From the NCBI GenBank assembly GCA_038501195.1, contig JBBPUQ010000006.1, positions 3,534,001 to 3,598,000 of the forward strand: a stretch of DNA of 64,000 nt, given 5' to 3'. Source of the stretch: Nemania diffusa. Its lineage: Eukaryota > Ascomycota > Sordariomycetes > Xylariales > Xylariaceae. The notes under the pieces are model-generated. The model made no database searches. It had not been told where the DNA came from and saw only the letters and a list, made by a program, of their open reading frames with translations. The position numbers and the translations under genes were made by a program. This document shows, piece after piece, positions 1 to 64,000 of this stretch (positions are counted from its first letter, which is position 1; each line of letters opens with the position of its first letter).

Positions 1-2472
1 TAATACAAAAGTTATAACTTTATTAAATTTATTAAAATATTATATTTAAAAATAACAATTTTATAAATGTTAATTAGTTTTACTATTATAATTATAATAT
101 AATAATAAATTATTTATATATTTTTATATATATTTAAAAAAAATTAAACAATTTTATAAAAACTTATATAAATAAAACTAGCAAAAATGCTATAACAATT
201 GTTTTTTATTTTTATTATAAATTATTAATATTAATTTAAAACAATAAATTAAAAATAAAATATAACAGTTATATTAATTTTTTTATATTTATTTAAAATG
301 CTTTTTTTTATATAAAATTAATAATATAATAATTATAAACAATATTTTAATTATAAATAAAAAGTTTTTATTATTATAAAAATAAATCAATAGTTTATAT
401 ATATTAATTATAACTTTTTTAAAAAAAATATATAGCTTTTTTATAATAATAACTAAAGCTATAAAAAAAACTTTTAATATAAATATTTTAAACATTAAAA
501 TATATAATATTATTTATAAATAAAAAAACTATTTTTTTAATAATTATAACTAGTTATAAATAATTTATTAATATTATTAATTTTATAAATATATATAAAT
601 AATAAATGTTATATTTATTAAATAATAATAATAATTATTATGAATTAAATAACTTTTTTTTTATTATAAAAGCTTTATAAATTATTAAATAAATTATTTA
701 TTATATTATATATACTTTTTTATTTTATTATATATTTGCTATAAATAATAATAAAGGTTTTATTATATTTATTTAATAATAAAAAATTTTAATAACTATT
801 TAAAAATATTTTAAATATAAAATTAAAATATTATTAATATATTTTTATAATAATATTTATTTTTAACTGTTTTAAAATATACATTTATACTTTATTTTAA
901 AATTAAATATATTAAAATATATTTAATATATATTATAACAAAACTTTTTATTATTAAAAACTTTTTTATATAATTTATATAATTTTAATTAAACATTTAA
1001 ATAGTAAGTTTTATTAAAATTATTAACAAAAACATTTTTTATAATTTTAACTTTTTTATTTTTATTATAATTTATTAAAACTATTAATAAAAATATTTTT
1101 TATAGTTTTAGTTTTTTTATTTTTATAAAACATTTTAAATATTATAATATGTTTTTTTTATTAGCTTTTTTTATTGTTATTTTATTTTTGTTTTATTAAT
1201 TTAATTATAATAATATTTGCAATATTTGTTTATTAATAAATTATTTTATAGTGTTTTAATATTATATTTTAATTTATTTTATAATAAAAATATTATATAA
1301 TAAAAATATTGTTTTTTTTTTAAAAAAAAAACCGCAAATATTAAATATATTAAAAAAACTTTGTTAAAAAAGTTTTATTAAAAAAGCTTTTTCAAAAAGT
1401 TGTTCATAAAAGATTTTTATAATAATATTGTTTTTATAATATTTTTTTAAAACTTATATATATTTAGTACTAGTTTTATATTTTAAACAAAAAATTTAAA
1501 TAATAATTTATATATAAAATTTTACATTAAGCTATTTAATATAGTTTATTATAAATAATATTTATATTTAAGTTTATAAAAATATAATATAAATTAAAAA
1601 TAGTAAACATTTAAAATTAAGTTAAAAAAAAAAACCTAAAGGCTTTTTTTATTTATTTAATTTACCGATATGAGGTAGTTTTAAATAGAACTAATGTTAA
1701 AAATATATACAAAGTGGTTTTAAAAAACCTATTTTTTAAAACTTTTATACTTATTTATATTACTATTTTAACAGTTTTTAATTAATTAAAACAAGTTTAA
1801 ACTTAAATATATTAAAATATATTTATATAATTATTATATAAAATAATATTTTTTTATAATAATTAAGTTTTTAAATATATTATATAAATTAAAGTTTATT
1901 AATTATAGTTTTTAATATTTTAAAGATTATTTTTATTAAATTGTTTTATTTTATTTATATAAAAATAATAATAGTTTAATTAATTTAATATTAACTATAA
2001 TTAATTATTATATTAATATAGTTAATAAATATTATATAAATTTTATTTAATTTATATATTAAACTAATATAGTTAAAATAATACAGTTTGATTTTGTTTT
2101 ATAATATAAAAAAAAAAATTATATAATATTATTTTTTAATAATTTTAAGTTAATAATATATTATATAATTTGTTACTATAGTTTTAATTAAATTATTATA
2201 TTTTTATAAATATAATAAATTAAGCTGTTTTAATTAAATTATTGTAAATAATTTTAAAAAAAAAAGTTTATATAAATAATTTTTATATATAAATAAAAGT
2301 ATAAAATATATAGTAAAAATTTTAAAAGTAAATATAAATTTTTAAGTTTTTATATATATATAAAAAAATATTTAATTATTTATATTCAATATTACAATAT
2401 ATGCTAAAATTATTAGTTTTAATATAACTAGTTATAATATTAAAAGATTTATTTATATAATAAAAAGTTTTA
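1..2472. other. AT-rich tract with no recognisable gene
   Basis: RIP-decayed sequence. Apart from a dispersed direct repeat near 1449-1765, nothing can be assigned to a known element. It is probably older transposon remains. Confidence 0.6.
1449..1765 (+). repeat. Dispersed direct repeat R1, copy a
   Basis: The stretch ending in TTTATATTA near 1765 closely matches about 9631-10165 in the same orientation. The best-conserved part is 1536-1765, which includes a short palindromic CCTAAAGG-like core, and the differences are transitions. The pair brackets the first Gypsy element (2478-9192). The copies may be the LTRs of an older element that the Gypsy copy entered, or two independent insertions. 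Confidence 0.6.
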
Positions 2473-2477
2473 ATATA

Positions 2478-2716
2478 AGTTATAGTTAGTTAATACTAGC
2501 TTGATTATTTAAATAAATTAAGTAATTTTACTGCTTAATTAAATAAATAACTTTATTTACTGTTATTTTAAACTGCTTTATATATATATATATATAAGCA
2601 ATTTTTTTGCAAAAGAATTTTTAACTTTTTTTTTTTTTTTTTTTATTTATAGATTTTTTATATAATATAGTTTTATTTATTTAAAGCTTTGTTTTTTTTA
2701 TAAACTTTATATAACA
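2478..2716 (+). repeat. 5' LTR of Gypsy copy 1
   Basis: About 239 bp, starting AGTTATAG and ending TATAACA. It matches the LTR at 8958-9192 and both LTRs of copy 2. Shared landmarks are a TA run followed by a GCAATTTTT-like string, a long T tract and a TATAGATTTTTT-like string. The ends are placed from the target duplication and could be off by a few bases. Confidence 0.82.
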
Positions 2717-5700
2717 ATTTATAAATTATTTATATTTATAAAACATAAAAACTACTTTTTAATATTTTTTACAAAAAAATTAAACTATAACTAATTGTTA
2801 TAATAGTATTAACATTTAAAAAGTATATTATTTTTAAATAATGAACTAAAAAACAAGTTAATTTAACTTTTAATAAATTATAACTGTTTACAATTATAAA
2901 TAATAAATAGTTTTTTTTAACTTTTTATATAAAAACTAATATTTAAATATACTTTAAAAAATTTAGCTAAAATATTTTAGTTATTATAAAAACTAAAAAT
3001 AATAATAAATTAATTATTTTAACTTTTTTAGTAAAAAGTTTTTAAAATTAAATATAAAACTTTTTTTTTATATATAAATATTATATTTTAAACTAGAAAA
3101 TTTTTTTTTAAAAAACTAACTATTTATTAAAAAAATATACTATTAAACTATATAAGTTTAATAAAATTGCTTTTTTTTTTATTTTTATTATTTTGTTAAA
3201 AAAAAAAACCTGGTTTAAATTTAATAAACTAGTTAACAAAAATGTTTTTATTAACTTAATTAAATATTTTAATACTTTATTTTAAAAAATAAAAATTAAG
3301 TTTTTAATAATAATAATATATTAATAATAAATTAAAAACTTATATAACTTAGCTATATTATTTATTTAATATATAAAAACTTTTGTTAATTAAATTAAAA
3401 AGTTTAATAAAATTATAATTAATAAAAAAAAATAATTAAACTATTTAATAAAAAACAATAAAAAAAAATCTATTTTTAACTTTTATTTTAAATAAATTAT
3501 TAACTATTTGTTTTAAAAGTTAAAAATAGTTATTATTAAATATAACTATATTTAAAAACTATTAAATAAAACTAACTAATATATTATTAATTTACTTTTT
3601 TATAAAAGTAATATTTTAAAATTTATTTAAATAAATAAAAAATTTTACAAATTAGTTAAAATATTTATATTTGTTTTTTATAATAACAAAAACAAAAATA
3701 ATATTAAATTTAAAATATAATTATATGTTATAAAAAATTAACTAATTGTTAACAAAGATTAATTTATTAATAATATTGCAAAAATAATTAATATTAAAGC
3801 TTATATTAATAGCAAAATTATTAAATATTTATTTTTATATTTAATTAAAAACTATTTTAATTAATTAATTATTATTGAAATATTTTTCGATTATTTAAAA
3901 AAAAGCTGTAAAAATATAAATATTAGCAAAAAATTCAAATTAAAATAAAAGTTTTTCAACTTTAATAACTATATTTTAGTTATTTTTTTTAACTTTAAAA
4001 CTGATTTTGTTTAATTAGTTAAAAAAATTAAATTAAAAAATAAAAAATAAAAAAAACATTTTAAAAACAAGTTATTTAACAAATTACTAAATATTTTTTT
4101 TATTTATTTAAATAATAATATTTTTTTAACTAATATATTAAATTTTATATTTAGCTAATTTATTAAATATATATAAATAATAAAAAATATAATATTAAAT
4201 ATAAAACTAATTAATTAATTTTTTTTAATAATATAAGCAAATTTAATTAATATATTATTTATAATAATATTAGTAACTTTTTAAAAAGTATTACTAGTAA
4301 TAAAAACAGTAATATTAAAGCTAATAATAATAATATTAAAACTTTAATAATTTAAAGCTGCAATATTTTAAATAATTTTAAATTATTAAAGCTAACAAAA
4401 AAAAGCAAATGTTTTAATTGTTAATAAAAAAAACATGTTTTAAAAAATTATTTATTAAATAGTACTAAAAAAAAAGCATACTTATAAAATATTATAATTA
4501 TATTTATTAATTTTTATAATAAAGTAAAAACTTTAAAAAGTACTATAAAAAAAACTAAAAAAAATAAAATATTAAAAAAATAACTTTAAATAAACTAAAC
4601 TTTTACTTAAAAAAAATATTATAAAAAAATTATATAAATAATAAATTAAACTTAATAAATAAATATTTAAAAAAATAACTTTTATTATATATATATATTA
4701 TAAATAATAATAAATTTTTATTAATTACTAAAAACTTTTTTGAAAATATAAAAATAAATATATATATAAACATAAATATATTATTTATAAAAAAAATTAT
4801 AAAAGTATTAAATTATTTTATAATTATTTAATTTTATTTTTAATTAATTTTTAAATATAACAACAAAAAAAAACAAAGTATAAAAACTGCTTTATTAATA
4901 TTTTTATAAATATTAAAAAAAAAGTTTAAAAATATATTTTTAATAGTAATATTTTTTTAAATATATAAAATAATTATTAAAAAACTTTAGTTTTAAAAAT
5001 ATAATATATTTTTTAACTATTAAAAATATAAACTGGTATTTTTATTTAGTTATTTTTTTAATTAATATTTTAATTGAAACTTAAGTATAAATTAAGCAAA
5101 AATATAGTTTATAAGTTTTAAGTATTAAATAAATACTAATTGTTAAAATATAAAACTTTTTAAAAAAAAAAACAACAATTATATTAGTAAAAAAACGCTA
5201 AAAAAAGTTAAACAATATTTTAAATTTTAATTATTAAGCAATTTAACTTTGTTAAAAAAAATATAGCTAAAATATAATATAATTTAAATAATAGTTTGAT
5301 TTTTTTGCAAAATTGAAAAAAAAAAAAATTTAAAAAAAAAACAAAAAAATTATTTTATATTAAAAAGTTAACAGTTTAAGTTTTTACAAAATATAACAAA
5401 ACAAACTAAAATAATATAAAGTTAAACTTTTAATAAAAATAACTAATATTATTATAGCTATATTTAATATAATAGTTTTATATAATAATTTTATATAAAA
5501 AATATAAATTATAATTATTTATAAAATTAATAAATTTATTAATAATAATAAAAAAAGTTTTTTTAACGAAAAAAAAAAAACTTTATAAAAAAGTTTTATA
5601 AGTAATTTTTAAAAAATATTATAACTTGCTATATATATTTAATAAAATAAATTTTAATATTTTTTTGTTTTATTAGTTTAAAATAAATTATAAAATAAAA

Positions 5701-6119
5701 TTTATTAAAAATAAAACTTTTAATAACTTTTAATATAGTTTTTTATATAAAATATTATTAAATAAATTAAAAACTGTTTATAAATATTTAATTAATAATT
5801 TATATAAAAAATTTATTAAATTTAATAATATATTTTATGTTTTTTTTATATTATTTGTAAAAAAATTAAAAAAAAAGTTTAAATTTTATATAAATTATTA
5901 AAAACTTAATAAATTAACAAAAAAAAATAAATATTTTTTATTTTTAATTAAAAAAATATTATTACAACTTTTTAAAGCTAATATATTTATTAAACTAAAT
6001 ATAAAACAAATATTTAATTAAATATATATAAAATTTAAACAAAAAAATTTAACAATTTTTTATATTTATTATAAATTTTTTAAATATAAAGTATTTTTAT
6101 TTAGTTTTATTAATAGTTT

Positions 6120-6240
6120 TATTATATTTTAAAAATATATTAACAATATATTATTTAATTATTTAAATAATTTTTATAATATATATATAAACAATATATT
6201 TATTTATTTAATTAATTTAAAAAATTACTAAAAATATATA
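6120..6240 (+). pseudogene. Reverse-transcriptase relic in Gypsy copy 1
   Basis: The frame starting at 6121 reads I-I-F-stop-K-Y-I-N-N, then Y-L-N-N-F, then Y-I-N-N-I-F-I-Y at 6184-6207. Undoing only RIP-type transitions, it fits the Ty3/Gypsy RT region with its ATFQ block and the catalytic Y-[ILV]-D-D box. Both catalytic aspartates now read as asparagine, and Gln codons read as TAA. The copy is dead. Confidence 0.8.
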
Positions 6241-8957
6241 CAAATAATATTGCAACAATTATATATTGTAAAATTTTAAATAAATTTAAAAGAATTTAAA
6301 TTTTATGTTATAAAAATTAAATTTTTAAAATATATTATTAATATAAATAATATTTAAATTAACTTAGTTAAAATAAAAATAATAAAAAATTAAAAAGTTT
6401 TTATAATTATAAAAAAAATATAGTTTTTTTTAAAATTTTATAATTTTTATAAAAAGTTTATAAAAAATTATAATTAAATTATTAATTTTATAATATAATT
6501 AATAAAAAAAAAATAGCTTTTTTATAAATTAATAAATATAACTAAATATTTTTATAACTAAAAAAAACTTTTATATTTTATTTAATATTATAATATTATA
6601 AATATAGCTTATTTATTAAAATTAAAATTAATACTTTTAATAATATAGTTATAAATATTTTATTTTAAAAATATAAAAATAATTAATATTTTGTTATATA
6701 TTATTTTAAAACTTTATATAATATTAAATTAAATTATAAAATTTTTAATAAAAAAATATTTGCAATATTTTTAGCTTTTAAAAAATAGCGATTTAAATTA
6801 ATCAATAGTTATATTAAGCTTTTTTTAATAATAATAAATTATTAAACTTTAAAACATTTTAATTAAAAATAATATTTAAATTTATAATAAATAAAATAAA
6901 TAAAACTATTTATAAAATATAACTTTTATATTATTTATTGTTTTAAAAAAAAAAATATATTAATTAATGTTTTAATAAAAAAATACAAAAATTTTGTTAT
7001 ATATAAAAAAAAAAAAAAAACACAAAAATATTTAATAATTTTTTAACTATTAAATAATATAGTTTATAATATATTTGTATAAATAATGCTTTAAATCAAA
7101 TTATTTGTTATAAAATTATAAAAAAATATAAAAACTTTGTTAAATTTTTAATTAATTGTAAAAATATTTAAAAAAAACAAAAAAAACTTTAATATAAAAA
7201 TCTATTATAAAAAAACTTCTGCTAACAAAAATAACTTATAATAATTGATTAATAGTTTAATTATTTATAATAAAAAATTTATAGTTTTTGATTTTTTGTA
7301 TTTATATATTCGATTTATTTAAAAAATATATAATAAAATATTTATTATATATTTAAAAAAAAAAAAACATATAAGCTTTTTATAAAATACTATTAATAGT
7401 TTAAGTTTAAAAAACATTGTAATATATATATTTTTAATTATATAAAATGCTGTTTTATAAAAGTTTTATATAATAAAATATTTAGTAAATTTTTTTTTTT
7501 TTTTATTTTAAATTATATTTAAAAATATTTAGTTGTAAATTTTAAACAAATGTTTAAAAATAAATATAGTTATAACAATATATTAGTTATAATAAATCAA
7601 TTAAAAAAAAAGATATAAATTATATTATATATTTTATAAATAACTGTAGAAAATATTATATAAATATATTATAAAAGTTTTTTTAAAGTTTTTAAAGTAT
7701 TAATTATAATAATTTTTAATAAAAAACTTTAGTTTATATTTGCTTTTATAAACAAATTATATAAAATTATAAAAATTCAATATATTTTAATATTTGTAAA
7801 TTATTATAAAACTATAAAACAAACTAAAATTATAAATAAATATTTAAATTAATAGTTTTAACTTTATATTAATTATTATTAAAACAATTAATTTAAGTAA
7901 ATTTTTATAATAAATTATATATAAATATTATTGTTTTATAAATTTATAAAACTATTTTTTTATAAAGTTAAAATAAATTTTTTAATATTATTTTATTTCA
8001 ACTAAAAAAATTATATAGTTTAAAAAAAACTAAAAAATTTATTAATAACTAAAAAAATATTATAGCTTAATATTTAAAACAGAATATAAAAAATTATATA
8101 ATTTGTAAATTTTACAAAAAAAAAACTAAAATATATATAATATTATATAATTATATAAGCTAACAAAAAGTATTAAAACTTTAATTTTAATATAAATAAA
8201 TATAAATAATTATATATTTATATTAAAAAAACAATAGTTTTAAATAATTAATAAACTTTTAAATAAGTTTAATTATTTAATAATATAACAAATATATAAA
8301 ATTTTAAAAAAAAATAGCAATATATTTATACTGCAAGTTTTTTTGTTATAAAAAGCAACTAATTAATATTATATTAATTAATTATAAAAATATCTTAACA
8401 ATTTATTAATAAATCAAAAAAGTAATAATTTTAAAAATAAAATATTTAAACTTAAAAACAAAAAAAGATTTAATATAAAAAAAATATATATAATATAATT
8501 ATATTATTAAAAACTATAATATTAAATTAATTAAAAAAATTAAAATATTAATAATAAATAATATTATATTAAAAACTTTTAAAATAATTTTATATTATTA
8601 AAAAATTTTTATAACAACAATTTAAATATAATTAAACTTTTATTAAAATTAAATAATTAGTTATAAATAATTTAAAACAATATTATTAAAAGATTTTATA
8701 AAAACAACAATTTGTTAATTTTATAAAAAAAAAAAAAAGCATATAAAAAATATATTTAAAATATAATACTAAAAAAAGCAGCAATATTAATATATAAAAA
8801 AGCTATATTATAACTTAAAAAAAAAAAGATTTAGCAATTAATAATATAATAAATATTTAAAATAATTTTTTTTTTTGCTAAAAAATAATTAATTAAAATT
8901 TACATATTTAATTTTTATAATTTATAAACAAGCTATTTTTTTTTTTTAAAAAGAAAT

Positions 8958-9192
8958 AATTACAGTTAGTTAATATTAGTTTGATTATTTAAATAAATTA
9001 AATAGTTCTATTGTTTAATTAAATAAGTAACTTTATTTACTGTTATTTTAAACTACTTTATATATATATATATAAGTAATTTTTTTGTAGAAAAATTTCT
9101 AATTTTTTTCTTTTTTTTTTATCTATAGATTTTTTATATAATATAGCTTTATTTGCTTAAAGCTCTATTTTTTTCGTGAGCTTTATGTAATA
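8958..9192 (+). repeat. 3' LTR of Gypsy copy 1
   Basis: About 235 bp, starting AATTACAG and ending TGTAATA. It differs from the 5' LTR (2478-2716) mainly by transitions and T-tract length. An A-rich stretch (TTTAAAAAGAAAT) lies just before it, where a polypurine tract is expected. Confidence 0.82.
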
Positions 9193-9630
9193 ATATATTT
9201 GTTTATATAAATATATTATTATTTAATTTGTTATTATTTTTATTTTTATATTTTTTTAAAAATATAAATAAATTTGTTATAATTAATAATAATTTATAAA
9301 ATTATTATAATTTAATTTAAATTATAATAAATAATAATTAAATTATTTTAATTATATTATTAAATAATTAAATAATAAATTAATAATAAACTTTTATTAA
9401 TTATAAAATAAATTTTTTAAATTAAAAAAATAAATAATATATTTAATTTTTTTTATTATAAAAAGTAGTTTTATTTTTTTTTGAATTTATTAATAAATTT
9501 ATAAACTTAAATATTAAATTTATTTTTATTAATAATAAATTTTTTAAAATATTTAATTTTTGTTTTAATTTTATTTTAATAAATAATATTAATATAAATA
9601 AATATAAAAGTTTTAAAAAATAAGTTTTTT

Positions 9631-10165
9631 AAAACTACTTTATATATATTTTTAATACTAGTTTTATTTAAAATTATTTTATATTAATAAATTAACTAAA
9701 TAAAAAAAGCTTTTAAGTTTTTTTTTTAATTTAATTTTATAGATTTAGTTTTTTTAATTTATATTATATTTTTATAAATTAAATATAAATATTATTTATA
9801 ATAAACTTTATTAAATATATTAATTATTAAATTTAATTAAAAATCTTTTAAATATAAATTATATAATTATATTATAAAATTAAAAAGTAATATTTATAAC
9901 TTTTTTAAAAATATAATTTTTATATTTATATTTAAAAAATTAATATAATTTATTATAAATAATACTTATATTTAAATTTATAAAAATATAATATAAATTA
10001 AAAAAGATAAATTTACAAAGTTAAATTAAAAAAAAAAACTTAAAAGTTTTTTTTATTTATTTAATTTATTAATATAAAATAGTTTTAAATAAAACTAATA
10101 TTAAAAATATATATAAAATAGTTTTAAAAAACTTATTTTTTAAAACTTTTATATTTATTTATATT
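9631..10165 (+). repeat. Dispersed direct repeat R1, copy b
   Basis: Matches copy a (1449-1765) in the same orientation. The best segment is 9942-10165, and a further match lies near 9631-9672. An extra stretch of roughly 220 bp between the two matching segments is absent from copy a. The differences are transitions. It lies just downstream of Gypsy copy 1. Confidence 0.58.
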
Positions 10166-10533
10166 AAAAATATAATTAAATTAAATTGTTTTTATAATAT
10201 AATTATTTATTAATAAAAAAAGTTAATTTAAATTTTTTATATAATAATTAAATTTTATTTAATAATAATTTTTTTTTTTTTTAAAATTATTATTATTATT
10301 TTAATTTGTTATTTTAAATTATTAATATAAAATTAATTTATAAAATTTGTTTTTATTATTAATAAATTTTATAAATAATAAATTTTATAAATAAAATAAT
10401 AATTAAAATTATAATTAATTAATTAATTTAATTTAATTAATGTTTAAATTTTTAAATAATAATATTTTTTTATAAATATAAATAATATATTATATTAATA
10501 GTTTTATTTTAAATATATAATTAAAATAATTTT

Positions 10534-10732
10534 ATAAAAAAATAGCTATTATTATACTATGTTATATTATATATATAGTAAATATAAATTAAATATTAGC
10601 TAATTAATATTTAAAAAAATATAATATATAGAATTAATTTTTAAATAAAAATAATTTATTATAATTATTTTTTAAAATTAACAATTATTTTATAAAGTAA
10701 TTATATTTATATTATATATTGCAATTTTTATA
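10534..10732 (+). repeat. Repeat X, plus-oriented copy 1
   Basis: About 195 bp, beginning near AATAGCTATTATTATACT and ending CAATTTTTAT. Matching copies are at 10804-11000 (minus), 24614-24810 (plus) and 33375-33570 (plus). Together with a 71-bp spacer this copy faces the next one tail to tail and forms a local inverted repeat. The spacer (10733-10803) also follows the X copy at 24614-24810, so the shared unit is longer than X alone. Confidence 0.72.
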
Positions 10733-10803
10733 TTTTTTTATTTTTATATTAAATATTATAATATAATAATTAATAAATAAAAAAATAAAATAACTAAATT
10801 ATT

Positions 10804-11000
10804 ATAAAAGTTATAATATATAATATAAATATAATTATTTTATAAAATAATTATTAATTTTAAAAAATAGTTATAATAAATTATTTTTATTTAAAAATTA
10901 ATTTTATATATTATGTTTTTTTAAATATTAATTAATTAATGTTTAATTTATATTTACTATATATATAATATAATATAATATAATAATAATTATTTTTTTA
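10804..11000 (-). repeat. Repeat X, minus-oriented copy 2, outer end of left palindrome arm
   Basis: Reverse complement of X. It marks the outer boundary of the left arm of the giant inverted repeat and corresponds to the plus-oriented X at 33375-33570 that ends the right arm. Confidence 0.75.
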
Positions 11001-14000
11001 TATTATTTTTTTTTTAAAAATATTAGTTTTTAATATTAATTAATATTATTAATTTTGTTATTATTAATTTATATATTTTTATATTTATAAAATTAGCATT
11101 AAATTTATTAATTATATTATATATATTAAATATATATTTATTTATAAATATAAAAAATATTTTTATATTTTTATAAATAAATATTTAATTGTTATATTTT
11201 AATTAATTTTTATATATATTATTATATATTTTTTTTTTTTTTTTTTTATATTTTATAAATTTTATAATTATTTTTTAGTTTTTTTTTTTTAACTTTTTAT
11301 TAATTAATTATTTATTTATATTTTTATTTTTGTTTTTATTTTTATTTTTATTTTTTTTTAATTTTTTTTTTTAATTTTTTTTTGCTTTTTTACTATTTGT
11401 TATAATATTATAAAAAACTTTTATTAACATTTACTTTTTTAAAAAAAAATAAAGCTAATAATATTTTAATTATAAAATATTTATTAAAAAAAACAATAAT
11501 AATAAAAAGTTTTAAATTTAAAATATTTTTAATATAAAGTTTTATTTTTAATATATTATTAAAATATATTATTTATATATATTAGTTTTATTTAATAATA
11601 TTAAATATATTTTATATATATATAATTATATAGTTTGTTTTATTATAAATTATTTTTATAATTTATAATTATTTATTGCTTTATATATTAAAATTTTTAA
11701 TATTTTTTTTTTTTTTTTTTTTTTTTAAATATTATTTAAAAATTTATTAAATTTTTTTTTAATTTTATTATATATATAAAAAATGTTTTTTTTTTTACTA
11801 TTAAATTAATATTATTTAATTAATTAACAAATATATTTTATATTAAAATTGTTATATATATATTTTAAAAAAAGTTAATTTTATTTTATATAAAATAATT
11901 CAAAAAAAAAAATATATTATTTTTATTATTTTTAATTTTAAATATTTAATAATTATTTAAATTAAAATTATTATTATTTATTATTTTTTAATTTTTTAAT
12001 TAAAAATATTAATTATAAACTTTTTAAATATTTTTTTTATAATTTATATTTATTTAATAATTTTTAATTATTTTTTTAATATTTTATTATTAATTAATTT
12101 ATAATTAAAAAAAAACTTGTTATATTTTTGTTATTATATAATTAAAATATAATTAAAACTTTGTTTTTTTTTTATTTTAATATTTGTTTTTATATTTTTA
12201 ATATTAATTTTTTTATATTTATTAAAACAGCTATTAATTAATTAATAAAATATTATTATATAAACTTTATTTAATTTTTTAATATAAATTTATTATTTTA
12301 AAATAATATTAATATTAAAATTATTAAAATTAAAACAATTATTTTATAAAATCTTTATTTTTATATTATATAATATTTTTTTAAATATAAATATATTAGT
12401 TTAATTATTTAAACAATAATAATAAATTTATTTTATATATATTTAATAGTTAATATATTATTATTAATTAAATTTAATAGTTTTTTTTTTTTAATAATAA
12501 TTTTTTTAAATTTTAATAAAACTTTTTTTTAATTTATATAATATTTAATTATTTTTATAAATTTATTTATAAAATATTTAATATTAATTTATTAATTTAT
12601 TATTAATTTTAAATTTTATTTTATTATAACAATTTTTATAAATTATTTTTCAATTATTTTATAGTTTTTTAGTTTTTATTAATTTTTATTAGCAGTTTTT
12701 TTTTTAAATTTTTTTTTATTAATATTTAATATTTATTTATTTTTTTTAAATTTTTATATTAATAAAATTTTTGTTAACTTTTATTAATAAAACTTAGTTT
12801 TTAATAATTTTTTTAATTTTATTTAATAAACTAAATTTTTAATTAATTATTTTTTTTTTATTTATATTTTTTAATAATTATTATAATAAAATATTATTAT
12901 TTATATTATTTTTAGTTTTAAATTAAATTATTTTATTTTATATATAATTTTTTTATTTTTTATTTATATTTTATAAAAAAACTTTTATATTAATTAAATA
13001 TTTTTTTAATTTTTATATATTATATTTAATAAATTAATTTTTTTATTTTATTAAATATTTTAATATATTTTTGTTTTTTTTATAATAAATTATATTTTTT
13101 ATTATTTATTTTTTTTATTTATTTTTTAATTTAAAAAATATTGTTTATTTTTTATTTTTTTAATATTTAATTTATAATTTTAAAAATAATATAAAAAATA
13201 TATTATATATTTTTAAATATTATAAAAATAATTTTATTTAATATATTTATAGTTTTATTTTTTTTATAATTTTTATTTTAATATATATAAAAATTAATTT
13301 TTAATTATATTTAAATTAAAAATAAATTATAAATAATTTAATTATTTTTTTTATTTTATATTTTTTTATTATATATTTTTTATTATAGTTTTTTTTTATT
13401 ATTTTTATAATTTTAATTTAATATTTATTATATATTTTTTAAATAATTACAATTTATTATAGTTTTTTTTTTTATTTTTTATATTTTTAATTATAGTTTT
13501 TTTAAAATAAATTTTATAATTTTAAAATAATAACTATATAAAATTTTAAAAAATAAATATTTAATAATAATATATATATTGTTATTATATATAAATTTAG
13601 TTTTTTAAAATATTTTAAATTATATATTTAGTTTTTAAATAATATATATTTTTAAATATTTTTTAAAAATTTAATAAAAATATTTTATATATTTATTAAT
13701 TTATAAATATTAAATAATAAATAATTATTATTTGATTTTTTTTTTATTATAAAATTTTTTTTAAAAATAGTTTATAATTAATTTATTTTTATTATTTATA
13801 ATTTTTTTTAATAAATTAAATTTATATTTTATTTGTTTATATAATATTTATATTAATTTAATAATATTAAAAGTTTTTATAATAAATATAAATAATATTA
13901 TTTTTATAAAATAATTAATAATTATTAAAATTATATTATATTTAATTTTATTAATTTTAATATATAAAAATAACTTTATAATAAAGTTTAAATTAATTTT

Positions 14001-14336
14001 TTAAAATAACTACTTTAATAAAAATAATATTTATAATTTTTTATAAAATTTATATTTAAATTATTTAATTTTATTATATATTTAATAGTTTATAATATAT
14101 TTATAAATATTTTATTTTAATTTTTTTTAATAAAATTTTTATTAAAATAATTTAATTATTTTTTTTTTTTTTATATAATTTATATTAAAATTATTATAAT
14201 ATTAATAATTAATTTATTAAAATAAAATTTTTTAATATAAAAATATAAAATAATTTTTAAATAAAAATATTTTATTATTATTTATATAATAATTTTTTTT
14301 AGTTTTAATATATTAATAAATAATTTTAATAAATAT

Positions 14337-14572
14337 AGTTATAAATTAGTTAATATTAAAACTATTAATTACTTAAATAAATAAGTAGCTTTATTATATA
14401 GCTAAATAAATAACTTATTTACTGCTGCTTTAAACTGTTTTGTATATATATATAAGCAATTTTTGTACAGAAAAATTTCTAACTTTTTTTTTTTTTTTTT
14501 ATTTATAGATTTTTTGTATAATATAGCTTTATTTATTTAAAGCTTTACTTTTTTTATAAGCTTTGTATAATA
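14337..14572 (+). repeat. 5' LTR of Gypsy copy 2
   Basis: 236 bp, starting AGTTATAAATTAG and ending TTTGTATAATA. Same length as the 3' LTR and very similar to it. Differences are C/T and G/A. Confidence 0.87.
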
Positions 14573-17500
14573 ATTTATAAATTATTTATAAATTATAAAA
14601 CATAAAAACTACTTTTAAATATTTTTTAAAAAAAAACTAAATTATAATAAGTTGCTATTATAGCATTAATACTTAAAAAGTATACTATTTTTAAACAGCA
14701 AACTAAAAAACAAGTTAATTTAACTTTTAATAAATTATAACTGTTTACAATTATAAATAACAAGCAATTTTTTTCAACTTTTTATATAAAAACTAATGCT
14801 TAAATATATTTTAAAAAACTTAGCTAAAATATTTTAGTTATTATAAAAACTAAAAATAACAATAAATTGATTATTTTAGCTATTTTAATAAAAAGTTTTT
14901 ATAACTAAATTTAAAACTTTTTTTTTATATATAAATATTATATTTTTAACTAAAAAAACTTTTATTAAAAAACAAACTATTTATTAAAAAAATATACTGT
15001 TAAATTATATAAGTTTAATAAAATTGCATTTTTTTTTATTTTTATTATTATATTAAACAAAAAAACTTAGTTTAAATTTAATAAACTAGTTAATAAAAAA
15101 GCTTTTATTAATTTAACTAAATATTTTAATATATTGTTTTAAAAAATAAAAGCTAAATTTTTAATAATAATAGTATATTAATAATAAACTAAAAACTTAT
15201 ATAATTTAGCTATATTATTTATTTAATATATAAAAACTTTTGTTAATTAAATTAAAAAGTTTAGCAAAATTGCAATTAATAAAAAAAAACAATTAAACTA
15301 TTTAATAAAAAACAATAAAAAAAAGCTTGTTTTCAACTTTTATTTTAAACAAACTATTAATTATTTATTTTAAAAGTTAAAAGCAGCTACTATTAAATAT
15401 AATTATATTTAAAAATTACTAAATAAAACTAACTAGTATATTATTAATTTATTTTTTTATAAAAGTAATATTTTAAAATTTATTTAAACAAATAAAAAAT
15501 TTTGCAAATTAGCTAAAATATTTATATTTATTTTTTATAATAATAAAAACAAAAACAATATTAAATTTAAAATATAACTACATGTTATAAAAAGTTAACT
15601 AATTATTAATAAAAACTAGTTTGTTAATAAAGCTACAAAAATAACTAATATTAAAATTTATATTAGTAGCAAAATTGCTAAATATTTATTTTTATATTTA
15701 ACTAAAAGTTATTTTAATTAATTAATTACTATTAAAGTTTTTTTTAACTACTTAAAAAAAAGTTATAAAAATGTTAATACAAATAAAAAGTTTAAATTAA
15801 AATAAAAGTTTTTTAACTTTAATAATTATATTTTTGCTACTTTTTTTAACTTTAAAATAAATTTTATTTGTTTAATTAAAAAAACTAAGTTAAAAAAAAA
15901 AAAGTGAAAAAAATACTTTAAAAATAAGCTATTTAGCAAATTATTAAGCACTTTTTTTGTATATTTTAATAATAATGTTTTATTTAATTAATATATTAAA
16001 TTTTATATTTAATTAATTTATTAAATATATATAAATAATAAAAAACACAATATTAAATAAAAAACTAACTAGTTAACTTTTTTTAATAATATAGTTAAGT
16101 TAGTTTTATATAATACTTGTAATAATATTAGCAATATTTTAAACAAAGCTAAAAACAACAAAAACAGCAACATTAAAATAAATAATAACATTAATAAAAC
16201 TTTAATTGTAAAAAGTTATAATTTTTTAAATAGTTTTAAATTATTAAAGCTAACTAAAAAAAGCAAATGTTTTAACTACTAGTAAAAAAAATACATATTA
16301 AAAAACTACTTTTTAAATAATATTAAAAAAAAAGTATATTTATAAACTATTATAGTTATATTTGTTAATTTTTATAATAAAGCAAAAGTTTTAAAAAATA
16401 TTACTATAAAAAAAACTAAAAAAACAAAAACGCTAAAAAAGTAATTTTAAACAAATTAAATTTCTGCTTAAAAAAAATATCGCAAAAAGATTTTATAAAT
16501 AACAAATTAAACTTAATAAATAAATATTTAAAAAAATAGCTTTTACTATATATATATACTATAAGTAGTAATAAATTTTTATTAACTATTAAAAATTTTT
16601 TTAAAAATATAAAAGCAAATATATATATAAATATAAATGTATTATTTGCTGAAAAAATTGTAAAAATACTAAACTTTTTTTTTATTATTTAATTTTATTT
16701 GCAATTTATATTTAGCTATAACAGAAAAAAAAAACAAAATATTAAAGCTGTTTTATTAGTATTTTTATAAATATAAAAAAAAAACTTTAAAAATATACTT
16801 TTAGTAATAATATTTTCGCAAATTTATAAAATTATTATTAAAAAGCTTTAGTTTTAAAAATACAATATATTTTTTAATTGCTACAAATATTAAATAATAT
16901 TTTTATTTAGTTATTTTTTTAATTAATATTTTAATTAAAACTTAAATATAAACTAAATAAAAATATAGCTTAAAAATTTAAAATATTAAACTAATATAAA
17001 CTAATAAAATATAAAATTTGTTAAAAAAAAACAAAAATATTTATAATAATAAAAAAATACTAAAAAAAGTTAAATAATATTTTAAATTTTTATTATTAAA
17101 CAACTAAACTTTGTTAAAAAAAGTTTAAATAAAATATAGCGTAACTTAAATAATAACTTTTACTTTTTAATAAAAATAAAAAGAAAAAAAGTTCAAAAAA
17201 AAAACGAAAAAATTACATTATAATAAAAAATAAATAATATAAAATTTTACAAAATATAAAAAAATAAACTAAAATAATATAAAACTAAACTATTTATAAA
17301 AATAGCTAATTTTAACGCAGCTGTTTTTAATATATTAGTTTTTTAAAACAATTTTATATAACAAATATAAATTATTACTTTTTATAAAATTAACAAGTTT
17401 ATTAAAAATAAAAAAAAGAACTTTTTTAACAAAAAAAAAAAAAACTTTTAAAAAAAAGTTTTATAAATAATTTTTTAAAAGTACTATAATTTATTATATA

Positions 17501-17984
17501 TATTTAATAAAATTAATTTTAATATTTTATTATTTTATAAATTAAAAATAAACTATAAAATTAAATTTATAAAAAACAAAGCTTTTAATAACTTTTAATA
17601 TAGCTTTTTATATAAAATATTTTTAAATAAACTAAAAGCAATTTATAAATATTTAATTAATAATTTATATAAAAAATTTATTAAACTTAATAATGCTTTT
17701 TATATATTATTTGTATTATTTATAAAAAAGTTTAGCAAAAAATTAAAGTTTTATATAAATTATTACAAACTTAATAAATTAATAAAAAAAAATAAATACT
17801 TTTTATTTTTAATTAAAAAAATATTATTATAACTATTTAAAGCTAATATATTTATTAAATTAAATATATAATAAATATTTAATTAAATATATATAAAACT
17901 TAAATAAAAAGATTTAATAACTTTTTGTATATATTATAAGTTTTTTAAATATAAAATATTTCTATTTAGTTTAATTAATAAATT

Positions 17985-18100
17985 TGTTATATTTTAAAAA
18001 TATATTAATAATATATTGTTTAATTATTTAAACAATTTTTGTAGTATATATATAAACAATATTTTTATTTATTTAAACAATATAAAAAATTATAAAAAGT
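17985..18100 (+). pseudogene. Reverse-transcriptase relic in Gypsy copy 2
   Basis: Reading through 18043-18060 gives S-I-Y-I-N-N, followed by I-F-I-Y-L. This is the Y-[ILV]-D-D active-site box of Ty3/Gypsy reverse transcriptase with both Asp codons mutated to Asn, matching the relic in copy 1 at 6184-6195. Stops interrupt the frame on both sides. Confidence 0.78.
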
Positions 18101-20791
18101 ATATATAAATAGTATTACAACAATTATATGCTATAAAGTTTTAAATAAATTTAAAAAAGTTTAAATTTTATATTATAAAAACTAAATTTTTAAAATATAT
18201 TGTTAGTATAAATAACATTTAAATTAACTTAGTTAAAATAAATATAATAAAAAATTAAAAAGCTTTTATTATTGTAAAAAAAATGCAATTTTTTTTAAAA
18301 TTTTATAACTTTTACAAAAAGTTTGTTAAAAATTATAGCAAAATTGCTATTTTTATAATATAACTAATTAAAAAAACGTAGTTTTTTTATAAATTTAAAA
18401 ATATAACTAAGTTTTTATACAATTAAAAAAAGCATTAATATTTTATTTAATATTATAATATTATAAATATAACTTATTTATAAAAATTAAAACAAACATT
18501 TTTAATAATATAGCAGTTAATATATTATTACAAAAGTATAATAATAATTAATACTTAATTGTTTATTATTTTAAAATTTTATAAAATATTAAGCTAAATT
18601 ATAAAATTTTCGATAAAAAAATACTTATAATATTACTAGCTTTTAAAAAATAACAACTTAAATTAATTAATAAACAATTTAAACTATTTTTAATAATAAC
18701 TAATTATTAAGTTTTAAAACATTTTTTTTAAAAGTAATATTTAAATTTACAATAAATAAAATAAATTAAATTATTTATAAAATATAACTTTTATATTATA
18801 TACTGTTTTAAAAAAAAAAACATATTAGTTAATATATTAACAAAAAAATATAAAAACTTTATTATAAAAAAAAAAAAAAAAAAAATATAAAAACATTTAA
18901 CAATTTTTTAGCTAATAAATAATTTAATATATAATATATTTATATAAATAATTAAATAAATTAAATTATTTATTATAAAATTATAAAAAAATATAAAAAG
19001 TTTATTAAATTTTTAGTTAATAATAAAAATATTTTAAAAAAATAAAAAAAACTTTAATATAAAAATATATTATAAAAAAACTACTTTTAATAAAAACAAC
19101 TTGTAGTAAATAACTAATAGTTTAATTATTTTTAATAAAAAATTTATAGTTTTTAATTTTTTATATTTTTATATTTAATTTATTTAAAAAATATATAATA
19201 AAATATTTATAATATATTTAAAAAAAAAAAAAATATATAAACTTTTTACAAAATGTTATTAATAACTTAATTTTAAAAACAATTGTAATATATATATTTT
19301 CAACTATATAAAATACTACTTTATAAAAGTTTTATATAATAAAACATTTAACAAATTTATATTATTTTTTGTTTTAAATTATATATAAAAACATTTAGTT
19401 GTTAATTTTAAACAAATGTTTAAAAATAAACATAGTTTTAATAATATATTAATTATAATAAACCAGTTAAAAAAAAAAGTATAAACTATACTTTATACTA
19501 TAAAAATAACTGTAAAAAATACTATATAAATATATTACAAAAGTTTTTTTAAAATTTTTAAAGTATTAATTATAATAATATTTAATAAAAAACTTTAGTT
19601 TATATTTATATTTATAAATAAACTATATAAAATTATAAAAATTAAATATATTTTAATATTTATAAATTATTATAAAACTATTAAACAAATTAAAATTATA
19701 AATAAATATTTAAATTAATAATTTTAATTTTATATTAATTATTACTAAAATAATTAATTTAAATAAATTTTTGTAATAAATTATATATAAGCTTTATTGC
19801 TTTATAAATTAACAAAACTATTATTTTATAAAATTGAAATAAATTTTTTTATATTATTTTATTTTAATTAAAAAAACTATATTGTTTAAAAAAAGTTAAA
19901 AAAACATTATAAATAAATATATAAAACAAAATATAAAAAATTATATAGTTTATTAATTTTGCTAAAAAAAGTTTAAAATATATTTAAAACTATATAACTA
20001 AATAAATTAACTAAAAGTGTTATAATTTTAATTTTAATATAAACAATTATATATTTATATTAAAAAAATAACAATTTTAAATTATTAATAAACTTTTAAA
20101 TAAGTTTAATTATTTAATAATATAACAAATATATAAAATATTAAAAAAAAATAGTAATATATTTATATTATAAGTTTTATTGTTATAACAATTAATAAAT
20201 TAATACTATATTAACTGTTTACAAAAATATTTTAATAATTTACTAATAAATTAAAAAACTAATAATTTTAAAAACAAAATATTTAAACTTAAAAGCAAAA
20301 AAAAATTCAAAGTAAAAAAAATATATATAGTATAACTATATTACTAAAAGTTGTAATATTAAATTAACTAAAAAAAATAAAACATTAATAATAAATAATA
20401 TTATATTAAAAACTTTAAAAATAATTTTATATTATTAAAAAATTTTTATAATAACAATTTAAATATAACAAAACTTTTTTTAAAATTAAATTAATAACTA
20501 TAAATAATATAAAATAATATTATTAAAAGTTTTTATATTAATAACAACTTATTAACTGTACAAAAAAAAAAAAAAATATGTAAAAAATATGTTTAAAACA
20601 TATTACTGCTAAAATTTAGCAATATTAATTGTAAAAAAGCTATATTATAACTTAATAAAAAAAAAGCTTAACAATTAATAATACAATAAATATTCGAAAC
20701 AATTTTTTTTTTTGTTAAAAAGTACTTAATTAAAACTTATATATTTAAATTTTATAATTTATAAACAAGCTATTTTTTTAAAAAAAAAAAT

Positions 20792-21027
20792 AGTTATAAA
20801 TTAGTTAATACTAAAACTATTAATTGCTTAAATAAATAAATAGTTTTATTATATAGTTAAATAAGTAATTTATTTACTGCTGCTTTAAACCGCTTTATAT
20901 ATATATATAAGCAATTTTTGCGCAAAAAAATTCCTAACTTTTTTTTTTTTTTCTTATTTGTAGATTTTTTGTACAATATAGCCTCATTTATTTAGAGCTC
21001 TGCTTTTTTTGTAAGCTTTGTACAACA
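20792..21027 (+). repeat. 3' LTR of Gypsy copy 2
   Basis: 236 bp, ending TTTGTACAACA. It keeps more C and G than the other three LTRs (for example GCCTCATTTATTTAGAGC), so it is the least decayed of the four and best shows the ancestral LTR end (...ACAACA). Confidence 0.87.
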
Positions 21028-24000
21028 AATATTATAATATTTAAATTTTCAATTTATAATTTTTTAATTATATTATAAAACTTTTTTAAAATTTATAATT
21101 AAAATATTATTTTATTTTTAATTAATTTTTTAATTATAAAATATAAAATATATTAATTATAAATAATAATTTTAATATTATATTTTTATAATATAAATAT
21201 AAATTAATTAATATTTATTTAAATTAATTTAATAATTATTAATATATAAACTGTTATAATTATATATATTTAATAAATAAAACATTTATAATTATATTTT
21301 TTATTTTATATTTTTTAAAAATTATTTATAATTATATAATAAAAATATAACTTTTTATAAATATTTAAATTTATTATTTAAATTATAATTATTAAAAATT
21401 TAATTAAATAATATTTAATTAATATTTTTTAAAAAGTTTAAATTAATTATTTCAATATTTTTTTTTTTTTTTTATATATAATATTATAGTTATAATTTAT
21501 TAAATTTATATAAATAAATTATTTATTAATTGTAATTTTTTTTATAATATTAAAATTATATTTTTATATTAAATTTTATTTATTATATAATTAAATTTTT
21601 TTAATAAATTATTTATAAAATTAATAATTTTTAATTAATATTAAATTTTAAAATTAAATTAAATTAATTATAAAAGTTTTATATAAAAAATTAATTATAT
21701 TTTAAAATATTATATAATTAGTTTATATTATAAAAATATATATAGCTTTTTTAAATATTATTTTTAATATTTATAACTTTTTATTATAATTAATAGTTTT
21801 TATTATTTTATAATTTATTTTATTTTAATATTAATAAATTTATATAATTAATAAATAATTAATTATTATTTTAATTTATATAGTTAAAATAATATATTTA
21901 ATATTATTTTTATTAATATATTAATTTTAATTTATATTTTTAATCGATTATTTTAATATTATAAAATTATTATATTTATAAATATTTTTTTAATTATTTA
22001 AAAAGTTTTTTTTATTTTTTAAATTTATTTAAATATAAATTAATTTATAATTATATTTTTTTTAATAATATTATAATAAATATTATTATTTATAAATATT
22101 TTATAATAAACTTTTAATAAAAATTTACAAAATTTAAAAATATTTATATATTATATATTAATTTAAATATTTTTTATTTTTTAATTATATTTATTTATTA
22201 ATTATTTATTTTAATATTTTTAATATTTATAATAAATTTTAAATTTTTTTTTTTTTTTTTTTTTAAATTATATTTTAATAGTTTTATAAATAATTAATAT
22301 TATTTTAAATATTTATAAATTAATTAAAAATAAATTTTATATTTTTTTTTATATTAAAAAAAATAATAATATTATTTAAATAAACTATATAAATATAATT
22401 TATTAATTTTATTAAAGTTTTATATATATAATTTTAAAATATTATTATATATTTAAAATAATTATAATATATTTAAAAAATAATTTTTTATTTATTATTA
22501 AATTTAGTTTAAATTTAATAATAAATATTTTTTAAATTTAATTTAAAAAATATTTTTATAAATTTTAAATAATTTATAATTTTTAAAATTAAAAATAAAA
22601 AATATTTATTTTTTATAATAATTTTATTTAATTTTTTATAATTTATATATAATTATATTATATTATTTTTTTTAAATATAAATAATATAAATATTTTTAT
22701 ATTTATTTTTAAATATTAAATTTTTTTTAAATATTAATTTTTTATTAAATATTTTTTAAATATTTTTTATTAAATTTTTATAATAAAATATATAAATTTA
22801 AAAAATATTTTCGCTTTTTTTATTAAATTAATTATATATTTTATTTTATTTAAAATTAATAATTTTTTTATATTTTATTTAAAATATATATAATAAAAAT
22901 TTTTAAAATATTATAATAAATTGATTTATTTTAATTAAATTTTATTATTAATTTTTTTTAAAAAAAATTTTTTTTTTAATTTTATATTTATAAAATTTAT
23001 AATAAAAGCTTATTTATTTTTAATTATTATATTAATAAACTTTTTAAAATTTATTTTTTTAAACTTTTTAAAATATTATTAATTTAATATAATATTTAAA
23101 ATTATTTTTAATTATTTTATATTTAATTTTAATAGTAAAAACTTAAATATTAATAAATTATATTTAATAATAAAAAATATTTATATAAAAAATTTATAAA
23201 TATTTTTAATATTAATTATTTTTAATATTATTTTATAAACTTTTTAATAATATAAAAATTTACTATTAAAATTTAATAAAAATAAAATTTATATATTAAT
23301 TAATTAAAACTTTTTTTATATTATATTTTTATATTTATATTTATTATTATTTATTTTTATAATTTTTTATTATATAATTTAAAAATAATTAAAGCTTTAA
23401 ATAGTTTATTTATATAAAATATTTAAAATCTTTTAATTAAAATAAATTAAATATATTATATTATTTTAATTTATTTTTTAATTTTTTTTTAATATTAAAT
23501 TAAACAATTTTAAAATTTTATATTTATTTAAAATATTTTAATATTAATAATTAAATTTTATATATTTTTTAATTATTTATTATTTATATATTACAATATT
23601 TTTTTTAATAGTTTTTAATTAAATCTTTAAATTTGTTATAATAAAAACAAAAAAATATTTTTTTTATTTATATAATTAATTTTTAATTTAAATTAATTTA
23701 TTAAATTAAATATTATTAATATAGCTATATTTATTTATTATATTTTTAATATATAATTATTTAAAAATAAATTTAAATAGTTTATTTATTTGTTATATAT
23801 TTTATTGTTTTTTTGTTTTATATAATATTATTATTATATTATTTAATAAAATTTATTATTAAATAAATACTTTTTTAATATTTTTTTATAGTTTATATTA
23901 ATAATTAAATATTAATTTAAAATTATTGTTTAATTAATTTTTATTTTTTAGTTTATATATTAAAACTTGTTATTTTAAAAAAAAAATTTTAAAAGTTTTA

Positions 24001-24613
24001 TTTTTATTTTAATAAATTTTTATAAGCTATATTTAAAAAATATATTTAAACAATTTAAAGTTTATATTTTTTTTTTAATAAATTTTTAAAAAAATTTTAA
24101 AATAGCTTATATTTTTAATTTTAAATATTTTAAAGTTTTATAATATAACTATTAATTAATTAAAATATTTTATAATATTTAATTTAATATTTAAATCATT
24201 TATATTAAATTGTTATATTTTAACTTTTATTATTTATTTTTTTTAATTATAGCAATTTAATTTTTTATTTTAGCTATAATAGCTTTTTAATTAAATTTTT
24301 TATAATTATAAATTAAATATTTAATATTATTTTTAAATATTAATTAAATAATTTTTAAACTAAATAATTTAATTAATTATATATTTAGCTATATATTTTA
24401 GTTTATTAGTTATATTATTTAAAATAATATTTTTTTAATAAATAATTATTAAATAATAATTAATAATTTTATAAAAGTTTATTTTTACAAAAATAAAATA
24501 TTTTAAAATCGAAATATTAAATCTTATTGATTTTTTAAAAATATATCTTTGTTAAAAAAGTTTTTTTTTAGTTTATTATAACTAATATTTAATTATATAA
24601 CAGTTTATAATTA

Positions 24614-24893
24614 TAAAAAAGCAGCTATTACTATGTTATATTATATTATATATACAGTAGATATAAATTAAGTATTAGCTAATTAGTACTTAAAAAAATA
24701 TAGTATATAAAATTAATTTTTAAATAAAAGTAATTTATTATAACTACTTTTTAAAATTCGCGATTATTTTATAAAACAATTATATTTATATTATATATTA
24801 CAACTTTTATATTTTTTTATTTTTATATTAAATATTATAATATTATAGCTAATAAACTAAAAAATAAAATAATTAAGTTATAAACTGCTATAT
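24614..24893 (+). repeat. Repeat X, plus-oriented copy 3, with its downstream spacer
   Basis: X occupies about 24614-24810. The following roughly 80 bp match the spacer at 10733-10803. This is the least decayed X copy (it keeps GCAGCTATTACTATG and TTCGCGATT). It lies between the left palindrome arm and the central fold-back element. No mirrored X is found on the other side of the centre, so the palindrome is asymmetric here. Confidence 0.72.
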
Positions 24894-24910
24894 AATTAAA
24901 TACTAGCTAC

Positions 24911-25390
24911 TAGAGAACCCACTTTGTGAGGGACTTTCTTTACTACGTTCAGAAAGCCCCAAAACTCATAGATACTTCAATAATTATAAATAGGTCTTAG
25001 CTACTAAAAACGAAGTAAAAACGCTAACTTCAAAGTGAAATACTAACTGTAATAAATGTATAGATGAAATTTTAGTACGAGTGCTGTATTTATATAATTT
25101 AACGCTATTTGCTGATATATATAATGTATAAAATAATATAGTTTAAAAATTATTTCAAACAATGAATTTTATATAACATGTATATATATTATATATATTA
25201 ACAAGTAGCGCTAAATCGTGCAAATATAACGTTTGTACTAGAATTTTATCTGTTTGTTTATTGTAGACAGTATTTTACTTTGAAGTTGTTGTTTTTAGTG
25301 CAAAACTCTGTTTATGATTATTGGGGTGTTTATAAGTTTTGGGGCCTTTTGAACGCAGTGAAAAAGGTCCTCTACAGGGTGGGTTTTTTA
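24911..25390. mobile_element. Fold-back/MITE-like element with long terminal inverted repeats
   Basis: The first 200 or more bases (from GAACCCACTTTGTGAGG) match the reverse complement of the last 200 or more bases (ending CAGGGTGGGTTTTTTA). Matching landmarks are AACCCAC, GCCCCAAAACT, CTAAAAAC, AACTTCAAAGT and TAGCGCTA-like strings. Only a short AT-rich core near 25110-25190 is unpaired. Differences are mostly transitions, but G+C is far above that of its surroundings. There is no open frame. No clear target duplication could be defined. It sits exactly at the axis of the giant palindrome. Confidence 0.72.
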
Positions 25391-28300
25391 ATATAATAAA
25401 TTAAAAAAAGATTTTTTTAGTAAAAATATGTTTTTAAAAAATTAATAAAATTTAATATTTCAATTTAAAAATATTTCATTTTTATAAAAATAAACTTTTA
25501 TAAAACTATTAATTATTATTTAATAATTATTTATTAAAAAAATATTATTTTAAATAATATAATTAATAAACTAAAATATATAACTAAATATATAATTAAT
25601 TAAATTATTTAATTTAAAAACTATTTAATTAATAATTAAAAATAACATTAAATATTTAATTTATAATTATAAAAAGTTTAATTAAAAAGCTATTATAACT
25701 AAAATAAAAAACTAAATTATTATAATTATAAAAAATAACTAATAAAAATTAAAATATAACAATTTAATAAATTATTTAAATATTAAATTAAATGTTATAA
25801 AATATTTTAATTAATAAATAATTATATTATAAAACTTTAAAATATTTAAAACTAAAAATATAAGCTATTTTAAAAAACTTTTAAAAGTTTATTAAAAAAA
25901 AAACGTAAATTTTCAGCTATTTAAATATATTTTTTAAATATAACTTATAAAAATCTATTAAAACAAAAATAAAACTTTTAAAAAGTTTTTTTTAAAATAA
26001 TAAATTTTAATATATAAACTAAAAAATAAAAGTTAATTAAACAATAATTTTAAATTAATATTTAATTATTAATATAAACTATAAAAAAATATTAAAAAAT
26101 TGCTTATTTAATAATAAATTTTATTAAATAATATAATAATAATATTATATAAAATAAAAAAATAATAAAATATATAATAAATAAATAAACTATTTAAGTT
26201 TATTTTTAAATAATTATATATTAAAAATATACTAAATAAATATAACTATATTAATAATATTTAATTTAATAAATTAATTTAAATTAAAAATTAACTATAT
26301 AAATAAAAAAATTATTAATAAAATAAAAACTATAACAAATTATAATATATAAAAACAAATAAACTATTTTTTTATTTTTATTATAATAAATTGAAATATT
26401 TAATTAAAAATTATTAAAAAAAATATTATAATATATAAATAATAAATAATTAAAAAATATATAAAACTTAATTATTAATATTAAAATATTTTAAAAAAAT
26501 ATAAAATATTAAAATTATTTAATTTAAAACTAAAAAAAAATTAAAAAATAAACTAAAATAAAATAATATATTTAATTTATTTTAATTAAAAATTTTTAAA
26601 TATTTAATATAAATAAATTATTTAAAATTTTAATTATTTTTAAATTATATAATAAAAAGTTATAAAAATAAATAATAATAAATATAAATATAAAAATATA
26701 AATATATATTATTTATAAAAATTTAATATAAAAAAAACTTTAATTAATTAATATATCAATTTTATTTTTATTAAATTTTAATAATAAACTTTTATATTAT
26801 TAAAAAATTTATAAAATAATATTAAAAATAATTAATATTAAAAATATTTATAAATTTTTTATATAAATATTTTTTATTATTAAATATAATTTATTAATAT
26901 TTAAGTTTTTATTATTAAAATTAAATATAAAACAATTAAAAATTATTTTAAATATTATATTAAATTAATAATATTTTAAAAAGTTTAAAAAAATAAATTT
27001 AAAAAAATTTGTTAATATAATAATTAAAAATAAATATATTTTTATTATAAATTTTATAAATATAAAATTAAAAAAATTTTTTTTTTTAAAAAGAATTAAT
27101 AATAAAGTTTAATTAAAACAAATTGATTTATTATAATATTTTAAAAATTTTTATTATATATATTTTAAACAAAATATAAAAAAATTATTAAATTTAAATA
27201 AAATAAAATATATAATTAATTTAATAAAAAAAACAAAAATATTTTTTAAATTTATATATTTTATTATAAAAACTTAATAAAAAATATTTAAAAAATATTT
27301 AATAAAAAATTAATATTTAAAAAAAATTTAATATTTAAAAATAAATATAAAAATATTTATATTATTTATATTTAAAAAAAACAATATAATATAACTATAT
27401 ATAAATTATAAAAAATTAAATAAAGTTATTATTAAAAATAAATATTTTTTATTTTTAATTTTAAAAATTATAAACTATTTAAAATTTATAAAAATATTTT
27501 TTAAATTAAATTTAAAAAATATTTATTATTAAATTTAAATTAAATTTAATAATAAATAAAAAATTACTTTTTAAATATATTATAATTATTTTAAATATAT
27601 AATAATATTATTTAAATTAATTAATATTTTAATAATATTTTAAATTTATATATATAAAATTTTAATAAAACTAATAAATTATATTTATATAATTTATTTA
27701 AATAATATTATTATTTTTTTTAATATAAAAAAAATATAAAATTTATTTTTTATTAATTTATAAATGTTTAAAATAATATTAATTATTTATAAAACTATTA
27801 AAATATAATTTTTAAAAAAAAAAAAAAATTTTTAAAATTTATTATAAATATTAAAAATATTAAAATAAATAATAAATAAATAAATATAATTAAAAAATAA
27901 AAAATATTTAAATTAATATATAATATATAAATATTTTTAAATTTTATAAATTTTTATTAAAAATTTATTATAAAATATTTATAAATAATAATATTTATTA
28001 TAATATTATTAAAAAAAAATATAAATATAAACTAATTTATATTTAAATAAATTTAAAAAATTAAAATTTTTTTTTAAATAATTAAAAAAATATTTATAAA
28101 TATAATAATTTTATAATATTAAAATAATTAATTAAAAATATAAATTAAAACTAATATATTAATAAAAGTAATATTAAATATATTATTTTAATTATATAAA
28201 TTAAAATAATAATTAATTATTTATTAATTATATAAATTTATTAATATAAAAATAAAATAAATTATAAATATTAAAAATAATATTTAAAAAAAACTATATA

Positions 28301-30711
28301 TATTTTTATAATATAAACTAATTATATAATATATTAAAATATAATTAATTTTTTTATATAAAACTTTTATAATTAATTAATATAATAAATATATAAATTA
28401 ATTTAATTTAATTTTAAAATTTAATATTAATTAAAAATTATTTATTTTATAAATAATTTATTAAAAAAATTTAATTATATAATAAATAAAATTTAATATA
28501 AAAATATAATTTTAATATTATAAAAAAAACTATAATTAATAAATAATTTATTTATATAAATTTAATAAATTATAGCTATAATATTATATATATAAAAAAA
28601 AACAAAAATATTAAAATAATTAATTTAAATTTTTTAAAAAATATTAATTAAATATTATTTAAATAAAGTTTTAATAATTATAATTTAAATAATAAATTTA
28701 AATATTTATAAAAAGTTATATTTTTATTATATAATTATAAATAATTTTTAAAAAATATAAAATAAAAAATATAGTTATAAATGTTTTATTTATTAAATAT
28801 ATATAATTATAATAGTTTATATATTAATAATTATTAAATTAATTTAAATAAATATTAATTAATTTATATTTATATTATAAAAATATAATATTAAAATTAT
28901 TATTTATAATTAATATATTTTATATTTTATAATTAAAAAATTAATTAAAAACAAAATAATATTTTAATTATAAATTTTAAAAAAGTTTTATAATATAATT
29001 AAAAAATTATAAATTGAAAATTTAAATATTATAATATTTATTAAAATTATTTATTAATATATTAAAACTAAAAAAAATTATTATATAAATAATAATAAAA
29101 TATTTTTATTTAAAAATTATTTTATATTTTTATATTAAAAAATTTTATTTTAATAAATTAATTATTAATATTATAATAATTTTAATATAAATTATATAAA
29201 AAAAAATAAAATAATTAAATTATTTCAATAAAAATTTTATTAAAAAAAATTAAAATAAAATATTTATAAATATATTATAAACTATTAAATATATAATAAA
29301 ATTAAATAATTTAAATATAAATTTTATAAAAAATTATAAATATTATTTTTATTAAAGTAATTATTTTAAAAAATTAATTTAAACTTTATTATAAAGTTAT
29401 TTTTATATATTAAAATTAATAAAATTAAATATAATATAATTTTAATAATTATTAATTATTTTATAAAAATAATATTATTTATATTTATTATAAAAACTTT
29501 TAATATTATTAAATTAATATAAATATTATATAAATAAATAAAATATAAATTTAATTTATTAAAAAAAATTATAAATAATAAAAATAAATTAATTATAAAC
29601 TATTTTTAAAAAAAATTTTATAATAAAAAAAAAATTAAATAATAATTATTTATTATTTAATATTTATAAATTAATAAATATATAAAATATTTTTATTAAA
29701 TTTTTAAAAAATATTTAAAAATATATATTATTTAAAAACTAAATATATAATTTAAAATATTTTAAAAAACTAAATTTATATATAATAACAATATATATAT
29801 TATTATTAAATATTTATTTTTTAAAATTTTATATAGTTATTATTTTAAAATTATAAAATTTATTTTAAAAAAACTATAATTAAAAATATAAAAAATAAAA
29901 AAAAAACTATAATAAATTGTAATTATTTAAAAAATATTTAATAAATATTAAATTAAAATTATAAAAAAAATAAAAAAAAATTATAATAAAAAATATATAA
30001 TAAAAAAATATAAAATAAAAAAAATAATTAAATTATTTATAATTTATTTTTAATTTAAATATAATTAAAAATTAACTTTTATATATATTAAAATAAAAGT
30101 TATAAAAAAAAAAACTATAAATATATTAAATAAAATTATTTTTATAATATTTAAAAATATATAATATATTTTTTATATTATTTTTAAAACTATAAATTAA
30201 ATATTAAAAAAATAAAAAATAATTAATATTTTTTAAACTAAAAAATAAATAAAAAAAATAAATAAAAAAAATAAATAATAAAAAATATAATTTATTATAA
30301 AAAAAATAAAAATATATTAAAATATTTAATAAAATAAAAAAGCTAATTTATTAAATATAATATATAAAAATAAAAAAAATATTTAATTAATATAAAAACT
30401 TTTTTTATAAAATATAAATAAAAAATAAAAAAAATATATATTAAATAAAATAATTTAATTTAAAATTAAAAATAATATAAATAATAATATTTTATTATAA
30501 TAATTATTAATAAATATAAATAATAATAAAAAAAAAACAATTAATTAAAAAATTAATTTATTAAATAAAATTAAAAAAATTAATAAAAAAATTAAATTTT
30601 ATTAATAAAAATTAATAAAAATTTTATTAATATAAAAAGTTTAAAAAAAAAAACAAATATTAAATATAAATAAAAAAAAAGTTTAAAAAAAAAACTATTA
30701 ATAAAATTTAA

Positions 30712-30882
30712 TGTAAAAAGTTAACTGCTGCACTAAAAGCGCACCGACTAGAGTTATTGCTCTGTTAATAATAACTTGTACAATACTAGTTTATATTGCA
30801 ACTGTATAACTTGCAGTCGCGCTTCAACTGCTAAACAGTTAAAACTGCACATGTACAAAGCAGAGCTACTTGTTTTTTTACA
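30712..30882 (-). repeat. LTR of the miniature element (3' LTR in minus orientation)
   Basis: 171 bp. The counterpart at 31625-31795 has the same length. This copy carries more A/T at the variable sites (for example GTTAACTGCTGCAC against GTTGACCGCTGCGC). Confidence 0.84.
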
Positions 30883-31542
30883 CTATTTTTTTTTTTGGAA
30901 GAATTAGTTCCGAATTTATTACTTAAATATGTTTTAAACGAAGTTTCTTCGACGCTGCAGTCGGAATATAAACGTTTCAAAAATTCTTCAGAAACTAAAC
31001 TCTGTGCTTCACTAGTCGTACAATAGTACACCCTAAGCTTGTTTCACTAGTATATATCTAGACACTGTTTACGTATTAATCGGAATATCTTCGGAAACAT
31101 TTGTTAATTGGTACAGCTTTAATTTGCGTACAATTAGTTTTTACAGATAAGTTATATATAACGCAACAATTACACATATATATTGTTCTAGTAATACGTT
31201 TATACAGTATACTCGTACTATACGTAAATATTTTCAAACCGTACTTAGTTTGAAATAAAATCAGAATACAATTGTATATTAATTAGTTTGTAGTATAAAA
31301 GAATACTCTGTAACACGTTTTTTACTAAGTAGTTTAGCAATTAATTTCTAATTAGCTATTTATAGAAGTGTAGCAATGTGTAGCTTAAGTGTTTTAAGCT
31401 AGTTGTAACTGGAGTTCTTAGTTTTATGTACAATATGTACAGTTTGTATATAGTTTAAAATCGTACAACTACAGTATTTATACTAAGAAGTTAGTATAGT
31501 TCAGTATTAAAAATAAAGTTAAGTTTTTATTCCTTTCTTCGA

Positions 31543-31648
31543 AAATGCTTCGTTCCGAAGCATTTCCGTACGTACTACAACTTAAATTCGAACCAGTAAC
31601 TCCCTAGTGCAGAAGCAATAGCAGTATAAAAAGTTGACCGCTGCGCTA
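31543..31648 (-). promoter_or_regulatory. tRNA-like Pol III promoter (A and B box) and hairpin in the miniature element
   Basis: On the minus strand, TAGCGCAGCGG (31648-31638) fits the A-box consensus TRGCNNAGYNGG as far as it extends. GGTTCGAATTT (31594-31584) matches 9 of 11 positions of the B box GGTTCGANNCC. The 43-nt gap is normal for tRNA-type promoters. Downstream is a perfect 10-bp stem with a 3-nt loop (AAATGCTTCG 31543-31552 with CGAAGCATTT 31556-31565), followed by a TTTT run on the minus strand. The A box lies in the LTR and the B box in the interior. That it is functional is inference. Confidence 0.45.
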
Positions 31649-31795
31649 AAAACGTACTGACTAGGGTTATTGCTCCATTAGCAATAACTTGTACAATACT
31701 AGTTTATATTGCAACTGTACGACCTGTAGTCGCACTTCGACCGCTAAGCAGTCGGAACTGCATATGTACAAAGTAGAACTACTTGCTCCTTTACA
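31625..31795 (-). repeat. LTR of the miniature element (5' LTR in minus orientation)
   Basis: 171 bp, the less decayed copy, ending CTCCTTTACA on the plus strand. Read on the minus strand it runs from TGTAAAGGAG to TTTTTATA. Near its end it contains TAGCGCAGCGG, a match to the tRNA-gene A box. Confidence 0.84.
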
Positions 31796-33374
31796 TTTAA
31801 TAAAAATTAAAAAAATATAAAATAGTTAAAAAATAATTTATAAAAATTGCTATAATAAAATAAAATTTAAAATTAATAATAAATTAATAAATAAATATTA
31901 AATATTTTATAAATAAATTTATAAAAATAATTAAATATAATATAAATTAAAAAAAACTTTTATTAAAAATTAAAAAAATTATTATTAAAATAAAAAAAAA
32001 ACTATTAAATTTAATTAATAATAATATATTAATTATTAAATATATAAAAAATAAATTTATTATTATTATTTAAATAATTAAATTAATATATTTATATTTA
32101 AAAAAATATTATATAATATAAAAATAAAAATTTTATAAAACAGTTGTTTTAATTTTAACTATTTTAATATTAATATTATTTTAAAATAATAAATTTATAT
32201 TAAAAAATTAAATAAAATTTATATAATAATATTTTATTAATTAATTAATAAATATTTTAATAAATATAAAAATATTAATATTAAAAATATTAAAATAAAT
32301 ATTAAAATAAAAAAAAAAGTAAATTTTAATTATATTTTAATTATATAATAATAAAAATATAATAGATTTTTTTTTTAATTATAAATTAATTAATAATAAA
32401 ATATTAAAAAAATTATTAAAAATTATTAAATAAATATAAATTATAAAAAAAATATTTAAAAATTTTATAATTAATATTTTTAATTAAAAAATTAAAAAAA
32501 TAATAAATAATAATAATTTTAATTTAAATAATTATTAAATGTTTAAAATTAAAAATAGTAAAAATAATATGTTTTTTTTTTAAATATATATATAGCAATT
32601 TTAATATAAAATATATTTATTAATTATTTAAATAATATTAATTTAATAGTAAAAAAAGCGTTTTTTATATATATAATAAAACTAAAAAAAAATTTAATAA
32701 ATTTTTAAATAATATTTAAAAAAAATAAAAATTTAAAAATATTAAAACTTTTAATATATAAATTAATAAATAATTATAAATTATAAAAATAATTTATAAT
32801 AAAATAAATTGTATAATTATATATATATAAAATATATTTAATATTATTAAATAAAACTAATATATATAAATAATATATTTAAAAATAAAAATATATTTTA
32901 ATAATATATTAAAAATAAAACTTTATATTAAAAATATTATAAATTTAAAATTTTTTATTATTATTGTTTTTTTTAATAAATATTTTATAATTAAAATATT
33001 ATTAGTTTTATTTTTTATTAAAAAAATAAATTTTAATAAAAGTTTTTTGCAATATTATAGCAAATAATAAAAAAGCAATAAAAAATAAAAAAAAATAAAA
33101 AATAAAAAAAAATAAAAATAAAAATAAAAACATAAATAAAAACATAAATAAATAATTAATTAATAAAAAGCTAAAAAAAAAACTAAAAAATAATTATAAA
33201 ATTTATAAAATATATAAAAAAAAATTAAAAAATTTATAATAATATATATAAAAATTAATTAAAATATAAAAATTAAATATTTATTTATAAAAATATAAAA
33301 ATATATAAATTAACAATAACAAAGTTAATAATATTAATTAATATTAAAAACTAATATTTTTAAAAAAAAAATAT

Positions 33375-33570
33375 AAAAAAACAGTTATTATAATATTATA
33401 TTATACTATATATATAATAAATATAAACTAAATATTAATTAATTAATATTTAAAAAAACATAATATATAAAATTAATTTTTAAATAAAAATAATCTATTA
33501 TAACTATTTTTTAAAATTAGCAATTATTTTATAAAGTAATTATATTTATATTATATATTGCAACTTTTAT
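33375..33570 (+). repeat. Repeat X, plus-oriented copy 4, outer end of right palindrome arm
   Basis: From about AAAAAACAGTTATTATAAT to GCAACTTTTAT. It is the reverse complement of the X copy at 10804-11000, and similarity between the two arms stops at its end. Confidence 0.75.
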
Positions 33571-34509
33571 AAATTTATTTATTATATATAAATTATATAA
33601 AATAAATAATAATTATATATTTAAATTAAATATTTATTAATAAATAAAAAACAATTTTAAAATAATATTACAATTATAAAAAATATAAAAGCTAATTAAA
33701 TAATTTTATTAATTAAAAACTTTTTAAAAAAAAAAAAAAAAAAAGCTAAATTATATATATATATTATATAAAATATATAAATATATAAAACTATAAATAA
33801 AGTTATAAATAAAGTTATAAAGTTTAATTAAAATTTCTTTAAAGTAAGTTTTATAAAATGGATTTTTTAAAATAAATTATTTTAAAGATTGTAGTTTTTA
33901 TAAATTAATAAAAATCGCAGAATTATATTGCAATAAAGTGCGCAAGTTTTAATCCATAATTAATAAAATAAATATAAAAGTCAATAGTTTATATAAATTG
34001 TTATATTATTTAACTATTATATAATAATATATTCATTTATTTAATTTTATATTTTTAATTATATATTATATATTATAATGTTTTATTATTTATTATATAT
34101 ATATATATATATTTATTAATAATTATTAAAACAATTATATAATATAAAAAAATATTAAAATATTAATTTTTAAAAAAAATTAAATTTAAGCTTTTTTTAA
34201 TATATTTAAAACTTATATATAAAAAGTATATATTAATTATATAAATAGTATTGCTAGTATTAAATAGTTTATATAACACACTAGAAAAAGCTTGTTACAT
34301 AATTATTTCAAATTAAAGCTAATTACTAATACAACACCAAAGCACATGCACCAAATCTGACATAACTCGCTAATGGTTACATTCGGGCGATAGAGCCTCT
34401 TTTACATAGGTATATATATACACTAAATAGACTCTAATAGTCTAGTTATCTCTACGATACAGTTTCGAGACTGCTACAATCGACCCTGAGCTCCTCTGCA
34501 TACGCTTGT
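33571..34509. other. Transition from AT-rich block to gene-bearing DNA
   Basis: No repeat copy was recognised within the window. The sequence stays AT-rich to about 34,250, with slightly less decayed patches (for example near 33840-33960). It then becomes normal within a few tens of bases near 34,280-34,330. The last 200 bp are the 3' flank of the minus-strand GH79 gene. Confidence 0.6.
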
Positions 34510-36000
34510 TCATCTCTTCAGAAGGACTAAGACTGCCTCCGATGCTTTGAGCTGAAATGACACTGTCCCATTCACTGCATTTACATCAACCGGACCATCC
34601 CCGGCGCTAACACCTTGCGGCTCGGCACTCGAGTATGTGAAGCCGGCGTATGTCATGTTCGCGGCACCCAAGTACGTTGCGTTTTGACTCGTGCCGCCCC
34701 CAGTGAGTCGGCGTATCTCAGCACTCTTAACGTAAGCGGGCACGCCCAGCTCGAACGTGCGCTCGACGCGCGCATCGGTGGCATTGGACTCGTTCAAATC
34801 CAGCACTGCATACCGATCCAGTACACCGTTGACGTACCCAGCGTACGGAGACACTTTGGGATGTGTCTCTCTGTCAAAGAGCGACTGCACGCGCATGCCG
34901 GCCTTGAGCCAGTCGGCCGCGAATAAGAGAGCATAGTACTGCGCGCGGACAGAACCGGGGGCGCCGTTCGCCGGGTTTCCGACCCACCATGACGCAAAGT
35001 TGCACCCGTTGCACTGGTTCATGTTCACACGCGTCACGTTCAGCGCTTGGGAGAGGAGCATCACGTCGATCGACCATAGGGCCGAGCCGAGCGAGGCGTC
35101 AATGCCCGACTCGTAATCGCCGCCGCTGCCGCCGAGAGCGCTACCGAGCTCCTCGATCACGAACGGTATGTTCTTGGACCGTATATACGTGATGTCATCA
35201 GAGAGCCGGCTCAACCGCTCCCTCACGGCAGTATGATTGAGGAAGCTGCCTCGTAGCGTCGGCGTCCGGGTGAGCTGACCTTCGTAGTAGTGCATTGCGA
35301 ATGTTTCGATCAAGTCACTCTTTGATAGGCCAGCATTGTAGACCGACTGAGCTGACCATTGTGACTGGTCAGCCATACCGCCAGCCTGGTATTTGACGTT
35401 GGGCAGCTTTGCCTTTATGGCAGCCGTATATGCCAGGAAGTCATTCGCGTAGCTCGATTGTGTGTACGGCTTCGGGGCTTGGGTATTAGCTTTTGAGGTA
35501 AACAGGTCGGGTTCGTTTCCGATCTCGATGGCCTCCAAGTTCTTAATAAATGGTGTCGCATCGACGGCAAACTGTACAGTCTTGGACATTGGGCGCCGTG
35601 CTAATGGCACTTCTAGGACGTAGCGAACGCTCGCAGGGAGGGCGGTAAATCCATCCAGCCACTGACGTCCAAATGTCACGTTTGCCGTGAGGGTTTTGTC
35701 GTTAGGATCGTCACGAACCACGGCGAGGGTCTGGTTCGCGTCTAAAAAGGCATGGTCGCCCGAAGTCCCTCCCACCCTTATAATCATCTCACCAGTCCGG
35801 TCCAAAATATGTTGGATCAAAGTCTGTGACCAATCGCGCACCGCATACCATGGCCATGAGGTCGATTCCACCATGATGCCAAGGAATGCGGCATCGACTG
35901 GGGTTGAGGCAGCCGCTGGAGCATCGAAAGGGGCTGTGATCGATACAATATTTGCTGCAGCAACGGTTGCAAGCAACCCAAGACTCAGAGAGCGTACCAT
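34510..36000 (-). CDS. Secreted GH79 family beta-glucuronidase-like glycoside hydrolase
   Basis: Single-exon gene of 496 residues. An N-terminal hydrophobic signal peptide (about residues 1-16, cleavage near AAA-N) predicts secretion. The TIM-barrel core carries E-I-G-N-E-P-D at 159-165, where Glu163 is the expected acid/base, and F-V-I-E-E-L-G-S near 280-287, which holds the expected nucleophile Glu (283 or 284). The last 100 or so residues fit the beta-sandwich typical of fungal GH79 proteins (Glyco_hydro_79C). Several N-x-S/T sites suggest glycosylation. The family removes glucuronic or 4-O-methyl-glucuronic acid from arabinogalactan proteins and related glycans; the exact substrate cannot be read here. 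The stop lies only about 230 bp from the RIP block, yet the frame is intact and has normal codon use. Confidence 0.88.
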   Translation of the reverse strand: MVRSLSLGLLATVAAANIVSITAPFDAPAAASTPVDAAFLGIMVESTSWPWYAVRDWSQTLIQHILDRTGEMIIRVGGTSGDHAFLDANQTLAVVRDDPNDKTLTANVTFGRQWLDGFTALPASVRYVLEVPLARRPMSKTVQFAVDATPFIKNLEAIEIGNEPDLFTSKANTQAPKPYTQSSYANDFLAYTAAIKAKLPNVKYQAGGMADQSQWSAQSVYNAGLSKSDLIETFAMHYYEGQLTRTPTLRGSFLNHTAVRERLSRLSDDITYIRSKNIPFVIEELGSALGGSGGDYESGIDASLGSALWSIDVMLLSQALNVTRVNMNQCNGCNFASWWVGNPANGAPGSVRAQYYALLFAADWLKAGMRVQSLFDRETHPKVSPYAGYVNGVLDRYAVLDLNESNATDARVERTFELGVPAYVKSAEIRRLTGGGTSQNATYLGAANMTYAGFTYSSAEPQGVSAGDGPVDVNAVNGTVSFQLKASEAVLVLLKR

Positions 36001-39000
36001 CTCATCAGATTGAAAGGATAGAGAAATTCAGAGGTACCAAAGTACTAGAGCTTGTAGAATTGGTGAAAAATGCCGGGGAAAGAATATGCGACCAAAGAAA
36101 GCCACAACACCAAGATATTGAATTATGAAGGAAGTGCTCTTCTCAGAGAGACTCTGCAAGCAAAACCAAAGAACTTGCGTGGCCCTAACTTTCCTGTTCA
36201 TACATTGTCGGGAGGTAGCGAAGGTTTATATTCGCAAAGTATTTCTGGAATATGACGAGAGAGCAACATACTAAACGCCGTGGCTCAGCCCTCGCTATAC
36301 CATACCACACTGACGTCAAAACGCAATCCTTTGCTCGATTAAATGTAGTATTCATTAGTTTGTTGACGATGTTGATTGGCCGGAAACTGTCATGGGGAGA
36401 CGCCGTAACGTATCGGGATCTACGCCGCGCTCGTAGGATTGGGACCAGCTCGGCAAGACAACGCAGTGCTGAAGTCAGCCAATAATAAAACATCAGTATA
36501 GCAATGATTGAGTCGACGATATTGCAACAGGCCACTGTGGATTTGGAAACGGCGGTGCTACAAGCTATTAACGAGCCGATTCTAATCCTGACGGAATGTT
36601 TCATCCCACACCCATCCTACGAGCAGTAGGTGGTTGTGTATGAATAGACTAATACGGCGTATCAGGATGCGATCTTGTCCCCAAAAGGGCAGCAGCCCCA
36701 CAGCATTAAACAGTCAGGGTATAGCACCCAATTCATAAATAGTCGATTGGACGCAGTGTAAGATTAAGGGTAAAGAAGAGCACCGGTAACATAGGCAACT
36801 GTGTCTCGCTACATCAGGAGCCAGTTAACAATTGTAATAGTGTAAATAATTCCTAACTACCCATCTGCTTAGAAATAGACACGCTCCGATCCACGACATT
36901 CAGAATAGGTTTCTCATCCGGTCACAGACGGTTCTAAAGCCTGTCACCATGACAACCAAACCCATTACTACTGGGTTTGATTGATTTTGCCGGTAACTTA
37001 ATTACATACTCATTCTGTGCACTGTGATACTGGAGGTGACTCTGACACGTGGATGCGATTAACGCTTCAGCAAGGGAACGGCACCTTTTGGTTTGGGTCG
37101 AATCACTGGTTCAAGCTGTTGCTAGTCGCTGTGTCAACGGTGAACTAATCATTGATCCAAGTGACATATTTCGATGCGTCGGCGTTTAAAGTCAAAATCG
37201 AAGCACATGACAAAGGAAGCGACTGCGAAGTAGAGCTCTGCCTAAGCAAAACTGGATATCGGTTAGTTAGGATCAAATACTAGGATGACTAACTCCCCGC
37301 TGATCAGAAAACAGCATGGTATAAGACACGTAGACGACTTATTGCATTTCAATACACATTCGAGTCCCTTCCTGAGAGAGCGTGCAAACTCTCCTCATCT
37401 TGATAAGATGGTCAACTAACTCTTAGGTTCGAAAGGCAAAAGGTCCGGGTACGAAATGGGATGGGTGTGCATCAGCACAAATGTCATGCCAACTAACGTA
37501 CTTAGTAAATTTTCCAATTTCATGTATATCGGAGGTTGGTCCGGCACCATTCGGGCCATCTTCGTCGCGATGGCCAAGTTTAGCAGCAGGAGCACCGAAG
37601 ATTTGATAGCCGCGTGAAGCCACGGGATCCGTGTAGTGTTTGGTTCCATTACGTGAGCTACATCAGTATGCTAGCGATAATGTTACAGAGTATAATGGGT
37701 TTTTGGAAGAGCTGGTTGATCGAAACTTCATCGCATCCCATTGTTGCAACAACTTTGTTTAATAGCCCACCTGTCGCCACATAGTGACGATAACAGTAAT
37801 AATAACCGCTGACTCATATTTCTAAGGATAGTGGTTCTTTGAAAGCGAGATTAGAATGCCGTAGTTCCTTAAAACAACTAGCAAGATCTATAGAAGCAAG
37901 AAAAGGAAAGCGAAAGAGATAAACCACGAGTATTATTTGATAGCTGTCGAGCCCTAGGCTCTTTTTAATGTTAGTTATTCTCATAATTACGAGGATAAGG
38001 GCTGAGCAAGTTACTCTATAATAACTCTAGCTATCTTCTAGTATCTAACATTGGACTAACGTTGTACTATGACCAACTGGATGCTTGATCCGCTGAGGTT
38101 CACCCTAGCGTCGTAGACTCAACATTTAAGCAGTTCATATAGTGATTAATAATTCGCGAAACATATTCCAGTTCATTAAATATCCACTCCTTCATTTGAG
38201 TTATATTCTCAACACTTGTCACTATTATGATTGACGGTCAGAGGGGTAATCTCAACACTAAATATCTTCAACAACTCTCACGAAGCGTAAAGTCGTACTT
38301 ATAGGGAATAGTAACCTGTGCCTCATATAATACGGGATAAACGACATCTATTAATAAGTCTAAATATTCAAGCTCCAGAATCATAATACAGGGCGCAGGA
38401 GTTTCTTATATAGCTATGCTGCAAAACGACGCCGTTATTGCGATATTGGCAATAACGGTATATACTTAGTCCGCAATCGAGGAAAAAATCGGATAGTACC
38501 AATAGTAATTATAAACCCCAAAAGATAGAAACAGCGCCACATCACTTCACGAATGACAAGCCTGCGGAGCCGCAAGAACGTGCACGCTCGCCAACAGGGC
38601 GGCAAGACAGAATCAACACTCGTCTACAAACTTGGGCATTTCATACTAGGGCCTGTAGATGTATGATATTATCAGATGGAGATAATGTTTGGTCCAGGGG
38701 GAGAGTGACTGATAACCAAGTCATCGCTTTCTCGTAGCCCTCTTGTGCTCTCGCGGCCAGCTTTTCGTCAACAGACATGGGTAGAGCAGTCATGACAGCA
38801 CACCAAATACGAGCTTCAAGTCCGCAACCCAATACATGTCATGAATATTGCTTACATGAACTTTCATCATAACGACACTGGAGGGTCGGGCAGGATGCGT
38901 GCTTAGCCTATTGCCGACTGTCAGGGTGCTTCGATACTGAGGTTCATAGCGGCTACGAAGAGAGGGCGGGACCTCGCACCGCCACGACGAGTCAGCAGAT

Positions 39001-39632
39001 ACCTTCGTACCGAGTTCCTACTGTTGCACAGCGCCGTAACCAACTAGACGATAAGTAGATAAGCAAGCAGCCTACGTAATCGTACCTATTCTCCGTCTAT
39101 GCGTATTTTCGGTAAAGTTGAAGATGATGTTTTTAATTCCAGGACAGCTATCTAAACCTTTACCGTTCTCGTTCAATACTAGATTTAATGGGTTCAATAG
39201 ATACAATGAGCTGTACAGAATGCGACGAGTATTGTTCGTGTGTACCTAGGTATCTATTTATGAATTATTTTATTTGCTGCTTTTGTCCGTCTTTCCGTGC
39301 CCGGCGGCGCATTCGCACCGTGAAAACGCGGGGCCAAGCTCATAGCGTAGGTACCTCGGTAGATAGCGCCTATAGCGCATAGCATAGCGTACCTACCTAC
39401 TTAGGTACGTATAGCACGCGTCACACTGTCTTCGGTCAGAGGGATGGCCAGTCTTGTTTCCAACTATTTACAACATATGATACTTTGTAAACCAGATAAG
39501 CTTGACACAGACCATTGAGAAGCAGAGGAGCTAGCTAAGCTCATGCTCTAGCCCAGGTACCGAGATCTCCCTATCTCACCACGCCACATGGTGTGAAAGA
39601 CATCTATCTCTCTTCCAAGTTCACAGGCTGTA
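36001..39632. other. Gene-poor region, no supported gene
   Basis: Ordinary base composition with many stops in all frames. Short open stretches (36185-36604, 37416-37649 and 38641-38832, all minus) match no family I recognise and lack plausible exon structure; they may be gene relics. A perfect 10-bp hairpin lies at 38432-38458. Near 39345-39415 GTAGGTACC/TACCTACC-like motifs cluster. The 5' flank of the GH79 gene occupies the left end, and the promoter of the RraA-like gene the right end. Confidence 0.5.
38432..38458. repeat. Perfect 10-bp inverted repeat (hairpin)
   Basis: CCGTTATTGC (38432-38441) and GCAATAACGG (38449-38458) pair perfectly around a 7-nt loop. There is no adjacent gene and no T run, so no role is assigned. 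Confidence 0.6.
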
Positions 39633-39785
39633 ATGATATCATTTCACGTCGTCAAGAGATCATTGTACTCTTCTTGCCCGCAATCACGATCGTCTCGCAG
39701 TATCTCGCTTCTCTCCTCAGCCCCGGCGGCGGCCACACGGCGCAGGCACAGTGCCACTAGGCTAGTCCATCACCAACCTATCAAG

Positions 39786-40843
39786 ATGGCCACCTCGGCA
39801 GAAGATGCTATCGTGAGAGCACTACAAGACTATACGACGTAGGTCGGGAGCACACCAAGCGCTATGGCATATCGAACCTTCAGAACTCGAGCGCCCTGAC
39901 TTTGTTCTTCTTGATGCCAGGTGCGACGTGTCCGATGCGCTTTGTAAACTGAAATACCGGAATGGCGGGTTCTTGTCCGGTCTGACCATGTGGTCGCCTC
40001 TCCGCCAGGACGGCCCTACTAAGATCGTCGGCCCGGCTTACACGGTCAAATACGTGCCTCTTGACGACCCGGCCCCCAAGCATCCGACCCATTACGTGTG
40101 CCTCCCCTTTCCTGTCTCCTGTCTCTCGTGTATTGTGTCTTGTGTCTTCTCTTGTTTTTGACATATCCTATCATGTCTTTTGCTAACTGCCCCGGTTGTC
40201 TTAGATCGATCAGGTGCCCAAGGGGGCCGTGGTGTTTGTGTCCTGCCCTCCCAAGACACCCAATGCCGTCTACGGCGGGCTGATGTCGACGCGCGCCCAG
40301 GCCTTGGGCGCCGTGGGTTCCATCATCGACGGTCGGTTCCGTGACGTGCAGGAGCAGCGGGACCTAGCATACCCGGTGAAGAACCTGGCCCACCCCTGAC
40401 CCGCCTCCACCGGTTTTTAGTCAAGCGAGAATAACTGCTAACGGCCGTTACGGGATCCAGGTTTTTGCGCGAGATGTGGGTACGGCGCCCCCTGCCGAAT
40501 TGCTCAAGGTCGCGGCCGTCAACGTGCCCGTCAAGCTTCAGACGGACGAGCAGGATATGGAGATCCGCCCTGGTGACTACCTCATCGCTGACGTCAATGG
40601 CGTCGTGGTCTTGCCCATCGAGCTTGCGGAGAAGGCTCTACCGTTAATGCAGAAGCAGGTCCAGGTGCGTTTCTACAGTTCTCTTACATTTTCTTTCTTT
40701 CTTTGTGCTTGTAAGATTGTTGTATCGTGTTAACGGAACGTGCTTTGCTAATCGGTCTTGCGGGAAAGGCGGATGAGAAGATGGCGGTGGAGATCAAGAA
40801 GGGTATGAGCTTCGTTGAAGCGAGTAGGAAGTATAGACTGTAG
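39786..40843 (+). CDS. RraA-family protein (HMG/oxaloacetate aldolase-like), five exons
   Basis: Exons 39786-39838, 39921-40095, 40205-40375, 40461-40664 and 40769-40843 join in frame to 225 residues. The four introns (82, 109, 85 and 104 nt) have GT-AG ends and CTAAC/CTGAC/CTAAT branch sites. The protein carries G-x20-R-D-x2-E (residues G-L-M-S onward to R-D-V-Q-E). This is the metal and substrate signature of class II 4-hydroxy-4-methyl-2-oxoglutarate/oxaloacetate aldolases of the RraA fold, to which yeast YER010C belongs. The length is normal for the family. An in-frame ATG at 39633 would add 51 Arg/Ser-rich residues, a possible mitochondrial presequence. The exact substrate is unknown. 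Confidence 0.88.
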
Positions 40844-41619
40844 GCTACTCGGAATAATTACAAATTCTCATCGAGGTAGCTAGTTATCTAGTTAGCTTCA
40901 CTTATATCGTGGCCGTTGCTTATTATTTTTGCCTAGAATCGTCCAGCATGACGGGTTATGCAACTAATAAATCTTGGCGATAGCCTACGAAACTCCCCTC
41001 CCAATAAGAATCTATTCAGGTGTCTCCGGTCTAAACGTAACGGACTCAGACTCGAAACACACCACTATGATACCCCGAGGTCCCCTGGACAGCCCTAGTA
41101 TCATGACTTCCTCCGCCAGTTCTGCTAGCCCCTTGTATTGCATATCGTAGTATTTCCTGTCCTCGAGGCTCAGATGCTCTGTGTTGCTCACCACTGCCTA
41201 GCCGCGGGGTCATTGATCATCGATTACCCTTCCCGTCTTCATAGATAGAGAGTTAGTCCTCAAAGGGAGGACATTCACCGATGCTCGGAACCTTGCCAGT
41301 AAGAGAAAGGACGTATACAGGAGATGTACCTGGTGGTAGATATGGCATACAGTAGGAGTACAGTATGCGCACATGATACATATATACCTACTGTATGCAT
41401 CAACCCGGTTTTAAGAAATTGAGTGTGACAACGCCACAAACCGGTAAGTCCCAAGTCACCACATCACGCACAAACCCCCAGACTCAGTCTATTCAAGTGC
41501 ATTGGAAAGGAAAGGGAACCAAAAAAAGCAGGGGGACAGAGGAAGAAGAAAAGCGACGTAAGAAAAGAGAGAACGAGAGAGAGCGAGAGAAACGGGGAGA
41601 AAGAGGAGGTGAGAATCCA
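40844..41619. other. Intergenic region and purine-rich leader before YAE1
   Basis: No supported gene in 40844-41394. From about 41504 to 41613 the sequence is a long purine-rich tract of GAGAGA/GAAAAG character. It reads as an implausibly charged Lys/Glu/Arg run if translated, so it is more likely a 5' untranslated leader of the next gene. Confidence 0.5.
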
Positions 41620-42345
41620 ATGCACCTAGCACAGCCACCCGAGTCCTTCGGCGAGGAGCTCGACTATCACACGAGGGTATCTCAAATGACGTCGGCAAGT
41701 CCATCGGCATATGACGCCCTGGACGATGTATTCGGCTCTGGCGCCGATTCGCCACTGCCCGAACCGGCTGCATCGGCTCTCCAAGACGCCCCCGACATGT
41801 TCATGTCGCTCGACTCACGGAGGCTTCAGGCTCAACATAACACTGTTGGGTACCGCGAGGGCATCACCGCCGGTAAAGCCGGTAGCATCCAAGCCGGGTT
41901 CGACCAGGGATTCGCCCTCGGCGCCAATGTGGGCATCAGAGCTGGCCAAATCCTCGGCCTGCTCGAGGGCATCAGAGCTGCCTTAGCCGAAGCCGGTCCC
42001 GCGGAGAGGTCCGCTGATGCCGACAGCCTCCTGTCCCAAGCTGCTGCCGAGTTGAATCCCGAGAGCATCTTCACCCCCGAGTTCTGGGCATCGGACGGCA
42101 CCTGGACATACCCCGTCACCGCATCGCACGAGACCGGTGAGATCATATATCCGGATGTGGCCGACCAACACCCCCTCATCGCTAAATGGTCCCGCATTGC
42201 TCGCGATGAGGCCAGCAGGTGGCATATTGATCAAGCGCTGCATATACTTGAGAGTAATACGGCAACGGCCCAGGATGATGGCGCAGCAGTACCGGCAACA
42301 CTGTCCAACCCGGACATGACCTCTCGAGACGCCATTGAATGGTGA
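41620..42345 (+). CDS. YAE1: Yae1-like protein with deca-GX3 motif (Fe-S assembly of the ABC protein Rli1)
   Basis: A region of the form G-Y-R-E-G-I-T-A-G, continuing with a glycine every fourth residue to G-L-L-E-G, occupies codons at about 41848-41970. It gives ten glycines in eleven register positions, with one Ser. This deca-GX3 motif defines Yae1/Lto1. In yeast, Yae1 and Lto1 form a cytosolic adaptor that recruits the CIA targeting complex to Rli1 (ABCE1). The D-D-V-F-G-S stretch upstream is also typical of Yae1. The frame is open from 41395, but the first 75 codons are a charged purine-tract translation. I therefore start at ATG 41620 (241 residues); ATG 41686 (219 residues) is equally possible. 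Single exon. The C-terminal third is not recognisable. Confidence 0.83.
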   Translation: MHLAQPPESFGEELDYHTRVSQMTSASPSAYDALDDVFGSGADSPLPEPAASALQDAPDMFMSLDSRRLQAQHNTVGYREGITAGKAGSIQAGFDQGFALGANVGIRAGQILGLLEGIRAALAEAGPAERSADADSLLSQAAAELNPESIFTPEFWASDGTWTYPVTASHETGEIIYPDVADQHPLIAKWSRIARDEASRWHIDQALHILESNTATAQDDGAAVPATLSNPDMTSRDAIEW

Positions 42346-44764
42346 TAGATCTCATCTGTAACTGGCTGTGTTGAGTGGGTCTCTGGGTCCCAGGTCTAAC
42401 AAGTTGAAGGCACGGGTTCATCTGAGCTTGGAGCTGCCATTGCCTATCGCTCATTCGCTTCCCCTATTCTACCTTACCAATATATACATAGACGCGGGAT
42501 ATTAGTGTGGTGGTACCTAGGATGCCCTAGATCACAGATCGTGCGAATGAAAGGGGTCGAATTATGATAATTATAATAATAGTAGCATTGTTGACTAGCT
42601 CTAGCCGTTTTACGTCGAATACACAAATGCCTAGCTAACCCTCGTCTTAGGTTCTACTAGGAAAGTACCTAGACAAATTGCCCAGTGAGCTCAGCGTCGG
42701 ACTGAAAAGGAATTTTGGACACTGTACCATTCAGAAACGAATGGGCTATGACCTATGGAACTGTAGTCGATTGCTCTACCACTGAGCACTCATTCCAGTT
42801 GATCTTGTAGTTCAAATTGTTCAGACAACTGACGGGAGATCGCTCCTCAATCCAATATCATGAAGTTAACCTTGCTTACATAAGTCGTATCTAGACTACC
42901 ACTGACATAATACGAAGTCTCGCCTATGCAACGGTAGCCCTTTTCTGGTGTTCCACCGCTCGTCGTGAACAGATCAAATGTTGGCTCGTTGTGTCTGGCT
43001 GTATTTGGGCTATCTAATGCATCTCGTTAGCCGCTTTTCATAACCGCTTTGATCAATATTCATCATAACCCCTATGGAACACCATAAGAATTGAGAATGA
43101 ATGGTAGTTAAGCCCACTTGAGCCGAGCATTATACTTGCTCATCTTACTGACCAGGCGCTGTTGTCGTCACTAGACAAAGATGGTCACCTTTGCTGGCTC
43201 TTGTACGAGCAATGCGAGGGAACTAGGAAGGTTGGTGAATATGACTGATTGTGGACATTGAAGATCGAGTTAGAATCCAGTCATTTATGCCCTAAAATGG
43301 TACCCTTTGAAACTACTGGTGTCCAGTTTAATACTTGTCTATCATCGAATGCATCTTCCCGGCATTGAATACAACACTAACGACGGTAATACTAGCTCTC
43401 ACATTCTTCAGAAACGGCGTGGTAGAGCAAGTATGTGCCATAATGTTGTTCAAGCTCCCGTAAGATGCGAGGTGCATGTAGCCCTCTATACTGTCTACAG
43501 ACCGAATCACTTAGGAGGCGTATATTGCACATAGACTGCCTTGGTCGTGGACATATATGAGCGCGACAATAAGTTCCCTCGGGTTACCGTGGTCTTGTTC
43601 CACCTGCTTCAACCGATCGGAGCTCTTTTCACCTCTGCAACCTCCTATTCCGAAGATTCTCCAAGGCATGGCTCTATAGTAGAAGAGAGACTGTGGGGTC
43701 ATTACTATCTATGTGGCTATGCTAGGTCCTATCCAAAGTCGTTGCGCCTCTTTGCCTGCCTTACAGACTAGCTCAAGTGCCGGAGCTGGGCTTATCTATG
43801 ACTGATGTGAACACCATGCTGAAGTAGGAAAATTATAAATGCCACAGGCTGACCTATAAGATCTACTCGAGCTAGGCTAGCCGAAAAGTTAGATAGTGGT
43901 TACTACGAGAGAGAGTCTTCTCTTATGAGATGAGACCTGAGCGCAATCGGATATTTCATCACGAATGAATTCCACTGCGCGTAGCTTGCCCAGTATAAGC
44001 CTTACTCTATTGCATATGTTGAGGGAGGTTCAAGAACATGCATGGCCTAGCGTAGCGGGTCTCTCGGCATTCTAAGCATTCACACGAATATTATTCCTCA
44101 ACATCCATTGGAGTAAGTGTATACACTATTTAGATACTGCCGTGATGTTTTAAACCCCCTCCTCATCTAATCACTCTCGAATGGGAATAACTGCATAACC
44201 TCTCCATACGCTCGACGCGGACACTACAACTCAACAGGCTCGAATTTTGAACAGGGTATTTACAACGAATCTAACAGGGAGTCTCTACTAAAACCAAGGT
44301 TGTGCGGAATGGCTTAAGCAAGAGGGATCTATAATATCGAAAGAAGGGTTGAATCCATCTGCAAGGTGAATGCCTTCGGGCACTCTTGCACTCGTTTGCA
44401 ACTAATACATAGATTTTGTAAATCTAGCATTACAGGAACCTTATAATTACCTACGGGTTATGCCGCTGCTGTTGGTATATGTTGGTACAACATCCTATAG
44501 ACCCTACAATACGGAAGCACACACTGATAAGACCACACAATGTTATTCACAGAGGCTTTTCTTTACCAAATAATCAAAATTTATTATTCAAAAGGTGTCT
44601 CATCTAAGCGCCAGATGGTTTTATTTGTTATAGTTATTATTTTTGCATTGACTTTGCTTATACACTTCAAGTCCTGTGAATGAAACTCTGCTGAATGGGA
44701 ACTCGATATTAAGTAAAAGTATCCAGCATAGAGCTTGCTACCTGGCCATCTGGATTACTTACTA
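42346..44764. other. Gene-poor region
   Basis: No coding region with family support. A degenerate tRNA-like sequence lies at 42731-42797. The short open frames between 43307 and 43771 on both strands overlap each other and match nothing recognisable. Confidence 0.5.
42731..42797 (-). pseudogene. Degenerate tRNA-like sequence (tRNA-Cys-like)
   Basis: On the minus strand the D arm GCTCAGTGGTAGAGCA (42787-42772) is perfect. It is followed by ATCGACTACAGTTCCAT, which resembles the tRNA-Cys anticodon arm but reads ACA where GCA is expected and has a mispaired stem. The T arm is badly altered, and no convincing acceptor stem or 3' partner exists. It is a tRNA pseudogene or the head of a tRNA-derived repeat. 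The isotype is a guess. Confidence 0.42.
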
Positions 44765-44772
44765 TATATGAT

Positions 44773-45447
44773 CAGCGCTCCACACAGGTAAAACAAGTCA
44801 AATAAACGGCTTTTGACGTGATTTGCCTTGATTGATCGCAAAAAGCGCGTATTTGACTTGTTTGGTCGAATCTGTTGTTTGATTTGAACAAGTATTTGAT
44901 CAAATAAACCAAATAAACCCACTAGGTGCGTTAGTTAGGTAAAATAGTAGGTAGAGTGGTAGGTAAGGTGGTAGGTAGGGTGGGTGGTAGGTAGGGTGGG
45001 TGGTAGGTAGGGTGGTAGGTAGGGTGGTAGGTAGGGTGGTAGGAATAGGTTGGTAGGTAGGGTGGTAGGAAGTAGGGTAGTAAGTAGTGGCTAGGCAAGT
45101 GGCTAGGGAGGTAAGTGGCTAGGTAGGTAAGTGGCTGGGTAGTTAAGTGGGCCTTTTAGGTAGGAAAGGGTTCCTATTGGTGGATTAATATGGATCTTGA
45201 GATAGACTGCCACTTTACCTATGTAGGTAAGAAAGTATTACACCTTCTGAATAGCTTCTTTTTACCAAAAAAACAACAAAAAAAAATCAAAAAAAGAAAG
45301 AAATTATTTACAAATACCCAGCAAACACAGGTAAAATAAGAAATCTTTGATTTGCCTGCAAATAAATTCAAACCCTTTATTTGTGCCTTGGTTAGTCAAG
45401 TTATCTGTCAAGCAGTCAAAGTATTGTTTTACCTGTGGGGAGCGCTG
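44773..45447. mobile_element. Non-autonomous hAT-type DNA transposon (675 bp)
   Basis: Terminal inverted repeats start CAGCGCTCC and continue CACAGGTAAAACAA. They match over 24 bp with one mismatch between the left end and the reverse complement of the right end. The element is flanked by a perfect 8-bp duplication, TATATGAT (44765-44772 and 45448-45455). CAG ends plus an 8-bp duplication are the hAT hallmark. Sub-terminal TTTGATT/CAAATAAA-like strings recur at both ends. There is no transposase frame, so it must depend on one elsewhere. The middle is a GGTAGGTAGGGT-type minisatellite. Confidence 0.87.
44935..45165 (+). repeat. Minisatellite of GGTAGGTAGGGT-type units inside the hAT element
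   Basis: The sequence is built of irregular units such as GGTGGTAGGTAGG, moving on the right into AAGTGGCTAGG-type units. It lies wholly between the two ends of the element at 44773-45447, so it either expanded after insertion or travels with the element. Confidence 0.8.
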
Positions 45448-45455
45448 TATATGAT

Positions 45456-46505
45456 GAGTATGGTTCTGTAACTATATCACACCAAGCCCGAGATTATAAA
45501 ATACAACAAGTAGGCTGAGCAAGATAATTGATTGGTAGAAGGGCTTCGGTGGTACGATGGGCGTGGTTTCGTAGTTGGGTGCTCGGATAGAGGGAGAAGA
45601 AAATATTCATCTTCCTCTGCCCCATATACTAATGTTAAGACATAGGAATCTTTCTGATGTATCAGACGGAATACCTAACTTTTCAGTGTTTCATAGTAGT
45701 TTGTTGTGCGGGGAACAATTGAACTTCCGCCTCTACATAAGAGTAGTCGTTTAGGTAGTGGCTATATATAGCCAAGGCGGGCTAATAATGGCATTTCCAA
45801 ACCCACTGCACACAAAGAGTCACAGCTTAAAAATTTTAGTGTAGTACTGTAGTATCTCGTCAAGACTGGGTTTAAATCATGTGTTTTTTAGGCCCTGATA
45901 CTTGCTATGAGTATTTATATACATAGGTGATGTGTATACATCGCGTGAAAGTCTTACTGCCCAGAAGCCTGTCTTTCATACGCTCATTCCCCTCATTCCA
46001 TTCGTTATCTTCATGTTTTCAAAAAAGCTCCGAGGGAGACATCTGCCTCCCAGTAGAGAACCAAAGCGAATAGCAACACCGAGTGGCGTAGGTAGGCTTT
46101 GGATCTCACTTGACCTGTATCGTGATGTACGTAGGTGGCCTCGAATAACTCAATATAATAATGAACTTTGATACCAATGACGAATAACGACAAGAATAGT
46201 AACGCTAAATAAACAATAATGAAATGCTGTTGCTGCGTGCTGCTCTGGCATAATAAATGAGGAGTAATATGACCGGACTCCTATGCAGACCAGACCGACT
46301 GGTGTTCAACCTTCCATGATCCCGGCCCCATCCCGGTATCACTGATAACCATAAGTAGATTATGCCGGGCTCCATCGTGAGTAATGTCTAATGCGTTACA
46401 TACATACATAATGAAACAAAGATTATCTAGTAATAGCGCTAACCTAACAGTCGCCATGAATGAAAAGAGAGGATAAAACGGGGTATCAGCAAAGAATAGG
46501 CATTA
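45456..46505. other. Intergenic region between the hAT element and MED12
   Basis: No supported gene. The right part is the 3' flank of MED12, whose stop codon is at 46506-46508. Confidence 0.5.
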
Positions 46506-49500
46506 CTATATCTTCCTCGCGTCGAACAGCGTCAAGCTGAGGCTCGTGTCGTTATCCCCTATGTTGGGTGTTGGCTCGTTGAGAAGCTCCCAACGTCTGA
46601 ATGTAAATGGCGTAAGTTTCTCTGGTGGCATCCCCATACCTAGAGTCATGGCCATCAACCTCCGCTCTGGGTGACCGGGTGGTGGCTTTTCCCGGTGGGC
46701 TAGCATGAAGTTCTCCGCCGGATCGGGAGAGAAGCTGAATAGATATCGGAGTCGAGGATCGGTGGTATAGTCTTTCACAGCACGAACGCATTGAAGGCGA
46801 GCTTCCTCGGGTAGGTTGTCGGCAAGAACCAGTGCAATATCGAAGACGCGAGGTCCAAGATGCGATGTCGGGTATTTGTCAAGTTCTAACACGATCCCTG
46901 CCAATATAACGAGGACCCGGGCACGCGTGTCGCCACCTGGGAGCTTCGAAGGATCTACAGCGGCTGAAAACTGAGAAGCTTGAAGAGCTAGGTATGATAG
47001 AAGTAGGGGAAGCCAGTGGGTAAGGACCGCTGCTTTCAGGGGCGCGCATTCTTCGCTCGAGGACCCCAGAATCTCCCAAAGATCGGTCAACCTGTCAGCC
47101 ATCCCACTTGAAAAAGGCGAGAGCTTCGACACTGACGCGCCCCGAAGCACCGAATCAACAATTGTAAGTAAGTTCTCTGCCATGTGAATGTCACTCTGGG
47201 AGCCAGTATCGTTAAAGGGAAGGCTCTTCACCGAAGGGAATAAATCCAAAAATCGTGCTTCTGCTCGGTTTTTCAAATGCAAGGTAATATCGAAGCTCAA
47301 ATAAGAGAGCATACCGGTCCACATGATGTTATCTGCTTCAATCGCGTTGTCCATGGCGATTGAAAGCTGTTCGAATTGCGCCTGAAGTCTTTCGGCTCCT
47401 TCAGGCGTACTAGGATCGTGAATGGCTAGATTTAATGAAAGTTTGACTTGACAGAATGGGAGCGTGAATTCATTTGCTAACTCCAAGACCTGCTCGAAAG
47501 TCTTCTGTCCACCTCCCAAATGAGGTACTAGTAATTTAGTTGTGAGGGCCTCAATAAGCGTTGCTAACTTAGCATCTGGACTCTTAAGTGATAATGTCTG
47601 ACTAGCAGCTTGTGGGTCGATAAGGATTAAGTCTCTGAGGAGCTCAAAGAGATGAGACTTGACCTTTTCATCATCAAGAGGCTGTGGCCTGGGAGGTTGT
47701 TGGTTTCGAGAGGCCGCGTATTCCGCCAATGACCCACGGACCAAGAGCATCACTTCTTTAGCATACTCGAGGCGCGCTTGCGCCTGGATAATTTGAAATC
47801 GATAGCAGTCGCCCAGAGTCAAGATCTGGTCTGGAACAAATTCTTTCATTAACATCTGCAAGATTTCCTGCATGTAGGTAGAGGCTGAGCCCACGGCGTT
47901 GGGCTGAGTTTGCGCTCCTTGATGCTGGCTTCTCAGGGCGGTTGCGAGGAGTGTTGTGAGCGAGAGGCAACCGGAGCTGACGAGAAGTGGGTACATCTGA
48001 GCGATCGATGCCCGCTTCGTTAGTTTTCGAATGTACTGTACCCAGTCTTTCATCAAAGTGTCGAAGTATTGTGTATCAAAAACCCGGAGGCGCGACAATA
48101 AAATAGAATAGGGACGTTGTCGTTCGTGACCTTTAGCCCAGCAGCTTACTAGCTTACGCACAATTGTATGGAAAAGACGTTCCATGGTATGCTTGTCAGC
48201 GCTCGTATAATTCGCAAGCTTTTCAATTTGCTCGCCTAGTTCCGTCTCGTCGTCCTGAAGCTGAGTGGCCATGTTATCGGACAGCGGTGATGAAGCATCC
48301 ACAGCGTTGCTCCGATCTGCCAAATGCAACTCTGCTCGTAGCTGTGATGCCGTTGACTCGAGCCCGGGAATTCGGGGCGCGAGGTTTGCGAGTGAAGCAA
48401 GAAAGGGCCGTGCTCCAACGCCTTGTTCTACGCTGATCGTCCTCAGGCGGTTATAGAAGGAATGAAAGAGAGACTTTGCCGAGCCCATCGCGAAGAATAT
48501 TGGTAAATGGAAACTAAGGGTGTTCACGCAATAAGACAGCGTCTCAACGTTGGAGGAGTGTGTCATATAGCCTAGGGTCGTGTCAAGCATGCTGAAATCT
48601 TGAGCAGCCTCTAAAAGCGCCACCATATCAAGATATCTCTCGGGCGGCTCGACATACGCTTTCTCTGTTTGGGGCGGCTGAACGAGGCTATCGACGAAGT
48701 CGGTTGCGAGCCATGAACAGACCTCAACCTTGAGGGACCGACTGCTCTGACTAATCTTCCTGGCTAACCTTTTAATGTTCATAGGGGGTTTCTGTAATAT
48801 TGGGTCGTCGGGCTCAAGAGGAACTGATAATGCGTGTTTGATATATTTAATCGCCGTCCTGATATCCTCCGCCTCATCTTCGACGGAAAATGCAGCTCTC
48901 CGAAGAAGGGAAGCTCGCAAGCTCCTCATCGAGTCGTTAAATGCGTGAACGGGAATCTCGACGAGGAGCCTCATAGAACACGGACCATCTGGTTGCGCCC
49001 CGGCCGGGTCGCTAAGACCACCTCTTGCGATGAGCCATTGAAGATACCGTGGTACAGAAAAGTGGCCCGAGCGAACAAGCTCAGAGACCAGGTGGTACAC
49101 GCTATGCTTTCGTGGGGGTTCGCGGAGTGCATCCGCATCTAGAAAACCAAGTATCTCGCCAGTAAGATCGGTATCGGGGTCTGATATTGAGCGGAGGATT
49201 GCTACTGCGACATACACCTTGGCGGCGCCAAACCGATAAAGCGATGTGCACCATTCTAGCGTGGTTCGGATGAGGACTGGGGTGTTTTTGGTAGCTTTTC
49301 GTATTTGTCCGGGAATATCGTCCTTAAATGGTAGGCGCAGCATGTTGTCAAGGAGTGCAACAAGTGTACTTCGAATAGCTGGCTGTGTTCTGATATTAGA
49401 ACTAGATAATGAGTCGATTCGAAAGTCAATATTTTTAAATGCGGCATACGACGATTCTTGGCTCGAGGAAAGAAAGGGCTGTAATGAGTCTCGAAACCGA

Positions 49501-51168
49501 GACCACGTCGTAGGATGCACAAAACTATCTGGGCTAACCGAGAGCAGGGATTTAACAAGTGACCCTAGCTGAGTGGACAGTGGTAGTAGGATATCTCGGT
49601 CTGGACTGTCGTATATCTACCTAGGGAGTCAGTATAAGCGCGCGACAAGTTGGCACGGGTACTCACGGAGCAGTGATGACCGAGCATAGCGGTAACGAGT
49701 CGCCGGCCATGCCGCCGGAGCTTGAGCATGTCTTTCCAGTATATCTGAACTAACAACAGCCAAATAGGCAACCTGGCTTCAGTGCTGCTCTCTAAGCTGG
49801 CAATCAGCCATTCCATATAGTGGTCACGGTCGAGGAGATGCTCAGCATAGAGGTGAGTAGCAAGGCGAATGCTAAACAGGGTCAGTAGAAAACACACATA
49901 GAAGGGCAATCGATAACCACTACTCACGCATACGTGACCTTGGCTTTCCAGTCCGGTTCGGTAAATGAGTTGATGATAGCCTCGATGAACTGCTCTACGC
50001 ATAGAGTCCAGTCTCGGATCCATTTCACCTCGCCACCCATGACAAATGTGTTGTTGACTCCTTTTCGCTTGAAAGCCCTGATTTCATTGGCCCCTACACA
50101 CTTCGCAAGCCAAACGGCTCGATCAGTTGGCACATTCTTGTTGAGACATTGATCGAGCAGAACACGGCCCCGGATACCATGGGGGATTGTTCTGCTGAGC
50201 CGACGGAGGGGGATAGTGGAGTTGGCAAGATCTTTCAGCCAGACCTCTCTCTTGGTATCAGTAAGCGTGACGCGGGGCGGTGGTTTGAAGGTAGAAGGTG
50301 ACGTGATTTGGCCAATGTGTCGCCGGTGATTCAAGATACCGGTGAAGATGGTTGATAATGTGTGTAGGCCGCTCTTATGCTTCAAGGCAGGAAACAGCGT
50401 AGCCTTGGCGGACGCGGCCTCTTGGCTCTGTTGCGGCGGGGCCTTGTCGAAGTAGCCAATGCGGATGATGCTGTCGGAGAACTGGTCTTCGGGATGTCCT
50501 CCACGCCAGGGGGAGAAGTCGGCATAGCCTGGAACTATATCAGTATCTCGTTGGGAACGGCCTTCGTGTTTCCTAGTCCTACCACACGGCTCTTGCTTCC
50601 CCATGTTCGAATACCGGGGGGCCTCAGGAGGCGTTTCAAGCACGAAGGGCTTCGGGCGAACATCTTTCTTGACGGGCGCGTTGACAGGCGGCGGCTGGGG
50701 CCGCTTGGCTGGCACGGCGAACCGGGCGCGACGCGGGGGCATGGGGAGAGGCGCCGAGTCCCCGTCGACGGTGTAGCATCTCGAGGTTTGCGGACTCATG
50801 TCGCCGAGGTCAGGGGCCTCGGCCATGGCCATGATGCGCGACGGGGTGAAGACCTTGTTGGCGGACAATGGATCGGTGTTTTGAGGCGACTCGACGAAGC
50901 CTGCGTGGTCGATGCCATCGTTGGCCAGCTCCAGCTTGAGTCTGGATCCCCCCCTCCTCGGCGTCGTGCCGTATCGGGTTTGCGCTCCATCGCTGCCGAC
51001 GCCGTCGACGCCTTGCTCATTGCTGAAACTATCGGACCGTCGTATCGGGGACTGGGGAGCATACTGCTGGGACAGCGAGCGCTGAGAAACGGGTCTCTGC
51101 GACAACCCCGAGCCGCCTATTCTCTGAGGCTGTCGCTGAGGGATGGCCAAAGGGGGGCGGGAGGTCAT
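46506..51168 (-). CDS. SRB8: Mediator complex subunit 12 (Srb8), three exons
   Basis: On the minus strand, exons 51168-49928, 49871-49667 and 49616-46506 join to 1,518 residues. The introns are 56 and 50 nt, GT-AG, each with a TACTGAC branch site. Residues 1-260 are a low-complexity Pro/Ser/Arg-rich tail starting M-T-S-R-P-P-L-A-I-P. Residues about 290-370 form the Med12 domain (F-K-P-P-P-R-V-T-L-T-D, R-E-V-W-L-K-D-L-A, I-P-H-G-I-R-G, A-V-W-L-A-K-C-V-G-A). The long C-terminal part is helical, as in other fungal Srb8. Med12 belongs to the Cdk8 kinase module (with Cdk8, cyclin C and Med13), which reversibly binds Mediator and activates the kinase to repress or tune transcription in the nucleus. 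Length and exon layout look complete. Confidence 0.92.
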
Positions 51169-54100
51169 CGCGGACTCTGGGAGGCTAAGTGCGCCATATC
51201 TTCACTGCGATGGGAGCTCAAATACGAGGCCGAGGGGGTGGCCGGGACGAAACGGACGAGGTGGACGAAGCGGACGATCGAGGGTTGAGGCCGGAGACGA
51301 AGGCAATGGTTGGAGCGAGGCAGGCGAAGTATGTAAACTGGGAAACGAAGCCAGCGAAGCGAGGTGGTCAATAAGGGACAACGACAAGACAGAAGCGTGA
51401 TCTACGTAACAGGAACCAGCCGGTGTCGTGACCGCGGTGTCTGCCTCTACTGTGTAGGGGTGGCAATGAGGTATGTAGGTTGGAGGGTGTTGTGAGAGCC
51501 GTGCTCATGGTTGGAGGGAATACGCTATGCTGGTGGTCGACGGCTGTGGTCTGGAGACCAGAGAGGGTCCAACGAGGCTTGGGGATGGGCGACCAGGTAC
51601 CTAAGTTTCCCTGTACTAGTAATAGGTCGTAGCACTATAAGCATTCAATAGTACCTGGTAGGGTAGTAGGTACCTACGCATACAGTGCTGCCACATGTAC
51701 AGTCTGGGATCTTACGTACGGTACAGAGAGCAGACCTACTGTACCTACTTACCCAAAGCACTTACAGAGTAGTAGCCTTAGTACATATGTAATATACTAC
51801 GTAATAATAATAAATCGGAATCGAACAGCACGGGATAAAGCATAGAATACCTACATACTTTATTCTAGGACGGACGAGGTTGTTAGTTACGGTCGTTACC
51901 TCTCAGTGGCTACACTGCAGTGGGTTGATATTTTTACGTACATATGTACAGTGTATATAGATAGTGCTAACGCACGGTATCCAGCAATAAAACAACGCAG
52001 CAGAAGTGTAGGTGGAATTCGCCGTAATCTGGGCTAATCGGGGTTAGCGTGATCTGCATTACTCCGAGTCTTGATAGGTGGTGCGCGCATGGGACTGTGT
52101 CGGGAATTCCACGTAAAGGGATGCGATGGGGTGCGAACTGTCGGAACCGCGGGATAAGAGGATGGGAGCCGGTGCCAAAATTAAGTACCTACAGAATACA
52201 TACCTACATGTAGGTACTTACTTACACTATCTACAGTAGGCACTATCCATTGTACTGTACGCTATTGTACTGTACATACCTTACATACGTACCTCCACTG
52301 TTCTGGGGGGCTCTGTTGCAGCTGCGCAGGCGCATCAGCCAAGTACCTAGTATTAATGTTCCTGTCTTTCCGACAGGATGTGCCACTGCCAAGTACCCAC
52401 GTAATGATTGATCATTAGGCACTATTCTAGATGGTAGGGATGTAATCGTAGTATAGCCTGGACAAGTACTTAGGTAGTCTAAGTACGCATATGTAGAAAG
52501 GTAAGGTTTATATACATATGCTATCACCCCAAGCTCTGGGCATCCGTTCAATAAAATCACTAGTTCCATGTACAGAGTATGTATCCCGCTTTTTTTTTAA
52601 ATGGGTTACAACGAACGGTAGTAGCGCGCGTGATAGGTAGATGGGTATTGGCAGGTATGTAGATAGGCACTTACGCAAATCGAGAATGACACCCAACTCA
52701 ACCCGCCAATTGTTAAACAAACAAACAAACAAACAACGTCCACTTTGCAAATTCGCCTCGCCGATAAGAAGATCTGGAAGATCCCGAAACAGGGACCTTG
52801 TGTAACTAGCTTGATAATTCCGATTCGATAGGCATTTTGTCCAGAACTTCCGATGCGTATGCATTTGCCATAGATTCCGTGGTTACATATGTAGGTAGGT
52901 AGGTAGGTAGATGTAGGCAGTCCCCAACAACATGAATCTCGGCCTTTGGCGAAGCGCAGATGTGTAGTCGTCTATGTAGGCTATGTACATACTCTGTACC
53001 GCAGCCTAGAACCGGAGATATACGATTTGTAGCCTAATCATCACGTCACCCGAGTCGTCGTCGAAAGGTGGAGGAGAGGGATCTAAGACACCTACATGTA
53101 TGTGTATTTCAGGACGTTACCAGCTCCCCATAACCTAACTACAACTACATAATTAAAACTCTAAAGTGGCTCCTTTTTCAGATCAATAGTGTCACCGATT
53201 CGGGAAGAGTGTTACCTTATTGGGTAATTGGGCTAAAAGATGTTACCTGAATAGTTCTGTATACCCCATGATCATGGCCTGGTGCAAGGAATAGTAATCG
53301 TCAATATTCCCGGCTCCACGTTGTAAGGCACATGTATGGACATACGTTAGGTACTTAGTAGTAGACGTAGCCACCCTAGGGCCTATGCGTATGTGCTCTA
53401 CTTATAGATAGATTTCAATTTCATCCTGGTACCCAACTCGTAATCAAGTCGTTTTCCTATTCTCCTCTCCCCCTCTTCTGCCCTCTCTCTTTTATGTGAT
53501 ATAGGTTTCTGATATGTAAGACTTCTTCTGTACAATATGTATGTACCTAGATTGTGTTCTTCGTCGATATGTAGGTAGTTATTGGAGCCTATGGCCCCAT
53601 GTCCGCTTCGGGAATGTCAATAAGGTGCGACGTGTGACGTGACGTGATGTGACATATCAGGTACGCCGTAGAGTCGATATCCAGTAACGTACGGTCTCTG
53701 AGATACCTAGGTTTTACTATCCAGAATCGGAATGGAAGCCAACCTGAGCCACGCCGCTTTTAGCCTGAGCCCTGTCCTGAACAGGACCCGTTTTTTCATA
53801 ACCCTGTATGAACAAACACTTGCATAATTTCTAATACACATATTACCGTAATTGCATAGAAACAAAGACCGTTTATTTTTAAACGGATTTTAGTATGCAT
53901 TTCAGGACGGTCTATAGCGACTTCCTAGGAAGTTTGCTTTCCAAACAAAGTAGCTGAAGTCGAACATAACAGGGAAGATAGTTACAGGCAATCCAGCTGT
54001 CACCCTTAAACGCCAGACTACGTTTAGCGATACTAGCAACGCTATATCTCGGCCTATAAAGTGTTTTCTGTTGGTGGTGGTGCTGTGATACTAGCTAGCA

Positions 54101-54419
54101 CTTATATTGTGCGCTGTTGTCTACACGTATTCTAGCATAGCTATTAACTAGCCTAACTACTTGCTTTTTCTCTGCTTGTATATAAGTCGGCGTTTCCAAT
54201 CACTTGCGATTTGTGAGGTTGCGGGGTTTAGCATGCAAATTGATGTTCGTTATCTTTTAACGATTAGACCACACCTATAGATCTGCTGCTGCTACTAATA
54301 GATCATTCTGGGCCTCACACAGGATGTCTCTTATCTTTTTATACAGCGTTATATTTTCTTTCTTCTAACTTTTACCGTTAGGAATTACTATATCGCGCAA
54401 CTTGACAAGCCAAGGAATT
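51169..54419. other. MED12 upstream region and gene-poor stretch
   Basis: The first few hundred bases are the MED12 leader and promoter. From about 51590 to 53700 the sequence is peppered with GTACCTA/TAGGTAC-type motifs, a TAGG run at 52891-52910 and an (AAAC)n run near 52717-52735. None of the short open frames has family support. Near 53926 lies the palindromic string CTTCCTAGGAAG, repeated at about 55929. Near 54200-54290 on the minus strand there is a vague tRNA-like string (TGGTCTAATCGTTA and a TTTGCATGC loop) too divergent to call. Confidence 0.5.
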
Positions 54420-55440
54420 AACGGCTGATAGAGCGAGACCGCTTGCTGGGCGGGAGAGGGGCACCAATTTGACTGGCTCAGAGTTTAGAGCCCATAGAAC
54501 TCATGCATAATTAAGAAGACCAGGCTAAGCGCCTAGTATCCGCCTTATAGGACTGTCGATTATAAGGCGGTCTGTTATACTATCTCGGTTTAATATTGAT
54601 ATATTGCTGGCGGTCCGACCTGATTATAGTAGGGTCGAAGCTAAGTGACTTGTCGTCCATCCAAAGAAAGCCAAGGATGATCGACACAAATAGCCGCCCT
54701 TCATTATGATTGTCGGATTCCCAGAGCCGCATTCAACATCGGCACAGGGTAAAGGCCAGAACAAAACGGCAAGTAGGTTGAGCAATAAATACCTGTTTCA
54801 AATACCTTCTTAAAATAAGCCGCGCCTTAAAGTCTGTGTCTTCTCAAGGATTACGTTTTAGCTCCCCAAATATCAAAATATATAACTAGTCGTATTTAAT
54901 GTGTTTATTGGCCTTCGGGTCGGTTATAAAGCCAATATCTGGCTTATACTTCGAGTCTGAGTTACCGAGTAAGTTTATCGGGCTGGGCCAGCGGCTTCCG
55001 CACCGTTCTCGGCCTATAGTTCTCTCCTCATTAGGTGGTTCGCTCACACAAGCCGGCCAGCCAGGAAAGGACATTGTCCTGGTTTGCGTCCCCCGGCCTT
55101 CCAGTCCAGCAACCTTCTTGAAAGCATGGCGACATCTTATTAATGCATTTCTAGAAGATCTCCGCAGATACCATCGCGAAGTTTAAGATATTACCAAAAA
55201 GAGCTTTGTAAAAATCTAGAACATTGACGTACATCACGCCAAAATTATTTCCGAGTACTTTGTCTATATTAACGCAGAGTTCAGAAGAATTTATAACGTT
55301 GCTTATCTTATATACTGATAGTGCTTGTAGAAAAGAAGAGACCGGCTTTCGCGGAGGGGTAGATTCGGTAACAGTGTAATAGACTTGTTCTTAGATTTCG
55401 ACATTGGATCAGTGGGGGTCGGCAAGGACGGCGGATAACA
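54420..55440 (-). pseudogene. Broken FunK1-type fungal protein kinase gene
   Basis: The minus-strand frames carry blocks typical of the FunK1 (fungal-type protein kinase) family, in the right order: T-P-P-R-K-P-V-S-S-F-L; V-N-V-L-D-F-Y-K-A-L-F-G; N-V-L-S-W-L-A; D-I-G-F-I-T-D-P-K-A-N-K; F-V-L-A-F-T-L-C with M-R-L-W-E (about 54700-54770); I-L-G-F-L-W-M-D-D; F-D-P-T-I-I; and A-P-L-P-P-S-K-R-S-R-S near 54430-54475. They are separated by stops (for example TGA between T-L-C-R-C and M-R-L-W-E) and small frame changes. The kinase catalytic region downstream of the Ser/Arg-rich stretch is absent. Many changes look like RIP transitions. Family members are often multicopy, which would expose them to RIP. 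Confidence 0.72.
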
Positions 55441-57937
55441 GAGGTTTGACTTAGCTAAAAGGGATAGTGTTAGAAGTAACCGCTTAAATAAGCGTCAAGA
55501 GATCCTGATAAAGGTTGCCGACGCTTGATTGAGACAATAGGAGGAGCTGCTGGATGGTTCAGGAATACGGGAAGAAGTGCAAGCAGGCTGTTTTGAAGAT
55601 TTGGATACGTTAGAAGAACGTTCAGGTATAAGGTGAGTAGCGGTTGGCGCTTACTTTAGCAGCTAAGAGTCTCAAGTTCTACATGAGTTAGAGCAATTTT
55701 AGACAATGAAGCACGTGTTACGTCAAGAGATGCACTAAGAGGGTTATTTTGAATGATTTCGAGTTAGCGTTAGTTTATTGTAGCAAAGCTTAATAGAAAG
55801 CCGGCAAGGCGCGTTCTATACACGATTAACAATATTTACATTATTGCCGATAAGTGCATAAAATAATAGGATGTTTAATTAGAGGTTATCTTCTATGTCC
55901 TGCCATTTGGACCTTATGCGACTGACTTCCTAGGAAGTTGCTCTAGTTGGGGCGGCTGCTAAAGCTATGCAGCCAGAAGCAGCTCTAAACGCCACATGCT
56001 AACAATAAGGTAAACTAAAGGTTGCGTGACACACTATGATGGATCATCCATATGAAGGGTTGCCCAAAAGGTAGGTATCTCTTCGCCAGTTACAGAATAC
56101 TTGCACGGAAAAACCCCCTGTATAGCGGGTCCCGAGAGCCATATTGTCCCTTTGACAGAGAGGTAGCATTGTACTATCTAAACCACTACCGAGGATATGT
56201 GGGTCTGACCCTAGTAGGTCATGTGACAGGTTGCCTATATCTGAACAACATATGCCAGCTGCGCTAATAAAGAGGCCTTGATAAGCGAAAGGCTTCTTGT
56301 TTGCGCGCTCTTTTTCTTTCTATTTCACTGAACGCCCCTATTGACGGGCTATGGACGGCGTTAAGGACCCGCCGCCGGCATTTGTGTTCATCTCGGCATA
56401 GTCCCGCATTCCGGGCTCGGTGGCTCACAACGCCCATGATATCGACCACTATGTCTCACTTGAGGTCGGACTCGAGGAAACCCTAGTCGGCGACAGTATG
56501 CCACGTCTCCGCGTCCATAGCTGGCTGCTCGGCATGCGCTTCTTTGATGAGTGCCTGCGTAAAAAAGTAGTGTTGCTACAAGTAGTCAAGCCGTAAAAGG
56601 AGAAGTTAGGATAGAGAAGGTCAAAAAGAATGGTCACACCTAGAGCCTCTTTGCGTCCGAGCGCACCGAAGCAAGCGACAAAGTCTTTAACCGTCAAGAC
56701 TTGGAAGTCGGGAAGAGGTTGTGTCTGGTATCAACTACACGAAAACCAACCAGCGTTAACAAGCAATTATAAGAGAACATAAGTTTCAACACCGTTATCG
56801 CATCTTCATATTCTACGCCTGATTACTACTCGATATAGTCACAATACAGCAGTACCTAACCGTATTCTCAGGTCTTGAATACTCGTACAGACTCGTACTC
56901 GGTGTTTGCTTGATCCCCAATGCAAAGTTCAAATTTCAAATAGAATTTCACGTACCCGCTTTATGTGCCCACGTGAAGGACCAGGGGCCTGCCACCTGCC
57001 CCCTTGTATCTCGTGCTCGACCAGAGAAAATTCTTGGCCTCTTCCGCGGCATTCCTAAACCAGGTCCAGGTGAGTTATTGATAAGTACTCGGCCTGACGA
57101 TGGCGGCACTATTGCCAAACCATTGGGATGGTCAACATAGATGACATCAGTGCGGTTAATTTCCTCTTTCAGCTTACTGCAACTCGCTGTGGGGTGAATT
57201 AGAAGTAATTGCTTCGTCTCTGAGAGGATACTCAGAGTTGATACTCATTGCTAGCCGGAGATAGGCAGATTCTCTAAACTCACCTAACAATACCATACCG
57301 GCGAAGGACGCTGCTCAGGCTGCTCATGGGTGAATCACAAATATTGGTTACCAGAGGCAAAATACAGAACGTTAGTCGCGAGTCATGACCTATGACACTA
57401 AAAATAAGCTAGATTAGGTGAGCGAACCCCCCCGGTACCGAGAGTAACCTATAGAATAAATCAAGAGTATATCTAGTCGTTCTGTACCCTGGCTAGACTC
57501 GGGCAGAAATGCAGGATCGTGTATAATGGGCCCTTAAAATGGCGCGGTCTGGGTAACGAGTGACATGTTATAGCTTCTTCCTACTCATGAACTACAACCA
57601 CATACTTTGATTGATACTTACTCCGCACTTTACTTTCCCCGCGCTTTCACTTTCTCCGCTTGGATTGCCCAACGCTGTGGATCCCCAACCCCACGAACTC
57701 CTGCTGCGCTCCCGGGGAAAGTTGCATTGAAGACACAGGCCCCTTTCACTAACGTACCAACGAGTTCCCTCAACGGGGCGTCGGGGCCGGCAACGCGAAA
57801 GAATCTTCGTGGTGTGAAAATGATGACCGGCAGAAGTATTAAAGCCATGCTTCGCCCTGAAATCAAGTCCATCAGCATCCATGAGATCTCTCTGAGACGT
57901 GGCATCCCCCGCGGACATCTGCACTCACCTCGCCGCC
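55441..57937. other. Gene-poor region and GH32 promoter
   Basis: No intact gene. On the minus strand 56264-56700 has open stretches broken by TAG and TGA that may be a gene relic of unknown family. Downstream a more GC-rich part (57600-57937) is the likely GH32 promoter and leader. It holds two strings matching the CreA carbon-repressor consensus SYGGRG on the minus strand (57637-57642 and 57689-57694). Their function is untested, and such short motifs occur by chance. Confidence 0.45.
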
Positions 57938-60263
57938 ATGGCCTTCCTCTCCGGCCTCGCCTTGGCTTTGGTGCTTTCTCTGTTTCATGGAGTCTTTGCC
58001 CAAACCTACAATGAGATCTATCGCCCTCAGTATCATTTTACGCCGGCCAAGAATTGGATGAACGATCCAAACGGTCTCATCCTTCACAATGGCGTCTACC
58101 ATCTCTACTACCAATATAACCCTGGTGGAACTACCTGGGGGAATATCTCTTGGGGCCACGCTACCAGCACCGATTTGTCACACTGGACTCAACATCCTGT
58201 TGCTCTTCTCGCTCGTGGCTACCCAGGCGAGCTCACCGAGGCGTTCTTCACTGGCACCATAGTCGCCGATCCCCAAAACACAAGCGGCTTTGGTACGAAC
58301 GGAAAGGTGCCGCTGGTTGCCATGTATACATCCTATGTAAGTCTATGGAGCCCTTGCAGACGGCTGCTTCGATGCTTACCACTGTGCCCAGTACCCAACT
58401 TCCCAGACTCTGCCCAGCGGAAAGTCTGTCACCGGCGCGCAGCAGGCGCAGTCGATTGCCTACAGTCTAGACGATGGATACACATGGACTACCTACGATG
58501 CCGCCAACCCTGTGATTCCAACCCCTCCTACCCCATATGAAGACCAGTGGCGAGACTTCCGTGACCCATTCGTGTTTTGGCACGATGCCACCAAGAAGTG
58601 GATCAGCGTAATCTCAGTCGCACAACTCCACAAGCTACTGATCTATACCTCTTCGAACCTCAAGGAGTGGACGTTGGCGAGCGAGTTCGGCCCTGTGAAT
58701 GCCGTGGGGGGTGTTTGGGAGTGTCCTAGCATCGTTCCCCTTCCTCTGGACGGAGACGAGACCAATATCAAGTGGGTTGCGCAGATCGGACTTAACCCTG
58801 GCGGACCCCCCGGAGTGACCGGCTCAGGAACGCAATACATTGTGGGTACCTTCGATGGGACAAGATTCGTTGCGGACCCCGACCCCCCGTCCCCGGCGCC
58901 TACATCCACCGGAGCCACGGCAACCACCACGGCCACTGCCAGCACCACGAACCCTCCCTCCGACTGCAGTGACCCTTGGGGTTTCAATGGTTCTGGTACC
59001 TATGCGGACTGTGGCTGGACCGCTACTGGTGGCTTGATCGGGGAAGGGCCAACTCAGGGCACACTGGCAGGACAAAACCCTGTGTCGGGGTATAAGGGCG
59101 GTTATGTCAGCACATTCTTGAGCGGAGATGCCACGACTGGGACTCTCACTTCCCCCCCGTTCACCATTAATGCCCCAAGAATCAACTTTCTCATCGGCGG
59201 CGGTAACGCGCCTGGCGTGCAGTGCCTCAACCTGAGGGTCCAAGGCCAAGTTGTACGAACGCAAACAGGCGCTGATGCGGAAACCCTCGTGCCGAAGAGC
59301 TGGGATGTCACAGACCTGATGGGCCAAACTGCCGTCATCGAGATTGTGGATCAGAGCACCGGTGGCTGGGGGCATATCCTGGTTGACGAGATTTCCTTCT
59401 CCCAAGCATCAGCTGAGCCACACGGGCCCAACTGGATGGATTATGGGCCGGACTTCTATGCTGCTGCCACATTCGGTGGACTGCCGTACCTGAGCCATCT
59501 CAACATCGCATGGATGAACAACTGGCAATACGGCGGCGTGATTCCTACTGCTCCTTGGCGCAGCATGATGTCAACTGTTCGGAAGATTTCGCTGAAGACA
59601 ATCGGCGGCAGGGCAGCACTCATCCAGCAACCCCTGGTGGATGTGGCCCGTCTGCAAACCAAAACGTACTCCAGGTCCTTCGCAACAGTAGCGGAGGGCA
59701 ATCAGCTCATACCACTTTCCGAGAAAACGCTTGATGTCACCGTGACCTTTTCAGACAGAGCGGCAGTTTCGTCTTCATCGCAGTTTGGCATTATTCTCAG
59801 GGCAACGGCCGACCTGGCACAGCAGACACGAATTGGCTATGACTTCAGCACGAAGAGACTTTTCGTTGATCGATCAAAATCCGGAAACATCGGGTTCGAT
59901 GGGACATTCGCCAGCACCTACTATGCTCCTTTGGAGCCCGCCTCCAATGGCAAGGTCACGATGCGCATTCTTCTTGACTGGTCTTCGGTTGAAGTCTTTG
60001 GGGGCCAGGGCGAAGTCGCAATCTCCGCTCAAATCTTCCCTCAGAACAACGGAACTGACGCCCGGCTTTTCTCAAGCGGAGGAAGTACAGGTGGTGTCAC
60101 GATTGACGCGAAGATACTTGGCTCAGCTTGGGGTGCACCCGGTGCTCTCCCTACGACATCAAGGACCACTACTAGGACGAGCTCAACCACCACTAGAACT
60201 GCCACCACCCTTACCACTACCGGCAGAGTGGCGCCCTCGTCCTTTGCCAGAGGTAGGACATAA
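57938..60263 (+). CDS. Secreted GH32 fructan hydrolase (exo-inulinase/levanase-like), two exons
   Basis: Exons 57938-58336 and 58392-60263 (intron 55 nt, GTAAGT...CAG) give 756 residues. The start is the ATG in GCCGCCATGG, followed at once by a signal peptide (about 1-21). All GH32 catalytic motifs are present: W-M-N-D-P-N-G at 40-46 (nucleophile Asp43), F-R-D-P at 189-192 (Asp191, transition-state stabiliser) and W-E-C-P at 242-245 (acid/base Glu243). Residues about 297-475 are an inserted module, a Thr/Pro linker then a galactose-binding-like sandwich ([19 protein letters not shown]). The propeller then resumes at N-W-M-D-Y-G-P-D-F. The C-terminal beta-sandwich (W-S-S-V-E-V-F-G-G) is complete and is followed by a Ser/Thr tail. 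It should release fructose from inulin, levan or sucrose outside the cell; which one is not decidable here. Confidence 0.9.
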
Positions 60264-62829
60264 ATGCAATTAGTCATTATTATGAAATTAACGAAAGCGA
60301 ATATTTGGATTTTACGTCTTGTTAAGTAGCCTTGCGATTTGCTATGATCAATTGCGACTGACCAATATGCTATTTTTAGAGTGGTCAGGAAACGGACACT
60401 AGATGTCCGGAACTGGCCACCATCGTCGACATGAACATTAAAAGCCTTGTCGCCGTCATAACCCAAGTAAAATAATTCGTAAGGCAACAACATAACACTA
60501 CTGCAGCTATTTCCTACATTCGGAACAGATATGTCTCTCTTCATCTTCGCGCTCTTGGTCGTGGAAGTCCCGTGTTTAGATCTCCCGGTAGCAAGGACTC
60601 TGGATGTTAATATTGAGATTGGGACTAGCACTGGTCTTGCTAGTCTGCATACTCCCAATTCCCAACTTGTCATCACCCACACCGATCATTGGTTCTCATT
60701 ATCCCCAACTATCACCACCCAGGCGATCGTTCAGACGTCTAATCAAATTGATCGATCAGGCAATGAATCAATGAATTCATCATCATCATTATTATCATTA
60801 TCATCAGCTGGAAAATTCCAATAATGCTGGGCAACTTGCTATTAACGACATAGTCTTACTGGACTTTGTTCGCTTGCCTTAGTTGACGGTTAAAACAGGC
60901 TGGGACGGTTTTAAGGGCTAGAACCGTTTCAAGAGCTCGAGCCGTTTCAAGGTTTATTTCTCTCTGCATAAAACAATGCATAAATGCACAATAGCCGTTT
61001 CACAGTCACCTGACTGATACCTAGCTGGCTGAGCCGAGCCTGAGAAAAAGCGGCAAGTGCGCTAAGCCTAGTTCGCTGCATACTTGGCATTTGTACATAG
61101 TTGGTTAGGTAAGCAAACGCCCTCGGGCCATCCGGCCATTTGATCATTTTACCCAGATCTAATCGGGCGAACGAGCACATGGCAATTACAGAACTGTATT
61201 ATTTATTACCCACCCCCTGTCTCGGGGATGACATGTCCTGAATCGCATCTCGGCAACTCGCTGACCAACCGCCTCTGCGGCTTGTATCCGTATGCGTATG
61301 CGTATTTGTGTTTTTTTTTTGGTTTGTTTTATTCTTTTACGGGAATTTGTTCTTTTGCGGCAGTGAATGAATGATGAATGGGTGGCTAATACGACGGAGG
61401 GCTCTCACTCGCTTGCCACATTTTGTATGCTGACATACATACATGCCGAGAATGTTTCGGTTGCCGATGCACTTGTCCAACCCGTGCCTCTTTTCGCTCC
61501 TCTCTCCTCTCTCCTCTCTCGTCTCCCCTCCTGTGAGGCCTTTTGTTGATAGGTCTCGTCGCTCGGGTACCTCGATGATTGGAAAATCCCACTACTGTTA
61601 AAAACGCTCATTGGCTTGAGGTCTGCCGCCTTTCCGCTGGCCCTGATGATGCATCCTCCTCTATAGTCATGGTCGACTCGAGATGAAGATCATGTACTGT
61701 TCTGTAGACCGTCCCGGCAGCCCGTGCCTCTGGTTCGCCTGATCAGCTGTGAATCGGCACCCGGCGGCGCTATGTGCGGCACGCTCCCACAGACCTTCGT
61801 TCTGTGATGCCTGTCTCACACGAGTGTGACGCTCTTCGTCTCCCCTAAACGAGCTCTGGATAGATGCTACCTCTGGCTGACGAACTGCAGGTTCCGACTT
61901 AAACGACGTGATCCACCTAGCGAAAAAGGAGGAGTATGCTACGGTCTACACGGGGGATTCGGTAGGATCGATTGGATCTGGAAATAGTCGTGCAACCGTA
62001 AAAAGCTGTGAACTGTAATCTATAATCGATCGCTGTGCCCCATTCCTCCAGGTCTCACTGCAGCATAGACATACGTAGATAGCATGGAGATGCTGAGGAG
62101 CGACGACCCCTGGGACTTGAAGGATGCCTCACGCAAAAGAATCCGATTACTTATACCTACGTACGCGTACCCAACGGCTTGGTCCTTGGCATGTGGTGCG
62201 GTATCTTTCTCTTTCAAGTCCTAGAACCCTACGTATACTAGTACATATCGGCCGAGTTTGACATACACCCAACAATTCGAAAGTGTATTGTACCTAAATA
62301 TGTTGGCATGATAAATGTTCACTCTCGTACTAAGGACTGGGATAATACCAGAGGGTCCAAGAGCCAAACGCTAGGAAGTGCGACTGTAGCGCACGAGCAT
62401 TGGAACTATGCAACTGAATGCTATCTAAGAGGTAAGTATGCGTTAGGTAGGTACCTAGGTAGTCTATTTAACCCCGCTGTGGCTTCTAACTACAACCTTC
62501 CTTGCCCGCTGCTTGAATGAGGCGTAAATTCACACTGTATAAAGCAAATAGGGACACTGTACAAAGTAATACTCCGTAGAGCCTAAGGCAATCCTAGCCT
62601 AGCGCAGGCGGTGTCAGTGTCAGTGTGGGCCGCCGACCGCCGACTGACAATGTCGCAACGACAGCGGATTACCTAAGACGTCGCCGGCGCTCTATGACAC
62701 CACCCCCTTTGCGATCAGCCGCCTGCAGACCTCAAGTTGACGCCGAATTCGCAATCCTCTCTGTACAAGTCCCCGGGCACAGGCAGAAGAAACTGAAATT
62801 CGATTACTGCTGCTGCAAACCCGGATACA
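60264..62829. other. Intergenic region
   Basis: No gene with family support. Features seen: a CATCAT/TTATCA low-complexity run near 60778-60808, a run of CTCTCCTCT-type pyrimidine repeats at about 61498-61520, and TACCTAGGTAG-type motifs near 62445-62462. The last few hundred bases are the upstream region of the Asterix-like gene. Confidence 0.5.
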
Positions 62830-63596
62830 ATGGCGTCAAAGAAGGACATGCGACGACCCGACCTAAGTAAGACAACCAGACCAGACCACCTCTTTGCCCG
62901 TGTCGCATCCGCGCATCACAGCGCACCGCGCCGCATTGCGCACTGCATCGCGGGAGCCTGAACCGGGATCCCTCATAGCCCAACCCAGAAAAAGACGAAG
63001 ACGAAGCTAACGCTATCCGCCCCGTGCAAACAGTCGTCCCGTACCAGGAGCCGCCCGTCGGCAAATCAGGCGAAAGCCCCGAGTTCTCCTCGACGTTGTC
63101 GTCCACGATGCCCATGGCCGCCATCTTCACGCGCAACAAGTACATAGGCTGGTATGTCTGGCCCTCTAGCTCGCCGTGCTGAAAGAAAGGGAGAGGAAGA
63201 GAAGAGGGAGGGGGAGGAAGACCCGAGAGGCAAAGCAGGCGACAGATATACATCTGCATTGCAGATCTCCAAGCTAACATGCCTACCCCGTGTGCAGGGC
63301 CGCCGTCGTCTTCAGCATGCAAAGCTGGCTCGGCGAGAGCGAGGCGACGACGCAGACCACGAGTACGCCGGGCTACTTCAGCGTGGGCATGTCAGGTAAG
63401 CGAAGACCGCCCTACGACTCATAACACTTCAACCCCTTCTCCTTCGGCTTCCTCTAAACCCCCGTCCCACATCTCCAGCCCGCTTGACCACTAATTGCAA
63501 ATCATCTCAACAGTCATGGCCCTTCTCGTGACCTACCTCCCCATATTCATGCCCCCGGTACCTGGGCAAGCCCAACCCGTCGCCCCCACCGCCTAG
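62830..63596 (+). CDS. Asterix/UPF0139 family small ER membrane protein (PAT complex), four exons
   Basis: Exons 62830-62866, 63034-63151, 63298-63395 and 63514-63596 join in frame to 111 residues. The introns (167, 146 and 118 nt) have GTAAG/GTATG donors and CAG acceptors; the first two carry AAGCTAAC branch sites. The protein has a basic N-terminus with R-R-P-D-L and V-P-Y-Q-E-P-P. A membrane-associated stretch Y-I-G-W-A-A-V-V-F-S-M-Q-S-W-L follows, then S-V-G-M-S-V-M-A-L-L-V-T-Y-L-P-I-F and a Pro-rich end. Order and length fit Asterix (human WDR83OS). With CCDC47, Asterix forms the PAT chaperone complex for multi-pass membrane proteins in the ER. No exon exceeds 120 nt, so a simple ORF scan would miss the gene. 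Confidence 0.85.
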
Positions 63597-64000
63597 GCGA
63601 CGAACTGCCACCCGGAACCCTCTCTCTTTCCATTCTCATCGTCAGTCCTTTGTTAAACCCGGTATAAAATAATATTTGATAAAAGGAGTTGGCAGTGTCG
63701 GATATCCAGTATATAACCATCCGAAACTTACGACGTGGGGAAGTTGCGAAGGCAGCAAAAGGGGGCAAGAGAACAAGCGCTCTAGGTAACGGATGGACGA
63801 TGCCATCGTAAAGAAGCGCATGGCATCTCGCAGTTTAGCCAGGCTTTAGATCGGGCTAGGAGCGATAGACGATTGGACAGGGTGTAACAAAACTACGTAG
63901 CCTCAAAAATAATAGAGAAATCGTATGCGAAGCGACCATACATAAACACTATTTCAAAGGTCCACAGCATTTCCTATGCATTTCCCCAGTCATAAGATGG
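63597..64000. other. 3' flank of the Asterix-like gene
   Basis: No further gene is seen before the window ends. Confidence 0.5.

What the first reader, a model, noticed from the sequence alone, without database searches (positions are those of the whole stretch)
10804..33570. Giant inverted repeat (two arms of about 7.1 kb) hidden in RIP-decayed DNA
Nine separate stretches of 10.8-24.6 kb match the reverse complement of 25.4-33.6 kb in perfect order. After subtracting one Gypsy insertion from the left arm and one miniature LTR element from the right, the arms differ by only about 10 bp in length. Such a palindrome could form a large hairpin or double-stranded transcript, and would itself be a strong RIP target. 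Either two copies of an unknown 7-kb element sit head to head, or one element was duplicated by inversion.
Basis: seen in the sequence. Interest (0 to 1): 0.75.

Follow-up and report, generated by a model that had tools for sequence, protein, structure and literature searches.

The report
Retrotransposon nested inside its own twin
The giant inverted repeat is a mobile element that jumped backwards into an older copy of itself inside a mutation-ruined, centromere-like stretch of a fungal chromosome; the two copies later recombined with each other, probably flipping the small piece between them.

Summary
The inverted repeat is real. Two arms (10803-24580 and 25392-33571, about 7.1 kb each once inserts are discounted) are 95.4% identical over 6884 aligned bases. 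It is not an unknown palindromic element. Single copies elsewhere in the genome show a 7.5-kb LTR retrotransposon with 201-bp LTRs and 5-bp target duplications (TSDs; 9 of 11 two-ended copies), probably Ty3/Gypsy. An older (+) copy (10533-33571, TSD AATTT) was hit in its 5' leader by a (-) copy (TSD ATTAT; inverted ATAAT at the axis). The ~270-bp LTR-plus-leader loop at the axis is flipped relative to a plain nested insertion. The arms share a 1.27-kb tract with 8 differences where about 58 are expected, beyond any of 165 other copy pairs: they exchanged sequence after RIP decay. A Gypsy, a mini-LTR element and a MITE inserted later. Most copies lie in one AT-rich block per contig (9 of C1-C11), as VdLTRE9 does at Verticillium centromeres, while the Gypsy is dispersed. 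Verdict: a nested, RIP-dead, probably centromeric retrotransposon pair recording recombination between its arms; a new member of a known kind.

The parts
10533..33571 (+). Outer (older) copy of the 7.5-kb LTR retrotransposon, split by the inner copy and later inserts
   Evidence: LTR start at 10533 and LTR end at 33571 aligned with LTRs of 7 other copies; TSD on both sides
10528..10532 (.). 5-bp target-site duplication AATTT of the outer copy, left side; right side is 33572-33576 (AATTT)
   Evidence: chance of a 5-base match between random AT-rich flank positions of the window is 0.021
10533..10802 (+). 5' LTR (10533-10733) and start of leader (to 10802) of the outer copy, cut at element position 270
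   Evidence: 88.9% to 24611-24881; element positions 1-270
10798..10802 (.). 5-bp target-site duplication ATTAT of the inner copy; partner is the inverted ATAAT at 24607-24611
   Evidence: positions follow from the LTR termini
10803..24611 (-). Left arm: inner (younger, minus-strand) copy, element positions 7506 down to ~266; 3' LTR at 10803-11003
14337..21027 (+). Gypsy-type LTR retrotransposon inserted in the left arm (234-bp LTRs, TSD AATAT, RNase H remnant just above the Pfam cut-off); a related copy lies at 2585-9184
   Evidence: dispersed family
24612..24910 (+). Axis loop: 5' LTR (24612-24812) and leader, joined in plus orientation to the right arm; flipped relative to a simple nested insertion
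24911..25391. MITE-like insert with terminal inverted repeats, GC 28%, at the leader/body junction of the right copy; absent at that site from the six other copies printed
25392..33571 (+). Right arm: element positions 300-7506, 3' LTR at 33371-33571
30712..31795 (+). Miniature LTR element (1084 bp, ~160-bp LTRs, TSD TTTAA), GC 32%, inserted in the right arm
13432..14336 (-). Left-arm part (1 of 2) of the homogenised tract; part 2 is about 21028-21397, beyond the Gypsy insert
28669..29937 (+). Right-arm part of the homogenised tract (element 3592-4859; 8 differences in 1268 compared bases between arms)
28081..28328 (+). Position of the RNase H domain in the right arm, projected from a less decayed stray copy (L031); no domain was sought or recognised in the arm itself
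29168..29332 (+). Position of the integrase zinc-binding (H2C2) domain, projected likewise from L032

Best explanation
The inverted repeat is two copies of one 7.5-kb LTR retrotransposon, probably Ty3/Gypsy. An older plus-strand copy (10533-33571) received a minus-strand copy in its 5' leader at element position 270, which gave two head-to-head arms around a short loop. RIP then ruined both copies (GC 2-3%). After that decay the arms recombined: they share a 1.27-kb homogenised tract, and the LTR-plus-leader loop between them is inverted, most simply by a crossover between the arms. A Gypsy element, a mini-LTR element and a MITE inserted as well, probably afterwards. The family accumulates in one AT-rich block on most large contigs, most likely the centromere. 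Shown: two copies, LTRs, TSDs, shared breakpoint, homogenised tract, clustering. Inferred: the order of insertions, that the tract and the loop flip are one event, that the blocks are centromeres, and that clustering reflects targeting rather than selective survival.
For: LTR ends TGTAAAA...CTTTTACA are intact in some less decayed copies. Of 11 copies outside the window with both LTR ends in hand, 9 have identical 5-bp flanks. In the window the outer copy is bounded by AATTT/AATTT and the inner junctions carry ATTAT and ATAAT. The fragment 10533-10802 ends, and the left arm stops, at the same element position (~265-270), as expected if one piece was split by insertion. Arms are 99.4% identical over element 3592-4859; log-likelihood score 35.0 against at most 15.7 for the other 165 of 166 copy pairs and at most 10.9 in 1000 permutations. 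In the tract the arms share 54 differences from the C11 copy (35 transitions) and show 8 private ones; outside it 110 shared and 272 private. Self-nesting recurs: a plus copy inside a minus copy at C7:767741-773627 and C8:3561830-3569377, both with TSDs. Pfam RNase H (34.3 bits in L031, 32.5 in L032; cut-off 29.8) and, in L032, H2C2 downstream (26.4 bits, cut-off 25.5). Clustering: 32 of 34 strong places of a 731-base piece (the two window arms included) lie in one block per contig on 9 contigs, whereas the Gypsy family's 40 scored places are spread over C1-C11. Both searches score at most 40 candidates.
Against: Two of 11 two-ended copies lack matching TSDs: C11 (TATAG/AATAA) and C7:763581-777.2k (TATAT/TTAAA). 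A TSD match in such AT-rich DNA has a 2% chance. LTR comparison does not tell which 5' LTR belongs to which 3' LTR: the axis LTR has 23-25 substitutions against each of the other three window LTRs. The loop flip is inferred from structure; no unflipped allele was seen. Adjacent antiparallel copies elsewhere show no homogenised tract (C8b/C8c 6.9, C7b/C7c 5.1-5.3, C7a/C7c 4.2-9.8). No RT domain was matched. No CENP-A or Hi-C data; C1 and C10 gave no clear copy in capped lists, and two stray copies lie outside the blocks.
Confidence: 0.88

Rival explanations
1. Autointegration plus homologous recombination: one copy integrated into its own leader before reaching the chromosome, forming an inverted circle, which then recombined into a resident copy through the shared LTR/leader. 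This gives the same final order without any loop flip.
For: Predicts exactly the observed order (LTR+leader plus, body minus, LTR+leader plus, body plus) and a TSD-like repeat at the internal site. The mechanism of autointegration is recalled, not from a call.
Against: Needs a rare circle and its capture, while ordinary self-nested insertions with TSDs are seen twice elsewhere in the fetched regions. Does not by itself explain the tract homogenised after RIP.
Confidence: 0.2
2. Segmental duplication by inversion of a single element.
For: Two arms of nearly equal length in perfect order.
Against: Each arm's outer end is a retrotransposon LTR end with a TSD, not an arbitrary breakpoint. Overall the arms are hardly closer to each other (95.8%) than to the C11 copy (95.1-95.2%).
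Confidence: 0.03
3. Assembly artefact (foldback read or collapsed repeat).
For: AT-rich repeats assemble badly; no reads were available.
Against: Arms differ at 4.6% of sites, with separate inserts and TSDs. The same unit occurs as complete single copies elsewhere.
Confidence: 0.03
4. The near-identical 1.27-kb tract reflects template switching between RNA genomes before insertion, or constraint, or polishing error, not exchange between the arms.
For: Retroviral-type recombination makes mosaic elements (recalled). No reads to exclude polishing error.
Against: The arms share decay states that arise after insertion (35 shared transitions against C11 in the tract), and the arms differ from C11 there as much as elsewhere. 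Polishing error would tend to leave no differences; there are 8.
Confidence: 0.1

Closest known systems
VdLTRE9 of Verticillium dahliae (PMC7482064; passages seen)
   Same: ~7.3 kb with ~200-bp LTRs, remote similarity to Gypsy-like elements, RIP-like AT enrichment, 204 of 215 matches at the eight centromeres
   Different: VdLTRE9 consensus is ~75% AT and its centromeres are backed by CenH3 binding; here the arms are 97-98% AT, there is no ChIP, and no sequence comparison with VdLTRE9 could be made
Fission-yeast centromeric inverted repeats (PMC7193609; abstract seen)
   Same: Recombination between inverted repeats at a centromere
   Different: There (recalled) the repeats are a regular feature of each centromere; here one pair arose by nesting on one contig, at the edge of an AT-rich block not proven to be a centromere
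Nested LTR retrotransposons of plant and fungal heterochromatin (recalled)
   Same: Insertion of one element into another, so that the order of events can be read
   Different: Insertion into its own kind in opposite orientation, with a flipped loop and an exchange tract between the arms

Membership tests
LTR retrotransposon | Direct terminal repeats with TG...CA ends | tested here: met
   201-bp LTRs; TGTAAAA or CTTTTACA intact in several less decayed copies, TA for TG/CA in decayed ones
LTR retrotransposon | 4-6 bp target-site duplication | tested here: met
   5 bp in 9 of 11 two-ended copies outside the window (6 of 7; C7e, L031, L032 yes and C7c no) and for both window copies
LTR retrotransposon | Primer-binding site and polypurine tract | tested here: inconclusive
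   A-rich purine stretch before the 3' LTR in the 7 copies printed; no tRNA-like PBS recognised by eye after the 5' LTR
Ty3/Gypsy superfamily | RNase H precedes integrase | tested here: met
   Both above cut-off in L032 (element ~2969-3253 by L031, H2C2 ~4091-4255); RNase H alone in L031; both below cut-off in C7e; nothing in C3b or on the opposite strand of C7e
Ty3/Gypsy superfamily | Reverse transcriptase domain itself | tested here: inconclusive
   No RVT match at E up to 1 in the 4 copies scanned; the test has little power, since the left-arm Gypsy gave none either. Membership is therefore called probable only
Centromeric retrotransposon (CRM/VdLTRE9-like) | Concentrated in one region per chromosome | tested here: met
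Centromeric retrotransposon (CRM/VdLTRE9-like) | Overlap with CENP-A chromatin | not testable with these tools
   needs ChIP or Hi-C
RIP-mutated DNA | Loss of G/C by C-to-T, copies differing mainly by transitions | tested here: met
   GC 2.3-3.2% in the arms; the two LTRs of 7 copies differ by 11-36 transitions against 0-3 transversions
RIP-mutated DNA | Raised TpA/ApT with depleted CpA+TpG | tested here: inconclusive
   Substrate index 0.31-0.58 in the arms is low as expected (1.08 in the genic part); TpA/ApT is only 1.06 (0.95 in the genic part), perhaps because nearly all G/C is gone

The most novel reading that the evidence does not exclude
RIP-saturated DNA (down to 1.4% GC over 2 kb) at a filamentous-fungal centromere remains a working substrate for homologous recombination: nested antiparallel retrotransposons create inverted repeats whose arms are gene-converted and whose loop can flip, so that transposition seeds fission-yeast-like centromeric inverted repeats.
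Probability: 0.35. Interest if true: 0.55.

Novelty: new member of a known kind. Interest (0 to 1): 0.36.

Why it matters
It turns an odd giant palindrome into a readable sequence of events and indicates that arms decayed by RIP still exchanged sequence. It also gives a candidate centromere marker for a Nemania-like fungus. In the held library, 'Nemania' with 'repeat-induced point mutation' gave no paper, 'Nemania' with genome, transposable element and AT-rich none, 'Xylariaceae' with 'centromere' three listings, none on that family by title, and 'Nemania' with genome and retrotransposon one listing on a Xylaria genome, not read.

Tried and rejected
Terminal-inverted-repeat DNA transposon: suggested at first by the inverted LTR copies at 10803 and 24612; rejected because single two-ended copies have direct LTRs. 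Inversion duplication and assembly artefact: see rivals. LTR comparison to assign the axis LTR: uninformative. Arm-wide closeness as proof of common origin: rejected, since C11 is about equally close. Preference for antiparallel nesting: the window, C7:767741 and C8:3561830 cases and one one-sided case (C7:763581 in the copy at 759688) are all antiparallel, too few to claim a bias. Homogenised tracts in other adjacent antiparallel pairs: none. Whole-window self-comparison with small words timed out. Paper searches: searches returned nothing, one unread listing, three listings off the point; some searches gave listings, of which only PMC7482064 (passages) and PMC7193609 (outline and abstract) were opened. 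A tRNA scan of the window found none with the bacterial-code setting.
Full report
Where the window lies. The window is C6:3534001-3598000 of a 55.6-Mb, 16-contig genome. The open frame at 46506-49616 is part of Med12 (Pfam); its best match, 98% identical over 1036 aa, is from Nemania diffusa, so the host is a Nemania-like member of the Xylariaceae. In 1-kb bins, bases 1-34000 have 1-14% GC except 31-32 kb (25%, the mini-LTR element); 34.5-64 kb has 49% GC. Four 3-kb samples at C6:3400, 3450, 3480 and 3510 kb have 4-9% GC, so the AT-rich block is probably more than 165 kb long and ends at about window 34 kb.

The observation. Eight inverted blocks at 91-96% identity link 10802-24580 to 33572-25392 in perfect order. 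The arms have 314 differences in 6884 aligned bases and, without inserts, measure 7088 and 7096 bp. Similarity between AT-rich stretches that look unrelated is 65-73% here.

The unit. One copy on C11 (1506706-1514211) is uninterrupted and served as reference. Nineteen copies or parts of copies, the two window arms among them, were compared. Seven copies with both ends are 5.9-7.55 kb long (six are 7.46-7.55 kb; the 5.9-kb one has an internal deletion) with LTRs of 201 bp. Less decayed copies show TGTAAAA at the start or CTTTTACA at the end. Of these seven, six have identical 5-bp flanks and C11 does not; a later check of four more gave matches for C7e, L031 and L032 and none for C7:763581-777.2k, so 9 of 11. 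Two stray copies outside the family's main blocks (C7:4.066 Mb, C6:1.939 Mb; GC 15.5 and 16.6%, 259-326 stops per forward frame) gave Pfam RNase H above the curated cut-off, and the second also the integrase H2C2 domain downstream, the Ty3/Gypsy order. One of the less decayed block copies (C7e) gave the same two at sub-threshold scores in two frames. Another block copy (C3b) and the opposite strand of C7e gave nothing. No RT match was found, but the left-arm Gypsy gave none either.

The architecture. In single copies element positions 299 and 300 are contiguous; in the window's right copy they are parted by a ~480-bp MITE-like insert (24911-25391). The right copy has an LTR at each end in direct orientation (24612 and 33371). 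The left copy (minus) has its 3' LTR at 10803 but stops at element position ~266 beside the axis. Left of it lies a plus-strand fragment with element positions 1-270 (10533-10802). The flanks of the whole are AATTT (10528-10532) and AATTT (33572-33576). The junctions of the minus copy carry ATTAT (10798-10802) and, inverted, ATAAT (24607-24611). So the fragment at 10533 is the start of the outer copy, and the minus copy inserted at position 270. In a plain nested insertion the minus copy's own LTR and leader would then read on the minus strand at the axis; instead they read plus and run on into the right arm. Recombination between the head-to-head arms inverts exactly this loop. Autointegration followed by capture by a resident copy would give the same order.

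Recombination between arms. In 200-bp bins the arms differ at about 5% along most of their length, but over element positions 3592-4859 only 8 of 1268 bases differ. A maximum-scoring-segment test gives 35.0 for this pair; the next of 166 copy pairs scores 15.7, and 1000 permutations reach at most 10.9. In the tract each arm differs from C11 as usual (6-13 per 200), yet the arms share 54 of those differences, 35 of them transitions, i.e. of RIP type, with 8 private; outside, 110 are shared and 272 private. Homogenisation therefore came after most of the decay. The left-arm Gypsy sits inside the tract (element 3957-3962), so it probably came later; it is also less decayed (GC 9% against 2-3%). 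Adjacent antiparallel pairs elsewhere (C8b/C8c, C7b/C7c, C7a/C7c) score 4.2-9.8, within the permutation range, so conversion is not automatic.

Chromosomal distribution. A 731-base piece of the unit finds 34 places with E below 1e-100, the two window arms and two pieces of one split copy included; 32 lie in one block on each of C2, C3, C4, C5, C6, C7, C8, C9 and C11 (blocks up to 160 kb; a single place each on C2 and C5), and two are strays. An LTR-plus-leader query gives the same picture. The Gypsy found in the left arm has 40 places at E below 1e-300 over all of C1-C11. In both searches at most 40 candidates are scored, so counts are lower bounds. This contrast, and the resemblance in size, LTR length and placement to VdLTRE9, which marks Verticillium dahliae centromeres (PMC7482064, passages), make centromeres the best reading of these blocks. 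It remains untested, and C1 and C10 have no clear copy in these lists.

Order of events. (1) Outer copy inserts. (2) Inner copy inserts antiparallel into its leader. (3) RIP reduces both to 2-3% GC. (4) The arms recombine: homogenised tract and, perhaps in the same event, loop inversion. (5) Gypsy inserts in the left arm and is partly decayed. (6) Mini-LTR element and MITE insert, still at 28-32% GC. Steps 1, 2, 5 and 6 rest on junctions and TSDs (for the MITE, on its absence from other copies), their relative dates on composition, step 4 on the tract (shown) and the loop (inferred).

Assessment. A nested retrotransposon pair is ordinary; this one is preserved well enough to be read in full and carries evidence of exchange between extremely AT-rich inverted arms. 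I found no sign that the palindrome has a function.

Noticed in passing
window 27274-29273: 2 kb with 1.4% GC inside the right arm; the arms as a whole have 2-3% GC. This looks extreme for RIP; one paper search for a comparison figure returned nothing.
   Followed up: partly
window 1533-1767, 9585-9817 (-), 9940-10167: A ~230-bp repeat of another family in three copies, two of them in inverted orientation 120 bp apart (88-93% identity).
   Followed up: no
window 30712-31795: Little-decayed miniature LTR element whose first bases (TGTAAAAAG) resemble the LTR start of the 7.5-kb unit; relatives include places within about 150 kb of unit copies on C4, C8 and C11, and others on C1, C2, C3 and C9. 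Possibly a non-autonomous rider.
   Followed up: partly
window 24911-25391: MITE-like family with ~75-bp terminal inverted repeats; paired ends about 0.8-2.8 kb apart on several contigs suggest larger relatives.
   Followed up: no
L031 (C7:4065500-4073999), L032 (C6:1938000-1946999): Two stray, less decayed copies of the 7.5-kb element far from the family's main block on their contigs, both with 5-bp TSDs.
   Followed up: partly
copies listed: In 6 of 7 copies the 5' LTR has 18-23.5% GC against 7-13% in the body and 9-18.5% in the 3' LTR (in C7d only just more than the 3' LTR), as if RIP were weaker at the 5' end; C11 is decayed throughout.
   Followed up: no
window 34510-36027 (-): A 505-aa open frame with a GH79 C-terminal domain lies directly beside the end of the AT-rich block.
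   Followed up: no
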